Assembly: GCF_013085545.1 (NCBI RefSeq)
Contig: NZ_CP039543.1
Location: 1,550,001-1,614,000, forward strand
DNA: 64,000 bases
Direction of reading: 5' to 3'
Origin: Oceanidesulfovibrio marinus
GTDB taxonomy: Bacteria; Desulfobacterota; Desulfovibrionia; Desulfovibrionales; Desulfovibrionaceae
In this document: positions 1 to 64,000 of the stretch, piece by piece
Position numbering within the stretch: position 1 is the stretch's first letter
How the letters are laid out: every line of letters starts with the position of its first letter
Program-made: the position numbers and the translations under genes
The notes under the pieces: model-generated
What the model was told of the DNA's origin: nothing
The model's input: the letters and a program-made list of their open reading frames with translations, nothing else
The model's database searches: none

Positions 1-1139
1 GAAAGCTCGTCCCGCCAGACACTGCCAAAGCCCATGCCCATCTCCAGAACGTTCACCACCCCTTCCCAGCCAGCGCCGGCGTCGCCAAAGAACAGCGCTT
101 CCCACGCTTCCTGCGAATAATCCTCGAACGGCGTCTTCAGCGTAAACTTGTGGCGCTTGCCCAGCTTCTTCAACCGCTCCTCGTACCGGCCGAACACGGA
201 CTCCCGCCGCCACGGCAGCAGCCCGCCTCCTTCCAGGGAAAGGCCCTTGTTGGGCGCCAGCAGGTTGGGCTCGAAGTACTCCACGCTGCCGATGCCGGAG
301 CAACGCGGGCACGCGCCCTGCGGCGAGTTGAAGGAGAAAAGCTGCGGCGTGAGCTCCGGCAGGCTGATCTTGCACGTGGGGCAGACAGACTGCGTGGAAA
401 AGACGCGGTCTTTGTCCTCGCCCACGACCTGCACCTGCAACCGGCCGCCACCGTAGGAGAGCGCGAGCTCCACGGAGTCCGCCAGCCGGGTGCGCAGCCC
501 GTCCTTGCTCACCAGCCGGTCCACCACTAGGTCGATGGTGTGCTTCTTGTTCTTCTCCAACTGCGGCAACGGCTCCAGCGGCGTGACCTCGCCGTTGATG
601 CGCACGCGGGCAAAGCCCTGGGCCTTCAGCTTCTTGAGCCGGTCCAGGTGCGTGCCCTTCTGATGGTCCACCAGCGGGGCCATGAGAATGAACTTGGTGC
701 CCTCGGGCAGATCGAGAATCTGGTCGATGATCTGGTCCGAGGTCTGGGCCTCGATGGGCCGGCCGCACTCCGGGCAGTAGAACGTGCCCAGCCGGGCGAA
801 AAAGACGCGCAAAAAGTCGTAGACCTCGGTGACCGTTCCGACCGTGGACCGCGGGTTGCGCGAGGCAGTCTGCTGCTCCAGGCTGATGGCCGGAGACAGG
901 CCCTCGATCTTGTCCACCTGGGGCTTGTCCATCTGCGGCAGGAACTGCCGCGCGTAGGCCGAGAGGGACTCCACGTAGCGGCGCTGGCCCTCGGCATACA
1001 CGATGTCGAACGCCAGGGTGGACTTGCCGGAACCGGAGGGCCCGCAGATGACCACGAGCTGGTCGCGGGGGATCTCCAGGGTGAGATCTTTGAGGTTGTG
1101 CTGCTTTGCGCCTTCTATGCGTATAACCTGATGTTTCAC
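1..1139 (-). CDS. uvrA: UvrABC excision nuclease subunit A, N-terminal part (runs off the left edge)
   Basis: Damage-recognition ATPase of nucleotide excision repair; only about the first 379 residues lie in the window. The GTG start at 1139 is preceded by GGAG at a good distance. Visible are the N-terminal ABC Walker A (GPSGSGKS, residues 33-40), the ABC-adjacent YVESLSAYARQFL region, and the zinc-binding cysteine pairs CPTC (about 252) and CPRC (about 274) typical of the UvrA insertion. The order matches bacterial UvrA closely. It is transcribed leftwards and is not obviously linked to the DUF554 gene behind it, since a terminator-like hairpin lies between them. Identity is certain; the rest of the gene is outside the window. 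Confidence 0.97.
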   Translation of the reverse strand, partial: MKHQVIRIEGAKQHNLKDLTLEIPRDQLVVICGPSGSGKSTLAFDIVYAEGQRRYVESLSAYARQFLPQMDKPQVDKIEGLSPAISLEQQTASRNPRSTVGTVTEVYDFLRVFFARLGTFYCPECGRPIEAQTSDQIIDQILDLPEGTKFILMAPLVDHQKGTHLDRLKKLKAQGFARVRINGEVTPLEPLPQLEKNKKHTIDLVVDRLVSKDGLRTRLADSVELALSYGGGRLQVQVVGEDKDRVFSTQSVCPTCKISLPELTPQLFSFNSPQGACPRCSGIGSVEYFEPNLLAPNKGLSLEGGGLLPWRRESVFGRYEERLKKLGKRHKFTLKTPFEDYSQEAWEALFFGDAGAGWEGVVNVLEMGMGFGSVWRDEL

Positions 1140-1230
1140 AAGAACTCCAACATATTCGGGGGAATGGATAGCTGTTTGGGATGCGGGCCGTACATGCCAG
1201 CATAACCAGTCAAGTTAGCCATCCCCGGCG

Positions 1231-1252
1231 AAAAAACAAGACCGTTTCGGCC
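1231..1252 (-). terminator. Probable rho-independent terminator of the DUF554 gene
   Basis: On the minus strand a 5-bp GGCCG/CGGTC stem (one G-T pair) with an AAA loop is followed by TTGTTTTTT. It sits just past the stop codon of the DUF554 gene and upstream of uvrA, so it would separate the two transcripts. Confidence 0.55.
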
Positions 1253-1268
1253 TAAAATTCGAAAAGTG

Positions 1269-1955
1269 TCAGGCTCCCAGCGCCATGGTGATGAGGACGA
1301 CGATGACCAAGGCAGGCAGGAGATTGGACAGGCGGATACGCGCCAGCTCCAGCAGGTTGATGCCAATGCCCAGGATAAGCGTGCCGCCCGTGGCCGTGAG
1401 CGCGGTGATCACGGGATCGGAAAATATCGTCTGCAGACTGGAGGCGAAGAACGTGAGCCCGAACTGGTAGATGGCCAGCGGGATGATGGAAAACAGGACG
1501 CCCACGCCGTAGGTGGAGGCCAGGGCGATGGAGGCGAAGCCGTCCAGCATGGACTTGGTGAGCAAAAGCGCCGGGTCGCCGCGCAGGCCCTCGTCGAATG
1601 CGCCCAGGATGGTCAACGGCCCAACGCAGAAGATGAGGAAGGCGGTGATCATGCCGTCGGTGAAGTGATCGGACTTGGAGCCCACTTTTTTCTTGAGCTT
1701 TTCCGCCAGCGCCATGAAGCGATCTTCGAGGTTCAACAGCTCGCCGGCGATGGCGCCCAGCACAACGCTGAAGATGAGCACAAGTGGGTTGGGCACCTTG
1801 AACGCCATCTGCATGCCGATGACAAGGGTGCACAGGCCGAGGCCCTGGAACACGATGGTGCGCACGCGGTCGGGCATGCGGCCGTGGGCTACGAGGCCGA
1901 TTGATCCGCCGGCGATGACAGCGGCTATATTGACGATGGTGCCGATGGGAAGCAT
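1269..1955 (-). CDS. DUF554 family integral membrane protein
   Basis: A 228-residue, highly hydrophobic protein with about six or seven membrane segments, beginning MLPIGTIVNIAAVIAGGSIG, which is the conserved glycine-rich opening of the DUF554 (YdfK/YqgA-like) family. Length is normal for that family. The physiological function of DUF554 proteins is not established. It is a single-gene unit: uvrA starts about 130 bases beyond its end and the tRNA upstream is on the other strand. No strong Shine-Dalgarno is seen before the ATG; no better start is visible. Confidence 0.85.
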   Translation of the reverse strand: MLPIGTIVNIAAVIAGGSIGLVAHGRMPDRVRTIVFQGLGLCTLVIGMQMAFKVPNPLVLIFSVVLGAIAGELLNLEDRFMALAEKLKKKVGSKSDHFTDGMITAFLIFCVGPLTILGAFDEGLRGDPALLLTKSMLDGFASIALASTYGVGVLFSIIPLAIYQFGLTFFASSLQTIFSDPVITALTATGGTLILGIGINLLELARIRLSNLLPALVIVVLITMALGA

Positions 1956-2211
1956 GGAAATCTAGGCGGCGCCGGCCAGAGGCGTCGGTTTCAGGGAGCT
2001 CGAACAGATGGCTCCCCGCAGCCGGAGACGTGGATTCCTCTACCGCAAAGGCGCGATAAGGGGAAGAGCGAAGGACGGCGACTGACTGCGGATCGAAATC
2101 CCCCTGCTGTCCGCTTTGGCGTCGATCTGCAGCGGGCTCTCCAGCATGGGCTTCGGTATTGCACATTCGGCGCGGCCCGGACATTGACCGGGAATTGAGG
2201 CACGACAACTA

Positions 2212-2240
2212 TTGACACGTCCCGCCGGTCCTCGTAGATA
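2212..2240 (+). promoter_or_regulatory. Sigma-70-type promoter of tRNA-Leu
   Basis: TTGACA (2212-2217, a perfect -35) and TAGATA (2235-2240) are separated by 17 bases and end 14 bases before the mature tRNA 5' end. Confidence 0.7.
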
Positions 2241-2254
2241 TCTCTTCTTCCCCT

Positions 2255-2341
2255 GCCGGGGTGGTGAAATTGGTAGACGCGACGGACTCAAAATCCGTTA
2301 CTGGCAACAGTGTGCGGGTTCGACTCCCGCCCCCGGCACCA
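2255..2341 (+). tRNA. tRNA-Leu (anticodon CAA)
   Basis: Full cloverleaf. The acceptor stem GCCGGGG pairs with CCCCGGC, the D-arm contains TTGGTAGACGC, and the anticodon stem ACGGA/TCCGT holds the loop CTCAAAA (anticodon CAA, reading UUG). A class II variable arm and the T-arm GCGGG-TTCGACT-CCCGC follow, and the 3' CCA is encoded at 2339-2341. Confidence 0.97.
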
Positions 2342-2763
2342 AGAATTTCAGCAACTTAGCAAGTCGTTTTCCCAACGACTCCTCGCTGACTTGCCATTTT
2401 GCTCCACTTTCGCTCCAGGGTTGCCCTGGAGCGAGAGGGAGCCATGGCGTCGCTCCGAACGCGTGGTTCCCTGTTCCTGCAAGACATTTGAAACCAAGGT
2501 GTGCGCCGAGGGATGGCTCGGGAGATCGAGTCCGAATGGATGCGAGCAGCTTTGTTTCGCGCAAGGGAGCCGAGTCCACGCCCCTCGCAACACCGATCGT
2601 TTCTTTCGAGTACGTCCCAGTACCCTAATCCTACTGCCGCAGAGAACGGCGCCCTTTGTATAGATGAGGGGTCAACGTCCGGCATGCTCCAATGTCTTTC
2701 CTGCCACATGCCGGACTCTTTTCAGCGTGTTTTCAATGGAGCTGCTCCCACGCCATCACGCTT
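2342..2763. other. Non-coding stretch after tRNA-Leu with one strong inverted repeat
   Basis: I see no supportable gene here. The most structured element is a perfect 10-bp inverted repeat at 2411-2433 (CGCTCCAGGG - TTG - CCCTGGAGCG), without a following T-run. No integrase gene or repeat of the tRNA 3' end was noticed, so there is no evidence that this is an attachment site. Confidence 0.5.
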
Positions 2764-3330
2764 TTACAAGTCATGGACGTGCTTCAGCTGCAGGGTGACA
2801 TCGCCCTTGAACCCCGGCGAGGTGAACCCTGCCAGGAAATCGCTTTGGTCCAGTTCCGGCACATAGGCCGGGCCGCTGTCTTTCAGGGTGACCGTGGCGA
2901 CTCCCGCCGAGACGACCACATCCATTTTTTTCAACGCTTCGGGCGTGTGCTGGGATTTGAGCAGCGTCTTGAGCGTCAACAGACACAAGTGCTCCAGGTT
3001 GTGCTTTTCGCGCATCATGTTGAAGATCAGCCGATGCTCTTCAAATCTGGTGCGTACGTCGAAGAGAGCCACATGCAAGAACTTGTCGTATAGAAGGTAC
3101 CCCCAGACCTGCACCTGGGTTTTCTTCTTGGGTGCAATAAGAGCCGTATACCCTTTCTTGCTTTGCAAGGCGTCGCGCACCAGCTCCTGGGCAACCAGGT
3201 CCACTTCGTGATGGCCGAATTCCACCTCGTCGGCGATGTCTTTCATGGTTTCGGTCACCGCGCCGAGGCGGGTGGTGGAGCGCCAGATATCGCCGACTTC
3301 CAGAACCAGAGATTCAAACCAGTTGTCCAT
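2764..3330 (-). CDS. Uncharacterised cytoplasmic protein (188 aa), last gene of the amine operon
   Basis: Not recognised. The ATG at 3330 (MDNWFESLVLEVGD...) is preceded by AAAGGTG at 8 bases, better than the in-frame GTG nine bases upstream. There is no signal peptide or membrane segment. The middle (about 75-105) is mixed hydrophobic and basic (TALIAPKKKTQVQVWGYLLYDKFLHVALF), followed by a His/Leu-rich helix (NMMREKHNLEHLCLLTLKTLL). It lies 40 bases after the WD40 gene and in the same direction as the permease and dehydrogenase genes, so it is probably cotranscribed. No function is proposed. Confidence 0.7.
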   Translation of the reverse strand: MDNWFESLVLEVGDIWRSTTRLGAVTETMKDIADEVEFGHHEVDLVAQELVRDALQSKKGYTALIAPKKKTQVQVWGYLLYDKFLHVALFDVRTRFEEHRLIFNMMREKHNLEHLCLLTLKTLLKSQHTPEALKKMDVVVSAGVATVTLKDSGPAYVPELDQSDFLAGFTSPGFKGDVTLQLKHVHDL

Positions 3331-3370
3331 GCTTCGCACCTTTTGTTTGTTCGAGGCCAGACGGCCGGCT

Positions 3371-4336
3371 CTAGTTGATGACTGCCAGTGCTTTCACCGC
3401 GGTATCTGCTTTGCCACGCTCGACAATGGTTCCCTGCTCCACATCCACTTCGAGGATGTCGCCGGAATCGTCTCCCACGAACACGAATTTTCCATCGGCG
3501 GTAAACTCCACGGAGTTCATGGACACGGAGTCGGGATTTTCGACATGGCGCAGCTCCTTGCCTGTGGCGGCGTCCCAGATGCGGATTGTCTTGTCCGCGC
3601 CCGCCGTTACCAACAGGCTTCCATCCGGGCTGAAGTCGAGGCAGTAGACGCCGTTGTCATGAGCCAGCACCTCCCATTTTTCCGAGAGGTCGGGCACATT
3701 CCAGACTTTAAGGAATTTATCTGCACTGGCGGTGGCCAGGGTTTTCCCGTCCGGAGAAAAACGCACCGCGTAGATGGCGTTGTAGTGCGCGTCTATGGAT
3801 TTGGACTCTTCCCAGGTCTTGGTGTCCCAAAGCACGAGCTTGTTGTCGGAGCCCACTGAAGCCAGCAGGGTGCTGTCCGGACTGAAATCCGTGCCGTATA
3901 CGTAGCTGTCGTGGCCTTCGAGAGTCTGCGTATGCTTGAGCCCGTTGGTTTCCCAGATAAACACCGTACGGTCCTTGCTCGCCGTTGCGAAGAGCGAACC
4001 GTCCGGACTGAAGGCGATGGACCGTACGGCTCCGCGGTGGGAATCCTCGAGGATTTCGCCATCCTTCTTTTTGAGATTCCATGCGGCCAACCGTCCTTTC
4101 TTGTCACCGGTCAGAAGCAAGCCGTCGCGGTATGCCGACGCATAGACTGTTTTTGAGTGCACTTTATCCAGCTTGCTGAAATCCAAGCTGTGGCCTTTTG
4201 AAACTTCGAACACATATCCGAAACTGCCTCCAGCGACAGCCAGGGGTTCGGCGGCCATGGCGGTGGTGCCGGCCGCTTGCATGGCAGCAAGAAGTGTAAT
4301 GACAAGAAAGAGTTTCGTGTATCCGGCTAATCGCAT
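3371..4336 (-). CDS. Exported WD40-repeat beta-propeller protein
   Basis: A 321-residue protein with an N-terminal signal peptide (MRLAGYTKLFLVITLLAAMQ..., cleavage near AMA-AEP) followed by a chain of WD40 blades. At least four are textbook (for example HRGAVRSIAFSPDG...VFIWE, HDSYVYGTDFSPDS...LVLWD, HYNAIYAVRFSPDG...LKVWN, HDNGVYCLDFSPDG...IRIWD), and the flanking degenerate ones suggest six or seven in all. The start at 4336 has AGAGGT upstream and begins the signal peptide. An in-frame ATG at 4375 overlaps the previous stop (ATGA) and would hide the signal sequence, so it is less likely. WD40 proteins are binding scaffolds; the partner is unknown. Confidence 0.85.
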   Translation of the reverse strand: MRLAGYTKLFLVITLLAAMQAAGTTAMAAEPLAVAGGSFGYVFEVSKGHSLDFSKLDKVHSKTVYASAYRDGLLLTGDKKGRLAAWNLKKKDGEILEDSHRGAVRSIAFSPDGSLFATASKDRTVFIWETNGLKHTQTLEGHDSYVYGTDFSPDSTLLASVGSDNKLVLWDTKTWEESKSIDAHYNAIYAVRFSPDGKTLATASADKFLKVWNVPDLSEKWEVLAHDNGVYCLDFSPDGSLLVTAGADKTIRIWDAATGKELRHVENPDSVSMNSVEFTADGKFVFVGDDSGDILEVDVEQGTIVERGKADTAVKALAVIN

Positions 4337-4371
4337 GATGGGTACCTCTCTGAAAAAATTCTTGGAGTCCG

Positions 4372-4992
4372 TCATTTCGTACGATCGTCTCGTACGGCAG
4401 CTCCATGCCCAAGAAGCCGTGCCAGAACGTTCACGGTTTCCACCATGGCGGCGCCATGTTTTGCGGGCAGTTTTACGGCGTACTTCATGGGCGGCATGAG
4501 CATCCAGACAAACGAGCCGCCAACAGGAGCAAGGCGCATGCGGACAGTTCCGTCCTTGTCTCCCGGTTCCAACGTCATTTTCTCGATGTCCTGCAGAAAC
4601 AGCAGATCGACGAGTCCCTTGTTCTGGTTCAACAGGTCGGCGAGCACATCGTGTGCCCCTTCTGCCGCTTCCTGCTTCTTGTTTTTAAATTCGGGCGCAC
4701 CCTTGAAAAGCGCACCGCCATAATGCAGCACAAGGGGGGCTCGCACAGGCACATCCGAATCGAACTCCGCTTCCAAGACCGTGCGATAAACCCCGCCCAT
4801 AAATTTCTTTTTCTGCTCCCAGGTCAGGCGCAAGCTGCGTGCGCCGCCCCGCCCCGGCGCAAACTCGAAATTTTCTCCTGTCTCCTCGAAGGGGCCTAAC
4901 CCGGCCCCTTCGAGTGCACCGGCCGTACGGCGGAGGGCATCCAAAGCCGCGCCGTGAACGCGAGGTGCGTACCTTTTGCCGAAACCGAACAT
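4372..4992 (-). CDS. Uncharacterised protein (206 aa) coupled to the permease gene
   Basis: Not recognised. It starts 3 bases after the permease stop, with GGAG of its ribosome site inside the permease 3' end, so translation is probably coupled. The N-terminus is short and basic (MFGFGKRYAPRVHG). The body has a WEQKKKFMGGVYRTVLEAEF block and a C-terminal GGSFVWMLMPPMKYAVKLP segment, rich in Met and aromatic residues, that might touch a membrane. There is no signal peptide. Its position directly behind an amino-acid permease and before an exported WD40 protein suggests a role in the same pathway, but nothing in the sequence names it. Confidence 0.7.
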   Translation of the reverse strand: MFGFGKRYAPRVHGAALDALRRTAGALEGAGLGPFEETGENFEFAPGRGGARSLRLTWEQKKKFMGGVYRTVLEAEFDSDVPVRAPLVLHYGGALFKGAPEFKNKKQEAAEGAHDVLADLLNQNKGLVDLLFLQDIEKMTLEPGDKDGTVRMRLAPVGGSFVWMLMPPMKYAVKLPAKHGAAMVETVNVLARLLGHGAAVRDDRTK

Positions 4993-4995
4993 CGG

Positions 4996-6360
4996 CTACT
5001 CCGCCGCATCCAGGCTGATAGGCTTGAACAGGGGTTTCTTCATGACGAGCTTGATCCAGAGCAGGGCGTAGATTATGGCGATGCCCACCATCAAACCGCC
5101 GAACTTGTAGATCTCAGCGGCTGTAATAGGATCAGGGAAGATGTTTATGATCAGAAAGATCATGCCCCCAATGCCGATAATCTGCGGGAGGGGATACAAC
5201 GGCGCCTTGTACGGGCGGGCGATATTTTTGTAGCGCGTACGCAGGATGATCACGTCCACGTGCGCGATGATGTAGGCGATGAGCCAAGACAGCGCTGCAG
5301 CCATGATGAAGATGACGATTGCCTCGATACCCGCCACGCCGGAGACCAGCACGGCCGCCATGCCGACGCCCATGAGCACAATGCCGACCCAGGGGGTCCG
5401 GAAACGCGGATGGATCATGCCGAAGATCGAAGGGATCTCGCCATCATGCGCCATGCCGTACAGCATACGGGGGATGACGCCCACCAGGGTATTGACCGAG
5501 CTGGCCGTGGCCGCCAGGGAGACAATACCGATCCAAATTTCTCCGGTTCTGCCAAGGATGGCCGAGGCTACGTCAACGTGCGGACTGGCTGATTCCGCCA
5601 GTCTGTCCAGGGGAATGTATTTGATGGACGCGTATCCATAGAGCAGGTTCACGATGAAAATGATTCCAAGCCCCAAGAACATGGACTTGGGAATGTTTTT
5701 CTCCGGATCGATGGTTTCCTCTGCCATGGGGCAGACGAATTCGATGCCGATATACAGCCAGATGGCCAGAGCGATCAGCGAAAAAACCTCCATGCCCATC
5801 GGGTTGAAAGGCATGGGAGGCATACTCGGTGCGGGTGCGCCCAGCCCCAGCAGGCCCACGGCGCCCAGGGCGGACATCGAGAGGATCATTATGCCGGTAA
5901 AGAGAATCTGCGATTTGGCGAAGATATCCACGCCCACCACATTCAGAATCACCAACAATGCCAGCAGAAAAAGTGAAAAAACCATGGGCGGGAGCGACGG
6001 CATGAACACGCCGTTGACCACGAACCCGGAAACGGCCAGCTCGGCGGGACCGGCCAGCATGCTCACAACAACGTAGCCGCAGATAGTGGCCACAATGGCC
6101 GGAAGCGAGCCCATGGCCACCCGGGTGTAGGTGCTGATGCCGCCCGCCTGCGGCATGATGCAGGCGAGCTCGGCGAAGCTCATGGCCGTAAAATATTGCA
6201 GCAGCCAGGCGGCGATCATGGCGAAAAGAAATCCGCCGCCTGCTATTCCCATGCCCTGCCCCAGGGAAACCAGCGTGGTGGAAGCCACCACAAGCCCGAC
6301 GCCCACAGCCAGGCAGGACCAGAAGCCCAACGTCCGTTTCAGTTGATTATCAGAAGCCAT
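4996..6360 (-). CDS. APC-superfamily amino acid/amine permease
   Basis: A 454-residue, 12-helix secondary transporter of the amino acid-polyamine-organocation superfamily. The N-terminal helix carries the family glycine motif (GFWSCLAVGVGLVVASTTLVSLGQG). Later segments include CIMPQAGGISTYTRVAMG (the PxxGG substrate-loop motif) and a helix-8 region typical of APC carriers. A good ribosome site (AGAGGAG, 7 bases) precedes ATG 6360. It follows the RidA gene by 78 bases in the same direction, so it is the likely importer for the substrate of the upstream dehydrogenase. The substrate cannot be read from the sequence; amino acid, N-methyl amino acid or small amine are all possible. Confidence 0.88.
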   Translation of the reverse strand: MASDNQLKRTLGFWSCLAVGVGLVVASTTLVSLGQGMGIAGGGFLFAMIAAWLLQYFTAMSFAELACIMPQAGGISTYTRVAMGSLPAIVATICGYVVVSMLAGPAELAVSGFVVNGVFMPSLPPMVFSLFLLALLVILNVVGVDIFAKSQILFTGIMILSMSALGAVGLLGLGAPAPSMPPMPFNPMGMEVFSLIALAIWLYIGIEFVCPMAEETIDPEKNIPKSMFLGLGIIFIVNLLYGYASIKYIPLDRLAESASPHVDVASAILGRTGEIWIGIVSLAATASSVNTLVGVIPRMLYGMAHDGEIPSIFGMIHPRFRTPWVGIVLMGVGMAAVLVSGVAGIEAIVIFIMAAALSWLIAYIIAHVDVIILRTRYKNIARPYKAPLYPLPQIIGIGGMIFLIINIFPDPITAAEIYKFGGLMVGIAIIYALLWIKLVMKKPLFKPISLDAAE

Positions 6361-6438
6361 TTCAATTCTCCTCTGCCACCGGAACGCCCTATACTCAGCA
6401 ACGATTCAGGGTCTTCCTGTGCTGTTGAAAAAGGAACA

Positions 6439-6840
6439 TCAGGTGCTCGAACCTATGACGGCGTCCACCTCGATCTCCACGATCTGCTCGGGCCGGAACA
6501 GGCCCTTGATTTCGCACATGGTTGTGATCGGTTTGATTTTTTTGAAATATTCCGAATAGGCGCGAATGCAGTCCCCGGCTTTGCTTATGTCCGTGATGTA
6601 GGTGCGCACACGCACGACGTCCGAATAGCGGGAGCCGGCCAGCTCCAGGGCGTCGCCGATTTTTTCAAAAATGTTTTTGGCCTGGCCGTAAGCATCGCCG
6701 GGACAGGCAACATTGCCTTCGGAATCCGTAGCCGTGGTGCCGCCCACATAGACAAAAGGACCGACCCGGACCGCCCGGCTGTATCCGACCTTTTCCTCAA
6801 GGGGGGCGCCGGAAGCGATCATTTGACGCGTAAGCTCCAT
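6439..6840 (-). CDS. RidA/YjgF family enamine/imine deaminase
   Basis: A 133-residue Rid-family protein. These homotrimers hydrolyse reactive enamine/imine intermediates released by PLP enzymes and amino-acid oxidases. Seen are the N-terminal YSRAVRVGPFVYVGGTTATD strand region, YGQAKNIFEKIGDALELAGS, the RVRTYITDI motif with the conserved substrate-carboxylate Arg, and the C-terminal PEQIVEIEVDAVIG. It lies 20 bases after the FAD amine dehydrogenase gene, a common pairing because flavin amine dehydrogenases release imines. Here it probably clears the imine product of that enzyme. The exact Rid subfamily is not assigned. Confidence 0.92.
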   Translation of the reverse strand: MELTRQMIASGAPLEEKVGYSRAVRVGPFVYVGGTTATDSEGNVACPGDAYGQAKNIFEKIGDALELAGSRYSDVVRVRTYITDISKAGDCIRAYSEYFKKIKPITTMCEIKGLFRPEQIVEIEVDAVIGSST

Positions 6841-6860
6841 AGCTCTCTCCTCATTGTTGT

Positions 6861-7997
6861 TCAGTTGACGGGACGAAATCTGTCCGAGACAAAGGCCGAG
6901 ATATCCACATCGGGCGTCTCTCCCAGAGCAGCCTGACTGATGACCCGCCCCACGGCAGGGGAAATGCCGAATCCATGACCGGAAAAACCCGTGGCCGAGA
7001 CATAGCCCGGCACGTCGCTCACAGGACCCAGAACCGGGACCTTGTCCGCCACCTGGGCGATAAGGCCGCTCCAGACCCGCGTGACGTTCACATCCTGCAG
7101 GAAAGGGAAAAAGCGCAGAACTGCCCGGCAGATCGCCGGAGCGACCTCGGGATAATTGGGGCGGCGCTCCGACTTGCCCCGGTCATCGTACAAGAAGGTG
7201 TCGTAGCCGATGAAACCGCCCCAGACGAACGAGCCGTGCTCGGTCTGGTGGCCGTAGAAGTCCGATGCCGCGGTGCCGATCATCTGCGGAAAAAGTGGTT
7301 CCCGTGCTTCCGTGACCAGAATTTCCGTGAACACCGGCGTCATGGGGAAATCCAGACCAACCATGTTGGCCACTTTACGTCCGCCAATCCCCGCCGCATT
7401 GACCACGATCTTGGAGGAGTACGTATCCTTGTCCGTCACCACGCCGCTGACATGCCGCTTGGACAGCCGGATTTCCCGGACCGTTTCTCCGGTGCGCAAC
7501 TCCGCGCCCAGGCTGCGGGCCTTGCGCAGAAAAGCGTAGGTCACCAGCATGGGGTTGGCGTGGCCGTCCGTGGGGCAGTAGCTGGCGCCCAGAACAATAT
7601 CCGACACATACGGATTGATCTCGCGAACGGCCTCGTTGTCCAGATACTCCACAGGCAGGCCAAAAGCCTGGCTCTGCTTGTCCACGGCCGCGCGCATGCT
7701 TTCTTCCTGCGCCGGCGTTACGCACAGACGCAGGTTACCGCCCTGTTTGTACTCCACGTTAAGGCCCAGCTCTTCCGCAAGATTTTCAAAGAGCTTCACG
7801 CTGTACATGGCTAACGGCATCTCGCGCGGATCACGGGCGGATTGGCGTACCCCCCCGCCGTTCTGTCCGGAAGCCTGGCTACAGACCTCGCCCTTGTCCA
7901 AAATCAACGTTTTCAGGCCGCGCCGGGCCAGGTTGTAGGCAATGGAGCAACCATTGACTCCGGCGCCGATGACTATGGCGTCATAGGTCTTGGCCAT
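6861..7997 (-). CDS. FAD-dependent amine/amino-acid dehydrogenase, catalytic (DadA/SoxB/HcnC-like) subunit
   Basis: A 378-residue DAO-fold flavoprotein. The dinucleotide-binding GAGVNGCSIAYNLARRG starts at about residue 9, followed by LILDKGE and SGQNGGGVRQ (the flavin-contact region of DadA/SoxB/HcnC proteins). The C-terminal motif RVWSGLIAQVADKVPVLGPV...GYVSATGFSGHGFGISPAVG is that of sarcosine/glycine/proline dehydrogenase beta subunits. It is encoded 1 base after the BFD-like [2Fe-2S] subunit and with two further redox subunits, so it should oxidise a primary or secondary amine and pass electrons to the iron-sulfur subunits instead of oxygen. The substrate is unknown; N-methylglutamate, proline, sarcosine or opines are candidates by family. 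Confidence 0.88.
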   Translation of the reverse strand: MAKTYDAIVIGAGVNGCSIAYNLARRGLKTLILDKGEVCSQASGQNGGGVRQSARDPREMPLAMYSVKLFENLAEELGLNVEYKQGGNLRLCVTPAQEESMRAAVDKQSQAFGLPVEYLDNEAVREINPYVSDIVLGASYCPTDGHANPMLVTYAFLRKARSLGAELRTGETVREIRLSKRHVSGVVTDKDTYSSKIVVNAAGIGGRKVANMVGLDFPMTPVFTEILVTEAREPLFPQMIGTAASDFYGHQTEHGSFVWGGFIGYDTFLYDDRGKSERRPNYPEVAPAICRAVLRFFPFLQDVNVTRVWSGLIAQVADKVPVLGPVSDVPGYVSATGFSGHGFGISPAVGRVISQAALGETPDVDISAFVSDRFRPVN

Positions 7998-7998
7998 A

Positions 7999-8334
7999 CT
8001 ACCTCTCCTCCTCCCCGCCCTGGCTGTCGTTGGCGAGAACGCCCATGGGCGTGGGCCTGACAGGCGGACGCGCGGTCACGGGCTCCATCGTTGCCGGGTC
8101 CACGGGGCCGTCGGCCTCTCTGGCCACCATTCCGGCGACCAGCCGCCCGCAGGTCTGCCCCTGGCAAAGCCCCATCCCGGCCCGAGTGGCCCGCTTCACC
8201 CCGCTGACGGTGGTTATTCCGGCCGCCAGTGCATCCCGGATTTCCCCCTTTGTGACCTCTTCACACCGGCACAACACTAAATCGTCGTCTGCGTGAGCCT
8301 TGCGGCCCTGGCAGTTGCATCCTTCAGAGTGCAT
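7999..8334 (-). CDS. BFD-like [2Fe-2S] subunit of the amine dehydrogenase
   Basis: A 111-residue protein whose core CRCEEVTKGEIRDALAAGITTVSGVKRATRAGMGLCQGQTCG is a BFD-type [2Fe-2S] domain (Cys-X-Cys ... Cys-X4-Cys). In HcnB and SoxA-like proteins this domain is fused to the C-terminus of the FAD/NAD subunit; here it is a separate gene, as in the four-gene dye-linked proline dehydrogenases of Thermococcales. The N-terminal CNC (residues 7-9) is an extra cysteine pair. Its start directly abuts the stop of the ferredoxin gene, so they are cotranscribed. Confidence 0.85.
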   Translation of the reverse strand: MHSEGCNCQGRKAHADDDLVLCRCEEVTKGEIRDALAAGITTVSGVKRATRAGMGLCQGQTCGRLVAGMVAREADGPVDPATMEPVTARPPVRPTPMGVLANDSQGGEEER

Positions 8335-8838
8335 CTACGCCTCCTTTCGCTTGAAAAAACGCGCCTGCATGGACCATTCGAGAGGGACGGCCATGGTGAC
8401 CTGCGCGGTCCGGTCCATGGAGTCCAAAAGCCTGCTTCGCACGATTCTGGCTTCACCAAGCACGGAACCCGAACGGTCCAGCGCCAGGACGATCTCGCCT
8501 TTGTCCGGCAGGGGTAAAAACTCGTACGGCAGGGTCACATAGGCCTCATCGCCCTTGCTCTCGTCCACGATGAACACGGCCTGTCCCGGACAGGCGGAAA
8601 CGCATTTGCCGCATCCGGAACAGTTCTCGGCATTCAGTTCAGGACGGTCCGTGATCTTGCTGCCAACGCGCACCGCGTCTTTGTCGCAGGCCTGCTCGCA
8701 CGGATTGCAGGGAATTTCCTGAATACATTCGAATATGGCCACGGGGCCCTGTTTACGGCGCTCGGCAGAAGGAACGCCCGGGGCGTTCGCAAGGTCTTCC
8801 ATCAGAAGGTAGCCGTTGGTTTTTAAGCAGTCTGACAT
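8335..8838 (-). CDS. 4Fe-4S ferredoxin-type electron transfer subunit of the amine dehydrogenase
   Basis: A 167-residue protein with a polyferredoxin core. The second site is complete (CSGCGKCVSACPGQA). The first is incomplete (CIQEIPCNPCEQACDKDA), as in several HcnABC-like clusters. The remaining 70 residues (LDRSGSVLGEARIVRSRLLDSMDRTAQVTMAVP) form a conserved tail also seen in ferredoxin partners of these dehydrogenases. It overlaps the end of the FAD/NAD subunit gene by 16 bases. It probably wires the flavin subunits to the cell's electron acceptor. HcnABC of pseudomonads lacks this subunit, so the complex is closer to the anaerobic or archaeal version. Confidence 0.82.
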   Translation of the reverse strand: MSDCLKTNGYLLMEDLANAPGVPSAERRKQGPVAIFECIQEIPCNPCEQACDKDAVRVGSKITDRPELNAENCSGCGKCVSACPGQAVFIVDESKGDEAYVTLPYEFLPLPDKGEIVLALDRSGSVLGEARIVRSRLLDSMDRTAQVTMAVPLEWSMQARFFKRKEA

Positions 8839-9932
8839 GCCGCCTCCTTCTCCAAAGCCTTGTGCATCAGCTCTTCGGCCGCACGGATGCGCTCGCCGAA
8901 AGGACCACCCCGCAACCGGTCCAGGGATTCGTGCAACTCCTGCCCGCGCGATTCAGCCGCTTGCGAATCCGCAAAACCCTGGCGCCGGGCAGCCGCCAGG
9001 CCGGCAAGCCGCCCGCGGATCATGGCCGAGCTGGCTTCTTCGATGCCGCCGGCGTCGCCCGCCACATACAGCCCAGGAACAGACGTCGCTCCATTCTGGG
9101 CCGTTGCCGGGACCAGTCCGCCCAAGCCGGGCAGGTTAACCATTGTGCAACCCGCCATGCGGGAAAGCTGGGTAGCCGGGGTCAGGCCCACGGCAAGACA
9201 GATCGTGTCCACCGCAAACGTTTTTTCCGTTCCGGGAACCGGCTGCCAACGTTCGTCCACCTGGGCGATAGTCGCGGATTCGACCTTGCCGTCGCCTTCT
9301 GCCTGCAGAATGGTATGTCCGAGAAAAAAGGGAACGCCGGTCCGGGCCACCTTTGCCGCGTGCACGCCGTAGCCGCCGATGGCCCTGCTCGCATCGATCA
9401 TGGCCTGAACACGGCAGCCCGCCTGCAGCATCTGGTAGGCAACAACCACGCCCACATTGCCGCAGCCGACCATCAGCAGATCGTTGCCAGGGCGTACGCC
9501 GTGCAGATTGGCCATGGTCTGGGCCGCGCCCGCGCCGATGACGCCCGGCAGAGTCCAGCCGGGAAAGGGAACCATGTTTTCCGAAGCGCCCGTGGCAATG
9601 ACCACGGCATTGGCGCGGACCCGTTCGATGCGGTCGCCGCGTACGACCTGGACGATCAGGCCGTCGTACAGGCCGATGACCTGCGCCCCCAGCACCACTT
9701 CCACGCCCGCACGTCCGGCTTCTTCCAACAGCTGCTGCCCGATCCGGAACCCACGCTCCCGGGCCCGGTGTTCCTTGGAGCCAAAGAACTTATGGATCTG
9801 CTTGAACAATTGTCCGCCCGGCAGGGCGTTTTCGTCGTAAACCACAACGTCCAGACCGTACTGTGCAGCCTCGATGGCCGCCGAAAGTCCTGCCGGCCCA
9901 GCGCCGATGATGATCAGGTCGCGCCGTTTCAT
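8823..9932 (-). CDS. FAD/NAD(P)-binding subunit (HcnB/PDH-alpha-like) of the amine dehydrogenase
   Basis: A 369-residue class II pyridine-nucleotide-disulfide-type flavoprotein. The first Rossmann motif is IIGAGPAGLSAAIEAAQYG (about residue 8) and the second is MVGCGNVGVVVAYQML (about 158). The closing flavin motif is GLYVAGDAGGIEEASSAMIRGRLAGLAAA. ATG 9932 is chosen because it starts at MKRRDLIIIGAGPAG and has GAGGAG six bases upstream; a longer in-frame reading would run into the preceding gene. It overlaps the [2Fe-2S] subunit stop by 4 bases. In HcnABC, D-hydroxyproline and dye-linked proline dehydrogenases this subunit relays electrons between the catalytic flavin and the clusters. Confidence 0.88.
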   Translation of the reverse strand: MKRRDLIIIGAGPAGLSAAIEAAQYGLDVVVYDENALPGGQLFKQIHKFFGSKEHRARERGFRIGQQLLEEAGRAGVEVVLGAQVIGLYDGLIVQVVRGDRIERVRANAVVIATGASENMVPFPGWTLPGVIGAGAAQTMANLHGVRPGNDLLMVGCGNVGVVVAYQMLQAGCRVQAMIDASRAIGGYGVHAAKVARTGVPFFLGHTILQAEGDGKVESATIAQVDERWQPVPGTEKTFAVDTICLAVGLTPATQLSRMAGCTMVNLPGLGGLVPATAQNGATSVPGLYVAGDAGGIEEASSAMIRGRLAGLAAARRQGFADSQAAESRGQELHESLDRLRGGPFGERIRAAEELMHKALEKEAACQTA

Positions 9933-10264
9933 GGCCGCTCCTCTTTTTCCGCAACAGCTCCGTTGCCAAGTCCATGTTGGGTTCGGATCGCCATGCCCTC
10001 GCACAAAGGTTCGACGCACGTACGCACGTTGGGTTTGCCGTTGACCACCATGACGCAGTCCGTACAGCGCCCGATGGCGCAAAATACGCCGCGCGGCTCC
10101 TTGTTTTTGGCCGTATACCGGTGCGTCAGCACTCCCGCGGCGCGCAACGCCGCCGCGATGGGCTCGCCCTCAAACCCTTCCATGGGCTCGCCGTCAAAAG
10201 TGAACGTGACCCTGCGGCCGCGCTCATAGGTGCCAAGCACCGGATGTTCTGCTAATCTGTTCAT
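9929..10264 (-). CDS. HcnA-like [2Fe-2S] ferredoxin-fold subunit
   Basis: A 111-residue protein of the SoxA-N/HcnA type. The start FTFDGEPMEGFEGEPIAAALRAAGVLTHRYTA is the ferredoxin fold, and PRGVFCAIGRCTDCVMVVNGKPNVRTC carries the plant-type cluster cysteines (CX4CX2C...C). It is the first gene of the five-gene dehydrogenase set (HcnA-like, FAD/NAD, ferredoxin, BFD, catalytic FAD). AAGGTC lies 8 bases before ATG 10264. A 270-base gap separates it from the glutamate-synthase-like genes, so it may have its own promoter or a processed leader. Confidence 0.85.
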   Translation of the reverse strand: MNRLAEHPVLGTYERGRRVTFTFDGEPMEGFEGEPIAAALRAAGVLTHRYTAKNKEPRGVFCAIGRCTDCVMVVNGKPNVRTCVEPLCEGMAIRTQHGLGNGAVAEKEERP

Positions 10265-10536
10265 TGTCAGCGACCTTGTATGTAGAGCAGATAATTAAGT
10301 AACTCTCCGCCAGGGGCCCCCTGCCCCCTCACATATGGGGATGTTGTTTTATGACTTGCTCACTGGCCACGTGTTGAAAAAGCCGTCCTGAGTTCTTTCA
10401 GGCCGGATCAGCGAAAACGCTGTTTCGCCAACCCGCACGAGTCATTCACTCCACGTTGCTCCGTTCAGGCCTCGGCGCGCCATGCCAGCCGCAAGGCGTG
10501 CGCAGGCTGTTTTCAATGGCCTGTCAGGCACCTCGC

Positions 10537-11835
10537 CTAGAAAAACCCGAACGGTTCGGTGAAGGTGAAGTCCGTACCCATCAGGGGCACGCCGGTAACG
10601 GCGCAGGACTCCAGGGTCAGGGAGCGCAGGTCTTCGCGCTCCAGGTTGCGGAGCTTGGTCTTGCCCGCGGCTTTGGCCAGAATAATAGCCTCATGGGTCA
10701 TGGCCTTGATGTAATTAGCTACGCGCTGGGCTGCTTCATCCACGTCCAGGCGTGCGCGCAGCTCCGGGTCCTGGGTGCCGATACCAAAGGCGCACCGACC
10801 GCTCTGGCAGCGCTGGCACACGGTACAACCCATGGCCACCATGACGGACTGGCCCAGAGCCACGGCGTCCGCACCCAGCGCCAGGGCTTTGGCCACGTCG
10901 GCGCCGCTTTTTATGCCGCCGGAAACGATCAGGGAGACTTCATCCTTCACCCCCATTTCCTCCAGCGCGCGTGCGGCCTGCACCAGGGCCGGCAGCGTGG
11001 GGATGCCCATGTTGTCCGCAGCCACCACGGGCGCCGCGCCTGTGCCGCCTTGCGCGCCGTCCACCACCACGCCGTCCACACCGGCCTTGACCGCTATCTT
11101 GACGTCTTCGCGGACGCGTCCGGCCGCCAGCTTGAGGAAAATCGGGATGCGGTTGTCCGTGACTTCCCGGAGCTGCTCCATCTTGATGACCAGATCATCG
11201 GCTCCGAAAATATCGCCGTGGCGCGGATGGCTGTGCAGATCTATGCCTTCGGGAATTTGCCGGAATGCCGCCACTTCCTTGCTGATCTTGGAGCCCATCA
11301 GGTGTCCGGAAAGACCCGGCTTGGCGCCGATGCCGATGATGATCTCCAGCGCATCGGCCACCTCGATGGAGCGCAGGGAAAAGCCCATGCGGCTGGGCAG
11401 AATCTGCACTACCTGTTTGTAGGATTCGGCGCGCTCTTCGGGGAGCAGTCCGCCCTCGCCGTTGTTGATGGACGTGCCCACAAGTTGTGTGGCTTTGGCC
11501 AGGGCGATCTTGGCCTCCTTGGAAAGCGCGCCGTAGCTCATTCCGGAAATCAGAATGGGGGTTTCCACCACCAGCGGCTCGGAACAGTAGCGACCTCCCA
11601 GCGTGGTGCGCGTCTCGCAAGGTTCGCGGTAGGTATCCACGGACATGCGGGTCAGCTGCGAAGGCAGCACGGTTATGTCGTCGAAGGTGGGAAAAGGCCG
11701 CGGGGTTCCACAGCCGCGGATGCGGTGCGTACCATTCTCCGCCTTCCAGCGGATGTCCGAAAGCACCTCTTTGCTCCAGGTGGAATGGGGCCTTTCTTTA
11801 ACCACTGCGGGTTTGTTTTTTGCTTGCTCTGTCAT
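10537..11835 (-). CDS. FMN-binding glutamate synthase-like subunit (GlxD/MgsC type)
   Basis: A 432-residue protein corresponding to the central FMN domain of glutamate synthase large subunit. Seen are the TIM-barrel motifs (ETPILISGMSYGALSKEAKIALAKA, INNGEGG, GIGAKPGLSGHL) and VDGVVVDGAQGGTGAAP. ALGADAVALGQSVMVAMGC is followed by the CX5CX4C ligands of the [3Fe-4S] cluster (CTVCQRCQSGRC). It lacks the amidotransferase and GXGXG parts, which are separate genes just upstream (stop and start overlap as TGATG). This three-gene layout is that of GlxBCD of rhizobia and MgsABC (N-methylglutamate synthase) of methylotrophs; an archaeal-type glutamate synthase is the alternative. Confidence 0.88.
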   Translation of the reverse strand: MTEQAKNKPAVVKERPHSTWSKEVLSDIRWKAENGTHRIRGCGTPRPFPTFDDITVLPSQLTRMSVDTYREPCETRTTLGGRYCSEPLVVETPILISGMSYGALSKEAKIALAKATQLVGTSINNGEGGLLPEERAESYKQVVQILPSRMGFSLRSIEVADALEIIIGIGAKPGLSGHLMGSKISKEVAAFRQIPEGIDLHSHPRHGDIFGADDLVIKMEQLREVTDNRIPIFLKLAAGRVREDVKIAVKAGVDGVVVDGAQGGTGAAPVVAADNMGIPTLPALVQAARALEEMGVKDEVSLIVSGGIKSGADVAKALALGADAVALGQSVMVAMGCTVCQRCQSGRCAFGIGTQDPELRARLDVDEAAQRVANYIKAMTHEAIILAKAAGKTKLRNLEREDLRSLTLESCAVTGVPLMGTDFTFTEPFGFF

Positions 11836-12536
11836 CAGGCTTCCGCCTTTTCAATCTTGGGGTTGAACAAGGTATAGTGGTGCCGCCCGCTGGTCATGGG
11901 CCGTAGGGACATGAACTCCGAAGCGTCGGCATCGATGGCGTATTTCTCAAAGAGCATGTTCAGGCTCTCGGCCTCCTGCTCTGATATGGGATGGAACTCC
12001 ACGTTGCCGCCCAGTTTTTCTTCGGCCTGCGGGTCGCGCACGTGGATCAGACCGCGGTACATGGACTCGCCGAGCCCCTGCCCGACCTCGCCCAGCACCA
12101 CAATGCGCCCGCCCATGGTCATCTGGCCGCACCAGCGTCCGGTGGAACCGCAAATGACCAGGTCGCCGCCCTTCATGCCCAGGCCGGCGCGCCCGCCCGT
12201 GTTCCCGCGGACTACGATGGTTCCGCCAATGGTGGAAGGCGCACAGTTGCTGCCGGCGTTCTTCTCCACGATGATCTCGCCACAGAGCATGTTGTCGCCG
12301 GTGTACCAACCCGTGTTGCCTTTGATGACCAGGCGCGGCCCTTCCAGAAAACCGCCGGTATAAAATCCAGTGGAGCCGTCCACCGTAATGGTGGCCTCGC
12401 CTTTCAAGGCGGTACCCAGGTTGTGGACCGAGCCCGGATGCTCCACCAGAATCTCGGCTTCTCCCGAGGCCATGCACGACTTGATCTTTTTATTGAGCTC
12501 GCGTTTCGCCAACGCGGAGGCGTCTAGAGTGACCAT
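11835..12536 (-). CDS. GXGXG-domain glutamate synthase-like subunit (GlxC/MgsB type)
   Basis: A 233-residue right-handed beta-helix protein equivalent to the C-terminal alpha subunit domain of glutamate synthase. Repeats of the GXXGXXXGG type run through it (STGFYTGGFLEGPRLVIKGNTGWYTGDNM, IVVRGNTGGRAGLGMKGGDLVICGSTGRWCGQMTMGG). In glutamate synthase this domain is structural and lines the ammonia tunnel. It overlaps the amidotransferase gene by 13 bases and the FMN subunit gene by 1 base, so the three are translationally coupled and should form one enzyme. Confidence 0.87.
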   Translation of the reverse strand: MVTLDASALAKRELNKKIKSCMASGEAEILVEHPGSVHNLGTALKGEATITVDGSTGFYTGGFLEGPRLVIKGNTGWYTGDNMLCGEIIVEKNAGSNCAPSTIGGTIVVRGNTGGRAGLGMKGGDLVICGSTGRWCGQMTMGGRIVVLGEVGQGLGESMYRGLIHVRDPQAEEKLGGNVEFHPISEQEAESLNMLFEKYAIDADASEFMSLRPMTSGRHHYTLFNPKIEKAEA

Positions 12537-13420
12537 ACGTTCACCGTCCCTGGATCCATTTCGTCTGCAAAGACGTCGTCGAAAATGGGCGTGAGGCTGA
12601 TCTGCTCGGAACCGAAAAGCGTGACGCCATCCTGCTCGAAAAGAAGCAGGGGCTTGATGGCCAGCCTGTCTTTGACAAAACCCAGCTCCGTAGGCGTGGA
12701 GGCCAGGATGGTGAAAATGCCGTCCAGATCTTCCAATGACGCGGCAAGCGCATCCTGCAGGCTCAGGCCCTGGGACCCCATCTGCCAGCCGATGTAGTGC
12801 GCGGCCATCTCGGAGTCATTGCGGGTCTTGAACTGCGTGCCCTTGGACTCGAGAAACCGGCGCATGTTGAAGTAATTGGTAAACTGCCCATTATGAACAA
12901 TGGCCAGCTCCGGATAGTGAGGCGTAACGAAGGGATGGGCCGCGTTGATGTCCTCTGCGCTTTCCGTGGCCAGCCGGACGTGGCCGATGCCGTGTGTGCC
13001 GGCTGTGGGGCGAATCTCATGGCGCGCCCTGATGTCCACTGCGTGGCCCTGGTCCTTGTACACGGCAATGCTCTTGCCTATGGAATGGACACACAGCTTC
13101 GGATGGGCATTCACGACTGTGTGCAGCAGCGGTATCTCGGCAGCGTCTATGTCCAGGCTTGCTTCATAGAAGGTAAAAATACCCTGGCCCTGGTACACCT
13201 TATGTTCGATTTCCCGTGCATGCTGGCTGACGAGATCGCGTAAAATTCCCACGAACTCGGGACTGGGCATGGCGACGCGCAGCTTCACATGGTCGCGTTT
13301 TTCGTAAATGGCCACGCCTGTGGCATCCAGGCCCCGGTGCTGCACCAACTGCAGCATGTCCAGTAAATCCGTTCCCAATGTCTGGGAACCTGCGGCTATA
13401 ATGCCGGCAACTCCGCACAT
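12524..13420 (-). CDS. Class II glutamine amidotransferase-like subunit (GlxB/MgsA type)
   Basis: A 298-residue Ntn-type amidotransferase. ATG 13420 is chosen because it places the catalytic Cys at position 2 (MCGVAGII) and has AAGGAG six bases upstream. Further active-site motifs are GHVRLATES, HNGQFTN and the NDSEMAAHYI stretch. In glutamate synthase it hydrolyses glutamine to feed ammonia to the FMN domain; in MgsA the corresponding subunit acts on a gamma-glutamyl amide. It follows the ligase gene by about 256 bases on the same strand. The actual amide donor (glutamine or a gamma-glutamyl alkylamide) cannot be told from the sequence. Confidence 0.87.
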   Translation of the reverse strand: MCGVAGIIAAGSQTLGTDLLDMLQLVQHRGLDATGVAIYEKRDHVKLRVAMPSPEFVGILRDLVSQHAREIEHKVYQGQGIFTFYEASLDIDAAEIPLLHTVVNAHPKLCVHSIGKSIAVYKDQGHAVDIRARHEIRPTAGTHGIGHVRLATESAEDINAAHPFVTPHYPELAIVHNGQFTNYFNMRRFLESKGTQFKTRNDSEMAAHYIGWQMGSQGLSLQDALAASLEDLDGIFTILASTPTELGFVKDRLAIKPLLLFEQDGVTLFGSEQISLTPIFDDVFADEMDPGTVNVWSL

Positions 13421-13676
13421 GTTTTTCTCCTTGGGTGGCTGAGACGCTTCTGCGCAGACTGTTTTTTGGCAAAAAGAGTCTGCCCCACTCTTCTGTTGGT
13501 CGTTATCCGGTGCGCGAGATCTATGATTCCCTTGCACTGGATTATATGGAAGGCCGCGCTGTAGCCGAAGCAAAGTGAGTACCTTCCATCCAACAAGAGC
13601 GTCTTCTACACAGTTGCTGCTTTTGCTGTGGCACAGGACATCCGTTGCATCAGGATGATCCGGTGCACCCGCTTAA

Positions 13677-15011
13677 TTAGAGATGGTACGAGTAATGTTC
13701 GAATTCCCAATCCGAGACCCAGCTCCGGTAGAGTTCGATCTCCGCCTCTTTCATGGCCATGAAGTTCTGAACAATCTTCTTCCCCATGGCGTCGCAGAAG
13801 TCGGTGTCTCCTTCGAGCTCGCGGAGCGAACGGAAAAGGGAAAGAGGCATGGTCTCAAACCGGTCCGGACTCTCCCGGTACATGTCGCCCTCGAAAGGCT
13901 CGCCCGGATCGATCGCGTTGTTGATGCCTTCCAATCCCGCGGCAAGGACGGCCGAGATGGCCAGATACGGATTGGCGGAAGCGCAGCCTGCGCGTACTTC
14001 CACGCGCGTTGCCGGGCCGCGTTCGGACGGAACGCGCAGATAGACCGTGCGGTTGTCCAGGCCCCATCCGATGTAGTAGGGAGCAAAACTGTCCAGCTGG
14101 AAGCGTTTGTAGGAATTGACGGTGGGGGCAAGAAAAGCAGTGCTTGCCTTGGCATGCTCCATAATACCGCCGATGAAATGGCGCATGGTCTCGGCCATGC
14201 CCATGTTGCCGGACGGATCATCGAAGATATTTTTTCCATCGGCGTCGTTCATGGAGAAATGCATGTGGAAGCCACTGCCGCCGGCATCGTTGCGCGGCCG
14301 CCCCATGAAGGTGATCAGCAAATTCTCAAGGTGTGCAAGCTCTTTGCAGACATTCTTGAAGGTGAATGTCTGGTCGGCCATCTTCAATGCATCGGAATGC
14401 TTCCAGTTGAACTCGTACTGTCCCTGGAAGAACTCATGATTGTAGTAGAGGATATCGTAGCCCATTTCGGAAAGGATCTGCTGCAGCTTGTGCATGATGT
14501 TCTGAGGGTCCACACGCGGACTCATTGTGTAGACGTTGGATGGCTTGTCGCAGTAGAAATCGCAGGTTCCTGCCCCATTTGTCTTGAAGACATAGAACTC
14601 AAGCTCACTGGCCACAATGGGACGCAGGTTGAGCTGGGCGTACTTGGCGAGAATATGTTTCAACTGGTTGCGCGGCGAGAAAGGCCAGGGCTGGTCGTCA
14701 ACCACGGGGTCCCCGATAAAACGGATGGTCTTGTCGAGATACGGGACCGTGGAGAAGGTCGTAATGTCAGGAACTATTTTCATGTCCCCGTAGCTTATTT
14801 CATCGGCAACGCCGGAGCCCGGGGCAATGTCGTTATTGAGCATAACGGCTGAGACCGCCTGCGCGCAGGTGATTCCCTCCTCGACGATCTCTTCGAATCG
14901 ATAGGCAGGTACGATCTTTCCGCGGTTCACCCCGTGAATGTCCGAAAAATCAACCCGTATGGAGTCGATGCCGTTGTCTTGAATATAGTCTTTGATTTCT
15001 GTGACCTGCAT
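13677..15011 (-). CDS. Glutamine synthetase-like ligase (gamma-glutamylmethylamide synthetase/GlnT type)
   Basis: A 444-residue glutamine-synthetase superfamily protein. The N-terminal beta-grasp carries VDFSDIHGVNRGKIVP, the form found in gamma-glutamyl-amine ligases (GMAS, PuuA, GlnT) and not the one of housekeeping GlnA. The catalytic domain has ASELEFYVF, GQYEFNW, the nucleotide-site GSGFHMHFS, PTVNSYKRF and NRTVYLRVPSERGPATRVEVRAG. ATG 15011 has GAGGTG six bases upstream; an ATG 35 codons earlier would add a basic tail unlike the family. Adjacency to GlxBCD/MgsABC-type genes favours glutamylation of an amine. Substrates by family include methylamine, ethylamine, ethanolamine and polyamines. 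Confidence 0.87.
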   Translation of the reverse strand: MQVTEIKDYIQDNGIDSIRVDFSDIHGVNRGKIVPAYRFEEIVEEGITCAQAVSAVMLNNDIAPGSGVADEISYGDMKIVPDITTFSTVPYLDKTIRFIGDPVVDDQPWPFSPRNQLKHILAKYAQLNLRPIVASELEFYVFKTNGAGTCDFYCDKPSNVYTMSPRVDPQNIMHKLQQILSEMGYDILYYNHEFFQGQYEFNWKHSDALKMADQTFTFKNVCKELAHLENLLITFMGRPRNDAGGSGFHMHFSMNDADGKNIFDDPSGNMGMAETMRHFIGGIMEHAKASTAFLAPTVNSYKRFQLDSFAPYYIGWGLDNRTVYLRVPSERGPATRVEVRAGCASANPYLAISAVLAAGLEGINNAIDPGEPFEGDMYRESPDRFETMPLSLFRSLRELEGDTDFCDAMGKKIVQNFMAMKEAEIELYRSWVSDWEFEHYSYHL

Positions 15012-15169
15012 GGAAACACCTCGCTGCATGTTCGCGTTTGCCTCTTCTGCCCTGTCGGCTTGGGAGAAGCCCTTGGAAGAGACGACTTTGATTTTACTTT
15101 TTTGTGCACCATCCATACCATCAAGAAAATCCTCTTAAATTATCGCTAGATATTAAAGTGAATGTTCAG

Positions 15170-15211
15170 CAACAAAAAAGAAATGCGCCGTGCAAAATGC
15201 ACAGCGCATTT
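15170..15211 (-). terminator. Rho-independent terminator of the CI-like regulator gene
   Basis: A 14-base-arm inverted repeat (AAATGCGC-C-GTGCA, loop AAA, TGCAC-A-GCGCATTT) at 15181-15211 has one mismatch. On the minus strand it is followed by CTTTTTTG. It lies 150 bases past the regulator stop and 170 bases before the ligase start, so the ligase operon needs its own promoter inside 15012-15170. Confidence 0.8.
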
Positions 15212-15363
15212 GATGTGCCTGTTCCATAACAGACTAATATTAAATCGTTTAACTAAACAATAGGCTTCTAGGGGTGCGATTGAGCAGCTAAAACAAAATG
15301 GCTAAAATTTACAAATTCGCACAAAGAGGTTTCAGAAGATGCCGCGCGGACCTGATCCAAAAT

Positions 15364-16128
15364 TCAACTTTGTGGACCGTAGATCGGACCGGCCCTTTCC
15401 AGGACAATACCCAGGATGATGGCATCGCTCTCGTGGATGGTCGGTGTATCTTCCCGGTCCGTAACAAAGATGCCGCCTTCTGCAGATACTTCGAACCGCC
15501 GGATGACCAGGCGTCCGCCAACGGCGATCATGTAAAACCTTGAGGCGACGGGCTCAGTCTGGCTGGTATCCACGAGCAGCCAGTCTCCGGGCAGAATGGG
15601 CCCGAGGCTTTCTCCCGCCCGAAAGCAGACCATAGAGAGCCAGTCCCCCAGGCTATCCGCGGCAACTCTGCGCATAACATAAGGCACGGAGCCCAGATCC
15701 GGCACCATCTCGCCGTACTCGTTCAGCCAGGGGCGAACCACTGGGCGGCAGACATACTCCCGCAGCTTCATGGTGCCGCTTTCCGAATACACAATGCCGA
15801 TGAGCTGCTGATCCGCCGGCAACGTGATGCGCACCGACACCGCCGCTCCGGTGATGTCGAGCACCGTGATGCCGGGCTCGTCCGGACGCTGCTCCTGTTT
15901 CCCGGGAGTTTCCCCGGTGGTAAGCCATTCCGGAGCTACCTTGAACAGATGGGATGCCCGGTAGACCCACTCCATGGGAACTGCCCCGCGCGCCTTCCAG
16001 GCACTGATGGTCGAAGGGATTGTCTCCAGTGCAACCGCGAGCTCTTTCTGCGTATTCTTTCCCGACGCCTCCATCATACGCCCGATGATCGCAGCAGCGC
16101 CTGTTTCAGCGTCATATGGAGTTTGCAT
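15364..16128 (-). CDS. CI-like repressor: helix-turn-helix plus S24/LexA-type peptidase domain
   Basis: A 254-residue regulator. Residues 10-70 form a Cro/CI helix-turn-helix (GKNTQKELAVALETIPSTISAWKARGAVPMEWVYRASHLFKVAPEWLTTGE). The C-terminal half resembles an S24 peptidase/dimerisation domain (CFRAGESLGPILPGDWLLVDTSQTEP...RFYMIAVGGRLVIRRFE). The middle (about 85-135) is a linker plus extra beta segment. Such CI/C2-like proteins are common single-copy regulators in Desulfovibrio and are not necessarily phage derived; no phage genes are near. A perfect palindrome sits 15 bases upstream of the start. Its target is probably itself and perhaps the downstream ligase operon. Confidence 0.85.
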   Translation of the reverse strand: MQTPYDAETGAAAIIGRMMEASGKNTQKELAVALETIPSTISAWKARGAVPMEWVYRASHLFKVAPEWLTTGETPGKQEQRPDEPGITVLDITGAAVSVRITLPADQQLIGIVYSESGTMKLREYVCRPVVRPWLNEYGEMVPDLGSVPYVMRRVAADSLGDWLSMVCFRAGESLGPILPGDWLLVDTSQTEPVASRFYMIAVGGRLVIRRFEVSAEGGIFVTDREDTPTIHESDAIILGIVLERAGPIYGPQS

Positions 16129-16143
16129 CTGTTGTCTCCCTGT

Positions 16144-16160
16144 GAATCTTCAGAAGATTC
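16144..16160. promoter_or_regulatory. Perfect 17-bp palindrome, likely operator of the CI-like regulator
   Basis: GAATCTTC-A-GAAGATTC lies 15 bases upstream of the regulator start codon, in an AT-rich promoter region. Perfect dyad symmetry and position are what a CI-type autoregulatory operator would show. Binding itself is an inference. Confidence 0.6.
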
Positions 16161-16746
16161 GATTCATTTTTTCGAATTTTCCGTGGATCAATTTTTATAT
16201 TCGTCAACAAAGATCAACACGAGTCATTTTTTGCAATATTGTAAAAAAATGGCAACTCTTTTTTTGCAGACACCTGCAGCTTCTTGGCAAAAAACTTCAA
16301 TAAATTTGGCACTTAGTTCCGAATCAAAAAGTACCGAAAAGAACAGAGCAAGATTTTACGCTACCCGCGTTCATGACATCTGTCAGCAGAGAGCGGCACA
16401 CGACCGTAAGAAAAGAATCGAAGCGGTAACCCTGGAAAAAACGACACGACGGGCAGTTCTTCAAACAGCCAGGAGAACTTCTTATCGGAGTTCTTCCTTA
16501 TCGAAGTCCTCCAAAGAATAACCAGAAAGATCAGCCCGTTGGCAGCGTCTGCTCGCGACAGAGCATTGACACATTTGTCAGGCCTCGATTGCGTGTGTGA
16601 TGGGATTGATTCGCTGCATCGTGCTTTTTATGAGGAAACATCTCTCCACGACGCCCTGCCCAGCATGAATCAGGGACGCTCGGTATCTGAAGCAGTCCCC
16701 CACCGTCTTCACATAGGCAGTGGCGAGTGCCCCGGACGGGCCCCTG
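16161..16746. other. AT-rich intergenic stretch, no supportable gene
   Basis: The first half is clearly richer in A and T than the neighbourhood, and holds the upstream part of the regulator promoter. On the plus strand an Arg/Lys/Ser-rich open frame runs from about 16249 to 16521, but it has no ribosome site. I see no RNA gene or mobile element. Confidence 0.45.
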
Positions 16747-17232
16747 CTACTCCGCTTCGCCGACGTGCAGGGTGAGGGTCCCGCTGCCGATCTGCGCCGC
16801 CTTGACGCCGCCGCAGCTTGATTTGGCGATGAGATTAATGCGCACCTCCACACGGTACTCGCCGGCGATTGAGGGCGTCAGGGCGATGTCCGGAAAGCCG
16901 GGCAGCACATCGAGCCCTGCACCCTCAGGCGCGTCAAGCACATCCACCAGCGTGGTGACATAGAAGCCCATGGGCGGCGTCGCCGGGTCAAGCGTCATGT
17001 GGGCGCGCACCTTGTGCCCAGCCACCGCGTCCAGCTCCTCGGCGGCCAGCGCTGCCGTGTACGCGGGCGTGGTCAACGGGCAGGCTGCAATCGGCTTATC
17101 GTCTGATTGATTTCCGGAACCCGCCCCCTGGGCGTGGGCATTGAGCACCATCCACAGCATCAGGACACCGCACAGCACCAGACAGGCGAGGAGCCGTATA
17201 GAAATTGGTGCCATGCAGTGTGTCCTGGTCAT
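16747..17232 (-). CDS. Small exported protein of unknown function downstream of the molybdoenzyme genes
   Basis: A 161-residue protein with a signal peptide (IRLLACLVLCGVLMLWMVLNAHAQG, cleavage after AHA). The mature part is low in charge, with two cysteines (AACPLTTP near 50 and KSSCGGVKAAQ near 140) that may form a disulfide. It has an all-beta look (PSIAGEYRVEVRINLIAK ... GSGTLTLHVGEAE), as in small Ig-like periplasmic domains. GGAGG lies 12 bases before ATG 17232; an internal ATG at 17214 is possible. It follows the membrane-anchor gene by 90 bases across a double hairpin, so its level may be set separately. Not recognised as a known family. Confidence 0.65.
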   Translation of the reverse strand: MTRTHCMAPISIRLLACLVLCGVLMLWMVLNAHAQGAGSGNQSDDKPIAACPLTTPAYTAALAAEELDAVAGHKVRAHMTLDPATPPMGFYVTTLVDVLDAPEGAGLDVLPGFPDIALTPSIAGEYRVEVRINLIAKSSCGGVKAAQIGSGTLTLHVGEAE

Positions 17233-17252
17233 TTTTTTTGATGCCTCCGGCG

Positions 17253-17303
17253 GCCAGGGAGCAATGCTCCCTGGCGGGGTGCCCGAGGGGCAGCGCCCCT
17301 CGG
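17253..17303. repeat. Tandem double hairpin between the anchor gene and the small exported protein gene
   Basis: Two perfect inverted repeats lie side by side. The first is GCCAGGGAGC-AAT-GCTCCCTGGC (17253-17275) and the second is CCGAGGGGC-AGC-GCCCCTCGG (17283-17303). No T-run follows on the strand of transcription within the hairpins. Paired GC hairpins of this look occur between genes in Desulfovibrio; they may attenuate or stabilise the transcript. Confidence 0.6.
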
Positions 17304-17321
17304 AACACCTCGTTCATCACA

Positions 17322-18116
17322 TCAATATATACCACCCAGGTTCGACGCCGTGTGGATGGAGTACATGAAGAAAAGCAGCCGGCCGGCCAGCTCCCCGGCC
17401 ACCAGCAGCACGGGCAGCCAGACCGGTATGCTCTTCATCCGCACCATCACGGCCAGCGGCAGGGCCAGGCCCAGCACGATACGCGCCCAGTAGAGCGGCG
17501 AGGCCACGAAGGCCATGCCGGTCTCACGCATCACGGTGCCGCCGGAGAGCCAGATGCACGGGGCCAGCAGGTGGACCACCAGGCCCACAAGGAGCGCGCC
17601 GGTGAGCCAGCGTGCGAGCATGGCCTGCTTCTCCTGCGAGGCGAAGTAGCTGGCCAGGGCCGGCCCCAGGATGGCGGCCGTGAGCAGGAAGAAGGCGAAG
17701 GGCAACACGTTGTTGTACGCCGGAAAGCTGGGCGGCGAGTAGGTCATGCCCATGAAGTAGACCACGAGCAGGCCGAGCACGGCGGCGATTATGCCGAGGG
17801 CCTTGTTGACCCCGCCCTTGATGGTGAAGGCGGCCACGGCCACCACGGCCAGCAGGACGCCAGCGCCCACGGCCTCTGCCGAGAGCCACGCCGTGCCCAG
17901 GTGGTTGAGGACTGTGGGAGCGCCCAGGGGATGGCCCAGGTGAAAGAGCGAGGCGAGGAGGCCGATGGCCAGGACCGCGGCTGCGAACAGCCACTCCTGC
18001 CGTATCTTCCCAAGGGGGCCATGGCCTGCGAACTGCCGCACCGTGGAGATGGCGACCAGACCGATGGCGGCCTGGGCGGACACGGTGAAGACGACGAGGG
18101 GAAGCTCCATGCTCAT
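17322..18116 (-). CDS. DmsC-type membrane anchor subunit of a molybdoenzyme
   Basis: A 264-residue protein with about eight membrane helices, opening MSMELPLVVFTVSAQAAIGLVAISTV as DmsC proteins do, and FHLGHPLGAPTVLNHLGTAWLSAEA in the first loop. DmsC anchors the DmsAB dimer and oxidises menaquinol. ATG 18116 overlaps the stop of the iron-sulfur subunit (ATGA). It belongs to the DmsC family and not NrfD. It should deliver quinol electrons to the catalytic subunit on the outer face. Confidence 0.88.
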   Translation of the reverse strand: MSMELPLVVFTVSAQAAIGLVAISTVRQFAGHGPLGKIRQEWLFAAAVLAIGLLASLFHLGHPLGAPTVLNHLGTAWLSAEAVGAGVLLAVVAVAAFTIKGGVNKALGIIAAVLGLLVVYFMGMTYSPPSFPAYNNVLPFAFFLLTAAILGPALASYFASQEKQAMLARWLTGALLVGLVVHLLAPCIWLSGGTVMRETGMAFVASPLYWARIVLGLALPLAVMVRMKSIPVWLPVLLVAGELAGRLLFFMYSIHTASNLGGIY

Positions 18117-18682
18117 ACGTCGCTCCTTGTGACCATACGGGGCTGCTCCGGAAGGATGAAGCGCACCGAGGGGTTGAGCTTGGTGAAACGGGGGAACCCG
18201 GCCGGGTACTGCACGGCGTTGGGGTTGTCGAACTCGGCGAGGTCCACGATCTGCAGAGCCTCCACCGGGCAGCTCTGCACGCAGGCCGGCTTCAGGCCGG
18301 CGTCCAGGCGCTGGTAGCAGAAGCTGCACTTCTCGGCCTTCTTGAGCACCGGGTTGTAGCGCGGCGCGCCGTACGGGCAGGAGCGGATGCAGTTGCCGCA
18401 GCCGATGCACTTGTCCTGCTCGTGCACCACCACGCCGTCCTCTTCCCGTTTGTAGTAGGCCTTCACCGGGCAGACGTTGGCGCAGGTGGGGTTCTCGCAG
18501 TGGTTGCAGGCCAGGGAGTAGAAGGCGCGCTCGCGGTGGGGGTAGATCTCCTCGTTGAGGGGATAGACCTGCCGCCAGTGCACGCCTGGCTCCTGGTGAT
18601 ACTGGTTCTTGCACGCCATGGCGCAGGTGAAGCACCCGATGCAACGCTTGGCGTCCACAAAAAAGGCGTATTGTTTCGTCAT
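18113..18682 (-). CDS. DmsB-type four-cluster iron-sulfur subunit
   Basis: A 189-residue ferredoxin-like subunit with four cysteine groups: CIGCFTCAMACKNQ (about residues 14-27), CNHCENPTCANVCPVKAYY, CIGCGNCIRSCPYGAPRY and CSFCYQRLDAGLKPACVQSCPVEAL. This is the DmsB/NrfC/PsrB pattern. ATG 18682 (MTKQYAFF) has AGGGGAG eight bases upstream. It lies 59 bases after the catalytic subunit gene. It carries electrons from the DmsC-type anchor to the molybdenum subunit. Confidence 0.9.
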   Translation of the reverse strand: MTKQYAFFVDAKRCIGCFTCAMACKNQYHQEPGVHWRQVYPLNEEIYPHRERAFYSLACNHCENPTCANVCPVKAYYKREEDGVVVHEQDKCIGCGNCIRSCPYGAPRYNPVLKKAEKCSFCYQRLDAGLKPACVQSCPVEALQIVDLAEFDNPNAVQYPAGFPRFTKLNPSVRFILPEQPRMVTRSDV

Positions 18683-18741
18683 GGGTTTCACTCCCCTGAA
18701 CATTCCATTGGATGATTACGGTCCGGCATGATTCCTCCGGA

Positions 18742-21018
18742 TCAGACCCTGGCTACGTCGGCGAACTGGTCATGGATGGCCACGCCGGGCTGGCCGGTCT
18801 TGTAGCTGCCCATGTCCGCCGCCGTGTCGTCCACCAGGTTCTGGCAGTTGTACGGGTTGGCGTGGAACCACGCCTCGTACATCATGATGGTGTCGGCTGG
18901 CAGGATGGAGGTCAGCTTGGCCTGGATGGTCACCTCGCCCAGATCGTTGAACACGCGCACCGTGTCGCCGTCGTCGATGCCGCGTTCCGAGGCGGTCTGG
19001 GGGTTCAGGTAGACGTACGGCCTGGGGTTGAACTCCTGCATCCAGTCGATGTTGTTGAACTGCGAGTGGATGGCGAACTTGGTGTGCGGGGTGAGCAGGC
19101 GTAGCTTGGCGTTGGGTTCGCGCGGCTCCTTCCACTCCGGCAGGGCCTTGTGGCCGTGCTCGGCGCAGAGCTCGCTCTTGAACTCGTACTTCTTGGAGGG
19201 CGTGCCGAACTCCAGCGTGCTCCAAGAAGCCGAGGACGCCAGCTTCATCTTGCGCGGTCCCTCGCGCAGGTCCTCCCAGGATTCCAGGCCGAACTGGTCG
19301 TAGATGTTCTGGTTGAACTCCTTGACCATCCACTCCTTGGTGTCCACCTCGGTGGGGAAGGTGCAGGAGCCAGGGCTGAGCTCGTTCATCTTCTTGGACA
19401 GGGCGGCCGCGATCTCGATGTTCGACTTGGCCTCGTACATGGGCTTGATGGCCTGCTCGTTGATGGACAGCCAGTAGTGCCAGTACGAGGCATTGATGGT
19501 CCATTCCTCGAAGAGCGTGGTCACGGGCAGCACGATGTCCGACTGCTCCACGGTCTGGTTGAAGAAGTTGTCCACGGTGACGACCATCTCCAGCTTGTCA
19601 AAGGCCTTCTGCATCTTGTTGCGGTCGAAGTCCTGGCTGAAGGGGTTCTTGCAGGAGACCCAGAGCATGCGCACGGGCGGGTCCTGCGCGTCCAGGATTT
19701 CCTGGGCCGTCTTGTTGATGTTCAGGATGCGGTCCGAGTAGGAAACCTCGCCCTGGTCGCCGGTGAAGTGGAAGTCGCCCTTGACTTCGGTCTTGCCGGG
19801 CACGCCCTTGGCGCCTTCGGGCTGCTTCTGGAGCATGGCGTGGTAGTTGAAGCCCCAGGTCTGTAAATGGCCGTAGCGGGCGCCGCCGCCGACCTTGCCC
19901 ACGTTGCCGGTCATGGCCACCAGGGCGTCAACGGCGCGGACAGTCGCCCCGCCGTTGACGTGGCGCTGCATGCCGTAGCCGATCCAGATGGTGGCGGGCT
20001 TTGCCGTGGCGAACTCCTCGGCCACGGCCTTGATGCGCTCGGCCGGAACGCCGGAGAGCTCGGCGGCCCAGTCCACAGTGACGTTATTGCGCAGGTAGCT
20101 GGCGAATTCCTCAAAACCCACAGAGTTGTTGTCCACCCAGTCCCTGTCCACAAGGCCCTGATCCAGAATATGCCGGGCCATGCCAAGGGCCAGGGCGCCG
20201 TCCGCGGAGGTCTTGACCTGCCAGTACTCGTCGGCCTTGGCCGCGGTCTGGGTCATCACCGGGTCGATGGCCACGATCTTGGCCCCGCGGTCACGGGCGG
20301 CATAGATGTACTTCATGGAGTGGACCGAGCACCACGCCGGGTTCACGCCCCAGAGGATCACATAGCGGGCGTCGGGAAAGTCCTCGGGGTCGTTGCACCA
20401 CATGTTGCCCAGGTCGTAGTTCTGGGCATCGATGCCCGCCGGCCAGCACGGCGTGCCGGTAAAGCGGGTGGTGTAGCCCAGGGAGGACATCATGCCCTCG
20501 ACCACGTAGTTGGTGATGCCGAAGTTGCCCGAGTACTTGGTCATGCCCAGGCCCAGCAGGTTGCCGTCCTTCTCCTGCATCTCCAGTACCTTGCGGGCTA
20601 TCTTGTCCATGGCCTCGTCCCAGGAGAGGCGCTTCCAGTTGCCACTGCCCCTGCCCTGCTGCTCCATGGGATACTTCACGCGGGTGGGCTCGTATGGCCG
20701 ACGCGTGTAGGCGTACCCTTTCACACACAGGCCGCCGCGCGTGTAGGTGGACTCCTGCGCGCCTTCGATGAACTGGAGCACGCCGTCCTTGACGTAGCTC
20801 TTGATGGAGCAGGTGTCGTAGCAGTTTCTGGGGCAGGCGTTGCGGAAGGTCTGGTAGTCGCCCTCGTAGACGATGCCCGCCTCGGCCGTAAGCGGCCGAA
20901 GCAAGGCTCCCGGCAGGCACGCCAGCGCGCCGCTGGCCGCCATGGCCTTGAGAAAGCGCCGCCTGGAAAAGGCGTTGGACAGCGCCTGGCCGACGCATTC
21001 CTTCGTGTGCGTCTTCAT
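18742..21018 (-). CDS. DmsA-like molybdopterin oxidoreductase catalytic subunit
   Basis: A 758-residue Tat-exported enzyme. The twin-arginine motif SRRRFLK is at 18-24. The [4Fe-4S] ligands Cys62, Cys66, Cys70 and Cys98 show the CX3CX3CX27C spacing typical of DmsA-type enzymes. Bis-MGD binding motifs follow (ILWGVNPAWCSVHSMKYIYAARDRGAKIVAIDP) and a C-terminal domain with ASERGIDDGDTVRVFNDLGEVTIQAKLT. By eye the molybdenum-ligand position appears to be Cys191 (GTPCWPAG), where E. coli DmsA has Ser. So the substrate may not be DMSO; a sulfur or nitrogen oxide or polysulfide-type substrate is possible. It overlaps the chaperone gene (ATGA). Confidence 0.88.
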   Translation of the reverse strand: MKTHTKECVGQALSNAFSRRRFLKAMAASGALACLPGALLRPLTAEAGIVYEGDYQTFRNACPRNCYDTCSIKSYVKDGVLQFIEGAQESTYTRGGLCVKGYAYTRRPYEPTRVKYPMEQQGRGSGNWKRLSWDEAMDKIARKVLEMQEKDGNLLGLGMTKYSGNFGITNYVVEGMMSSLGYTTRFTGTPCWPAGIDAQNYDLGNMWCNDPEDFPDARYVILWGVNPAWCSVHSMKYIYAARDRGAKIVAIDPVMTQTAAKADEYWQVKTSADGALALGMARHILDQGLVDRDWVDNNSVGFEEFASYLRNNVTVDWAAELSGVPAERIKAVAEEFATAKPATIWIGYGMQRHVNGGATVRAVDALVAMTGNVGKVGGGARYGHLQTWGFNYHAMLQKQPEGAKGVPGKTEVKGDFHFTGDQGEVSYSDRILNINKTAQEILDAQDPPVRMLWVSCKNPFSQDFDRNKMQKAFDKLEMVVTVDNFFNQTVEQSDIVLPVTTLFEEWTINASYWHYWLSINEQAIKPMYEAKSNIEIAAALSKKMNELSPGSCTFPTEVDTKEWMVKEFNQNIYDQFGLESWEDLREGPRKMKLASSASWSTLEFGTPSKKYEFKSELCAEHGHKALPEWKEPREPNAKLRLLTPHTKFAIHSQFNNIDWMQEFNPRPYVYLNPQTASERGIDDGDTVRVFNDLGEVTIQAKLTSILPADTIMMYEAWFHANPYNCQNLVDDTAADMGSYKTGQPGVAIHDQFADVARV

Positions 21019-21653
21019 GATGCATTATCCTCCACGGTTGCGGTTCGCGCAGTGAATTGATGTTCCCGGGGTGAACACCCGGTCGTGTCGGCGAGATCCA
21101 AAAGGAACCGCACGAGCAGCATGGCGGCGTAAATGATGGCCGGGTGCGTTGCCTCCTGCGCGTACACGCCGTCGCAGAACTCCGGTATCCAAGCCAGCAT
21201 GTGTTGTTCCAGGAAGTAGTTCCGCATGGAGGCCAGCTCCGGGCGACCGCCCCATTCCAAGGACGCATCCATGGCCAGCAGAGCGTCGAGCTCCAGGCTC
21301 ACGTGGTCGTCGGGAAAGCTCCCTTCCAATGGGGATTGAAGACCGAGGAGGCGATAGATATTGCGCACTTCCATGGTGCTCGGCCCCATGACATAGGGCT
21401 CCGAGTCCAGGTAGATCGAGGAAAACGGCGGCGCCAGCGGCGGTTGCGGTCCGACAAAGAGCCTGTTGAACGAAAACTCGACCGCTTCCCAGTCGGGAAT
21501 CGCCGGCGGCGTCGGCAGGTAGAGCGTCCGCTCATCCTGGCGCGTCAGCTTTATCCAGGCGTCGGCGAGGTCGTCTGCGTCCCTCGCCATGAAGAAATCT
21601 CTGAGGGCTTCCAATCGTCGCGCTGTTGCAGCGCGCTCATTGTGACAAGTCAT
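21015..21653 (-). CDS. TorD/DmsD-family molybdoenzyme chaperone
   Basis: A 212-residue all-helical protein. It carries the family signature SSIYLDSEPYVMGPSTMEVRNIYRLLGL followed by PDDHVSLELDALLAM, which matches the TorD-fold motif (E-P-x-D-H), and an AAMLLVRFLLDL C-terminal helix. These chaperones bind the Tat signal of the catalytic subunit and help cofactor insertion. Its stop overlaps the start of that catalytic subunit by 4 bases, so the two are translationally coupled. It is the first gene of the reductase operon. Confidence 0.87.
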   Translation of the reverse strand: MTCHNERAATARRLEALRDFFMARDADDLADAWIKLTRQDERTLYLPTPPAIPDWEAVEFSFNRLFVGPQPPLAPPFSSIYLDSEPYVMGPSTMEVRNIYRLLGLQSPLEGSFPDDHVSLELDALLAMDASLEWGGRPELASMRNYFLEQHMLAWIPEFCDGVYAQEATHPAIIYAAMLLVRFLLDLADTTGCSPREHQFTARTATVEDNAS

Positions 21654-21728
21654 GGCATCCTCCGGAAAGAATTATGAGGATGTCAGAATACGTAACGTGT
21701 GGTTGCGGCGGCTAGGAGAGGAAATAGG

Positions 21729-21761
21729 GTATTAGTGGGGAGCCGATTCTACCCACTATAC
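21729..21761. promoter_or_regulatory. Imperfect inverted repeat between the LuxR-type regulator and torD
   Basis: GTATTAGTGGG (21729-21739) pairs with CCCACTATAC (21752-21761) with one bulged base, overlapping the regulator stop codon. It may terminate the regulator transcript or be a binding site upstream of torD-dmsABC. The heptamer ACTATAC inside it recurs upstream of the regulator gene. Confidence 0.4.
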
Positions 21762-23072
21762 ATGACTGTTCGAGCTGTGCGTTTTACTGAGGAAGGTCCG
21801 CAGGTTGACGTCCTTGTTCTGGAGCTTCAGTTTTCGGCGGATATTCTTGCGATGGCTCTGCACCGTACCCACGGCCAGATTCAACGCCTCGGCGATATCC
21901 TTGGTGGAGGCCCCGGCCTCGATGAACTGGCAGACCTTCATCTCCGTGGGCGTCAGCCTGAGCAAAGCCGGGTGCTGATCCGGCCTGGCCCCTGCCGAGA
22001 GCTTGAGCAGCTGGTCCTCAAGCACGTCGAGATACGCCTTGCGCACCATGGGGCTGTCCGCGCGGCGCAGCTTGTCCAGGGCGGGCAACAGCTCCTCGGC
22101 CATCCGCCCCACAGTCTGTTTGTGGTCGTCCAGCTCGTTGTCCACGCTGCGCATGACGTTGCGCAGGGTTATGTTCATCTCGGCCAGCTGCTGCTTGTCC
22201 TGCTCCAGCGCCTCGGTGCGTTCTCGCACCGTATCTTCCAGAATGTCCCGGTGGGTAACGTGGACGGTGATGTCCTTGAGCACCACAAGGTACGCCGGCG
22301 AGGCCAGACTGACACGCTCCAGAGGGATGATCCGCATCTCGAAAAAAGAGCTGCCGTCCGGCGCGGCCAGCTCTTGCGCCGTGTCCTGGGGGTAGTACTT
22401 GAGCATGTCCTCCATGCTGCGCGCCTCCAGGTCGAGCAGAGACCAGACAGGCAGGCCCATGGTGGCGGCGGCGAAGAACTCGCTGGCGGCCTGGTTGAGC
22501 TCCAGCAGCTTGCCGTTCTCGTCGACAATAAGGACCATGTCCGAGATGACGGCCAGGATGTTCTCGTACTTGTTCTTCTCCAGCGTCAGCAGCCGGGCGG
22601 ACTCGTCGAGCCTGCCGGCGACCTCCTCGCTGGAGAGCTCGCCCCATCTGGCAAGCAGGAGCGTGGTGAAGGCATCGGCGTAGAGGCGGACGATGTCCGC
22701 CGCCTCCACCTTGGCGGCCAGGGGCGCCTCGGTCTCGTCGATCATCTCCTCGATGGAGTGGATCATCGTGAAGAAGCAGCCCACGAACATGTTGCTGTTC
22801 ACGCCGCGGAAACGGTGGCGCTCCGAGGAGGCGAGCAACGCCTCGGCCCAGTTCGCCTGGCCTGCGATGAGCTCGCCGAAAGCAGGCGCCCCGCCGCATT
22901 GGTCGAGGTGCTCCAGCACGGGATCGAGGAACCAGTTGAAGGCGTCGAGGCAGTCCTCGCGCTTTGCCGTGGTGTGGTCCAGGTAGCCGGCCTCTCCCAT
23001 GGTGCGGACCCACTTCTTCAGGAAGTCTTCCTTGCGGAGGGTGAGGTGTCGAAGGAGCTCGGGAGTTGACAT
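21756..23072 (-). CDS. PAS-containing LuxR-type regulator with RsbRD-like N-terminus
   Basis: A 438-residue protein. Residues about 5-170 resemble the RsbRD N-terminal helical domain (RKEDFLKKWVRTMGEAGYLDH...FRGVNSNMFVGCFFTMIHSIEEMIDE). About 195-310 is a PAS domain (ILAVISDMVLIVDENGKLLELNQAASEFF). A coiled coil follows (about 310-345, TVRERTEALEQDKQQLAEMN), then a C-terminal LuxR helix-turn-helix (LTPTEMKVCQFIEAGASTKDIAEALNLAVGTVQSHRKNIRRKLKLQ). ATG 23072 has AGAGGAAA upstream. It lies 100 bases before torD in the same direction, so it probably senses a signal in the cytoplasm and controls the DmsABC-like operon. Confidence 0.85.
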   Translation of the reverse strand: MSTPELLRHLTLRKEDFLKKWVRTMGEAGYLDHTTAKREDCLDAFNWFLDPVLEHLDQCGGAPAFGELIAGQANWAEALLASSERHRFRGVNSNMFVGCFFTMIHSIEEMIDETEAPLAAKVEAADIVRLYADAFTTLLLARWGELSSEEVAGRLDESARLLTLEKNKYENILAVISDMVLIVDENGKLLELNQAASEFFAAATMGLPVWSLLDLEARSMEDMLKYYPQDTAQELAAPDGSSFFEMRIIPLERVSLASPAYLVVLKDITVHVTHRDILEDTVRERTEALEQDKQQLAEMNITLRNVMRSVDNELDDHKQTVGRMAEELLPALDKLRRADSPMVRKAYLDVLEDQLLKLSAGARPDQHPALLRLTPTEMKVCQFIEAGASTKDIAEALNLAVGTVQSHRKNIRRKLKLQNKDVNLRTFLSKTHSSNSHV

Positions 23073-23706
23073 GTATTTCCTCTGGCCGCGGGTGGGCATG
23101 CAGGCTGGACCACGGGCCGACATGGCTTCGCCTGCGTTCCTGTCGCCGTGAAGCCGATATACTATACCAATAGTATGGTGCTATTGCCTTCAGGGTCAAT
23201 TCCTTCTGCAAGCATGCCACAAGCATACGTGGATCGCCATCAATAAATTATTACATATCTGCAAATATACTTATCCATATTCCAGAAAAGGCTCCCAAAT
23301 GGACCTGCACGGGCGCAGGCCCGCGCCCAGCGCATCTTTTTGACTCGGCTGGATGAATTAATAATTCATGTCTACGATGACGATTTGAACAAATTCTTCA
23401 GCACGGTTCCGCCGTCTCAACCATCATTTTCTTTTATTATAGCTGGATACACGAGCAAGGCCACACCCGGCTACGAGGCCCCTACTCCCCAACTATGCGC
23501 ATCCGACTCTGACACGCCCTGCGCGCCAGACAGCTACGCCCCGATATCAAACAACAAACTATATTCTGAAAAATTATCGCACTGTTGCGCACATCTGAAA
23601 TGGAATTGCGATTTGCACACAAATTCTTTAGTTCTATAATAGATTTGCCAGCATTGTCCGACAAGGTTTCCTGGACAGTTGAACTTCGCTTGTGTCGGGA
23701 GGGTTC
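23073..23706. other. AT-rich divergent promoter region with two inverted repeats
   Basis: No gene is supportable. ATACTAT-ACCA-ATAGTAT (23159-23176) lies about 90 bases upstream of the LuxR-type regulator. ATGAATT-AAT-AATTCAT (23353-23369) lies further out. Both could be operators for the regulator or for the divergent kinase operon; nothing more can be said from sequence. Confidence 0.5.
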
Positions 23707-26700
23707 ATGCGCTCACACGGTTCCGGATTCTGGCGGCCATTTTTTCTGCGGTTCTTGCCCGTTACCACGTTGCTGCTGCTGTTTCTGTCGACGCTGATCT
23801 ACCAGGGGCTCGAGCACAGAAGGCAGCTCTACCTCGACACGGAGCAGATGAAGCTCGATTACGTCACGGAATCGATCTCGATTGATATGGAACGGGTGTT
23901 CCATGATCTCTTCGACCTGATGCACCGCCGTTCCGTGACACACTACCTCGCCGACCCGAATCCGGAGAACCTGCACGAGGTCGAGCAGTCCTATCTGCTG
24001 TTCAGCCTCGACAATCCCCAATACGACCAGCTCCGCCTGATCGATCCCTCGGGCCAGGAGATCGTGCGCGTCAACGCCAAGGACGGCCGGTCCTGGCTCG
24101 TTGCCAAGAAAGATCTCCAGAACAAAGCGGACCGCTACTACTTCAAGGATGCGGTGACCTTGCCTCAGGGCGAGCTCTATACCTCCCCGCTCGACCTCAA
24201 CATCGAGCACAAGCAGATAGAGCTGCCACACAAGCCCATGCTGCGGATAGCGGCCCCGCTCTATGACACCTACGGTAAGGTCAAAGCCGTGCTGGTGCTC
24301 AACTACCTCGGCCAGGTTCTGCTGGACAACATGCAGGGTCACCTGGAGTACAGCGGCCAGACCATCATGCTTATCAACCAGGACGGCTACTGGCTCCACG
24401 GCGGCGGCGAGGAGGCGAACTGGGCCTTCATGTTCCCCGACCGTACGGACCGTACGTTCGCCGCGGCCCACCCGAAGATATGGAAGGCCATGCAGGAAAC
24501 CGAATCCGGGCAGCTGGAGGGGCCGGGCGGCATATACACCTATGATACGCTGAAGCTTTCGCCCAAGTCGGCCCTGCATGAACATCACAGGAACGCCACT
24601 GTCGCTCCAGAGTTCGTTCAGACCTGGAAGGTGGTGTCCTTCACGCCGATCACGCTCATGTCGGCGATGCTCTGGCAAGACTGGCCGCAGTATCTGGCCG
24701 CCGCGTTGCTGGTCATCATCCTCAGCGGCCTGGGCGCGTACCTGCACACCAGCCGGATGCTGGAGCGCCAAGCGGCGCAGCAGGCTGAGCGCCGGAGCGA
24801 AGCCCGCTTCCGCGACCTGGTGGAGACATCGCCGGACCTTATCTGGGAGACGGACAGCAAGGGCAACTTCGTGTACGTCAGCCCCCGCTCTGCTGATCTT
24901 TTTGGCCTGGAGCCAGAGGAGCTGGTGGGCAAACCGCTCTGCGGCATTCTATCCACGGAGTGGGATGAGCAGCACTTTGAAGAGTCCGCGGGCAAGGCGC
25001 CTGCCTGCTGGGAGATGACGTGCTACGATACGCAAGGCGAGCGCAAGATTCTGGAGGTCCGCTATCTGCCAGTCCTGGACGACCACAACAACGCCATAGG
25101 CAGACGCGGCGTCGCCCGGGACATCACCCAGGCCAAGAAGGCCCAGCAGCTTATCGAAGAGTCGCGGCAGGAGGCCGAGAGAGCCAACCAGGCCAAGGGC
25201 GAGTTCCTGGCGCGCATGAGCCACGAGATCCGCACGCCTCTCAACGCGGTCATCGGCATGAGCCATTTGATGCTCCGGACCGAGTTGAGCCAGAAACAAC
25301 GGGATTACCTCAACAAGATACGCCTTTCCTCCGACGCCCTGCTGGGCGTAATCAACGACATCCTGGACTACTCCAAGATAGAGGTCGGCAAGATCGCCAT
25401 CGAGCACGTGGAGTTCGACCTGGACACCGTGCTCGGCAACGTGGTGGACATCAACAGCCTGAATGCGGAGGAGAAGCGCCTGGAGTTTCTGCTCTCCGTG
25501 GAGGACGGCGTTCCCAGCAACCTGATCGGCGATCCGCTACGGCTGGGCCAGGTGCTCATGAACCTCCTGAGCAACGCCCTCAAGTTCACCGATGAGGGCG
25601 AGGTCCTGCTCAGGGTCTCCACCGTAGAAAAGGATGAGGAAACCGCCACTCTGCGTTTCAGCGTGCGGGACACCGGCATCGGCCTCTCCCAGGAGCACTT
25701 GGAGAACCTCTTCAAACCGTTCTCGCAGGCCGATGGCTCCATCAGCCGGCGCTTCGGCGGCACGGGCCTGGGGCTGAGCATCTGCAGCCACCTGGTGCAG
25801 CTCATGGGCGGCGCGCTGGAGGTGGACAGCACCCAGGGCCAGGGCAGCGACTTCCATTTCACGCTGACCTTCCCCATCGGCGCCGCCACCACGCGCCTCA
25901 GCTTCGCGGACGCCGAAGGGCTGAGCGGGTCTGCTGTTCTGGTGGTGGACGACAACGCCACCTCGCGCCAGATCCTCAAGGATATTCTGACCTCCCTGCG
26001 CTTCTCCGTCACCCTGGCGGAGTCCGCCGAAGAGGCGCTACGCCTGATCGAACGCGGCGAAGAGACCTACAACGTGATTCTGCTGGATTGGAAGATGCAG
26101 GGCATGGACGGCCTGTCGTGCGCCAAAAGGATTCGGGCCATGCCGCTGGAGACGCAACCCGCCCTGATCATGATCACCGCATACAGCCGGGAGGAGGTGC
26201 GCCGAGAGTCCGAGAACATCGGCATCGACGGTTTCCTGCTCAAGCCGGTCTCGCGCTCGGTGCTCTTCAACACCATTGCCGAGGCCCTTGGCAGCGCGAT
26301 CAGCTCGGGCTCCAGCGCTGGCGCCGGCGGTTTTCCCTACGAGGCCGGAGCCGAAGGCATCCGTGGGGCTCACATCCTGTTGGTGGAGGACAACGAGATC
26401 AACCAGCAGGTGGCCAGCGAACTGCTGGAGGCCGTCGGCCTTAGGGTGACCGTGGCCGGCGACGGAGAGACGGCCCTGGAACTGCTGGCCAGAGATACCT
26501 TCCAGGCCGTGCTCATGGACATCCAGATGCCCGGCATCACCGGCCTGGAGGCGACGCGCCGCGTGCGCAACGAGCTTGGGCTCAAGGAGCTGCCAGTCAT
26601 TGCCATGACCGCGCACGCCATGTCCGACGACCGGAAGGAGAGCCTGGCCGCCGGCATGAACGACCACGTGAACAAGCCCTTCGACCCCAGGGAACTTATC

Positions 26701-27405
26701 GAAACGCTTCGCCGGTGGATTTCCGATCAGGGCTGGGAACCGGACGAAAGCGCGCCGCCGGAGCAGAGCACGCCCATTGAGGATGCCCCCGCACAGAACC
26801 AGAACGCGACGCTGGACCACGAGCTCGGGCTGTACCGTGTCCGCGGCAACGCCGTGCTGTACAGAAAGCTGCTGGCCGATTTCGCCCGGAAGTATGAATC
26901 GATCGCCGAATCCTTCAAGGAAAAGATGGCGGCCAGCGAGAAAAAGGAGGCCCGGCGCATGGCCCATACGCTCAAAGGGGTCGCCGGCAACATCGGTGCG
27001 CTCCGGCTGTTCAACACCGCCAGCGAGATGGAGTCGTGCATCAACACCGGGCTCAAGCCATGCACCACCATGCTCGGGCAGCTCGAAAGCGACATGGCCG
27101 CCACCATGCAGGCCGTCCAGGAGTATCTGGATACCCACCATCCGAAAAGTACCGCCCAAAATGCGGGCCCCATGCTCGAAAAGCAGGAGCTCATTACGGC
27201 CCTGGCGAACCTGGCCCGGCTACTCGAAGAGCACGACACCAGGGCGCTGGACGAGTTCAAGTCTCTGGAGCCGACCCTGGCTGCAATGGACGAGGCGACA
27301 ACGAACGATCTCGCCCTGGCCTTGAGAAGCCTTCAGTTCAAGAAGGCGCTACCCCTTACCCAGAAGCTGTGCGAACAGGTTGGAACCCTCGGAGCAGAGG
27401 CATGA
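23707..27405 (+). CDS. Hybrid sensor histidine kinase: dCACHE-PAS-HisKA-HATPase-REC-REC-HPt
   Basis: A 1232-residue membrane sensor. One helix (about 10-30) and a second (about 335-360) enclose a periplasmic double-CACHE-like domain. Then come PAS (about 375-490), HisKA with ARMSHEIRTPLNAVIGMSH, HATPase with LMNLLSNALKF, RDTGIGLS and FGGTGLGLSICSHL, a first REC (VLVVDDNATSRQ...LLDWKMQGMDG), a second REC (ILLVEDNEINQQ...LMDIQMPGITG) and an HPt domain with RMAHTLKGVAGNIGALRL. GGGAGGG precedes ATG 23707. The complete relay chain lets it feed the two response-regulator proteins that follow. CACHE domains usually bind small organic ligands; the ligand is unknown. Confidence 0.92.
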   Translation: MRSHGSGFWRPFFLRFLPVTTLLLLFLSTLIYQGLEHRRQLYLDTEQMKLDYVTESISIDMERVFHDLFDLMHRRSVTHYLADPNPENLHEVEQSYLLFSLDNPQYDQLRLIDPSGQEIVRVNAKDGRSWLVAKKDLQNKADRYYFKDAVTLPQGELYTSPLDLNIEHKQIELPHKPMLRIAAPLYDTYGKVKAVLVLNYLGQVLLDNMQGHLEYSGQTIMLINQDGYWLHGGGEEANWAFMFPDRTDRTFAAAHPKIWKAMQETESGQLEGPGGIYTYDTLKLSPKSALHEHHRNATVAPEFVQTWKVVSFTPITLMSAMLWQDWPQYLAAALLVIILSGLGAYLHTSRMLERQAAQQAERRSEARFRDLVETSPDLIWETDSKGNFVYVSPRSADLFGLEPEELVGKPLCGILSTEWDEQHFEESAGKAPACWEMTCYDTQGERKILEVRYLPVLDDHNNAIGRRGVARDITQAKKAQQLIEESRQEAERANQAKGEFLARMSHEIRTPLNAVIGMSHLMLRTELSQKQRDYLNKIRLSSDALLGVINDILDYSKIEVGKIAIEHVEFDLDTVLGNVVDINSLNAEEKRLEFLLSVEDGVPSNLIGDPLRLGQVLMNLLSNALKFTDEGEVLLRVSTVEKDEETATLRFSVRDTGIGLSQEHLENLFKPFSQADGSISRRFGGTGLGLSICSHLVQLMGGALEVDSTQGQGSDFHFTLTFPIGAATTRLSFADAEGLSGSAVLVVDDNATSRQILKDILTSLRFSVTLAESAEEALRLIERGEETYNVILLDWKMQGMDGLSCAKRIRAMPLETQPALIMITAYSREEVRRESENIGIDGFLLKPVSRSVLFNTIAEALGSAISSGSSAGAGGFPYEAGAEGIRGAHILLVEDNEINQQVASELLEAVGLRVTVAGDGETALELLARDTFQAVLMDIQMPGITGLEATRRVRNELGLKELPVIAMTAHAMSDDRKESLAAGMNDHVNKPFDPRELIETLRRWISDQGWEPDESAPPEQSTPIEDAPAQNQNATLDHELGLYRVRGNAVLYRKLLADFARKYESIAESFKEKMAASEKKEARRMAHTLKGVAGNIGALRLFNTASEMESCINTGLKPCTTMLGQLESDMAATMQAVQEYLDTHHPKSTAQNAGPMLEKQELITALANLARLLEEHDTRALDEFKSLEPTLAAMDEATTNDLALALRSLQFKKALPLTQKLCEQVGTLGAEA

Positions 27406-28493
27406 CCCCAAAGCAGAAACGCATCCTGGTGGTAGACGACACCATAGACAACATCCTGGTTCTGCGTGAGATTCTTTTGGACGAGTACACGGTGATCGCC
27501 GCTTCCAATGGATCCGAAGCCCTGGACATCGCATCGAGCGATCCCAAACCGGACTGCATCCTCCTGGACGTTCTCATGCCCGGCATGGACGGGTATGAAG
27601 TCTGCCGGCGTCTCAAGGCCAACGACGAGACACGCAACATCCCGGTTCTGTTCGTCACCACCCTCAGCGACGAGGAAGACGAGTCGCGCGGCCTGGAGCT
27701 TGGGGCCGTGGACTACATTACCAAGCCCATCCGCCCCGCCGTCGTGTTGTCACGCATACGCAACCACCTCAATCTCAAGGAGTATCAGGACCATCTCATG
27801 GACGAGGTGGAGAAGCGCACCAAAGAGATCGTCAAGATGCAGGACGTGACGATTTACAGTCTGGCGGCCTTGGCCGAGACGAGGGACAACGAGTTGAGCG
27901 GGCATTTTCGACGGACACAGCATGTCTCCGAAATCCTGGCCCATGACATGACGAAGCACCCGTTCTACCTTGATTTTTTCCGAAAAACCTCCATCGATAT
28001 CCTGTGCAAATCCATCCCATTGCACGATGTGGGAAAGGTGGGCACGCCTGACCATATCCTATTCAAGCCGGGCCGGCTCACGCCGGAAGAGTTCGAGGTG
28101 ATGAAGCTGCACACCGTGCACGGCCGGGACATCCTGCAACGGGCCGAGGATGTCCTGAACCACGACAGCTTCCTCAGCCTTGCCAGCGACATCGCCTACA
28201 CCCATCATGAAAAATGGGACGGCAGCGGATACCCCCAAGGCCTGAGTGGCGAGAGCATTCCCGTCTCGGGCAGGATCATGGCTGTGGTGGATGTGTACGA
28301 CGCCCTGATCAGCAACCGGGTCTACAAGCAGCCCATGCCGCACAGCAAGGCCGTAGAGATAATATTTGAGGGCCGCGGCGCGCATTTTGATCCGACCATC
28401 GTGGACATATTCATGGCGCACAAGGAAGAGATACGGAAAATCTCTCTTGAGTTCGCCGATTGCGATTCGGAGCGGGAAGCGCTCCAGGCCTGA
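27402..28493 (+). CDS. Response regulator with HD-GYP cyclic-di-GMP phosphodiesterase domain
   Basis: A 363-residue protein. REC spans residues 6-125 (ILVVDDTIDN, phospho-Asp in LLDVLMPGMDG, Lys in YITKP) and a coiled linker covers 125-165. The HD-GYP domain has HFRRTQHVSEI, SIPLHDVGKVGTPD (the HD pair), HTVHGRDIL and HHEKWDGSGYPQGLSGESIPVSGRI (the GYP loop). All metal and GYP motifs look intact, so it should hydrolyse cyclic-di-GMP when phosphorylated. ATG 27402 overlaps the kinase stop (ATGA), so translation is coupled and the kinase is its probable phosphodonor. Confidence 0.93.
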   Translation: MTPKQKRILVVDDTIDNILVLREILLDEYTVIAASNGSEALDIASSDPKPDCILLDVLMPGMDGYEVCRRLKANDETRNIPVLFVTTLSDEEDESRGLELGAVDYITKPIRPAVVLSRIRNHLNLKEYQDHLMDEVEKRTKEIVKMQDVTIYSLAALAETRDNELSGHFRRTQHVSEILAHDMTKHPFYLDFFRKTSIDILCKSIPLHDVGKVGTPDHILFKPGRLTPEEFEVMKLHTVHGRDILQRAEDVLNHDSFLSLASDIAYTHHEKWDGSGYPQGLSGESIPVSGRIMAVVDVYDALISNRVYKQPMPHSKAVEIIFEGRGAHFDPTIVDIFMAHKEEIRKISLEFADCDSEREALQA

Positions 28494-28520
28494 TCCGGCC
28501 CAGACCTCCGAGGATGGAAC

Positions 28521-29732
28521 ATGTCCGAGAACACGCTACGGGTTCTTGTCGTCGATGATGAAGAGCAAAACCTGATCGTACTCAACGAAATCCTGCACGG
28601 CGAGTACGCCGTGAGTGTGGCGTCGAGCGGCTCGGATGCCCTGGAGCTGCTGACCTCGTCCCTGGAGGTCGACATCGTGCTGCTGGATATCATGATGCCG
28701 GGCATGGACGGGTATGAGCTCTGCCGCCGCATCAAGGAGAACCCGAAGATCCGCCACATCCCGATTCTTTTCGTCACCGCCATGTCCGGCGTGGAGGACG
28801 AGGAAAAGGGCTTCCGCCTGGGTGCCGTGGACTTCATCACCAAGCCCTTCAGGCCCTCGATCGTACTGGCGCGGGTCAAGACCCATCTCACCCTGCACAG
28901 GCAAAAGAGGGTGCTGGAGCAGATGGTCCAGGAGCGCACGGCCGACCTGATCAGGGCCAAGGAGGAGGCCGAGGCCGCCAACCAGGCGAAATCCAAGCTC
29001 CTGGCCAACATGAGCCACGAGCTGCGGACGCCCCTCAACGGTATCCAGGGGATTCTCCAGCTGCTCAACGGCACCCCCATGGACAAGGAGCAGCTGGAGC
29101 TGCTCTCCTACCTCAAGACGGCGGCCAACCGTCTGCAGCCGATTCTCACCTCGCTGTTGGAGCTGGCCAAGCTCGACGCCGGCAGTCTGCTGCTCACGCC
29201 CAGGCCTTTTACTCTGACCGAGCCCATCAAACTTATCGAAAGCGTATTTTCGAAAAAGGCCCGGGAAAAAGGGCTTGCGTTCTCCGTACACATGGATCGG
29301 GAGCTGCCGCAAACGGTGATCGGCGACCGCGCCGCCCTGCTCCAGATTCTCGTCAACCTCATCGAAAACGCCATCTCCTTCACCCAGTCCGGCGAAATAT
29401 CCCTGGGAGTAGAGCCCATTTCCGCCAGCCGCGACAAGCATGCAGCCAACGCCGGGCACGCCGCTCCTTCTGAAGACGCGTTGGTCTGGATTCGGTTCTC
29501 GGTGCGTGATACGGGCGACGGCATCGAGCCGGACAAGCTGGCCGACATCTTCCGCAGCTTCATCATTGCGGAGAATTTCCTGAGAAAGGAGCACGGAGGC
29601 GCCGGCCTGGGGTTGAGTATCGCCAAGCGGCTGGCCAACCTGGCCGGGGGCAACATCACTGCCCAGAGCGACCTGGGTCAGGGAAGCCTGTTCAGCCTGG
29701 AGCTCCCTTTCGAGCAACGCACGGCGTGGTAG
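28521..29732 (+). CDS. REC-HisKA-HATPase soluble histidine kinase
   Basis: A 403-residue cytoplasmic protein. The receiver domain is residues 7-122 ([26 protein letters not shown]) and is very similar in layout to the REC of the preceding HD-GYP protein. A coiled coil ([29 protein letters not shown]) leads to HisKA with [17 protein letters not shown] and HATPase with [22 protein letters not shown] and [15 protein letters not shown]. There is no membrane segment. It starts 27 bases after the HD-GYP gene, with GAGGA upstream. It probably receives phosphate from the hybrid kinase HPt and acts as a second relay node. Confidence 0.9.
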
Positions 29733-29942
29733 CCGCCGGAGCCAGAACCTTTCCCATGGCCCGGCGAGAGCCCACAGCACCTCGCCGTCATCCTGCTCCC
29801 ACAGCATGACGGCCGCGCCGGGATCATGACCTGACGCGTTGGCGCCCTCGCTCCGCAATCAACATTTCAGATTGTTACCGTATGCCCGCCCCTTGGCAGG
29901 GAGGCCGGGAGTGGTGCCTTTGCCCCTCTCCCGGGGATGCGC

Positions 29943-31535
29943 TCACGCCCCGCGCGCGGAGATGCCCAGCCGGCCCATGCGGTGCTGCAACGTTGACCGC
30001 GGTATGCCCAGTATTTTGGCAGCACCGTTGGGACCGGATACCACGCCGCCGCACCGCTTCAGAGCCTCGGTAATATGGCGCCGCTCCATCTCCTCCAGGC
30101 TCATGTCGGGCCCGCTCGGCGACGGCACCTCCTCCACCCGGGGCGCAACAGAAATTTCAGGAGCATCTTCACGGGCATGTCCGTTGGACAGCGCCTCTTC
30201 CACGTCGAGAAGAGCGACGTCGCCGGTCATGCAGTAGCTGAGCAGCAGCGTATTGATAACGTTGCGGAGCTCACGGATATTTCCCGGCCATGTGTGCTGC
30301 TTCAGACGGGACATGATGCTTTCCTTAAACTTGATGCGTTGCATGCCGTATGTGGAGGAAAGCTGTTTGACGAAAAATCGCGCCAGCACCGGGATGTCCT
30401 CCACACGCTTTCGCAACGGCGGGAGCTCCAGGGTACAGACAGAGAGCCTGTGGTAGAAATCGCTGCGCAACTGTCTGTTGGCCATGGCTTCCTGCACGTT
30501 CACGTTGGTTGCGGTGATGAGTCTGATATCCACACCCAAAGATACGCTTTCCCCCACGCGCTCGAAGTGCCTGTCTTCGATCACGTGCAGCAGCTTGCTC
30601 TGCATATCGCTGTTCAGCTCCGCGATTTCATCCAGGAACAAGGTGCCCTCGTTGGCCAGCTCGAACCGGCCCATCCGTTTGTTGGCGGCACCGGTAAAGG
30701 CACCTTTGGCGTGGCCGAAGAGTTCGCTTTCGATAAGCGTGGGTGAAAGAGCCGGGCAGTTGACCTTCACGAAGTTCTGCTTGCTCCGCTTGCTATGGCA
30801 ATGGATGTAGCGCGCCAGATGGGTTTTGCCGGTTCCTGTCTCCCCCAGCAGCAAGACAGGCACGTCCAGCCTCGCCACGGTGTTCACCCGGTACATGAAA
30901 TGGCGCATCGTCTCATCCACAAAGATGAAGTCGTCGCAGTCCACGGGCGGCACAGCGGGCTCAAACGGGTTCGATGCCCCGTCCTGCCCATGGCCCTCCA
31001 CGGACAGCACGGCACCCAGGCAGACGGCCACGCTGGGACACAGCTCCAGAAAGAGCTTCATGATGCTGTAGAGGTCCTCCGGCTGACGGACAAAGGAGCA
31101 ATGGAGCGTGCCCAGTATATTATCGTTGAGCACCAGGGGGAACGCCATGGTGGTGGTCAGGCCGGCTTCGGCCATGGGGTGCAGCATAGACTCGGTGAAA
31201 TGCTGGGCGATGTCGGTGATGACGACAGGCTTTCGCGAAGCGATGACGTGGCCGGCCACGGTATCCTTCTCCGCCTTGCGCACGGGAGAAAGCGAGTTGA
31301 CCACGGTGCCCGCGGCTGCGGAGAAGTAGCTGAGCAGGTCGCTGTGAGGGTCGTACAGGTTGATGCAAAGCCTGTCGTACTCGAAGAACTGCCGTAACTG
31401 CCCGGCAAGGGCCTGGAAAAAGGCCGGGCGCGTCGAATCCTTTTCCAGCTCCTTGTGAAGCTCTTGAGCAATACTGCGCGCGATGGCCCGAATTTCGTTT
31501 TTTGCGACTGGGACTCCCATAGGTTTTTCCTTCAT
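29943..31535 (-). CDS. GAF-containing sigma-54-dependent transcriptional activator
   Basis: A 530-residue enhancer-binding protein. The GAF sensor domain is about residues 30-185 (FFEYDRLCINLYDPHSD...MAFPLVLNDNILGTLHCSF). The AAA+ domain is 215-450 with GETGTGKT, ESELFGHAKGAFTGA (intact GAFTGA loop for sigma-54 contact), GTLFLDEIAELN and R-finger regions. A Fis-type HTH is at the end (EEMERRHITEALKRCGGVVSGPNGAAKILGIPRSTLQHRM). ATG 31535 has GTGGGAG six bases upstream. It is divergent from the DHPS/sulfolactate operon, which has a sigma-54 promoter, so it is almost certainly its activator, with the GAF domain as ligand sensor. Confidence 0.92.
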   Translation of the reverse strand: MKEKPMGVPVAKNEIRAIARSIAQELHKELEKDSTRPAFFQALAGQLRQFFEYDRLCINLYDPHSDLLSYFSAAAGTVVNSLSPVRKAEKDTVAGHVIASRKPVVITDIAQHFTESMLHPMAEAGLTTTMAFPLVLNDNILGTLHCSFVRQPEDLYSIMKLFLELCPSVAVCLGAVLSVEGHGQDGASNPFEPAVPPVDCDDFIFVDETMRHFMYRVNTVARLDVPVLLLGETGTGKTHLARYIHCHSKRSKQNFVKVNCPALSPTLIESELFGHAKGAFTGAANKRMGRFELANEGTLFLDEIAELNSDMQSKLLHVIEDRHFERVGESVSLGVDIRLITATNVNVQEAMANRQLRSDFYHRLSVCTLELPPLRKRVEDIPVLARFFVKQLSSTYGMQRIKFKESIMSRLKQHTWPGNIRELRNVINTLLLSYCMTGDVALLDVEEALSNGHAREDAPEISVAPRVEEVPSPSGPDMSLEEMERRHITEALKRCGGVVSGPNGAAKILGIPRSTLQHRMGRLGISARGA

Positions 31536-31587
31536 TTCAAACTCCCACTTTATACCAGAACTGCTGCCTATTGACTGCCTGCCAACT

Positions 31588-31638
31588 ACCTGTGCCAACC
31601 TGTATGTGGGCATCCTGCTCGCATATGGGCAGACAGGT
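31588..31638. promoter_or_regulatory. Candidate upstream activator sites for the sigma-54 promoter
   Basis: ACCTGT occurs twice (31588-31593, 31598-31603), with its inverse ACAGGT at 31633-31638. The cluster lies about 80-130 bases upstream of the -24/-12 promoter, the usual enhancer distance. Confidence 0.35.
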
Positions 31639-31716
31639 CAAGGTCAAAATTATTTCAATTTCCGCAAAACCGTGTGTTTCCAAGAGGTACAAGGCGCCAT
31701 GAATGTGTCGATTTGG

Positions 31717-31732
31717 TGGCATGCTCCTTGCT
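31717..31732 (+). promoter_or_regulatory. Sigma-54 (-24/-12) promoter of the DHPS/sulfolactate operon
   Basis: TGGCATG-CTCC-TTGCT is a close match to the TGGCACG-N4-TTGCW consensus, with the invariant GG (31718-31719) and GC (31730-31731) exactly 10 bases apart. It precedes the dehydrogenase start by about 110 bases, and a sigma-54 activator gene lies divergent. Confidence 0.85.
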
Positions 31733-31843
31733 CAATTCGACGGAATTATATCAACCGACGTCTCGGGAACTATGGGAAGGAGGTTGTTTGGGCAACATCC
31801 TTATCGTCATCAGCTCCCGATCAACATGAAAAAGGAGGCGTCT

Positions 31844-32704
31844 ATGCAGATTGGATTCATCGGAGCAGGCCTCATGGGCGGGCCGCTGGCCCGCAACCTG
31901 ATCCGGGCCGGCAAGAGCGTGCTCGTGTTCGACCTGAGCCAGGAGGCTATTGCCAGAACCCTGGAAGTCGGCACCAGCGGCAAGGCCGCGGCTTCTATCA
32001 AGGATCTCAAGGATTGTGACGTTGTCTTCACCAGCCTTCCCCTACCCCAACACATCAAAGGCGTGTGCCTGGACGATGGAGGCCTCTACTCGGTGTTGAA
32101 GGAAGGCGCTCTGCACATCGAGCTCTCCACCATCGATCCCGGCACTGCCAACGAGCTGGCAGCGGCCGCCAAGGCCAAGGGAATCGACTATCTGCAGTGC
32201 ACCCTGGGCAAGACTCCGGCCCACGCCGAAAAGGCCGAGGAGCCCATGTTCATAGGCGGCGAACAGGTCCTGTTCGATCGCAACTCCGAGCTTTTCAAGA
32301 TCATCGGTATCCCCGAGTACGTCGGCGGCATCGACGCGTCCTGCGCCGTGAAACTGATCTCGAACATGGTGGGCATGACCAACTTGGCCGTCCTGGCCGA
32401 GGGCATCAAGGTCGGCGATGCGGCCGGTATGGACCGCAACCTGCTTCTGGAGCTTCTGAGCGACACCGGCGCACGCAGCTTCCAGATGGATGTTCGCGGC
32501 CCCTGGCTCGCGGCGGACGACTATGCCCCCCGTTTTGGTCTGGACCTCGCGCTCAAGGACGTGCGGCTTGGTCTGGAAATGGCCCGGGCGTGGGATCTGA
32601 ACCTCAAGTCCATGGAAGCAGCTCTCGAATACTACAAACAAGCCAGCCAGGACGGTTTTGGCAAGGAGGATTGCAACGCGGTAGCGAAAGTCGTGGGTAA
32701 ATAA
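31844..32704 (+). CDS. 3-hydroxyacid dehydrogenase family enzyme, probable DHPS (or sulfolactaldehyde) dehydrogenase
   Basis: A 286-residue beta-hydroxyacid dehydrogenase (3-hydroxyisobutyrate/YihU family). NAD site GFIGAGLMGGPLARNLIRAGK is at the N-terminus, DPGTANELAAAAKAKG is the substrate-loop region, and the catalytic Lys is in SCAVKLISNMVGM. ATG 31844 has AAGGAGG at six bases. YihU interconverts sulfolactaldehyde and 2,3-dihydroxypropane-1-sulfonate (DHPS). In Desulfovibrio sp. DF1 an NAD-dependent DHPS dehydrogenase (DhpA) starts the same pathway. With sulfolactate lyase downstream, oxidation of DHPS to 3-sulfolactaldehyde is the best guess. Confidence 0.8.
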   Translation: MQIGFIGAGLMGGPLARNLIRAGKSVLVFDLSQEAIARTLEVGTSGKAAASIKDLKDCDVVFTSLPLPQHIKGVCLDDGGLYSVLKEGALHIELSTIDPGTANELAAAAKAKGIDYLQCTLGKTPAHAEKAEEPMFIGGEQVLFDRNSELFKIIGIPEYVGGIDASCAVKLISNMVGMTNLAVLAEGIKVGDAAGMDRNLLLELLSDTGARSFQMDVRGPWLAADDYAPRFGLDLALKDVRLGLEMARAWDLNLKSMEAALEYYKQASQDGFGKEDCNAVAKVVGK

Positions 32705-32839
32705 AAGAACATGCAGCGCTGCGAGAGGTGCTGGACGGCCTCTTGGAGTTCAATGCAGGCGTCGAATGCTGCGCTGGTGGAGCGTGTCCCCGATAGCAGC
32801 AGGCGACGTTCAAGCCTGGAGCACAAGGAGAGAGTGAAT

Positions 32840-33838
32840 ATGAAACGACTTCTTATCCTCATCACGGTTATGGCGTTTGTTTTTGGCGCTGTACAGGTTC
32901 AGGCGGCGGACTACCAGAAAATGACCATCCGGGCGGCTACGGCCAACCCGACAGGCAGCTTGCACACCACGGCTATCGAGAAGTTCAAGGAAATTGTAGA
33001 AAAGGAATCCGGCGGTAATATCAAGGTGCAGACCTTCTTCGGCGGCTCCATGGGCGACGAGCAGTCCAACGTCCGTCAGCTCCGCAGCAAGGAGATCCAC
33101 CTGGCCGTGCTGGCCGTGGGCAACCTGACGCCTTTCGCACCCCAGGCCAACATTTTCTACCTTCCGTACATGTTCCCCACCATCGAAGGCGCCTACCAGC
33201 TGCTTGGCGACGAGGCCTTCGTGAAAAAGACCTCGGACATCATCGCCAAGGAAAGCGGCACGCGTCCTCTGGCTTGGCTGGTCGGCGGCTACCGCCATCT
33301 GACCAACTCCGTGCGCCCTGTGAAGAACATTGATGACCTGCAAGGTCTCAAGATTCGCGTTCCCCCTGTCGAGATTCAGCTCGAATCCTTCAAATCCTGG
33401 GGCGTTGAGCCGCATCCCCTGGCCTGGTCCGAGACCTTCAACGCTCTGCAGCAGGGTGTTGTGGACGGTCAGGAAAACCCGCACACCGTGAACCGCGACC
33501 AGAAGTTCTGGGAAGTGCAGAAGTACATCACCGAGCTCCACTACCTGCTGTGGGTTGGTCCCATGCTGGTGAGCGAGTCCTGGTTCCAGAAGCTTGATTC
33601 CGACACCCAGGCGCTGATCCAACGCGCCGCAACCGAAGCTGCCGCCTACGAATGGAAATGGGCTGCCGAGCAGGACCAGATCGCCCTGCAGCAGTGCCTG
33701 GACCATGGCATGGAGATTACCACCCTCGAAGATGAGCCTGTCTGGCAGGAAAAGGCTCGTTCCTTGTGGCCCAAGTTCTACGACCAGGTTGGGGGCAAGG
33801 AAATGATCGACGAAGCAGTGGCCATCATCTCCAACTAG
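32840..33838 (+). CDS. dctP: TRAP transporter periplasmic substrate-binding protein
   Basis: A 332-residue exported DctP-family protein. The signal peptide is MKRLLILITVMAFVFGAVQVQA. The mature part has TIRAATANPTGSLHTTAIEKFKEIVEKESGGNIKVQTFFGGSMGDE, LRSKEIHLAVL and LQGLKIRVPPVEIQLESFKSWGVEPHPLAWSETFNALQQGVVDGQENP, the carboxylate-binding Arg and Asn region of DctP proteins. AAGGAGAG precedes ATG 32840. Together with the DctQ and DctM genes just downstream it forms a sodium-driven importer. From context the ligand should be DHPS or sulfolactate. Confidence 0.92.
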   Translation: MKRLLILITVMAFVFGAVQVQAADYQKMTIRAATANPTGSLHTTAIEKFKEIVEKESGGNIKVQTFFGGSMGDEQSNVRQLRSKEIHLAVLAVGNLTPFAPQANIFYLPYMFPTIEGAYQLLGDEAFVKKTSDIIAKESGTRPLAWLVGGYRHLTNSVRPVKNIDDLQGLKIRVPPVEIQLESFKSWGVEPHPLAWSETFNALQQGVVDGQENPHTVNRDQKFWEVQKYITELHYLLWVGPMLVSESWFQKLDSDTQALIQRAATEAAAYEWKWAAEQDQIALQQCLDHGMEITTLEDEPVWQEKARSLWPKFYDQVGGKEMIDEAVAIISN

Positions 33839-33875
33839 TATCCTGATTTGATCAGCTAGAAAGGGACAGGCAGCC

Positions 33876-34406
33876 ATGTTTCAACAACTGACACGATTGT
33901 TACGCTTGTTTTACAATAACTTCGAGGAGGTCTTCAGCGCGCTCTGTGTAGGCGCAATGGTTGCCTGTCTCATGATCCAGGTTGGGGCACGCTGGATTAC
34001 GGGCGCCGGCGTGCCATGGACCGAGGAATTGAGTCGCTACACATTTTTATGGTCTGTATTCGTGGCCGCCGCACTGGTGGCAAAGCAAGGAACGCACGTA
34101 CGCATCTCCGCACAGTATCTGCTCATGCCTCCCAAGGCGCGGCTCGTCTTCCGCATGTTCGTTGACGCCCTCTGGGTCTGCATGAACCTGTACATCGCAT
34201 CACTGAGCTGGAACGTCATCCAAAGCGGGCTTGAGTTCCCGGAACTCTCCCCCACACTGAACATCGTCCGTGGCTATGTCGAAATGATCATCCCCTTCGG
34301 ATTCGCTCTCATGAGTTGGCGCATAGTGGAAGGCTACATCATCCACTGGCGCAAGGGCACGTTGCTTAACATTGTGACTGAACCTCACGAGTACGAAGGG
34401 AGCTAG
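33876..34406 (+). CDS. dctQ: TRAP transporter small membrane subunit
   Basis: A 176-residue protein with four membrane helices and the DctQ pattern (GAMVACLMIQVGARWITGAGVPWTEELSRYTFLWSVFVAAALVAKQGTHVRI). It lies 37 bases after dctP and 3 bases before dctM. It forms the membrane complex of the TRAP transporter with DctM. Confidence 0.9.
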   Translation: MFQQLTRLLRLFYNNFEEVFSALCVGAMVACLMIQVGARWITGAGVPWTEELSRYTFLWSVFVAAALVAKQGTHVRISAQYLLMPPKARLVFRMFVDALWVCMNLYIASLSWNVIQSGLEFPELSPTLNIVRGYVEMIIPFGFALMSWRIVEGYIIHWRKGTLLNIVTEPHEYEGS

Positions 34407-34409
34407 GCG

Positions 34410-35714
34410 ATGGAACTTTCAGTAATGACAATGGTGCTGATTTCCCTCGGCGCCCTATTCATCCTGGGCATGCCAGTCTTCATGAGCCTGGCCGTAGCCT
34501 CCATCGTAGCGCTGTCGTACGGCGGCTATCTGCCCATGTCGGTGGTTCACAACTCCATCTTCGATGGTCTGAACATCTTCCCGCTGCTGGCGATTCCATG
34601 CTTCGTCATTGCCGGCACGCTCATGGAGCACGGCAACATCACCAGCCAGATAGTCGGGGTGGTGAAACAGCTCGTTGGCCGAATGCACGGCGGTCTGGGT
34701 ATCACGACCATTCTGGCGTGCACCTTCTTCGCCGCCATCTCGGGCTCCGGGCCGGGCACCGTGGCCGCTGTGGGCACCATTCTCGTACCGGCCATGCTGC
34801 GCAGTGGCTACAGCAAGGAATACGCCGCGGCCACGTCCTCGTCGGGCGGCACCATCGGCCTGCTCATTCCGCCCAGCAACCCCATGATCATCTACGCGAT
34901 CCTGGGCAACGTTTCGGTCACGGCCATGTTCACGGCCGGCTTCATCCCCGGCTTCGTGGTCGGCGTCAGCATGTGCACCACGGCCTGGTTCGTAGCGCGC
35001 AAGAAGGGCTTCGGCGCCGATCCGGATACGCCGCCGTTCAACCTGACGATGTTCCTCAAGAGTTGCTGGAGCAGCTTCTTCTCCCTGGCCACGCCTTTCG
35101 TCATCCTGGGCTCGATCTACACCGGGCTGTGCACGCCGGTTGAGGCTGCTGTCCTGGCAATCGGCTACGCTCTGTTCGTCGGCTTCTTGGTCAATCGTTC
35201 GTTGAACCTGAAAAAGGTCTACTGGTCTCTTCTGGAAGGCGCGCAGATCTGCGGCGCTGTGCTGCTCATCGTGGGCACCTCCACCCTGTTCGGCAAGATC
35301 CTGACCTTCGAGGAAGCACCGCAGCGCCTGGCCGAGGCCGTGCTCAACATCTCCAACGACCCGAACATGGTGATGCTGATGATCATCGGCGTGCTCATCG
35401 TGCTCGGCATGTTCATGGAAACCCTTTCCACCATCATCATCCTTGTGCCGGTGCTCATGCCCATGCTGAACATGCTGGGCATCGATCCCATCCACTTCGG
35501 CGTGATTCTGGTTGTGACCAACGAGATGGCGCTGCTTACTCCGCCTCTCGGTGTAAACCTCTTCGTGGCCTCACGCATCGCCAATGTCTCTGTTGAGCGA
35601 ATATCCGTGGGCGTCCTGCCGTATCTGGCGACGTTGATACTCTGCATTCTGCTCTTCACTTTCGTACCGGATATCGTCACCTGGCTCCCCCGCGTGACGG
35701 GATACGGGAACTAA
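34410..35714 (+). CDS. dctM: TRAP transporter large permease subunit
   Basis: A 434-residue protein with 12 or so helices. It has the DctM motifs FPLLAIPCFVIAGTLMEHGNI, AISGSGPGTVAAVGTILVPAMLRSGYSKEYAAATSSSGGTIGLLIPPSNPMIIYA and TPPLGVNLFVASRIA. It performs the sodium-coupled transport step, receiving substrate from DctP. The length is normal and the gene is intact. Confidence 0.93.
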   Translation: MELSVMTMVLISLGALFILGMPVFMSLAVASIVALSYGGYLPMSVVHNSIFDGLNIFPLLAIPCFVIAGTLMEHGNITSQIVGVVKQLVGRMHGGLGITTILACTFFAAISGSGPGTVAAVGTILVPAMLRSGYSKEYAAATSSSGGTIGLLIPPSNPMIIYAILGNVSVTAMFTAGFIPGFVVGVSMCTTAWFVARKKGFGADPDTPPFNLTMFLKSCWSSFFSLATPFVILGSIYTGLCTPVEAAVLAIGYALFVGFLVNRSLNLKKVYWSLLEGAQICGAVLLIVGTSTLFGKILTFEEAPQRLAEAVLNISNDPNMVMLMIIGVLIVLGMFMETLSTIIILVPVLMPMLNMLGIDPIHFGVILVVTNEMALLTPPLGVNLFVASRIANVSVERISVGVLPYLATLILCILLFTFVPDIVTWLPRVTGYGN

Positions 35715-35761
35715 AAACTGAAACGCAATCCTGCGTAAACCATATACATGTGAGTGATGCA

Positions 35762-37219
35762 ATGAGCCTAACAGAAACAATGTTGTCCCGAACTGCATGT
35801 GCAGTAAACGGTGAATGGATTCAGGCCGATTCCGGCAAAACCATTGACGTCCGCAACCCTGCAAACGGCGACGTTATCGGCAGTGTGCCCCTTTGCGGCA
35901 AGGAAGAGACCGCCCGCGCCATCGCCGCTGCCGAAGCGGCCTGGCCCGCATGGCGCGCCATGACCGCCATGGAACGTGGCGACATCATCATGCGCCTCCA
36001 TAACCTCATGATCGAGGAGCGCGAGGAACTGGCCCGTCTGATGACTCTGGAACAGGGCAAGCCCCTGGCCGAAGCCCGCGGCGAAATCGGCTTCGGTTGC
36101 AGCTTCCTGCGCTGGTTCGCCGAGGAAGGCCGCCGTGCCTACGGCAGCGTCATCCCCGCCCCCTGGCGCAACAAGAAGATGATCGTGACCCGGGAGCCCG
36201 TTGGCGTTGTCGGCATCATTACGCCCTGGAACTTCCCCACGGCCATGATCTGCCGGAAGATCGGTCCGGCCCTGGCCGTTGGCTGCCCGGTAGTCATCAA
36301 GCCTGCCAGCCAGACCCCCTTCTCCGCCCTGGCCGTTGCCGAGCTCGCCAAGCGCGCCGGCGTGCCCGACGGAGTGATCAACGTAATCACCGGCTCCTCC
36401 AAGGAGATCGGCGGCGAGATCACCAGCAACCCCACGGTGCGCAAGGTCAGCTTCACCGGCTCCACCACCGTCGGCAAGATGCTCCTGGAGCAATGCGCCA
36501 GCACGGTGAAGAAGATGTCTCTGGAGCTGGGCGGCAACGCTCCGTTCCTGGTCTTTGACGATGCGGACCTCGATCTGGCCATTCCCGGCGCCATGAACAG
36601 CAAGTACCGCAACACGGGCCAGACATGCATTTGCACCAACCGCTTCCTGGTGCAGGACGGCATCTACGAGGAGTTCCTGGAACGCCTGGGCAAGGCCGTC
36701 AACGACCTCAAGGTGGGTAACGGCATGGAAGACGGCGTCACCCAGGGCCCGCTGATCGACGAAAGCGCCGTCATCCGCATGGAAGAGCAGGTAGCGGACG
36801 CCAAGAAGCAAGGCGGCCGCATCGTGATGGGCGGCAAGCGCCACGCCCTCGGCGGCACCTACTACGAGCCCACCATCATCGCCGACGCCACGGAAGAGAT
36901 GCTTTTCGCCAAGGAAGAGACCTTCGGCCCGGTTGCTCCGGTCTTCCGCTTCCAGACCGAAGAGCAGGCCGTCAAGCTGGCCAACAGCACCGAGTTCGGC
37001 CTGGCCGGATACGTCTACACCCAGGACCTGGGCCGCGCTTTCCGCGTTTCCGAGGCGCTGGAGTACGGCCTGGTCGGCGTGAACGAGAGCCTCATCTCCA
37101 CCTGCGAAGCGCCCTTCGGCGGCGTCAAGGAAAGCGGTTTTGGTCGCGAAGGCTCGCAGTACGGCCTCGATGACTACACCGTGCTCAAGTACACCTGCAT
37201 GGCCGGGCTGGGTGCATAG
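35762..37219 (+). CDS. NAD(P)-dependent aldehyde dehydrogenase, probable sulfolactaldehyde dehydrogenase (SlaB-like)
   Basis: A 485-residue aldehyde dehydrogenase of the succinate-semialdehyde type. Motifs are GVVGIITPWNFP, the catalytic Glu in LELGGNAPFLVFDDADL, the catalytic Cys in RNTGQTCICTNRF, and ETFGPVAPVF near the end. In DHPS-degrading Desulfovibrio, SlaB oxidises 3-sulfolactaldehyde to 3-sulfolactate; position between the transporter and SuyAB supports that role here. ATG 35762 is taken; an in-frame GTG 12 bases upstream is possible, and no strong ribosome site distinguishes them. Succinate semialdehyde or another short aldehyde is the alternative if context is ignored. Confidence 0.85.
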   Translation: MSLTETMLSRTACAVNGEWIQADSGKTIDVRNPANGDVIGSVPLCGKEETARAIAAAEAAWPAWRAMTAMERGDIIMRLHNLMIEEREELARLMTLEQGKPLAEARGEIGFGCSFLRWFAEEGRRAYGSVIPAPWRNKKMIVTREPVGVVGIITPWNFPTAMICRKIGPALAVGCPVVIKPASQTPFSALAVAELAKRAGVPDGVINVITGSSKEIGGEITSNPTVRKVSFTGSTTVGKMLLEQCASTVKKMSLELGGNAPFLVFDDADLDLAIPGAMNSKYRNTGQTCICTNRFLVQDGIYEEFLERLGKAVNDLKVGNGMEDGVTQGPLIDESAVIRMEEQVADAKKQGGRIVMGGKRHALGGTYYEPTIIADATEEMLFAKEETFGPVAPVFRFQTEEQAVKLANSTEFGLAGYVYTQDLGRAFRVSEALEYGLVGVNESLISTCEAPFGGVKESGFGREGSQYGLDDYTVLKYTCMAGLGA

Positions 37220-37286
37220 CTGGGCCCCAGCAACAAAAACCATTAACGTAGACGCATAGCTGCCAGAAAACTTGGAGATTGTTCCG

Positions 37287-37766
37287 ATGCCGTCCGGATA
37301 CACAGAAACAATGCTGCACGGGGACCTAGCCACACGCCGGATCGATGTGGATGAGGCCACCGGGCAATGGTCCCGCACCTGTGTGGGGGGCTCCGTCTTT
37401 GCCCCCTCCCCTCTGCGCAGGGTGCCGGCCCAGAATGTGAATTCGCTCGAATCCGACAATATCCTTAAACTGGCGGCAAGCGTCATCAGCGGCGCCCCCG
37501 TCTCAGGGGCCAACCGCATTATTGCTGCATCCAAGTCGCCGCATATCGACCGCTTCGGCGAGTCCGAAACCGGCGGCTGCGTCGGTCCTGAGCTCAAGTC
37601 CACCGGCTTCGACGCTATGGCTGAGAAGCCGGTGGGCCTGAGCATCATCAACGGCGTCTTTGGTCAGCACGAGGAGCTGAACTGGATGGACTGCGCCCGA
37701 AGCTCCAGCGGCGCGGGCTATGCGGAACAGCCCCTGAACAGGCAATTTTTTGGGCCAGGGCAATGA
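37287..37766 (+). pseudogene. Remnant of an aldehyde:ferredoxin oxidoreductase gene (N-terminal fragment)
   Basis: The 159-residue frame starting MPSGYTETMLHGDLATRRIDV resembles the opening of tungsten-dependent aldehyde:ferredoxin oxidoreductases (GYTGKILRVDLT-like). It continues with the family motif in decayed form: PVSGANRIIAASKSP, FGESETGGCVGPELKSTGFDAMAEKPV. The segment that should read GGRGLGA is degraded, and similarity stops after about 130 residues of an expected 600. The rest of the gene, including cluster ligands, is missing before suyA. An in-frame start 15 bases upstream also exists. I take it as a dead gene; a translated short protein is possible but could not be an enzyme of this family. 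Confidence 0.7.
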
Positions 37767-37921
37767 TGTCTGGGCCTGCAAATTTCGTAGGCGCGCCGGG
37801 CTTGGTCCCGGATTGCTGCCACGACCGCCGGATGCGCTGTGTAGCAACCGGCAACACAAGACAGGAACTGCGGGTTGTCTGCGGTTCTCAATAGTCACCC
37901 CAACTACGTAAGGAGACCAAC

Positions 37922-38206
37922 ATGGCTATCGATTTTTTGGTGCATGAAGCCGCAGACGGCGTGGGCGTCGTCGTGGTGGAAGGGCTCAAAGCCAATCAAG
38001 AAATCAGCGGCTGGGTTATGAAGGAAGACCAGACGATTACGGTCAAAATCCTCAACGACATTCCGATCGGTCACAAAGTGGCGCTGAAAGACTTCAACGT
38101 CGGCGACACCGTGATCAAATACAACACTGATATCGGCAAAGTCGTGGCGCCCATCAAGAAAGGCGAGCACCTCCACGTCCACAACGTCAAAACCAAAAGG
38201 TGGTAA
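37922..38206 (+). CDS. suyA: (2R)-sulfolactate sulfo-lyase, small subunit
   Basis: A 94-residue SAF-domain protein of the UxaA-N family (FLVHEAADGVGVVVVEGLKANQEISGWVM...VKILNDIPIGHKVALKDF..GDTVIKYNTDIG). SuyA, the small subunit of sulfolactate sulfo-lyase, has this size and sequence type, and the large subunit follows 3 bases later. AAGGAGA lies upstream. SuyAB splits 3-sulfolactate into pyruvate and sulfite. Altronate or galactarate dehydratase small subunits share the fold, but the partner gene is of the SuyB type. Confidence 0.9.
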   Translation: MAIDFLVHEAADGVGVVVVEGLKANQEISGWVMKEDQTITVKILNDIPIGHKVALKDFNVGDTVIKYNTDIGKVVAPIKKGEHLHVHNVKTKRW

Positions 38207-38209
38207 ACA

Positions 38210-39370
38210 ATGGAAACCAAGTTTTTAGGATACCGTCGTGAGAACGGCCGTGTCGGGGTGCGCAACCACGTAGTCATTCTGCCCCTGGACGACCTGTCCA
38301 ACGCAGCCTCCGAGGCCGTCGCCAACAACGTCAAGGGCACCCTGGCCCTGCCCCACGCCTACGGCCGCCTGCAGTTCGGCGAGGACCTGGAGCTCTACTT
38401 CCGCACCGTCATCGGCATGGGCTGCAACCCCAACGTTGCCGCTGTCATCGTCATCGGCATCGAGCCCCAGTGGACCAACCGCATCGTTGAGGGCATCGCC
38501 AAGACCGGCAAGCCCGTTGCCGGCTTCTCCATCGAGCAGAACGGCGACTTCAACACCATCTGCGCCGCTTCCAAGAAGGCCAAGGAGTTCATGCACTTCG
38601 CCAGCGAGCAGCAGCGTGTCGAGTGCGATGTGAAGGAACTCTGGATCTCCACCAAATGCGGTGAGTCCGACACCACCTCCGGCATCGCCACCAACCCCAC
38701 CGTTGGTAACGCCTATGACAAGCTCTACCCGCTGGGCAACACCCTGCTCTTCGGTGAGACCACCGAGCTCACCGGCGGCGAGCACCTGGTAGCCGAGCGT
38801 TGCGTCAACGACGAAGTGCGCGAGAAGTTCCAGTTCTTCTTCGATCGCTACGCCAAGGTTGTCGACGACCACAAGACCAGCGACCTTTCCGACTCCCAGC
38901 CCACCAAGGGCAACATCGAGGGTGGCCTGACCACCATCGAGGAAAAGGCCCTGGGCAACATCCAGAAGATCGGCCACAAGGCCCCTGTCGTTGGCTGCCT
39001 GGATAAGGCCGAGGCTCCTACCGGTCCTGGCCTGTGGTTCATGGACTCCTCCTCCGCCGCTGCAGAGATGGTCACCCTGGCCGCCGCTGCCGGCTTTGTC
39101 ATTCATTTCTTCCCCACGGGTCAGGGCAACATCATCGGCAACCCGATCCTGCCCGTGGTCAAGCTTTGCTCCAACCCGCGCACCCTGCGCACCATGAGCG
39201 AGCACTTCGACGTGGACGTTTCCGGCCTGCTGCGCCGTGAGATGACCCCGGACGAAGCCGGCGATTCTCTGCTGGAGATGATGCTCCGCACTGCCAATGG
39301 CCGCCTCACCTCTGCCGAGGTTATGGGCCATCGCGAGTTCATCATCACCCGCCTGTACGAAAGCGCCTAG
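38210..39370 (+). CDS. suyB: (2R)-sulfolactate sulfo-lyase, large subunit
   Basis: A 386-residue UxaA-C family lyase. The opening [29 protein letters not shown], then [76 protein letters not shown] and [13 protein letters not shown] correspond to SuyB, as I recall that family, more closely than to altronate dehydratases. Conserved Cys in KCGESDTT and nearby residues are intact. It forms sulfite plus pyruvate with SuyA; the sulfite would enter dissimilatory reduction. It is the last gene before a strong double terminator. Confidence 0.9.
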
Positions 39371-39382
39371 CCTTTCATCAGT

Positions 39383-39443
39383 CCCCGAATATCGATTCGG
39401 GGGGATTGCAGCCCCCGAGGTATGGTCTTACATACCTCGGGGG
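39383..39443 (+). terminator. Double hairpin terminator after suyB
   Basis: CCCCGAAT-ATCG-ATTCGGGG (39383-39402) is followed by a perfect 13-bp stem CCCCCGAGGTATG / CATACCTCGGGGG with a 6-base loop (39412-39443), then TACTTGTT. It should end the DHPS/sulfolactate transcript. Confidence 0.75.
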
Positions 39444-39611
39444 TACTTGTTAGAAGGCGAGTAGCTCGGTAGAGTTGGCAATGAAATACAGCAACCCTTC
39501 AACTCGTGAACCCTGGTGGTTCTCACTCCCCACCTCCCCTTGGCCTCACCGTACGGCTCACCCCTTCCTGGGATACGCACCATCAAGCAAGCCACGCACC
39601 AAGGAAAGTTT

Positions 39612-40169
39612 ATGGAAGTCATCAACATCACGAAATCCTACGACCCGGATTTTGTTGCAGAGGTAGAAGCCGAGAGCGAGCAGAACGTTCGGCTTTGCTA
39701 CCAGTGCGGCAACTGCACGGCGGGTTGTCCGTACACGTTTGCGTACGACATCCCGGTGAGCCAGATCATGCGTCTGGTTCAGGCGGGTCAGAAGGAGAAA
39801 GTTCTCAGCTGCCGGTCGATCTGGATCTGCGCGACGTGCGAGTCGTGCACGACGCGCTGCCCGAACGACATCGACGTAGCCCGGCTCATGGACGTGCTGC
39901 GGCACATGGCCCGGCGGTACAACTACAACGCCGTGCCCACGGTCCGCACCTTTGTGGACAGCTTTCTCAACTCGGTGGAGAAGCATGGCCGCGTCTTTGA
40001 GATGGGTCTGATGGCCGCCTACATGACCAAGACGGGCCGTTTCTGGACGGACACCGATCTGAGCCCGAAGGTCCTTCCCAAGGGCAAGCTTTCCTTCAAG
40101 CCGCATCGCATCCAGGGCAGGGACGAAGTGGCCAAGATTTTCGAGCGTTACAAGGAGCAGCAACGATGA
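39612..40169 (+). CDS. hdrC: Heterodisulfide reductase-like subunit C
   Basis: A 185-residue protein with two [4Fe-4S] motifs, CYQCGNCTAGCPYTF (about 30-44) and CATCESCTTRCPNDIDV (about 75-91), then a helical tail. This is the HdrC layout. ATG 39612 has AAGGAAA upstream. Its stop overlaps hdrB (ATGA). In Desulfovibrio HdrC passes electrons from HdrA to HdrB, where the disulfide-type acceptor (probably DsrC) is reduced. Confidence 0.92.
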   Translation: MEVINITKSYDPDFVAEVEAESEQNVRLCYQCGNCTAGCPYTFAYDIPVSQIMRLVQAGQKEKVLSCRSIWICATCESCTTRCPNDIDVARLMDVLRHMARRYNYNAVPTVRTFVDSFLNSVEKHGRVFEMGLMAAYMTKTGRFWTDTDLSPKVLPKGKLSFKPHRIQGRDEVAKIFERYKEQQR

Positions 40170-41062
40170 GCGAGGCGCGCACCTACGGTTACTATCCGGG
40201 CTGCTCCGGCATGGGCACGTCCATGGAGTACGAGCGCTCGACCCGCGCGGTCTGCGAGGCGCTGGGCATCAAGCTTGTGGAGCTGGAGGACTGGAGCTGC
40301 TGCGGTTCCACGCCTGCGCACACGGTGGACCACGTGCTGTCGGCCGCCTTGTCCGGCCGCAACCTGTCCATCGCGGAGTCCATGGGTCTGGACACGGTGA
40401 TCACGCCCTGCCCGAGCTGCCTGACCAATCTGAAGACCGCGACGCACCGCATGGAGAACCCGGAGTTCAGGTCCAAGGTGGACAAGCTTCTGGACAAGCC
40501 CGCGCCCGGCGGCGTGGCGGTCAAGTCGGTCCTGCAGGTCATTTTCGAGGACGTGGGCCCGGATGCCATCCGCGAGAAGGTGGTCCGGCCGCTGGATGGA
40601 CTGGCGCTGGCGCCGTACTACGGCTGCCTGATGAACCGCCCGCCCGAGGTGATGCAGTTCGACGATCCGGAGAACCCGACGTCCATGGACGAGATCCTGA
40701 AGGCCCTGGGCGCGGACGTGGTGCCGTACGGTCTGAAGGTGGAGTGCTGCGGCGCATCGCACGGCATTGCCCAGAAGGACGTGGTGACCACGCTTTCGGG
40801 CCGTCTGCTCGACCTGGCCTACGCGGAGCACGCCGTCGCCATGGTCACGGCCTGCCCCTTGTGCCAGATGAACCTGGATTTACGCCAAGGCCAGATCAAC
40901 TCGGCGAACAAGACCAATTACAAGATGCCCATTTTCTACTACACCCAACTTCTCGGCATCGCCCTGGGCCTGCCCGAGAAGGAGCTGGGATTCGATAAAC
41001 TGGCGGTGAACCCGGCCCCGGTCCTGAAAGCCATCCAGGAGCCCTCGCATGCCGCGAGCTAA
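40166..41062 (+). CDS. hdrB: Heterodisulfide reductase-like subunit B
   Basis: A 298-residue protein with two CCG domains: YYPGCSGMGTSMEYE...WSCCGSTPAHT...CPSCLTNLKTA and YYGCLMNRPPEV...VECCGASHGIA...CPLCQMNLDLRQ. These cysteine-rich motifs bind the two unusual [4Fe-4S] clusters that cleave the disulfide in HdrB. All motif cysteines are present. The likely acceptor in a sulfate reducer is DsrC trisulfide or disulfide. Confidence 0.93.
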   Translation: MSEARTYGYYPGCSGMGTSMEYERSTRAVCEALGIKLVELEDWSCCGSTPAHTVDHVLSAALSGRNLSIAESMGLDTVITPCPSCLTNLKTATHRMENPEFRSKVDKLLDKPAPGGVAVKSVLQVIFEDVGPDAIREKVVRPLDGLALAPYYGCLMNRPPEVMQFDDPENPTSMDEILKALGADVVPYGLKVECCGASHGIAQKDVVTTLSGRLLDLAYAEHAVAMVTACPLCQMNLDLRQGQINSANKTNYKMPIFYYTQLLGIALGLPEKELGFDKLAVNPAPVLKAIQEPSHAAS

Positions 41063-41141
41063 ACAGCCTGGCCGCACCTCCGGCTGTTTTTCCACGCGCA
41101 TCCCCTACCCGGTCACAGCACCTGCCAAGGAGTAGTATTTT

Positions 41142-43121
41142 ATGAAAATCGGAGTCTTCGTTTGCCACTGCGGCTCGAACATCGCCGGCACCGTGGATAC
41201 CGAAAAGGTCGCAGCCGCGGCGCGCAAGCTGCCCGGCGTGGCCTTTGCCACCGACACCATGTACGCCTGTTCGGAGCCCGGTCAGGAAGGCATTGTCGAG
41301 GCCGTCAAGGAGCACGGTCTGGACGGCGTCGTGGTGGCGAGCTGCACCCCCCGCATGCACGAGGCCACCTTCCGCCGCACGGTGGAGCGCGCCGGCCTGA
41401 ACCGCTACATGTTTGAGATGGCCAACATCCGCGAGCACGTCTCCTGGATTGGCAAGGACATGGACGCGAACACGAACAAAGCCGCCGAGCTGGTAGCCAT
41501 GGCCGTTGCCAAGCTGCGCGAGGACCGGCTCCTGTTCCCCAAAAAGTTCGACATCAACAAGCGCGTGATGGTCCTGGGCGGCGGCGTGGCCGGCATCCAG
41601 GCCGCGCTGGACTGCGCTGACGGCGGTCTCGACGTCGTGCTCGTGGAAAAGACCACGACCATCGGCGGCAAGATGGCCAAGCTGGACAAGACCTTCCCCA
41701 CAGTGGACTGCTCCAGCTGTATTCTGGGCCCCAAGATGGTGGACATCGCCCAGCACCCCAACATCACGCTCTACGCCGCGTCCGAAGTGGACGACGTTTC
41801 CGGCTACGTGGGCAACTTCAAGGTCGCCATCCGCAAAAAGCAGACGTACGTGGACTGGGACCTCTGCACGGGCTGCGGCCAGTGCATGGAGAAGTGTCCC
41901 AGCAAGAAGACGCCGGACGCGTTCAACGAGTTCATCGGCCCGACCACGGCCATCAACATCCCGTTCCCGCAGGCCATTCCCAAGAAGGCGTCCATCAACG
42001 CCGAGGCGTGCATCATGCTCACCAAGGGCAAGTGCGGAGCCTGCGCCAAGGTCTGTCCGGTGGAAGCCATCCGCTTCGACCAGCAGGAAGAGATCGTGCA
42101 CGAGGAAGTGGGCGCCATTGTCGCGGCCACGGGTTACGACCTCTTTGACCACAGCAAGTACCCCGAGTACGGCGGCGGCCGCATCCCGGACGTGATCACC
42201 TCGATGCAGTACGAGCGGATGCTCTCGGCCTCCGGCCCCACGGGCGGCCACATCAAGCGGCCCTCCAACGGCGAGGAGCCCAAGAACGTAGTCTTCATCC
42301 AGTGCGTGGGCTCGCGCGACAAGTCCGTGGACCGGCCCTACTGCTCTGGCTTCTGCTGCATGTACACGGCCAAGCAGACCATCCTGACCAAGGACCACAT
42401 CCCGGACTCCCAGTCCTACGTCTTTTATATGGACATCCGCTCGCCGGGCAAGAACTACGACGAGTTCACCCGCCGGGCCATGGAGCAGTACGGGGCGCGG
42501 TACATCCGCGGCCGCGTGGCCCAGGTGTACGAGAAGGGCGACACCCTCATCGTGCGCGGCGCCGACACCCTGACCGGCACCTCCATCGAGGTGGAGGCGG
42601 ACCTGGTGGTCCTGGCCGTGGGCGCGGAGTCCGCCAAGGGCGCGGCCCAGCTGGCCGAGAAGCTGCGCATCTCCTACGACACCTACGGCTTCTACATGGA
42701 GAGCCACCCCAAGCTGAAGCCGGTGGAGACCAACACGGCCGGCGTGTTCCTGGCTGGCTGTTGCCAGGGTCCCAAGGACATCCCGTCCTCGGTGGGCCAG
42801 GGCAGCGCCGCGGCGGCCAAGGTTCTGGCCATGTTCTCCAAGGATCAGCTGGAGAGCGATCCCCAGATCTCCCAGGTGGATATCAAGCGCTGCATCGGCT
42901 GCGGCAAGTGCATGAGCACCTGCCCCTTTGGCGCGATCAAGGAAATCGATTTCCGCGGCCAGAAAAAGGCCGAGGTCATCGAGACCGTGTGCCAGGGCTG
43001 CGGCCTGTGTACGGCCACGTGCCCGCAAGGCGCCATCCAGCTGCAGCACTTCACCGATAACCAGATTCTCGCAGAGGTTACTTCGCTATGCCCCCCCTTG
43101 CTGGAAAAGAGCTTCGAATAG
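41142..43121 (+). CDS. hdrA: Heterodisulfide reductase-like subunit A (flavin bifurcation subunit)
   Basis: A 659-residue HdrA. The N-terminal domain has VCHCGSNIAGTVDTEKV and SCTPRMHEATFRR. The FAD site is MVLGGGVAGIQAALDCADGGLDVVLVEK, followed by VDCSSCILGPKM. Inserted clusters are CTGCGQCMEKCPSKK and CGACAKVCPVEAIRF. At the C-terminus are CIGCGKCMSTCPFGAI and CQGCGLCTATCPQGAI. In the Hdr-Flx complex the HdrA flavin bifurcates electrons from NADH (via Flx) to ferredoxin and to HdrBC. It ends inside the start of the MvhD-like gene. Confidence 0.94.
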   Translation: MKIGVFVCHCGSNIAGTVDTEKVAAAARKLPGVAFATDTMYACSEPGQEGIVEAVKEHGLDGVVVASCTPRMHEATFRRTVERAGLNRYMFEMANIREHVSWIGKDMDANTNKAAELVAMAVAKLREDRLLFPKKFDINKRVMVLGGGVAGIQAALDCADGGLDVVLVEKTTTIGGKMAKLDKTFPTVDCSSCILGPKMVDIAQHPNITLYAASEVDDVSGYVGNFKVAIRKKQTYVDWDLCTGCGQCMEKCPSKKTPDAFNEFIGPTTAINIPFPQAIPKKASINAEACIMLTKGKCGACAKVCPVEAIRFDQQEEIVHEEVGAIVAATGYDLFDHSKYPEYGGGRIPDVITSMQYERMLSASGPTGGHIKRPSNGEEPKNVVFIQCVGSRDKSVDRPYCSGFCCMYTAKQTILTKDHIPDSQSYVFYMDIRSPGKNYDEFTRRAMEQYGARYIRGRVAQVYEKGDTLIVRGADTLTGTSIEVEADLVVLAVGAESAKGAAQLAEKLRISYDTYGFYMESHPKLKPVETNTAGVFLAGCCQGPKDIPSSVGQGSAAAAKVLAMFSKDQLESDPQISQVDIKRCIGCGKCMSTCPFGAIKEIDFRGQKKAEVIETVCQGCGLCTATCPQGAIQLQHFTDNQILAEVTSLCPPLLEKSFE

Positions 43122-43603
43122 TCGGCTTCCTGTGCAACTGGTGCTCGTACGGCGGCGCGGACACGGCAGGCGTGGGCCGGTTTTCCCAGCCCACGGACCT
43201 GCGCATCATCCGGGTCCCCTGCTCCGGCCGTATCGATCCGCTGTTCATCCTGCGGACGTTCATGAACGGGGCCGACGGCGTACTGGTCTCGGGCTGCCAC
43301 CCGCGTGACTGCCATTACTCCGAGGGCAACCTCTATGCCCGCCGCCGGCTGGAAATCCTCCAGCGGCTGATGCCCTTCATCGGCATCGAGCCGGAGCGGT
43401 TCTCCTACACCTGGGTCTCGGCCTCGGAAGGCCAGCGCTGGCAGAAGGTTGTCGGCACCTTCACCGACGAGATCCACGCCATCGGACCGGCCAAGCCCTT
43501 CGGCGTCTCCATGGAGCAGCTGGAGAAGCAGATGGCCGGCGTGCTGGCCAGCCCCGAGAACGCAGGCGCAGAGAAGCAGGAGGTGGAACGTGCCGCATCT
43601 TGA
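43088..43603 (+). CDS. flxD: MvhD/FlxD-like [2Fe-2S] connector subunit
   Basis: A 171-residue MvhD-family protein. Its cluster cysteines are in FLCNWCSYGGADTAG, RVPCSGRIDP and SGCHPRDCHYSEGN. MvhD links the electron-input module to HdrA. Its start overlaps hdrA by 34 bases, and its stop overlaps the next gene by 14 bases. In D. vulgaris FlxD plays the same role between FlxABC and HdrABC. Confidence 0.88.
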   Translation: MPPLAGKELRIVGFLCNWCSYGGADTAGVGRFSQPTDLRIIRVPCSGRIDPLFILRTFMNGADGVLVSGCHPRDCHYSEGNLYARRRLEILQRLMPFIGIEPERFSYTWVSASEGQRWQKVVGTFTDEIHAIGPAKPFGVSMEQLEKQMAGVLASPENAGAEKQEVERAAS

Positions 43604-44549
43604 TGAACTCAAATCCGCCATCAAAGAGCGCCTGCCGGAGCTGGACTTCGTTATCGGCTGGGGCCGCGGGTTCGATCCCATCCACGCCACCCCGCTGTTC
43701 ATGCGGACAGAGGCCGACGTGGACAAGCTGGAGTGGGGTCCCCTGAACGTGCACAACACCGCCACCTACCTGCCCAGCCTGCGCGGCAAGAAGGTGGGCG
43801 TGGTGGTCAAGGGCTGCGACAGCCGCTCCGTGGTCCAGCTGATGCAGGAAAACCTCATCGATCGCGAGGACCTCGTGATCTTCGGCATGCCCTGCACCGG
43901 CGTGGTCGATCTCACCAAAATCAAGAACGCCGTGGGCGACCTCGGCATGGTCCGCGACGTGCAGATCTCCGGCGACACCATCACGGTGACGGCCGGCGGG
44001 AAGGAGCACGCCCTGGCCCTGGCCGACGTGCTCAACAACAAGTGCACGGTCTGCCAGTACCACAACGCCGTGCTCTCCGACGTCTTTGTGGGCGAGCCCA
44101 TCGAGCCCAGCGTGCCCGAGGACCAGGTCTACGCCGACATCCTGGAGTTCGAAGAGCAGACCCCGGCCGAGCGCATGGCCTTCTGGGAATCGCAGATGAA
44201 TCGCTGCATCCGCTGCTACGCCTGCCGCAACGCCTGCCCCATGTGCGTGTGCCGCGACCACTGTGTGGCCCAGAGCCGCGATCCCAACTGGCTCTCCCAA
44301 CGCCACGACGTGGGCGAGAAGATGATGTTCCAGCTCATCCACGCCATGCACCTGGCCGGCCGCTGCACCGAGTGCGGCGAGTGCGAACGCGCCTGCCCGG
44401 TGGACATCCCCCTCGTGCGCCTGAAAAAGAAGATCAACAAGGAAATCAAGGAGCTCTTCGACTATCAGGCCGGCATCGACCCCGAAGCCACGCCGCCGCT
44501 GCTCGCCTTCAAGGTGGAGGAGCAGAACATCCGAGAGAGGGAGTGGTAA
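43590..44549 (+). CDS. FrhB-like iron-sulfur subunit of the Flx module
   Basis: A 319-residue protein read from GTG 43590, which has AGGAGGTG five bases upstream and gives the intact N-terminus VPHLDELKSAIKERLPELDFVIGWGRGFDP. The FrhB-type segment GVVVKGCDSRSVVQLMQENLI...IFGMPCTGVVDLTKI and KCTVCQYHN lead to ferredoxin motifs CIRCYACRNACPMCVCRDHC and CTECGECERACPVDIPL. It fits one of the two iron-sulfur subunits (FlxB/FlxC) of NADH:Hdr complexes. Which of the two cannot be decided here. Confidence 0.85.
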   Translation: MPHLDELKSAIKERLPELDFVIGWGRGFDPIHATPLFMRTEADVDKLEWGPLNVHNTATYLPSLRGKKVGVVVKGCDSRSVVQLMQENLIDREDLVIFGMPCTGVVDLTKIKNAVGDLGMVRDVQISGDTITVTAGGKEHALALADVLNNKCTVCQYHNAVLSDVFVGEPIEPSVPEDQVYADILEFEEQTPAERMAFWESQMNRCIRCYACRNACPMCVCRDHCVAQSRDPNWLSQRHDVGEKMMFQLIHAMHLAGRCTECGECERACPVDIPLVRLKKKINKEIKELFDYQAGIDPEATPPLLAFKVEEQNIREREW

Positions 44550-44553
44550 TTCC

Positions 44554-45612
44554 ATGAATTCCAAATACATTCCCGCAGACAAGCTCACCGCCTGGCTCGA
44601 CGGGCTCGCCGCGGACAACCGCGTGCTGGTTCCGGTGGTGGAGAACGGCTCCATCGTCTTCCGCCCGCGCGAGGCCGGCTCCGATACGCCGCTGGAGCTC
44701 GAAAAGCAGGCCACGGTGCCGCCCAAGAACGCGGTCTTCCCGGCCAGCGAGCCCCTGCTTACCTTCAGCTACCAGAAGCACGAGGACGAGCCCGAGAAGG
44801 TGGACGTGAGCGTGCAGCCCACCATCAACGCCCAGCCCACCGTGGTCTTTGGCTGCCGCCCCTGCGACGCACGCGGCTTCACCATCTTCGACAACGTCTA
44901 CGGCGCCGACATCTATTACGAATCCCGGCGCGAGAAGACGGCCTTCATCTCCCAGGTCTGCAAGGAAACCGCCAACACCTGCTTCTGCCACTGGACAGGC
45001 GAAGGCCCGGCGGATTCCCGCGGCAGCGACGTGCTCGCCGTGCCCGTGGACGCGGGCTATGTGCTCGAACCCGTTACGGAAAAGGGCGAAGGCCTGCTGA
45101 CCTCCTCCCTGCTCGCCGACGCATCCAAAGAGCAGCAGGACGCCGCGGCCCAGATGAAGAAGGACGCCCGCGAACAGCTCGGCGAGGCCGTGGACGTGAG
45201 CGAGGCCCGCGGAGCCCTGCTGGCGCTCTTCGACAACATGGAGTTCTGGGAGGACGTCTCGGCCAAGTGCATCAGCTGCGGGGCCTGCACCTACCTCTGC
45301 CCCACCTGCTACTGCTTCAACATCACGGACGAGACCTGCGGCTCGCAGGGCCACCGCGTGCGCTCCTGGGACAACTGCATGTCCTACCTCTTCACGCTGG
45401 AGGGCAGCGGCCACAACCCCAGGCCCACCAAGGCCCACCGCCTGAAGAACCGCGTCGGTCACAAGTTCAGCTACTACCCCGGCCTGCATGACGGGCTCAT
45501 CGCCTGTTGCGGCTGCGGCCGGTGCATCAAGAGCTGTCCGGTCAGCGTGGACATCCGCGAGATCGTCCAGCGCGCCATCGAGACCGCTGCCGCAGAAACC
45601 AAGGCCAGTTAG
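44554..45612 (+). CDS. 4Fe-4S dicluster subunit (HydB/AsrA/FlxC-like)
   Basis: A 352-residue protein. An N-terminal domain of about 220 residues has VFGCRPCDARGFTIFDNVY and CFCHWTGEG. Two [4Fe-4S] motifs follow, CISCGACTYLCPTCYCFNI (with an extra Cys) and CCGCGRCIKSCPVSVDIREI. This is the beta subunit of sulfhydrogenases and AsrA-type proteins, used in Flx complexes to connect the FAD/NAD subunit. It starts 4 bases after the FrhB-like gene and is followed 12 bases later by the flavin subunit. Confidence 0.87.
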   Translation: MNSKYIPADKLTAWLDGLAADNRVLVPVVENGSIVFRPREAGSDTPLELEKQATVPPKNAVFPASEPLLTFSYQKHEDEPEKVDVSVQPTINAQPTVVFGCRPCDARGFTIFDNVYGADIYYESRREKTAFISQVCKETANTCFCHWTGEGPADSRGSDVLAVPVDAGYVLEPVTEKGEGLLTSSLLADASKEQQDAAAQMKKDAREQLGEAVDVSEARGALLALFDNMEFWEDVSAKCISCGACTYLCPTCYCFNITDETCGSQGHRVRSWDNCMSYLFTLEGSGHNPRPTKAHRLKNRVGHKFSYYPGLHDGLIACCGCGRCIKSCPVSVDIREIVQRAIETAAAETKAS

Positions 45613-45624
45613 AGGACGCCACCG

Positions 45625-46470
45625 ATGATGACGAACATGCCTGAGAAAAACCTGTATCTCCCGGAGATCGCCACCATTCAGGAGGTCATCCAGGAGACCC
45701 CGAATATCAAAACCTTCCGCGTGATCCTCGACGACGAGGAAAAAATGCGGGAGTTCACCTACGAGCCCGGACAGGTCGGACAGCTCTCCGTCTTCGGCGT
45801 GGGCGAGTCCACCTTTGTCATCAACTCGCCGCCAACCCGCAAAGAGTACCTCCAGTTCAGCGTCATGCGCGTGGGCGAGCTCACCAGCAAGCTCCACCAG
45901 CTCTCGGCCGGCGACAAGATCGGCGTGCGCGCCCCCCTGGGCAACTACTTCCCCTACGAGTCCATGAAAGGGAAGAACATCGTCTTCATCGGCGGCGGCA
46001 TCGGCATGGCCCCCTTGCGCACCCTCATGCTCTTCATGCTCGACAACCGCGCCGACTACGGCGACATCTCCCTGCTCTACGGCGCGCGCAGCCCGCAGGA
46101 CATGGCCTTCCAGTACGAGCTGCCCGAATGGCTGGAGCGCAAGGACCTCAATACCGTGCTCACCATTGACAACCCGTCCGAAGGCTGGGAGCACACCGTG
46201 GGACTCATCCCCAACGTGCTCCTGGAAATGGAGCCCAGCGCCGAGAACACCGTGGCCGTCACCTGCGGCCCGCCCATCATGATCAAGTTCACCATGCAGG
46301 CGCTCAAAAAGCTCAAGTTCGAGGACACCCAGATCATCACCACCCTGGAAAAACGCATGAAATGCGGCGTGGGCATCTGTGGCCGCTGCAACATCGGCGA
46401 CAAGTATGTCTGTGTGGACGGCCCTGTCTTCACCGCGGCCGAGCTGGGCGAACTTCCCAACGAGCTGTAA
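45625..46470 (+). CDS. flxA: NAD(P)H-oxidising FAD/[2Fe-2S] subunit (FlxA/HydG/AsrB-like)
   Basis: A 281-residue ferredoxin-NADP reductase-fold protein. The FAD part is FTYEPGQVGQLSVFGVGESTFVINS, the NAD part is VFIGGGIGMAPLRTLMLFMLDNR with LLYGARSPQDMAF, and a C-terminal [2Fe-2S] site is MKCGVGICGRCNIGDKYVCVDGPVF. In the Flx-Hdr system it takes hydride from NADH. An alternative would be the AsrB-like subunit of a sulfite reductase, but no AsrC gene is present and the Hdr context decides. Confidence 0.88.
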   Translation: MMTNMPEKNLYLPEIATIQEVIQETPNIKTFRVILDDEEKMREFTYEPGQVGQLSVFGVGESTFVINSPPTRKEYLQFSVMRVGELTSKLHQLSAGDKIGVRAPLGNYFPYESMKGKNIVFIGGGIGMAPLRTLMLFMLDNRADYGDISLLYGARSPQDMAFQYELPEWLERKDLNTVLTIDNPSEGWEHTVGLIPNVLLEMEPSAENTVAVTCGPPIMIKFTMQALKKLKFEDTQIITTLEKRMKCGVGICGRCNIGDKYVCVDGPVFTAAELGELPNEL

Positions 46471-46494
46471 GCCAGCGCGAGAAAAGGAACGCAC

Positions 46495-46968
46495 ATGAAG
46501 TTCTTCAAAGCCAACGAGGTGGCCCAGGCCGCCGTGGAAATAGAACGAAAAGGCCAGGCCTTCTACCGCAACGTGGCCAATGCCGCCTCGGCACAGGCCG
46601 CCCGTGATCTCTTCACCTTCATGGCCGGCGAAGAGGCCAAGCACGAGGCGATCTTCCAGGCCCTCAAAAACCGCCTCGGCGAAATCGAAATGCCGGCCTA
46701 CTCCAATGCCAATGAGTACCAGGAGTACCTCGAAGCGCTCATCGACTCACACGCCCTGTTCAGCGGCGGCATCGCAGAACGCCTGGCCTCCGAAGCCAGC
46801 GACATGGTCACCGCCGTGAACATCGCCCTCGCCTTCGAAAAAGATACACTGCTCTTCTTCCTGGAAATGAAGGAACTCGTCCCGGACTCAGAAAAACCCA
46901 TGGTCCAGAAATGCATCGAGGAAGAACGCTCCCACATGCGCATGCTCCACGGGCTTTTGAAGGACTAG
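46495..46968 (+). CDS. Ferritin-like (rubrerythrin-type) di-iron protein
   Basis: A 157-residue four-helix protein. Di-iron ligands appear as E in AAVEIERKGQAFY, EEAKHE in the second helix, and FEKDTLLFF plus EEERSHMRMLHGLL in the third and fourth. It lacks the rubredoxin domain of full rubrerythrin. It lies 24 bases behind the flavin subunit and is probably cotranscribed. Family members detoxify peroxide or oxygen in anaerobes; a protective role for the oxygen-sensitive Hdr-Flx complex is inferred only from position. Confidence 0.88.
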   Translation: MKFFKANEVAQAAVEIERKGQAFYRNVANAASAQAARDLFTFMAGEEAKHEAIFQALKNRLGEIEMPAYSNANEYQEYLEALIDSHALFSGGIAERLASEASDMVTAVNIALAFEKDTLLFFLEMKELVPDSEKPMVQKCIEEERSHMRMLHGLLKD

Positions 46969-47058
46969 GCGCACGCGGCACGTTGTAGTTTCCGATTTGT
47001 CGCAGAGGCGCTGAGCAGGCAGCCAACCGGCACAGCCCTCATCCTCCACGCGCGGGAA

Positions 47059-47076
47059 AGGGGCCTTCGGGCCCCT
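47059..47076 (+). terminator. Terminator-like hairpin after the Hdr-Flx operon
   Basis: AGGGGCC-TTCG-GGCCCCT is a perfect 7-bp stem with a stable tetraloop, about 90 bases past the ferritin-like gene; the following bases are C/T-rich, not a clean T-run. Confidence 0.5.
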
Positions 47077-47201
47077 CCTCCCAAATCCTCAACGCCTGCC
47101 GGACGACAAATCACCGGGAGATGGTCGTACATCTGCGTGCTTCCGCTCGAATGAGCTTTCGAAGCATCTCGGCGCACGGCCCATCACATGAGGACAAAGC
47201 C

Positions 47202-48086
47202 ATGTTGAATACGCCGCTGCACTACCATGATCCTGAGGATTTCGCGGCTTTCGATCCCTTCGCGTCCGTGAACACGGACCTCTTCGGATCGCCCGGGTCA
47301 TCCTTCAATGTGCAGAAACCGATCCGCTACTTTGTCTCCAGCCTGTTCGCGGCATGTACGAAGCAGCGCGATCGCGTGCGCGACGCCCCTTTCATCGGTC
47401 TGTCCAGGAACAAGCGCTATACGTACAGCGGCGAACCGCTGGACCAGTTCGACCTCGACGTCCTGCTGCACTGCACGGCCGCTGCCGGCTCGTCGCGTCG
47501 CCGCGGCACATGGATCGAACACGCGACCCTCATCAAGTCTCTGGGCAAACGCAACGAAGCGAGCACGCGCCAGCGCATATGCGACAGCCTGGCCCGGCTG
47601 CAGGAATGCACCATCGGCATCGAGGGCCACGGCTACCGCTACATGACCCGGCTGGTGAATCGCGCTTTGCTGGACGAAGATGCCTGCGCTAGTCTGGTGG
47701 AGATCAACAGCGATTTTGCCGGAGCTATCCGCCTGAGGCGCGGCCTCGATCTGATGCTCAACGAGCGCCGCAGCCTGGGCGCCGATGGGCTTTCCAAATG
47801 GCTGCACGGCGTGCTCTGGATCTTACCCGCCGGTTTCTCTTCGGACTTCGCCACCCTCTGCGAACTGAGCGGCATGAGCCACATGAATGCCTGCGATTTT
47901 GAAAAGCAATGTCGTGAAGCACTCGATCTGCTCGCCGAGAACAGTATGATCACGCAATATGACGTGCGACAAGGCGGCCGGCTCCTGGTGGAGGGGCGGG
48001 GCAACACCGCGCATGCCAAAGTCTGCGGCTTCCTGTCTCTCGTCCACGACTCCGACCGTGAAAAGCGGACAGCAGAGTGCGACTGA
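47202..48086 (+). CDS. TrfA-like replication initiator-type protein
   Basis: A 294-residue protein that resembles TrfA, the initiator of broad-host-range IncP plasmids. Matching features in order are a conserved APFIGLSRNKRYTYSGEPLDQFDLDVLLHC region, a first winged-helix part with GTWIEHATLIKSLGKRNEASTRQRICDSLARLQECTIGIEG, and LSKWLHGVLWILPAGFSSDFATLCELSGM followed by a second winged helix (EKQCREALDLLAENSMITQYDV). ATG 47202 has GAGGA at eight bases. No iterons, partition or mobilisation genes are near. It may be a plasmid relic or a domesticated DNA-binding protein. Confidence 0.65.
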   Translation: MLNTPLHYHDPEDFAAFDPFASVNTDLFGSPGSSFNVQKPIRYFVSSLFAACTKQRDRVRDAPFIGLSRNKRYTYSGEPLDQFDLDVLLHCTAAAGSSRRRGTWIEHATLIKSLGKRNEASTRQRICDSLARLQECTIGIEGHGYRYMTRLVNRALLDEDACASLVEINSDFAGAIRLRRGLDLMLNERRSLGADGLSKWLHGVLWILPAGFSSDFATLCELSGMSHMNACDFEKQCREALDLLAENSMITQYDVRQGGRLLVEGRGNTAHAKVCGFLSLVHDSDREKRTAECD

Positions 48087-48108
48087 TACAGGGGCCGGAG
48101 CACCACCA

Positions 48109-48568
48109 ATGAGCAAACCTATTTTGTACGCCAGGAGCTTCTGCGTGCGCTCGGCCCATATCCAGCATCCAGCAGCAACTCGCCATGCTGGGCATGGACT
48201 TTGAGACGGTCAACATCGATTACATGGGGCAGGCCGCCCAGAGGGCGTTGCTGCAAAAGCTGGAGCAGCGCGTATCGCCGGTCGCCTTTCCCCTCATGAT
48301 TCTGAACCCCGGAGACGACATGACGCGCCCCAAGCTCTTCGCACTCAGCACTTGCATGCACTGCGCCAGGGTCAAGGCGCTGCTCATCTCTCTGCATGTC
48401 GATTTCGACACGCTGTATGTGGATCGCCTGGCCGGCGAGGAACGCAGCCACTGCATGGGCGAGCTCGAAAACTATACTCCAGAGCTTTCCTTCCCAACCC
48501 TTGTGGTTGGCGACGATGTGGTCATCGGCGCCAGAGAGCAGCGCATCCGCGAGATTCTGCTCGGATAG
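48109..48568 (+). pseudogene. Glutaredoxin-like two-domain protein, frameshifted by a 7-bp tandem duplication
   Basis: From ATG 48109 the frame reads MSKPILYARSFCVRSAHIQ and then leaves it. The heptamer ATCCAGC is present twice in a row (48160-48166, 48167-48173). Removing one copy restores one continuous 150-residue frame through MLGMDFETVNIDYMGQ to the stop at 48568. The restored protein has a partial thioredoxin-fold domain (single Cys in SFCVRS) and a second full glutaredoxin domain with LSTCMHCARVK and FPTLVVGDDVVIG. An internal ATG at 48185 could in principle yield a 127-residue C-terminal product, but it lacks a ribosome site. Confidence 0.75.
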
Positions 48569-48628
48569 TGAAGTAACGACACAGAGAAGTACGAGCCGCC
48601 TCGTAACTCTGTGCCGGACAACGAAGAT

Positions 48629-49096
48629 TCACATCGCCAGCCGAGGTACTCGAGCTGGGAAGTGAAACGGCGCCGCCGTGGACCAGGACCATGCCTCCGG
48701 ATCCGAAAACCACGGCGGCGTCTCATTTTTTACCGCCAATACGCGGCTGTAATTATCCCTTATATCCTTGCCGGGTCCGGCTCTCGTGGTCGGAATCCCT
48801 ATGCCTCTGGGGTTGCCGCCACAGCCCCTTTCCCGGGCAGGGACTGCCGTTTGACCACGGCGAACGCCGCCCCCCAGGATGACGATGAGCGACACGGCCC
48901 CGAAAAAAGGCAGCACAGGCATCAGGATTCCCAGGGGCACCAGCTTCAGCACCGGCCCGGCCACCACGCCGGCCAGCACCAACCAGGCCATGTCCGGAAC
49001 GCCGGTCCTGGTAAAAATGAACTCACCCGCCCGCCCCAACAGCAACAACACCGCGATGATCACCATGGTCTTGGTGACGGGATCAACAACGAGCAT
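48629..49096 (-). pseudogene. Truncated cation:proton antiporter (N-terminal fragment)
   Basis: The first 77 or so residues (MLVVDPVTKTMVIIAVLLLLGRAGEFIF..GVPDMAWLVLAGVVAGPVLKLVPLG...FFGAVSLIVILGGG) read as the first two or three helices of a NhaP/CPA1-type sodium:proton antiporter, where GPVL is the usual second-helix motif. After about 48866 the sequence becomes Arg/Gly-rich and non-membrane, and runs through the terminator of the opposite gene, so the remainder is not antiporter. An intact family member has about 400 residues or more. It is therefore a truncated, presumably dead gene; no second piece was found downstream. Confidence 0.65.
48671..48731 (+). terminator. Rho-independent terminator after the glutaredoxin-like gene
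   Basis: CGCCGCCGTGG (48671-48681) pairs perfectly with CCACGGCGGCG (48710-48720) and is followed by TCTCATTTTTTA. Confidence 0.8.
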
Positions 49097-49186
49097 ACGA
49101 AGGTCCTTGTTGAAGAGTTCGCATGGTTATCCCGGCCTGCAAGCCGTCTGAGCCCCCCGCTGCACCAGCGGCCAAACGCGGCGCTG

Positions 49187-51460
49187 CTATTGCCCCAGAT
49201 GCTGCAGGAACTGCCGCGCGCCTTGGTGCTCCGGATGTTCGCGGAGCAGCTCCTCGGCCATTGCGCGCGCCTTGTCCACCTGCCGCGTGCGCAGATAGAG
49301 GTCCGCCAGCGCCAGAAAGACGTCCTGATCCTGCGGGTCCAGGGACAGCGCCTTGTGGAACGCCTGCTCCGCCTGCTCCGGCCGGCGCAGGGCCACCAGT
49401 ATCTGCCCCTGGTTGTAGTAGGCGCGGGCGTAGTGCATGCCGGCCGCGGCCCTGCCCACGTAGTACGCCGCATCCTCGTACTGCTTCATCTCCGCCAGCA
49501 GCAGGCCCAGGGAGTACGACACCTCGTACAGCTCCGGCTCCTGGGCCACCACCTCACGCAGCAGCTTCTCGGCCAGGCGGTTCTTGCCCTGGCGGTTGTA
49601 GAGCATGGCCAGGTTCACCTTGGCCGGGTAGAACCGGTCGTCGATTGCAATGGCCTTTTCATAGTCCGCTTGCGCGCCCTGCTCGTCCCCCAGATTGACG
49701 GCCAGGTTGCCCAGATTGTAGCGCTGCGGCGCCAGGTCCGCGTTGTAGAGCATGGCCTTGCGGTACTCGTTCAGCGCCTCGTGGAAAGCGTCCCGGTCGT
49801 CCCGACGCAGGCGCTCCTCCGGCAGCATGGAGAGCATCATCGCCGCCTCCATGCGCACCGCCTCGACCGGGTCGTACAGCTTGGGTGCGATCCGCTTCAG
49901 CCGCGTCTCGGCGTCGAAGTACTCCAGGCTGCGGATGGCGGTGTAGCGGATCACGGCGTCGTCGTCCTCCAGCGCCCTGGCCAGGGTGGCCTGGCTGGCC
50001 TCTCCGGGATAGGCACGCAGCAGGCTCAAGGCAGTAGCCCGGACAATGGCCGGCAGCAGCGCATCCTCGGCCAGGCGGATCAGTTCGATATCCGCGCCGT
50101 CCGTATGCTCCCTGCCGGCTTTGATGACGGCTCCGTAGTGCGGCCTGCGGGTCTCGCCGTACCATTTCGTGTAGTTCTCGATGTTCCAGGCCAGGGTCTT
50201 GTCCGCGTGGCAACCTTCTGCCGAGCAGGCGTCGGGCGTGCCGAGCACCGCGCTCAGATCGGGCCGGGGAATGCGCAGGCTGTGGTCCGGCCGGTAGTCG
50301 ATGCCCATGTAGTAGCGACCGGGCATGTGGCACCTGACGCAGAGATGGCCCTCGCTCGGTTTGCCTTCGTGCTCTTTCTTGTGGAAGTGGTGCGCCTTGG
50401 AGTCGTAGATCTCCGCACGATGACACTGGGTGCAGAGCTCGTTCTTCTCCTTGTGCGTCTTGAGGCTGTGCACGTCATGGCAGTCGTTGCAACGCACGCC
50501 GCGCTGGTACATCTTGCTCTGCACGAACGATCCGTACACGTAGACCTCGTCGAGGATCTGGCCGTCCGGGTAGTAGAGGCCCTCATTCAAAAGCTGTGGA
50601 ACCATCAGATCAAGCAGATCGCCCTCCTGGTGATGATTGTCGCCCAGCTGGAACCGCCGGGAGTGGCACGGCGCGCAGATTCGGATCAGCTCGCCGGTGT
50701 CGAGGTCCCCGGTGCGCACCGCCAGCCCGTAATTCTCGATCTTCGCACGCGCCAGCGGCGGCTTTCCCGCCCACTCCATATGCTTTGAGCCGGGGCCGTG
50801 GCACGCCTCGCAGCCCACGTCGATCTCGAACCACGTGGTGCTGTAGGTATCCGTGGCCGGGTCGTACCCCTTGTTTACGTTGGTGGAATGGCACTCGGCG
50901 CACATTACGTTCCAGGTCTGCCCGCCCTTGGTCCAGTGCAGCCAGTTGTCCGGCGTGATGCGCTCCAACGGCGGCAGGCGATACCACTGCTTCCTGTCCA
51001 CATCCCAGGCGATGTTCAGGCACTGCAAACGGCCGCCGGGGAATGGGACGAGGTACTGCTGCAACGGGTAGACGCCAAAGGTGTAGGCGATCTCGAACTC
51101 GCCGCGCTCGCCGCCCGGCCCCTCGGTCTCCACAAAGAACTTCTCGCCCTTGCGGAAGAAGCGGGAGGTGACGTTGTTGTACGCGTCGAAAAAGGTGCCG
51201 TTTCCGAAATCCCCGAGCACCGTGGCCTCGGTGGCGACGTCCATGGCCCGGTCGTGGTCCGAGCCGCGCCACTTGTCGTAGGCGGCCTCGTGGCACGACT
51301 TGCACTTCTCGCTGCCCACGAACTGCGCCGGAGCTTCCGGTGGCGGCGGTGCAAGGGAGCGCGACCTGAGCAGGTAGATCCCCGGCGACAGCAGGATGAC
51401 GACCGCGGCGATAAGCGCGAGCCGTTCCCAGCGAGTGATGTCGGCGGCGTGTCTGCTCAT
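49187..51460 (-). CDS. Octahaem cytochrome c with HEAT-like and TPR repeats
   Basis: A 757-residue protein with one N-terminal membrane anchor (LALIAAVVILLSPGIYLL) and the rest outside. Haem sites in order are CKSCH, CAECH, CEACH, CAPCH, CNDCH, CTQCH and CVRCH, plus one CX4CH (CSAEGCH), giving eight. Residues about 440-560 are HEAT-like (AIVRATALSLLRAY, AVIRYTAIRSLEYF, EAVRMEAAMMLSML). From 565 to the end come five or so TPR units (LAPQRYNLGNLAVNLGDEQGAQADYEKAIAIDDRF...). It follows the Rieske gene by 30 bases, where a cytochrome c1 gene would be expected, so it probably takes electrons from, or gives them to, the bc complex. Confidence 0.88.
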   Translation of the reverse strand: MSRHAADITRWERLALIAAVVILLSPGIYLLRSRSLAPPPPEAPAQFVGSEKCKSCHEAAYDKWRGSDHDRAMDVATEATVLGDFGNGTFFDAYNNVTSRFFRKGEKFFVETEGPGGERGEFEIAYTFGVYPLQQYLVPFPGGRLQCLNIAWDVDRKQWYRLPPLERITPDNWLHWTKGGQTWNVMCAECHSTNVNKGYDPATDTYSTTWFEIDVGCEACHGPGSKHMEWAGKPPLARAKIENYGLAVRTGDLDTGELIRICAPCHSRRFQLGDNHHQEGDLLDLMVPQLLNEGLYYPDGQILDEVYVYGSFVQSKMYQRGVRCNDCHDVHSLKTHKEKNELCTQCHRAEIYDSKAHHFHKKEHEGKPSEGHLCVRCHMPGRYYMGIDYRPDHSLRIPRPDLSAVLGTPDACSAEGCHADKTLAWNIENYTKWYGETRRPHYGAVIKAGREHTDGADIELIRLAEDALLPAIVRATALSLLRAYPGEASQATLARALEDDDAVIRYTAIRSLEYFDAETRLKRIAPKLYDPVEAVRMEAAMMLSMLPEERLRRDDRDAFHEALNEYRKAMLYNADLAPQRYNLGNLAVNLGDEQGAQADYEKAIAIDDRFYPAKVNLAMLYNRQGKNRLAEKLLREVVAQEPELYEVSYSLGLLLAEMKQYEDAAYYVGRAAAGMHYARAYYNQGQILVALRRPEQAEQAFHKALSLDPQDQDVFLALADLYLRTRQVDKARAMAEELLREHPEHQGARQFLQHLGQ

Positions 51461-51490
51461 GGATCGAGTTCGCTTTGCTGCCTTTCGGCG

Positions 51491-52009
51491 CTACACCCGT
51501 GTGACCTGGCCGGGCTCGAAGCACTGCCGTTTCTGCGGCGCGGCGATGTCCACCTTTACGATGCCGTTCTCGATGCGCACCGGGTAGCAGTCCAGCGGTC
51601 TTGGAGCCGGCGCCGTGAGCACCTCGCCGGCGGCGTTGTAGGAGGAGCCGTGGCAGGGGCAGATGAACTTGCCCTGCTCCTCGTCCCAACGCAGCGAGCA
51701 GCCCAGGTGGGTGCACGTGCGCGAGAGGGCGAGGAAGCCGCCGTCCTCCAGACGCGCCAGGTAGAGCTGCCCCTGGGGGATGGCGGTCACGGTGGCCGGC
51801 TCGAACATATCCACAGGCCCGGCCGTGATGATGCTCTTCGCCCTGGCCGGCGTGCTGCGGTCCTTGCGGAAGTTGAGGAACGATACGCCCAGCCAGCCGA
51901 GCTCCGTCACGGCGGCCAGGCCGAAGAAGGCCCAGGCCCAGTTGAGAAACCGCCGCCGAGTGGGCGCAGACGTGGGCGTTGCCGTTTCCGTGGAGCTGTT
52001 TTCCTTCAT
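51491..52009 (-). CDS. Rieske iron-sulfur protein of a cytochrome bc-type complex
   Basis: A 172-residue Rieske protein. The N-terminus has a Tat-like RRRFLNWAWAFFGLAAVTELGWLG membrane anchor. The cluster ligands are in CTHLGCSLRWDEEQ and CPCHGSSYNAAG, with a disulfide pair as in quinol-oxidising Rieske proteins. ATG 52009 is used (GAGG at eight bases). It sits between the cytochrome b and octahaem genes, all in one direction. It accepts the first electron from menaquinol at the Qo site. Confidence 0.92.
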   Translation of the reverse strand: MKENSSTETATPTSAPTRRRFLNWAWAFFGLAAVTELGWLGVSFLNFRKDRSTPARAKSIITAGPVDMFEPATVTAIPQGQLYLARLEDGGFLALSRTCTHLGCSLRWDEEQGKFICPCHGSSYNAAGEVLTAPAPRPLDCYPVRIENGIVKVDIAAPQKRQCFEPGQVTRV

Positions 52010-52032
52010 CGCATGGCCTCGTGTTGTTGGCG

Positions 52033-53316
52033 CTACATCGCGCCCTGCGCCCAGGGCATGACCAGGTGCATGCCCTGACCGCGGAACCAGACCCCGACCA
52101 CCGTGCACATGGACAGGACCACCACTGCGAGCAGCAGCCCGGCCATGACAGCCTCGGCGCGGGTATACCGAAGCTTCCGGACCATCAGCGCGTATAGGGC
52201 GACCGCAAGCACGATGAGCACCGCCGTGGGCGCAAGGCCGCGCGTGATCAGCGTGTTCGCGGCCACGGCGTCCGAGCTCAGGACCAAAGTATCAAGGAGA
52301 ATCACGCCAAAGGTAGCGGCTATCCCGGCAACGGCTGTCCAGATGGCTGCAACACGGCCGCGTTCCGATCCGAACCAGACGCCGGACGGCAGCGAACTTC
52401 CGCGCCAGAACGGGATTGCCAGCAGGATCACCCCACCCAGCAGCGGCCAGACAAAGACCGCGTACACCGGGTGGATGTGCAGCAGCAGCTCCTGGAAGCC
52501 CTGGAAGTACCACGGCGCCTTGGTCGGGTTCGGGCTCATGCCCGGGTTGGCCTGCTCCTGCAACGGCGCGTTCCAGACCATGGCCAGAAGCAGCACCAGA
52601 GCTACCAGCGTGAGCCCCACGGCGGCTTCGCGCATGACCAGGTCGGGCACGGTGGGCGAGCGTTCCGCCCTGCCCTGCTCCGCCTGCACCAGACCGCCGG
52701 CGCGGCGCACCAGCCAGAAGTGCCAGAGCATCAGGATGAACAGGGAGCCGGGAATGAACGCCACGTGCAGCACAAAGAAGTTGGCCAGAGTGGACGGGCC
52801 TATCTCGGACCCGCCGCGGAACAGCGCCTGCAACCACTCGCCGCACAGAGGTATGTAGCCCAGCATGCTGGTGCAGATGGTCACTGCCCAGTAGGCGAGC
52901 TGGTCCCAGGGCAGCAGATAGCCTGTGAAGTTGGCGGCCAGGAGCAGCACAAGCAGGGCCAGGCCGATGATCCAGTTGAGCCGCCGTCCTGGTCCGAAGG
53001 CTCCGGTCAGAATCACCCGCAGAAGATGCAGCAAGGCGACCGCGACCAGCAGGTTGGCGCTCCAGTAGTGGATGTTGCGCACCCAGAGGCCGAAGGGGAC
53101 CTCGCGCGTCAGGGTGAGCACGGAGCTGTAGGCGGAATCTGTGGAGGGCTGGTAGACCAGCAAAAGCAGGATGCCGGTGAGGAACAACAGGCCGGTCAGC
53201 GTGACCGCCATGCCCCCCAGTCCCCAGCTCAGGGTGAACCTGAGCGTGCTGAACGACACGCTGCGCGGATGCAGGTGGAGGATCAGGTCGGTGATGGATC
53301 TTCTGGAAGACCGCAT
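52033..53316 (-). CDS. Cytochrome b of a bc-type quinol oxidoreductase (fused N- and C-terminal halves)
   Basis: A 427-residue cytochrome b. Haem histidines are in WVRNIHYWSANLLVAVALLHLLRVI (helix B) and FFVLHVAFIPGSLFILMLWHFWLVRR (helix D), with GYLLPWDQLAYWAV after helix C. The Qo loop PNPTKAPWYFQGFQELLLH takes the place of the PEWY region and resembles the b6f/Chlorobi-type subunit IV (P-x-W-Y). The C-terminal part has four or five further helices. It is the first gene of the three-gene complex. Confidence 0.92.
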   Translation of the reverse strand: MRSSRRSITDLILHLHPRSVSFSTLRFTLSWGLGGMAVTLTGLLFLTGILLLLVYQPSTDSAYSSVLTLTREVPFGLWVRNIHYWSANLLVAVALLHLLRVILTGAFGPGRRLNWIIGLALLVLLLAANFTGYLLPWDQLAYWAVTICTSMLGYIPLCGEWLQALFRGGSEIGPSTLANFFVLHVAFIPGSLFILMLWHFWLVRRAGGLVQAEQGRAERSPTVPDLVMREAAVGLTLVALVLLLAMVWNAPLQEQANPGMSPNPTKAPWYFQGFQELLLHIHPVYAVFVWPLLGGVILLAIPFWRGSSLPSGVWFGSERGRVAAIWTAVAGIAATFGVILLDTLVLSSDAVAANTLITRGLAPTAVLIVLAVALYALMVRKLRYTRAEAVMAGLLLAVVVLSMCTVVGVWFRGQGMHLVMPWAQGAM

Positions 53317-53372
53317 TCAGTTGTCCCGCGCGCTGCAATTGGAGATGGAGGAGCGTCTTCCTGTTACCATGA

Positions 53373-53405
53373 CGGGGAGCGAAATCGAAGCAATTTCGCT
53401 CCCCG
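53373..53405. terminator. Long hairpin between the cytochrome b start and the sulfatase stop
   Basis: CGGGGAGCGAAAT and ATTTCGCTCCCCG form a perfect 13-bp stem with a 7-base loop. It lies 8 bases past the sulfatase stop (minus strand), so it most likely ends that transcript; no T-run follows. Confidence 0.5.
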
Positions 53406-53412
53406 AGGTGTA

Positions 53413-55047
53413 CTAGTTACCGGGTTGCCCGTTTTGCATCTTCTTCTGCACCTCTTTGATCTTCGCTTTCACCTGCTCCAGGTTGAAGGATGCCGGATCC
53501 TGCTGCGGCGGGAAGTCGATAAAGGTCCTGGCGAGCTTCGCCACCTCCTTCTGCACAAAGGTGAAGCGCCAGAACTCATGCGCAAAGAAGTCCATCATGG
53601 CGCTCGGGCACTCTGCAAAGCTTTTGCACCGCTCGAAAGGATCAGTGCGAAGATTCGTCAGAATCGGCCAATTCACGGACTGCTTGGGTCCGAACCAGCC
53701 GTCGGGCTGATCCAGGAAGGTGAACTTGTAATCATCGATGCGCGCCGCGCCGATGTTCGCCTCGGCGAAGTACCAGACTTCATGACGCTTGGACTCTCCC
53801 GCGTCGGTCAACAGGTCCATCTGGTTGTAGCCGTCCAAGTGCACCTTGTACTCCGTACCGTCCAGTGTAAGGCCCTTCTGAAGCTGGTCGCCGATATCGG
53901 CCGGACCGCCAGCAGCGGCCACGAAGGTCGGGAACCAGTCGAGACCGGACACGATACCGTTGATCACGGCGCCTGGCTTGATCTTGCCAGGCCAACGCAT
54001 AACCATGGGTGAGCGGAAACCACCTTCCGTAACCATGCCCTTGGTTCCGGCAAAGGGCGTAATGCCGCCGTCGGGCCAGCTGAAATACTCGGCGCCGTTG
54101 TCGGTGGTCACGGCGATGATGGTGTTGTCCGAGATGCCGAGCTCGTCCAGCTTGGCCATCACGGTACCGATCACGTCGTCGAACTGGGCCATGCCGGCTT
54201 CGGAAATTGTCCAGTTGTTCTCGGGCGTGATCTTGTTCATGTACTCCTCGGACAGGTGCGTAAAGACGTGCATCCGGGAGGGGTTGAGCCACAGAAAGAA
54301 CGGCTTGCCGGCCTTGTGGCTGCGCTCGATGAAGTCGACCGACCGGCGCGCCACTTCCTCGTCGATGGTCTCCATGTTGTACTTGATGCCCTTTGTAGGA
54401 TGCGGCGGCAGCGGGCCTTCGTCGGTGATCTTCTGCTTGCCGACCTTGCCCCAGCGCGGGTCTTCCGTAGGATCATCCTTGTCCGTGGCCACGCTGGACA
54501 CCAGGTTGCGCGGGCCGACGCTTGCCTTCAGGTTCTCAGGATACGTCTTGTTGAACGGGTCCTGCATGGCGTCCAGGTGGTAGAGCCAGCCGAAGTACTC
54601 GTCGAAGCCGTGCATGGTGGGCAGGTACTTGTTCAGATCGCCCAGGTGGTTCTTGCCGAACTGGGCCGTGGCGTAGCCCTGCTCTTTCAGTGCGGTGGCG
54701 ATGGTCGGCGACTCGCTCGGCATACCGATGTCCTGTCCGGCCTGGCCGACTGTGGTGAGCCCCGTACGGATGGGCAGCTGGCCGGTGATGAAGTTGGCCC
54801 GGCCGGCCGTGCAGCTCGCCTCGGTGTAGTAATCAGTGAAAAGCGCCCCTTCGGCGGCGAGCTTGTCGATGTTGGGCGTTTTGCTTGCCATGATGCCGCG
54901 GTGATAGACGCCGATGTTGTACCAGCCGATGTCGTCGCCCATGATGTAGACGATGTTGGGTTTGGATTGCCCAAGGGCAAGCCCCGGAGCAACCGCCACT
55001 AGGAGCGCACCCAACACAGCCGCAACAAACCATTTTCGTTCTCTCAT
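53413..55047 (-). CDS. Exported arylsulfatase-type enzyme (CTAGR active site)
   Basis: A 544-residue sulfatase with a signal peptide (MRERKWFVAAVLGALLVAVAPGLALG). Metal and active-site motifs are PNIVYIMGDDIGW, the formylglycine-site SCTAGRANFITG (Cys-X-Ala-X-Arg), FGKNHLGD, TTDNGAEYFSW and GGFRSPMVMRWPG. The Cys must be converted to formylglycine by a maturase, and none is in the window. The CXAXR form is the variant handled by anaerobic radical-SAM maturases. It releases sulfate from an ester in the periplasm; the organic substrate is unknown. It is the last gene of the sulfatase-HAD-sulfatase series. Confidence 0.92.
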   Translation of the reverse strand: MRERKWFVAAVLGALLVAVAPGLALGQSKPNIVYIMGDDIGWYNIGVYHRGIMASKTPNIDKLAAEGALFTDYYTEASCTAGRANFITGQLPIRTGLTTVGQAGQDIGMPSESPTIATALKEQGYATAQFGKNHLGDLNKYLPTMHGFDEYFGWLYHLDAMQDPFNKTYPENLKASVGPRNLVSSVATDKDDPTEDPRWGKVGKQKITDEGPLPPHPTKGIKYNMETIDEEVARRSVDFIERSHKAGKPFFLWLNPSRMHVFTHLSEEYMNKITPENNWTISEAGMAQFDDVIGTVMAKLDELGISDNTIIAVTTDNGAEYFSWPDGGITPFAGTKGMVTEGGFRSPMVMRWPGKIKPGAVINGIVSGLDWFPTFVAAAGGPADIGDQLQKGLTLDGTEYKVHLDGYNQMDLLTDAGESKRHEVWYFAEANIGAARIDDYKFTFLDQPDGWFGPKQSVNWPILTNLRTDPFERCKSFAECPSAMMDFFAHEFWRFTFVQKEVAKLARTFIDFPPQQDPASFNLEQVKAKIKEVQKKMQNGQPGN

Positions 55048-55193
55048 ACATCACCTCCAGAGGAACTAAGGTTACATCATGCCAACAATATTCAGCCTGC
55101 GCGGTACCCTGCCGGCGCTCACTCGATGAAAAAGCACCGGGAAAACCGGAAGGTATCGCTACAGGCTGCGTTATCTGATGCGTCCACCCCTCC

Positions 55194-56183
55194 TCACTGC
55201 CCATCCGGCGGGTAGACTGCGTTCCAGTCATCCTTCATGTCCACAACGGTCCAGCCATTGGCTGCCGCTTCCTTGAGAGCGTTTTCCGCGCCCTTGTCGT
55301 AGGCGAACTCCCGCTCGGCGTCTGTGTGGTGCACCAGCAGGGCGAACCGTGCGCCGGGGCCTGCCATGGTCCATTGGAGCATCTGCAGGTCGCCGTCGGA
55401 GTTGCCGAAGGCGGCGATGGGTCGCCGGCCTATATGGGAGTTGATGCCCACGGGCTTGCCGGTCTTGTCGTCGACAAAGTTCATGTCCGGCAGCCGGATG
55501 AGCACCGGGCCGTCCGGACGCATCTCGAACCTGGTCTTGATGCTGCTACCCACCACCTGCTCCGGCGGGATGCCGTAGACGTTATCGGTCCAGGGGCGCA
55601 TGAACTCGATGCCGCCGCCCGAGACGATGAAGGTCTTGAAGCCGTTGTCGCGCAGGTAGTCGAGCAGTTCGAGCATGGGCTGGTAGACCATCTGCGTGTA
55701 GAGGCGGTGGGTTTCCGGATGTTTCGCCGTGGCGATCCACATGGTCACGATGTTCTCGAACTCCGCGGTGGTCATGCCCGTGTGGGTGGCCATGACTATT
55801 TCGAGAGCCGCCTTCTGCCCGCCTTCCAGGGCCTTTTTCGTATCGCCCTTGAGCAGCGAGGCGAATGGCTCCTGGGTCTGCCATTCCGGATGCTCGGGCG
55901 CGAGCGCCTTGACGCGGTCCAGCGCGAAGAAGAGCTGGAAGTACAAAGGCTTCTCCGCCCACAGCGTACCGTCGTTGTCAAAGGTGGCGATGCGCTCCTC
56001 CACAGGCACAAAGTCCGCCGTGCCGTCCGCGGTCACCTTCTCCACAAAATCAATGATCGCCGTCTTGGCCGGTCCGTCGTTCCAGGACAGCAGCGGATCG
56101 TCGGCCCGGGCCGTCTGGCAGAACACCAGGATAAAGGCCAGTACGACTGCGGCGCGAAGTACTTGTTTCATACGGTTGCACAT
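55194..56183 (-). CDS. Exported HAD-superfamily phosphatase-like hydrolase
   Basis: A 329-residue protein with a signal peptide (MKQVLRAAVVLAFILVFCQTARADD). HAD motifs are the nucleophile Asp in IATFDNDGTLW, TFIVSGGGIEF (motif II) and AAFGNSDGDLQML (motif IV). They are like phosphoserine phosphatase, but the protein is exported. ATG 56183 has AAGGAG at nine bases and starts MCNRMKQ. It lies between two sulfatase genes in the same direction, so it may act on the same substrate or on a phosphoryl group beside the sulfate ester. The substrate is unknown. Confidence 0.85.
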   Translation of the reverse strand: MCNRMKQVLRAAVVLAFILVFCQTARADDPLLSWNDGPAKTAIIDFVEKVTADGTADFVPVEERIATFDNDGTLWAEKPLYFQLFFALDRVKALAPEHPEWQTQEPFASLLKGDTKKALEGGQKAALEIVMATHTGMTTAEFENIVTMWIATAKHPETHRLYTQMVYQPMLELLDYLRDNGFKTFIVSGGGIEFMRPWTDNVYGIPPEQVVGSSIKTRFEMRPDGPVLIRLPDMNFVDDKTGKPVGINSHIGRRPIAAFGNSDGDLQMLQWTMAGPGARFALLVHHTDAEREFAYDKGAENALKEAAANGWTVVDMKDDWNAVYPPDGQ

Positions 56184-56307
56184 GAGTGTTTTCTCCTTCA
56201 TTGCCCGCGGCGTTGCGAATCGTCCCAGACAGCACCGGCCCCCAGGTGCGTTTACCCGAGGGCCGGTCGTCTCAAGGCTGCGGTGCAATTACGTCCACGG
56301 GGGACAG

Positions 56308-57945
56308 CTAGTTGCCGGAAGGCAGCGGAATGTGGATGCCTTCATTCTGGAGCCTTTCCCGAACGTATTGGAGACGCTGATATTGGGAAATGGTCACAGG
56401 ACCGGTGTAGACCTCGCTCTGGAGCTTGCGCGGCGGGTCCTTCACGTAGGTCTTCATCAACTCGCTGACGGCTTGGTTGAAGGTCACCAGCGTCCAGGTC
56501 CGCTCCGTATAGTTGTTCATGAAGATGTCGTAGCGCTCCTGCGGGTCCTGCCAGAGATCGAAGATCTGCGGCGCGGTGGCCACGTACTTCTCGGGGCCCT
56601 TCCAGCCCAGGTTGCTGTCCACGGCCAGGGCGCCGGTGGCCTGTCCGTCGTCGCCGCGCAGGTTGAACACTGCCTTGTAGTTGCCGGCGCGGACGGCGCC
56701 GGGGGTCAGCTCGTTCTCGGTGAAGTAGAACCAGTTGGTGCGCTCGCACTTGCCGGTGCCGAACAGCACGGGGGACATGTCGTAGCTGTCGAAGACGATC
56801 GGCTTGTCCTCACGGTCCTTCTCCGGAAGCTTGATTCCGGCCACGGAGGCGAAGGTGGCCATCAGGTCCAGACCGCCGAGGATGTCGTTATTCCGGACGC
56901 CGGCCTTGATCTTTCCAGGCATCCAGGCAATGGCCGGAACACGGTTGCCGCCTTCGCGGACCGTGCCCTTGGTGCCGCGGAACGGCGTGTAGCCGGCGTC
57001 GGGATACACGTCCTGCCAGGCGCCGTTGTCCGTGGTCCAGAAGACCAGGGTGTTCTTGTCGAGACCGAGCTCGCGGAGCTTGTTCATGATGTTGCCGACC
57101 CTGGTGTCGAGCTCCACGATGGAGTCGGCGTACTTGGTCTTGGACAGGGACTTGTGCTCGAACTCGGGCGCCGGCAGGTTGGGCTGGTGCACCTTCATGA
57201 AGTTCGCGTTGATGAAGAACGGCTTGTCGGACTTGGCCGCTTCGTCAAGAAACTCCAGGGTGGCTTTTTCCACATACTGGTCCAGGAAAGGAACGCCGAC
57301 CACGCCCTTGTCCGGGGTGTCCACATACTCGCCGTTAACCTTGAAGTCTTCTTTGGCCTGCTCGCCAGCCTTGCCGGAGAGCGAGCCCTTGGTCACCTTC
57401 TGGAACATGTCGCGCAGCTTGGGGTCCATGTCCGGGAACCACTTCGGATCGCCGTAGGTATAGGCGTTGAGGTGGTACAGGAAGGCGTACTTCATCTCGT
57501 CGTAGCCCTGGGCGTTGGGCAGGGCGTAGTCGGCCTCGCCCAGGTGCCATTTGCCGGTAAAGTAGGTCTGGTAGCCGGCCTGCTTGAGCACCGAGGCCAG
57601 GGTCCACTCGGCCGCCGGCAACCCACCGCCCTGGCCCTGGAATGCCACGGTGGTCATGCCGCTGCGGTTGGGGATGCGGCCGGTCTGCATGGCGGCGCGG
57701 CCCGGGGTGCAGCTCGGCTGGGCGTAGAACGAGAACATCGCCATGCCCTCGTCGGCTAGGCGGTCGAAGTTGGGCGTGGGCATGCCGCGGCCTTCGCCGC
57801 CGCCGTACACGCCGAGATCGCCGTAGCCGGTGTCGTCGGAAACAATCAACAGGATGTTCGGTTTATCGGCCGCTTGTGCAAACGCGGCAAGACAGAAGAC
57901 ACTCAAGAAAACAAAAGCAATCAGCAACGCTCTTTTTTTCATCAT
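56308..57945 (-). CDS. Exported arylsulfatase-type enzyme (CTPGR active site)
   Basis: A 545-residue sulfatase with a signal peptide (MMKKRALLIAFVFLSVFCLAAFAQAAD). Motifs are PNILLIVSDDTGYGDLG, PSCTPGRAAMQTGR (classical Cys-X-Pro-X-Arg), FTGKWHLGEA, VFWTTDNGAWQD and KGTVREGGNRVPAIAWMPG. The ATG at 57945 has AGGAG five bases upstream. It is only distantly similar to the second sulfatase of the cluster, so the pair probably acts on different positions or compounds and is not a recent duplication. It heads the minus-strand series next to the AraC gene. Confidence 0.92.
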   Translation of the reverse strand: MMKKRALLIAFVFLSVFCLAAFAQAADKPNILLIVSDDTGYGDLGVYGGGEGRGMPTPNFDRLADEGMAMFSFYAQPSCTPGRAAMQTGRIPNRSGMTTVAFQGQGGGLPAAEWTLASVLKQAGYQTYFTGKWHLGEADYALPNAQGYDEMKYAFLYHLNAYTYGDPKWFPDMDPKLRDMFQKVTKGSLSGKAGEQAKEDFKVNGEYVDTPDKGVVGVPFLDQYVEKATLEFLDEAAKSDKPFFINANFMKVHQPNLPAPEFEHKSLSKTKYADSIVELDTRVGNIMNKLRELGLDKNTLVFWTTDNGAWQDVYPDAGYTPFRGTKGTVREGGNRVPAIAWMPGKIKAGVRNNDILGGLDLMATFASVAGIKLPEKDREDKPIVFDSYDMSPVLFGTGKCERTNWFYFTENELTPGAVRAGNYKAVFNLRGDDGQATGALAVDSNLGWKGPEKYVATAPQIFDLWQDPQERYDIFMNNYTERTWTLVTFNQAVSELMKTYVKDPPRKLQSEVYTGPVTISQYQRLQYVRERLQNEGIHIPLPSGN

Positions 57946-58019
57946 CGTTCTCCTATCACCGGTGATATGTTCCATATGAATGCCAAAGGGTTCGCCTGGT
58001 TTTCAGACGACATTGGCCG

Positions 58020-59081
58020 TCAAAGACTCCGTTCCTGCGTCAAAGCCCCCTGTGGGGGATCGGCCCGGACAACTTCCTGTAATCGCCCCTCCTTTCTGAA
58101 CGCCCGGGGCGACATGCCTGTCAGGGTGCGGAAGAAATGCGTGAAACACGTAGGATCTGCGTAGCCTACGTCGTGCGCTATGTCCGCTACTGGCAAATCT
58201 GTTTCCAGAAGCAGCGTCCGGCTCACCTCGAAACGCGCCTGGTTGTAGAGGCGCTTGAAGTTCGTCTCCCTCGCGGCAAGCTTGCGTTGCAACGTCCTGA
58301 CGCTCATGAAGGAGTGCTCCGCAGCCATCCCGACGGTGAAGATGTTCATCCCCACGTAGGACTTCATGAGCTGCCTTAAGGAATCGACAAACTCCCGGCT
58401 CGGGCACTCTTCCCCATTATAAATGATTTCATGCGGCTTTCCGTTGGCCGGTCGAGACCCGAGCAACGGCAACGGTACTTCAAAGCCTGTAAACTTTGCG
58501 TCATAGTAAACCTGCCCATCTTCAAAATTAACGTTGATAACGTCCTTGCCTACGTGATTTTCCTGAAGATAGACCCGTGCAGGTTTAAACGGCCAACCAA
58601 GATATTCCCGAACAGCCCCAAGAAGTATTCCCAACGTGTACAATTCCGTCTGCGGGATACGCGACTGGCTGCTGTCTGATATGACAAGAACAATATTGAC
58701 CTTACCGTCAAGACTGTTCTCATATCGCATCGACACCTGGACATAGGAGCTTTCTTTTACCATGTTGCTACACAGCGAATGAAGATACTCTTTCAGTGTC
58801 GTGTAACTTCCTACTGAATTAATTTCCTTGGCGTAAAATCCATATGTACGACCATGAAGCCCAGCCTTGAGCATGCAATCATATATTCCTGTCTGGTATG
58901 TTGCGTCTTTTATAAATCGTGCAGCAGAAAATGACGTGACAAATCCTCCTTGCCTTCTCTCGCATCTTTGCGGAATGCAGTGACGGTCCATCAAAGATGT
59001 TGCAGAAAAGCCGACTTGTTGTAGATAGTCAGCAATTCTGAAGACGTGTGAAAGCCGGGCTAATGGGATGTGCTGAGTCAT
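58020..59081 (-). CDS. AraC-family transcriptional regulator (OruR/ArgR-like N-terminal domain)
   Basis: A 353-residue AraC-type protein. The N-terminal ligand part is about residues 1-230 (LSHVFRIADYLQQVGFSATSLMDRHCIP...). The C-terminal double HTH is FTVGMAAEHSFMSVRTLQRKLAARETNFKRLYNQARFEVSRTLLLETDLPVADIAHDVGYADPTCFTHFFRTLTGMSPRAFRK. It is divergent from the outer-membrane protein genes, and in line with the sulfatase series that begins 75 bases after its stop, so it probably controls both. Its base composition is clearly lower in GC than its neighbours in the middle part, a hint of acquisition. Confidence 0.9.
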   Translation of the reverse strand: MTQHIPLARLSHVFRIADYLQQVGFSATSLMDRHCIPQRCERRQGGFVTSFSAARFIKDATYQTGIYDCMLKAGLHGRTYGFYAKEINSVGSYTTLKEYLHSLCSNMVKESSYVQVSMRYENSLDGKVNIVLVISDSSQSRIPQTELYTLGILLGAVREYLGWPFKPARVYLQENHVGKDVINVNFEDGQVYYDAKFTGFEVPLPLLGSRPANGKPHEIIYNGEECPSREFVDSLRQLMKSYVGMNIFTVGMAAEHSFMSVRTLQRKLAARETNFKRLYNQARFEVSRTLLLETDLPVADIAHDVGYADPTCFTHFFRTLTGMSPRAFRKEGRLQEVVRADPPQGALTQERSL

Positions 59082-59104
59082 TGCCCCAACCTTTGGGAAA
59101 ACGA

Positions 59105-59127
59105 TTTTTCAATGTCTCATTGAAAAA
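59105..59127. promoter_or_regulatory. Perfect 23-bp palindrome in the AraC/outer-membrane divergent region
   Basis: TTTTTCAATG-TCT-CATTGAAAAA lies 24 bases upstream of the AraC start codon, in the shared promoter region. Likely an operator; a two-way terminator is less likely because both flanking genes point away from it. Confidence 0.5.
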
Positions 59128-59397
59128 CAAAAGCGTGTGTAGAAGTCAACGGTTCGCGCAGCACGGACATCGTTCTCCATCCTCCATCGCTACCGCTGCC
59201 ATTTTCTGCCTGGCCCCGTCGGCAATGGCTTCAGACGTCCTCACGCACCCGCCGATATCATCACTTTCCGCCCAAGCTCTCCCATTAAATGGCGCTTATT
59301 ATCAGGTTTTTCGCTTCAACACGTGTCAAGTTATGCAGCAATCTACATTCTGATGCTTTTGTGGCGGCTCTCAGTCATCTATCGGGGGGAAATCCAC

Positions 59398-60411
59398 ATG
59401 CCGGCACTGCAACGCCTCAATCTGTATTGCTTTTTGCTTGCAGCTCTATGGGTCATTCTCCCAGTCGGGGCATCACCCGGCGCCATACAAGAAGCCCTGG
59501 CGTCCAGCGACCAGAAGCTTTGCTACGACCTCAAGGGCACATCGAATCAGCTAGTTTTCGGTAAACAGGCCGCAGTCAACAGCGAGGGTCTTGCGGCGGA
59601 CGAGTCCCAGGGAGCCGACCTGGCCCAGGAGTCCAGCAACCCTGTCGGATCACTGACGATGTTCAACATCAAGACGAGCCTGGCCCTGGTCGACTCCAGG
59701 GAGGGCCCCTACTCCGACAGAACCGATACCTCGCTGATCATCAATGTCCAGCCGGTCATTCCCATCACCTTGTCCGAGGACTGGCGGCTGCTGATGCGGC
59801 CTGTCATTCCGCTTATCAGCCAGCCGTACCGGACCTTCGCCACTGCGGGCAGCCGCCGTCACAAGACGCTTGTGGACACGGGCACCGACTACACGTTCGG
59901 CCTTGGCGATATTGTCTTTGCCGCTATGTTTTCTCCGGTTTCCAAGGAGGCCGAGGGATTCATCGGGGGCCTCGGGCCGACATTCATGTTTCCCACGGCC
60001 ACGGACAAGATCCTGGGCCGCGGCAAGTGGTCCATCGGCTCGGCCGGGTTCCTCGGATACTCGGGCAAAGGCTGGATAGCCGGCATCTTTCCGCAGCACT
60101 GGTGGTCCGTGGGCGGCGATCCCGACCGCAACGACGTCAGCCTGACCCAGGCGCAGTACTTTGCCATGCTCGGCCTGGGGAATGGTTGGCAGATAGGCAT
60201 GGCCCCGACCATCACCATAGACTGGCTGCAAAAGGACCCGGACAACAGGTGGACCGTTCCCGTTGGCCTGATGCTGGCCAAGATCGTCCATGTGGGCAAA
60301 GTACCGGTGAAGATTGCCGCATCCGCCGAGTACTCGGTGTTCAGGCCGCGCACCATACCGAGCGCAGAGTGGGACTTCTGGCTGCAGCTCACCCCGATCC
60401 TGTCCTTCTGA
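59398..60411 (+). CDS. Exported beta-barrel type outer-membrane protein (transporter-like)
   Basis: A 337-residue protein with a signal peptide (LNLYCFLLAALWVILPVGASPG). The mature part alternates in the way of an outer-membrane barrel (LIINVQPVIPITLSEDWRLLMRPVIPLISQPYRT, YTFGLGDIVFAAMFSP, GGLGPTFMFPTATD, WIAGIFPQHWWSVGGD) and ends in a C-terminal aromatic residue (LQLTPILSF), the usual barrel signal. Proteins like this are often labelled neuromedin U or transporter. ATG 59398 is used (GGGGGGAA upstream). Its place in a sulfatase cluster suggests uptake of a sulfated hydrophobic compound. Confidence 0.75.
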   Translation: MPALQRLNLYCFLLAALWVILPVGASPGAIQEALASSDQKLCYDLKGTSNQLVFGKQAAVNSEGLAADESQGADLAQESSNPVGSLTMFNIKTSLALVDSREGPYSDRTDTSLIINVQPVIPITLSEDWRLLMRPVIPLISQPYRTFATAGSRRHKTLVDTGTDYTFGLGDIVFAAMFSPVSKEAEGFIGGLGPTFMFPTATDKILGRGKWSIGSAGFLGYSGKGWIAGIFPQHWWSVGGDPDRNDVSLTQAQYFAMLGLGNGWQIGMAPTITIDWLQKDPDNRWTVPVGLMLAKIVHVGKVPVKIAASAEYSVFRPRTIPSAEWDFWLQLTPILSF

Positions 60412-60594
60412 CGGGTTGGGCAGAGGCACGAGCTCACAGGGCGTACGCAAAATGCTGCGCGCGCAGGCTTTTAGGATACGATCAACAGACTCCGGCGCTT
60501 GCCATGCTCGAAGACGCCGGGAGGAAGCGCCGAAACCATGGACGCCGTGCCCCCACGGCTGGCGAGAACACCTGGACAGCGAGTGGAGGATTCC

Positions 60595-61380
60595 ATGACA
60601 CGTTTTCTGAAGGCTGCACTGATCCTCTTTGTCGTTCTCTGCCTTCCCGTTGCGGGAGTCGCGGCCGAGGAACCGCAGGACAATGCGGAGACGCGCGAGC
60701 TCAAGTACTACATCAACGCGTATGTGTGGATGCCAAGCATAACCGGCACAACCAAGGTGCTTGGTAAGACCAAAACCGTGGATGCCGGATTTTTTGACGA
60801 GGTCCTGCCGGAGCTGCGATTCGGCGCCATGCTGCACGGCGAGGTGCTGTACGGGAATCTGGTCGGGCTCTCCGCCGACATGGTCTTCGCCAGCCTCCAC
60901 TCCGAGGTGGGGTCCAGCTCGGACGTCTACCTGGACATGCTCATCGTAGACCTGCTGGCCTACTACCGATTCGGCACCTACGCCTTTGGCAGCGAGGGCC
61001 AGAACACAATCTCCGTGGACCTTCTCGGTGGGCCAAGAATCTGGGGGCTGTGGCTGAACATCGACGCTGACCTGGAGCGCGGTTCAAAATCCATCAGCAG
61101 AAGCAACACCTGGGTCGATCCAGTTATCGCCGCGCGGTCGATCTTCCACTTCGGCGACAACTGGGTCTGCTCCCTGCGCGGCGGCGTAGGCGGATTCGGC
61201 TTCGGCTCCCAGTTCACCTGGGACGCCGTGGGCATGGTCGGCTACGAGGTGACGGATGTCTTCTCCATCACCGTGGGCTACAAAGCCATCGGCCTGGACT
61301 ATTTTACGCAGAAGAGGCCCAAGATCCACATGGATCTCGTGCTCCACGGCCCCTTCATCGGCTTCGGATTCATGTTCTGA
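60595..61380 (+). CDS. Second exported beta-barrel type outer-membrane protein
   Basis: A 261-residue protein with a signal peptide (MTRFLKAALILFVVLCLPVAGVAAEE). The barrel-like mature chain includes YYINAYVWMPSITGTTKV, VGLSADMVFASLHSE, IWGLWLNIDADLERGSK and WVCSLRGGVGGFGFGSQFTWDAVGMVGYEVTDVFSITVGYKAIGLDY, and ends in aromatic IGFGFMF. ATG 60595 has GGAGG five bases upstream. It is 180 bases behind the first barrel gene and followed 60 bases later by the DUF1254 protein gene. There is no close family name; the role is probably structural or transport in the outer membrane. Confidence 0.72.
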   Translation: MTRFLKAALILFVVLCLPVAGVAAEEPQDNAETRELKYYINAYVWMPSITGTTKVLGKTKTVDAGFFDEVLPELRFGAMLHGEVLYGNLVGLSADMVFASLHSEVGSSSDVYLDMLIVDLLAYYRFGTYAFGSEGQNTISVDLLGGPRIWGLWLNIDADLERGSKSISRSNTWVDPVIAARSIFHFGDNWVCSLRGGVGGFGFGSQFTWDAVGMVGYEVTDVFSITVGYKAIGLDYFTQKRPKIHMDLVLHGPFIGFGFMF

Positions 61381-61439
61381 GCTCGGCGCAGAACAATCCG
61401 ACCGGTCCGCACAAACCATCAGTCAGGAAGGTTTGCATC

Positions 61440-62831
61440 ATGAAACAGATACTCTTGCATTCCATCACCGTACTGCTGGCGGCGTTCATCCTGGCCGTCC
61501 AACCCGCTTCGGCCGCAGAGAGCGTTACACTCAGCGACGATCAGGTCGCGGACATTGTACAGCGCTCCTATCAGTATGTCGCGATGTATAACGTCAACAA
61601 CAAGTTCGCCATCACCCAGGGCGGCTGGAACACCGTCGTTGCCGATACCACGCTCAAAGACCACACCCAGACGGACATCCCCCGGCCAAACAACGACACG
61701 TTGTACATTGGCTGTTTGCTGGACCTGCGCGAAGACGCCATGATCCTGGACATCCCGACGTTCGATTCGAAATACGTCTCCCTTATGGTCACGGCCTATG
61801 ACCACTACGTGGCCGTGCCCATGTCCACACGGCGGGGCGATTTTGCACAGCCCGAGCGGGTTCTGTTCTACTCTGAAAACACCAGAGGCTACGACGGCGA
61901 GCCCGTGGAGGGCGTGGACAGGACGATCAAGACCACGGGCGACTTCGTCTCCGCCGTCTTCCGGGTCATGCCCCACTTCAACGAGGCTAATCGTTCCCGA
62001 AAAATCATGGGCGCAATGCAGGAAGTAACGCTCACGTCGCTCTCGGAGTTCCAGGGAGGCGAGGCCAGACCGGCGAGCGATCCAGGTTTCCCTGCCATCG
62101 GCGCAACCGATCTGGACACGTACGAGAACAACCTGCTCGAAGTGATGCAGTTCGTCTTCAACCATGTGAAGTTCGACCCAAACAACCCTCTGGACCAGGC
62201 CGTGCTGGCGGATTACGCCCAGTTGGGTGTCGTCCCCGGCAAGGAGTACGACCCGTCCGCAGTCGCCCAAATCGATGGTGCGCGCTTTCGCAAAGCCGCC
62301 GACGGGTTCCGCCAATATGCGCTGGCCGCAATGCTTGATCCCGAAGTAACCGCGAGGATCACCCCGTTGATGTTCCAGCCCAAGGGACAAACAAGCCTGG
62401 AGGCGATCTCCATTCTTTCCGTTGTCGGCCCTCTCGGCATACCTGTTCAGGAGGCGGCCTACCCGGCGTTGAGCACGGCCGACGGCCAGACCATGAACGC
62501 GCTCAATGACTACGTCATCCGCATGAGCAAGGACGAGTTGCCTCCGGCCACAGCCTTCTGGTCCATGACCCTGTATGATACGGATAACGGGTTCTTCATT
62601 CCCAATGACCGCAAAAAATACAGCGTGGGCGAGAACGCGGGCATGGAGCTGAACAAGGACGGCGGCATCGAGGTCCACATCGCGGCCGAGAAGCCCGAGG
62701 GCGTGCCCGAAGCGAACTGGCTGCCTATCAACCGCAAGGACCAGAACCTGGACATCATCATGCGCATCTATGTGCCGGACCTGGAAAAGCTGAAGACCTG
62801 GAAGGCGCCGAAAATCGAAAAAGCGTCTTAG
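61440..62831 (+). CDS. Exported DUF1254/DUF1214 protein
   Basis: A 463-residue periplasmic protein with a signal peptide (MKQILLHSITVLLAAFILAVQPASA). The N-terminal DUF1254 part has GGWNTVVADTTLKDHTQTDIPRPNNDTLYIGCLLDLREDAMILDIPTF and SLMVTAYDHYVAVPMSTRRGDF. The C-terminal DUF1214 part has FWSMTLYDTDNGFFIPNDRKKYSVGENAGMELNKDGGIEVHIAAEKPEG and NWLPINRKDQNLDIIMRIYVP. Function of this family is not established. AGGAAGG precedes ATG 61440. It belongs to the outer-membrane protein operon opposite the sulfatases. Confidence 0.87.
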   Translation: MKQILLHSITVLLAAFILAVQPASAAESVTLSDDQVADIVQRSYQYVAMYNVNNKFAITQGGWNTVVADTTLKDHTQTDIPRPNNDTLYIGCLLDLREDAMILDIPTFDSKYVSLMVTAYDHYVAVPMSTRRGDFAQPERVLFYSENTRGYDGEPVEGVDRTIKTTGDFVSAVFRVMPHFNEANRSRKIMGAMQEVTLTSLSEFQGGEARPASDPGFPAIGATDLDTYENNLLEVMQFVFNHVKFDPNNPLDQAVLADYAQLGVVPGKEYDPSAVAQIDGARFRKAADGFRQYALAAMLDPEVTARITPLMFQPKGQTSLEAISILSVVGPLGIPVQEAAYPALSTADGQTMNALNDYVIRMSKDELPPATAFWSMTLYDTDNGFFIPNDRKKYSVGENAGMELNKDGGIEVHIAAEKPEGVPEANWLPINRKDQNLDIIMRIYVPDLEKLKTWKAPKIEKAS

Positions 62832-62955
62832 CAAAAGCAACAGGGCCGCTTCCGCCACGCCATGCGCCAGGGTGATCATGGGCAGGCGGTCGCGGCATTT
62901 GCCGAACCCCACGGGCCCCGTCGCGACACGGCACCAAGGCGTCTACCCTCGGGGG

Positions 62956-63909
62956 TCAGTTCCCCAGCTGCGCCGTCTCCAGCTGCGCCATCTGATGCAG
63001 CCGCTTGATGTCGCGCAGAGGCGGCGCGCCGAACAGCCGGCTGTACTCGCGGCTGAACTGCGACGCGCTCTCGTATCCCACCTGCAGCGCCGCGCTCGTG
63101 GCGTCCAGGTGATCCATGAGCATCAGCCGCCGCGCCTCGTGCAGCCGAATCCACTTCTGAAACTGCAAAGGGCTCATGGCCGTCAGCGCGCGGAAATGGT
63201 GGTGGAAGGACGACGTGCTCATCCCGGTGTGCGCGGCGAGATCGTCCACGCGCAGCTGTTGGGTGTAGTTCAGTTTCAGCCAGTCGATAGCCCGCGCGAT
63301 CTGATGGCTGTGGCTCCCTGCCGCGGCGATCTGCCGCAGCCGTGGCCCCTGACTCCCCACCAGCAGGCGGTAGGCGATCTCCCGCTGCACCAGAGGCGCA
63401 AGTATCGGTATGTCCTGCGGCGTATCGAGCAGATCGAGCAACCGCAGGAACGCGCCGAGCAACGGCAGCGACACCTCGCTGACAGCTATGCCGCGTTGTG
63501 CCTGCTGCGCCCGGGCCACGGGCAGGTTGCTGTCCACCATCAGCTGCGCGACCATCCGTAAATCGAGCTTCAACTTCAGCCCGAGGTACGGCGTCTCCTC
63601 GGTCGCCTCGGTCACCTGGGACACCACGGGCAACCCCACGGACGTAATCAGAGAATGGTGGGCGTCGTACCTGTACTCGTCTTCGCCCAGGAGCACGCGC
63701 TTGGCTCCCTGGGCCACCAGACAGATGCTCGGCTCGTGCATGTAGCTGGCCGGCTCCGTGGGCGCTGTGCATTTGTTAAGCCACAACCCGGGAACCGGCG
63801 TTTCCAGATGGCACTCTTTCCCTGTCAGCCGGCCCAGCTTTTCGGCCAGCGCACTGCGCGCGCCATTCAGGCCGTGGCCTTCCGGATATGGTATATACGA
63901 CTCGTGCAT
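62956..63909 (-). CDS. AraC-family transcriptional regulator (AraC_N type)
   Basis: A 317-residue regulator. The N-terminal cupin-like domain (PVPGLWLNKCTAPTEPASYMHEPSICLVAQGAKRVLLGEDEYRYDAHHSLITSVGLPVVSQV) belongs to the AraC_N group. The C-terminal HTH pair is LRVDDLAAHTGMSTSSFHHHFRALTAMSPLQFQKWIRLHEARRLMLMDHLDATSAALQVGYESASQFSREYSRLFGAPPLRDI. It converges on the DUF1254 gene and is the last complete gene of the window. AGGAGAG lies near its ATG. Members near oxidoreductases often sense small toxic compounds; the target here is outside the window or the neighbouring operon. Confidence 0.9.
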   Translation of the reverse strand: MHESYIPYPEGHGLNGARSALAEKLGRLTGKECHLETPVPGLWLNKCTAPTEPASYMHEPSICLVAQGAKRVLLGEDEYRYDAHHSLITSVGLPVVSQVTEATEETPYLGLKLKLDLRMVAQLMVDSNLPVARAQQAQRGIAVSEVSLPLLGAFLRLLDLLDTPQDIPILAPLVQREIAYRLLVGSQGPRLRQIAAAGSHSHQIARAIDWLKLNYTQQLRVDDLAAHTGMSTSSFHHHFRALTAMSPLQFQKWIRLHEARRLMLMDHLDATSAALQVGYESASQFSREYSRLFGAPPLRDIKRLHQMAQLETAQLGN

Positions 63910-64000
63910 GCAAACTCTCCTTGCCCCTGTCCTTATATAAGCCTGCTCCCTTTGGGCAATACACTCACCGTGGATTTTGGGCTATCAGGCAAGAATTCGG

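Follow-up and report, generated by a model that had tools for sequence, protein, structure and literature searches.

Gene Content and Extent of the Operon

The window, a stretch of 64,000 nucleotides from Oceanidesulfovibrio marinus, carries an operon composed of a regulator gene, a ligase gene with the glutamine-synthetase (GS) fold, glxBCD, five genes for a flavin/iron-sulfur dehydrogenase, and genes for a RidA-family protein and an APC permease (Table 1). All of these are minus-strand genes, and their reading frames are intact. Profile searches placed every gene in the family that the initial annotation had named for positions 4996-16128, so that the inventory was borne out. Of the span itself, the start was retained but the downstream end was not: the operon probably extends beyond the permease to about 3371, and 3371-16128 is the more likely extent, because both genes after the permease have homologues beside the permease in two other loci (L122 and L123). 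For the first of them, no Pfam or NCBIfam match was found, and a homologue adjoins the permease in L051 as well. The homologues of the WD40 protein in L122 and L123 are at 41-42%.

Table 1. Features of the operon in the window
Feature	Position	Strand	Evidence or remark
CI-like regulator (HTH), likely local regulator	15364..16128	-	PF07022 39.1 bits
GS-fold ligase, predicted gamma-glutamyl-alkylamide synthetase	13677..15116	-	PF00120 337.5 bits, residues, tree
GlxB/MgsA-like class II glutaminase subunit	12524..13420	-	PF13522 68.3 bits
GlxC/MgsB-like GXGXG subunit	11835..12536	-	PF01493 78.8 bits
GlxD/MgsC-like FMN subunit, predicted N-alkylglutamate synthase core	10537..11835	-	PF01645 347.5 bits
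Terminator-like hairpin within glxD end	10559-10547	-	
Intergenic gap glxD-hcnA, 272 nt	10265..10536	-	
HcnA-like [2Fe-2S] subunit	9929..10264	-	PF13510 103.4 bits; aligns to SoxA 10-101
HcnB-like FAD/NAD subunit	8823..9932	-	PF07992 118.6 bits; aligns to SoxA 170-493
4Fe-4S ferredoxin subunit	8335..8838	-	Fer4 matches near threshold
BFD-like [2Fe-2S] subunit (SoxA A3 domain)	7999..8334	-	PF04324 50.5 bits, PF17806 40.4 bits
DAO catalytic subunit, predicted N-alkylglutamate dehydrogenase	6861..7997	-	PF01266 250.5 bits
RidA-family protein	6439..6840	-	PF01042 82.5 bits
APC permease, presumed importer	4996..6360	-	PF00324 125.5 bits
Protein with no assigned family	4372..4992	-	conserved beside permease
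WD40-repeat protein	3371..4375	-	PF00400 158.1 bits

The regulator, whose C-terminal half is S24-like by eye, has a homologue of 67-68% identity upstream of the ligase in L034 and L131. Since the glxD-hcnA gap adjoins a terminator-like hairpin, two transcripts are possible, and the operon may be split at this point. Terminator-like sites in the region (18, shuffle mean 15.1) were no commoner than in shuffles. An Rfam scan gave a tRNA as its sole match. In the genome, dsrA was found (652.9 bits, cut-off 392.85), consistent with O. marinus probably being a sulfate reducer.

The Ligase Has Lost the Ammonium Site

The ligase shows three changes at the ammonium site (Asp50 to Ala, Tyr179 to Val and Glu327 to Phe), and the catalytic Glu, His and Arg residues are retained. 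Among 23 aligned locus ligases, none keeps Asp50, Tyr179 or Glu327 and three keep Ser53, while E129 (printed as E131), E212, E220, H269, R321, R339, R344 and R359 are kept in all 23. Seven more ligases adjoining GlxD loci showed the same pattern. The same ammonium-site losses were seen in an alignment of five GMAS and PuuA sequences; for GmaS, Ala48' and Trp300 are described (PMC7948447). The window genome also encodes a GlnA with these residues intact.

In the tree, the 23 locus ligases formed one clade (support 96/93), which also includes a Streptomyces canus ligase and is separate from the GMAS clade. The window ligase scored under every NCBIfam equivalog cut-off (TIGR03105, 328.5 bits against 469.6; TIGR00653, 306.9 against 429.15). 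As a point against the gamma-glutamyl-amine assignment, GlnA structures (1e-67) were better phmmer matches than GmaS (2.8e-58). The initial annotation had proposed a gamma-glutamyl-amine ligase and had named a grouping with housekeeping GlnA as the result that would speak against it. No such grouping was found. The residues and the tree support the gamma-glutamyl-amine class, with the amine substrate predicted. The true start of the ligase may be further in; its relatives have 438-521 aa.

GlxD Is a Sister of MgsC

GlxB retains Cys2 and the HVRLAT, HNGQ and NDSE motifs. The GlxD cysteines form CX2CX2CX4C. The CX5CX4C motif described earlier is contained in this pattern, which has one Cys more. 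CX5CX4C is not a hallmark of MgsC: it occurs in none of the four methylotroph-type MgsC examined, which lack the Fe-S cysteines that GlxD retains. In the tree, the GlxD clade (91/99) is sister to the MgsC group and not inside it, and 14 GltB sequences branch away from both at 100/100. Assignment of GlxBCD to the MgsABC type is upheld by this position, and the grouping with ordinary glutamate synthase that had been set as counter-evidence did not appear.

The Dehydrogenase Consists of Unfused MgdABCD-Like Parts

The Pfam domains of the dehydrogenase were Fer2_4, Pyr_redox_2, Fer4, Fer2_BFD with SO_alpha_A3, and DAO. In alignment with the sarcosine-oxidase alpha model, HcnA, HcnB and BFD cover successive segments; DAO aligns to the beta partner. 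A Pfam profile search found no GCV_T (folate) domain in the operon; such a domain is present in the L064 MgdC-like protein (215.1 bits). The dehydrogenase had been regarded as a foreign replacement of MgdABCD. Instead, it corresponds to the MgdABCD parts, unfused, minus the folate domain and plus a ferredoxin. The subunits probably work as one unit, because they are fused in differing combinations elsewhere (in L048, HcnB with ferredoxin; in L053, judged by eye, HcnB with BFD as well as DAO with ferredoxin).

The motifs are CX4CX2CX12C in HcnA (protein P0005, by eye), RVW as the R-x-W FMN motif in DAO and CXC-X32-CX4C in BFD (by eye). A CX4CX2CX12C subunit, an FAD/NAD subunit, a DAO subunit with R-x-W and a BFD-type cluster are likewise found in HcnABC, OdhABC (flavin-containing opine dehydrogenase), D-hydroxyproline dehydrogenase and archaeal L-proline dehydrogenase. 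For these enzymes, PMC4575208 gives CX4CX2CX11-12C as the gamma-type [2Fe-2S] motif and CXC-X15-20-CX4C as the alpha-subunit motif. In contrast, the operon BFD is a separate gene with a spacing of 32 instead of 15-20, and the operon dehydrogenase is linked to a ligase and a synthase.

The best solved relative of DAO is 1y56_B (1.2e-43), listed as sarcosine oxidase, which we take to be the beta subunit of Pyrococcus L-proline dehydrogenase. The DAO trees were built without the Pyrococcus and Thermococcus proline dehydrogenases. One recovered a core clade at 99/98; the other, which included ligase-free relatives, was weakly resolved and did not recover it.

The Gene Set Recurs in Several Phyla

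Much of the set was found again in Desulfobacterota, Bacillota, Spirochaetota and Chloroflexota; it is not peculiar to one organism. Since the same genes occur in similar order in other phyla, the association is, on comparative grounds, not due to chance. Among 27 GlxD loci, the ligase was present in 22 (one a fragment), HcnA and HcnB in 21 and DAO in 15. Four of the five loci without ligase start inside glxC or glxD; in L038, no ligase match was found, though the contig continues upstream. L051 and L056 possess the ligase and GlxBCD, and neither HcnAB-DAO nor an opine-type gene lies within reach.

The permease has relatives of 34-59% identity in L048, L050, L051, L057, L059, L122 and L123, and also in L158 and L159. 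These last two loci, from the window's own family (genomes G089 and G153), contain RidA, DAO and a permease of 56% identity but no ligase; L158 also has HcnB-ferredoxin and BFD, and L159 more distant HcnA and HcnB (38% and 31%). Neither genome gave a GlxD-level match, and each has only two GS-family genes. Their DAO proteins branch with that of L048. The proposed genomic link between dehydrogenase and ligase therefore holds across several phyla, but by these loci it is not absolute, because a ligase-free dehydrogenase module also exists.

In L050, L132 and L133, an opine-type dehydrogenase appears to take the place of the flavoenzyme (PF02317 Octopine_DH, 116.9 bits in L050 and 119 bits in L132; a 47% relative in L133). 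NAD opine dehydrogenases use N-substituted amino acids. Unlike the known NAD(P) enzymes, those of the relatives would run oxidatively; they have an extra N-terminal helix (by eye) and stand in a shell-locus context.

Aldehyde Enzymes and Shell Proteins in Related Loci

No aldehyde enzyme was found in the operon among the nine PF00171 and four AFOR_N matches of the window genome, in which a profile search detected no BMC shell proteins. Therefore, the evidence on the fate of the aldehyde comes from relatives. An aldehyde dehydrogenase (AldDH) at 35750-37219 of the window lies apart from the operon, by eye in a TRAP-transporter cluster. Of two low-scoring PF00171 matches considered as acylating candidates, one is sulfoacetaldehyde-dehydrogenase-like and the other proA-like (by eye).

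Aldehyde:ferredoxin oxidoreductase (AOR) was found in L051, L053 and L054, and EutE-type AldDH above the cut-off in L046 and L056, with a lower-scoring one in L050. The Bacillota genome G683 (L132 and L126) carries ligase, opine-type dehydrogenase, shell hexamer, AldDH, PduL and shell genes, followed by GlxBCD, an acetate/propionate-family kinase (502.2, cut-off 293.4) and a permease. Its AldDH scored 676.6 with the acetaldehyde dehydrogenase model (cut-off 620.1) and 372 with the sulfoacetaldehyde dehydrogenase model. The acetaldehyde call stems from this one genome. The G683 ligase is a remote one, at 35% to the closest reference ligase, and was left out of the ligase tree.

Shell-related genes occur in 13 of the 27 GlxD loci. 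As in EUT/PDU-type metabolosomes, loci of relatives contain shell proteins, PduS-like, EutJ and TIGR02536-like proteins and AldDH, with PduL in G683. Unlike those systems, the aldehyde source would be an N-alkylglutamate dehydrogenase, and the window genome is shell-free. In all ten shell loci that were measured, BFD carries an extension of 116-189 aa; in four shell-free loci the length is 21-37 aa. This extension is homologous to the C-terminus of a TIGR02536-like protein encoded in those shell loci (probability 95.3%, 2.3e-8, compared with 0.1-0.2% for four controls). The amphipathicity of the putative targeting helices was uneven: of 2000 shuffles, 2 to 467 were equally high for the ten BFD extensions, 0 to 652 for seven opine-dehydrogenase or AldDH N-termini and 102 to 1165 for five window controls. 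Thus, the extension and its homology carry the proposal that some relatives seem to enclose the aldehyde-releasing step in a protein shell. Word searches in the main texts of the 2021 and 2014 catalogues of BMC locus types turned up no glutamine synthetase and, for that of 2021, no amidotransferase.

Proposed Pathway and Alternatives

In the reading that we consider probable, the operon specifies the anaerobic breakdown of a small primary amine through N-alkylglutamate, with release of free aldehyde. The amine would enter through the permease, and the ligase would couple it to glutamate at the expense of ATP. By analogy with MgsABC, GlxB would hydrolyse the resulting gamma-glutamyl alkylamide, and GlxCD with FMN would transfer the amine to C2 of 2-oxoglutarate or glutamate, giving N-alkylglutamate. 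The HcnA/HcnB/ferredoxin/BFD/DAO complex would oxidise the N-alkylglutamate to an iminium, which, with the help of RidA, would split into glutamate and aldehyde, the electrons passing to NAD and/or ferredoxin. The aldehyde, set free without an MgdABCD-type folate domain, would be used by AldDH in shell-protein loci or AOR in relatives, and by unlinked enzymes in the window genome.

The nearest characterised system is the N-methylglutamate pathway of aerobic methylotrophs (GMAS/MgsABC/MgdABCD). It shares the ligase without ammonium site, the three-subunit GlxBCD-type synthase and a dehydrogenase of HcnA-, HcnB-, BFD- and DAO-like parts. In the operon, however, the ligase falls outside the GMAS clade, GlxD keeps Fe-S cysteines, the folate (GcvT) domain is absent, a delta or gamma subunit gene was not seen, the ferredoxin is separate and the hosts are anaerobic. 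This kinship, with GlxD as sister to MgsC, speaks for the classical route, in which methylamine is the substrate and formaldehyde is released. The initial annotation had pointed to methylated or other small amines. We regard methylamine as unlikely, because the operon lacks the MgdC folate domain and, in one relative, acetaldehyde-type AldDH, PduL and an acetate/propionate-type kinase accompany the pathway; the ligase position also argues against it. More likely is an alkylamine of two or more carbons, with ethylamine as the first candidate.

Alternatively, the dehydrogenase, RidA and permease might degrade a secondary-amine amino acid after its import (proline, sarcosine or an opine-like compound), with the ligase and GlxBCD as a neighbouring unit of other purpose. 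L158 and L159 suggest that an imported compound can be used directly by means of the dehydrogenase and permease, and the 1y56_B match and the 272-nt gap fit such a division. However, HcnAB and GlxD are neighbours in 21 of the 27 GlxD loci, across several phyla, opine-type dehydrogenases substitute in the same context, and in L050 and L051 the permease (48-49% identical) accompanies ligase and GlxBCD without HcnAB-DAO. This explanation, too, seems improbable.

That the amine is functionalised (taurine, ethanolamine or a diamine) and yields sulfoacetaldehyde, glycolaldehyde or an amino aldehyde is quite doubtful. The ligase pocket is not readable from sequence, and the window genome has a sulfoacetaldehyde acetyltransferase (786.3 bits, cut-off 676.4) adjoining an acylating sulfoacetaldehyde dehydrogenase-like protein (486.3, cut-off 600). 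These genes, however, are roughly 1.45 Mb distant from the operon, next to a gene for a sigma-54-type regulator, and the L132 AldDH favours acetaldehyde. Ordinary GS-GOGAT nitrogen assimilation, suggested by the Pfam domains that the ligase and GlxD share with glutamine synthetase and glutamate synthase, was dropped as highly improbable in view of the lost ammonium site, the intact separate GlnA (L001), the ligase tree and the distance of GlxD from GltB.

The PuuA-PuuB putrescine pathway also glutamylates its amine with a GS relative lacking the ammonium site. It oxidises the gamma-glutamyl amine directly and has no GlxBCD; a route of this type was rejected, since it leaves GlxBCD unexplained.

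The N-alkylglutamate pathway may extend further. Tentatively, with chances slightly short of even, N-alkylglutamate dehydrogenase (flavin/Fe-S, or opine-type with a targeting helix) would be the aldehyde-generating signature enzyme of an unassigned BMC class in a multi-phylum anaerobic pathway for C2 or longer alkylamines. The version in the window, from a sulfate reducer, would be the one without a shell. The titles and abstract openings covered by our literature search contained no description of such a system. If the pathway is real, anaerobes including sulfate reducers would use small amines without oxygen or corrinoid methyltransferases, and the purpose of an uncharacterised kind of bacterial microcompartment would be explained. 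An ethylamine route predicts theanine, N-ethylglutamate and acetaldehyde-derived products, and enzymes for N-alkyl amino acids could be drawn from a natural anaerobic source.

Gene content and extent of the operon

Domain searches of the window genes revealed a run on the minus strand, listed below together with other features of the window and its genome. Pfam thresholds were clearly exceeded by the operon domains, with the exception of the ferredoxin, the score of which was close to threshold. The protein next to the permease gave no match in the Pfam and NCBIfam searches. In two Bacillota loci (L122 and L123), homologues of both this protein and the WD40 protein neighbour the permease, and a homologue of the former also lies beside the permease in an Archaeoglobi bin (L051). 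Thus, the operon limit at 4996 in the initial annotation is probably too short. The genome is a single 4.76-Mb contig and possesses dsrA (652.9 bits).

Features of the window and of its genome (G000, contig C1)
Feature	Position	Strand	Content and basis
Gene run	window 16128 down to 3371	minus	CI-like regulator, GS-fold ligase, GlxB, GlxC, GlxD, HcnA-like, HcnB-like, ferredoxin, BFD-like, DAO-family subunit, RidA, APC permease, protein without domain match, WD40 protein (Pfam/NCBIfam)
Adjoining DMSO-reductase-like molybdoenzyme operon and PAS/LuxR-type regulator	window 17322-21653 and 21756-23123		in the operon, HMMs identify catalytic, Fe-S and chaperone genes; membrane gene by eye
Catabolic cluster	window 32711-39370		TRAP transporter and another catabolic gene (by eye) around an aldehyde dehydrogenase
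Aldehyde dehydrogenase of that cluster	window 35750-37219		PF00171
Short AFOR_N match in that cluster	window 37311-37655		
Second GS-family gene without ammonium site (L003, L129)	G000:C1:616752-617711		Asp50 to Tyr, Glu327 to Phe
Sulfoacetaldehyde acetyltransferase (L139)	G000:C1:3017676-3020938		neighbouring gene similar to acylating sulfoacetaldehyde dehydrogenase; probable role in sulfonate use

The ligase has lost the ammonium site

The residue pattern sets the window ligase apart from glutamine synthetase. The genome possesses three GS-family genes, and the ammonium-binding residues are intact in one of them (L001). In the alignment, Asp50, Ser53, Tyr179 and Glu327 are replaced in the window ligase by Ala, Val, Val and Phe, respectively, with the ATP, metal and glutamate residues retained; the numbers are those of E. 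coli GlnA, and the position labelled E131 is E129. The alignment comprised 23 locus ligases (the window, 21 loci from the GlxD scan and a ligase from another contig of the L047 genome; the L043 fragment was excluded). Asp50, Tyr179 and Glu327 were kept in none of them and Ser53 in three. All four residues were also absent from five GMAS and E. coli PuuA in the same alignment, and seven further ligases next to GlxD loci showed the same pattern. The GmaS structure is described with Ala at the Asp50 position and Trp at the Glu-flap position (PMC7948447).

In the tree, the 23 locus ligases formed one clade (96/93); GMAS formed another (100/100), and 13 GlnA-type rows also lay outside the locus-ligase clade. 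Together with the lost ammonium site, this supports the earlier claim of a non-housekeeping ligase. Two signals were contrary: in phmmer, GlnA structures ranked above GmaS for the window ligase, and it reached no NCBIfam equivalog threshold. The locus-ligase clade included an ammonia-site-less ligase from a Streptomyces canus plasmid (L095, 38.9% to the window ligase), which neighbours genes for a cytochrome P450, a ferredoxin and an FAD oxidoreductase. L003 fell on the GMAS/PuuA side; its neighbours (by eye) are a substrate-binding protein, a sensor kinase and a sigma-54-type response regulator.

GlxD is rare and distinct from ordinary glutamate synthase

The 28 GlxD-type rows formed a clade (91/99), with four methylotroph-type MgsC and a second L052 copy as its neighbours (100/93), and 14 GltB rows from the window's order were separated at 100/100 (the L060 fragment was excluded). 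This supports the proposal that the FMN protein differs from ordinary glutamate synthase. The motif CX2CX2CX4C was present in 28/28 rows of the GlxD clade and in 0/4 MgsC, which have a 16-residue insert instead. Therefore, the Fe-S motif of the initial annotation is correct for the window gene, but is not an MgsC trait. With such a cluster, ferredoxin-dependent reductive amination may be possible in the window GlxD. For N-methylglutamate synthase, PMC6237917 describes the redox cofactors as unknown.

GlxD of the window kind is rare. Within the window's order, a scan at E 1e-60 gave matches in 71 of 199 genomes, but 68 of these were only 36-42% identical, and the 14 of them placed in the tree were all GltB; the other three were the window, G015 and G035. 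With only the best few candidates scored in each genome, GlxD was found at E 1e-120 in 3/395 genomes of a phylum sample and at E 1e-110 in 8/398 of a sample around Fusibacter, where each count includes the query's own or the central genome.

The dehydrogenase resembles sarcosine oxidase without the folate domain

HcnA, HcnB and BFD aligned consecutively to positions 10-101, 170-493 and 523-601 of the sarcosine-oxidase alpha model (996 positions), and the DAO subunit aligned to the beta family. Other fusions of the subunits exist, namely HcnB-ferredoxin in L048, a locus of the cultured Fusibacter paucivorans DSM 12116, and, by eye, both HcnB-BFD and DAO-ferredoxin in L053; this argues for a single complex. 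In addition to these parts, the MgdC-like protein of Aminobacter (L064) possesses a folate-binding GCV_T domain (215.1 bits), for which domain searches gave no match in the window operon. The Mgd enzyme is predicted to yield methylene-tetrahydrofolate (PMC5023235). Since the folate-binding domain is missing, the window dehydrogenase is predicted to release the aldehyde free. Its DAO subunit has the R-x-W motif, which is linked to FMN in a flavin-type opine dehydrogenase (PMC4575208).

Linkage of the genes across organisms

The GlxD scan of genome contigs gave 27 loci from Desulfobacterota (or Deltaproteobacteria), Bacillota, Spirochaetota, Chloroflexota and one Archaeoglobi bin; the organism names are tentative because most are metagenome bins. 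The ligase was present in 22 loci, HcnA and HcnB in 21, DAO in 15, BFD in 14, a separate ferredoxin in 13, shell-related genes in 13, the APC permease in nine (four only 24-25% identical), RidA in four, and an aldehyde dehydrogenase (AldDH) and aldehyde:ferredoxin oxidoreductase (AOR) in three each. Four of the five ligase-less loci begin within glxC or glxD; in the fifth, L038, no ligase match was found. Among the six loci without HcnB, L057 and L060 stop within glxD, L052 stops past a second Glx set, and L050 has an opine-type dehydrogenase. Neither HcnB nor an opine-type dehydrogenase was found within reach in L051 and L056; L051 contains a gene for a GlcD-like FAD oxidase. The Chloroflexota loci have distant HcnB and DAO (31-38%).

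These counts favour the proposed link between dehydrogenase and ligase, but ligase-free modules speak against a fixed one. DAO was detected at E 1e-50 in 8/199 genomes of the order, five of which lacked a GlxD-level match: in the GlxD scan of the order, G152, G153 and G155 had only 38% GltB-type matches, G089 had none, and G013 was absent from the matches. Two ligase-free loci in genomes of the window's own family carry RidA, DAO and a 56% identical permease, together with HcnB-ferredoxin and BFD and without GlxBCD in L158 (G089), and with more distant HcnA and HcnB in L159 (G153). In L159, RidA adjoins an ornithine-cyclodeaminase-like gene (by eye). G089, G152, G153 and G155 each have two GS-family genes, one with a GlnA-like score (about 430 bits) and one long weak match. 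The L158 and L159 DAO branch next to that of L048 in a weakly resolved tree. Thus, dehydrogenase and permease can serve some imported compound, and the window permease may also do so. HcnB relatives occur in G234 and G477 as well, which gave no GlxD match at the threshold applied.

Shell loci and the fate of the aldehyde

In Desulfobacterales-type loci, a shell module of PduS/RnfC-like, PduT-like, EutJ, TIGR02536-like, CcmP-like, vertex and hexamer proteins sits between ferredoxin and BFD. EutJ, RnfC and the Pfam BMC domain passed their cut-offs; TIGR02536 (44.1 vs 152.6), CcmP (231.8 vs 340) and PduT (148 vs 250.3) stayed below. BFD carries an extension of 116-189 aa in 10/10 shell-module loci measured (the L036 start is uncertain) and of just 21-37 aa in the window, L034, L047 and L048. 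The first domain of this extension matched the TIGR02536-like protein at its C-terminus with a probability of 95.3% (2.3e-8), compared with 0.1-0.2% for four control alignments. It is followed by an EEIVNRVI-type helix that, by eye, looks like the N-terminal AldDH segments in L046 and L056. When compared with shuffles, the amphipathicity of the putative helices gave a mixed outcome.

L046 and L056 have two AldDH apiece, and the single one tested in each exceeds the EutE-type cut-off. In L050, an Octopine_DH protein (116.9 bits) takes the position of HcnAB-DAO, with shell genes adjacent and an AldDH under all cut-offs. In the Fusibacter-centred sample, G683 (L132 and L126) and G846 (L133 and L124) share an extended set: ligase, opine-type dehydrogenase, shell hexamer, AldDH, PduL-like, TIGR02536-like, PduS-like, shell proteins, GltB-like, GlxB, GlxC, GlxD, kinase and permease (named by HMM in G683 alone). 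In G683, AldDH passed the acetaldehyde dehydrogenase cut-off, and PduL and an acetate/propionate-family kinase passed their own. AOR replaces AldDH in L051, L053 and L054.

The joining of one ligase and GlxBCD front end to varied dehydrogenases and aldehyde oxidisers points to N-alkylglutamate as the common intermediate and an aldehyde as the product; read from gene content, this pattern is our strongest argument for both. In addition, the ligase and GlxBCD of L127 (G862) stand with DAO and with genes for electron-transfer flavoprotein, another electron route for the same pathway.

A probable anaerobic N-alkylglutamate pathway

No published description of the system was found in the literature searched, which included main-text passages of two microcompartment catalogues; the supplements of these catalogues may already list the shell loci without assigning a function. 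The window operon would work like the N-methylglutamate pathway, but its ligase lies outside the GMAS clade and its dehydrogenase lacks the folate domain. Therefore, we do not class it as a member of that pathway. Our reading, held with reasonable though not high confidence, is that the operon encodes an anaerobic N-alkylglutamate pathway, for which ethylamine is the favourite predicted substrate.
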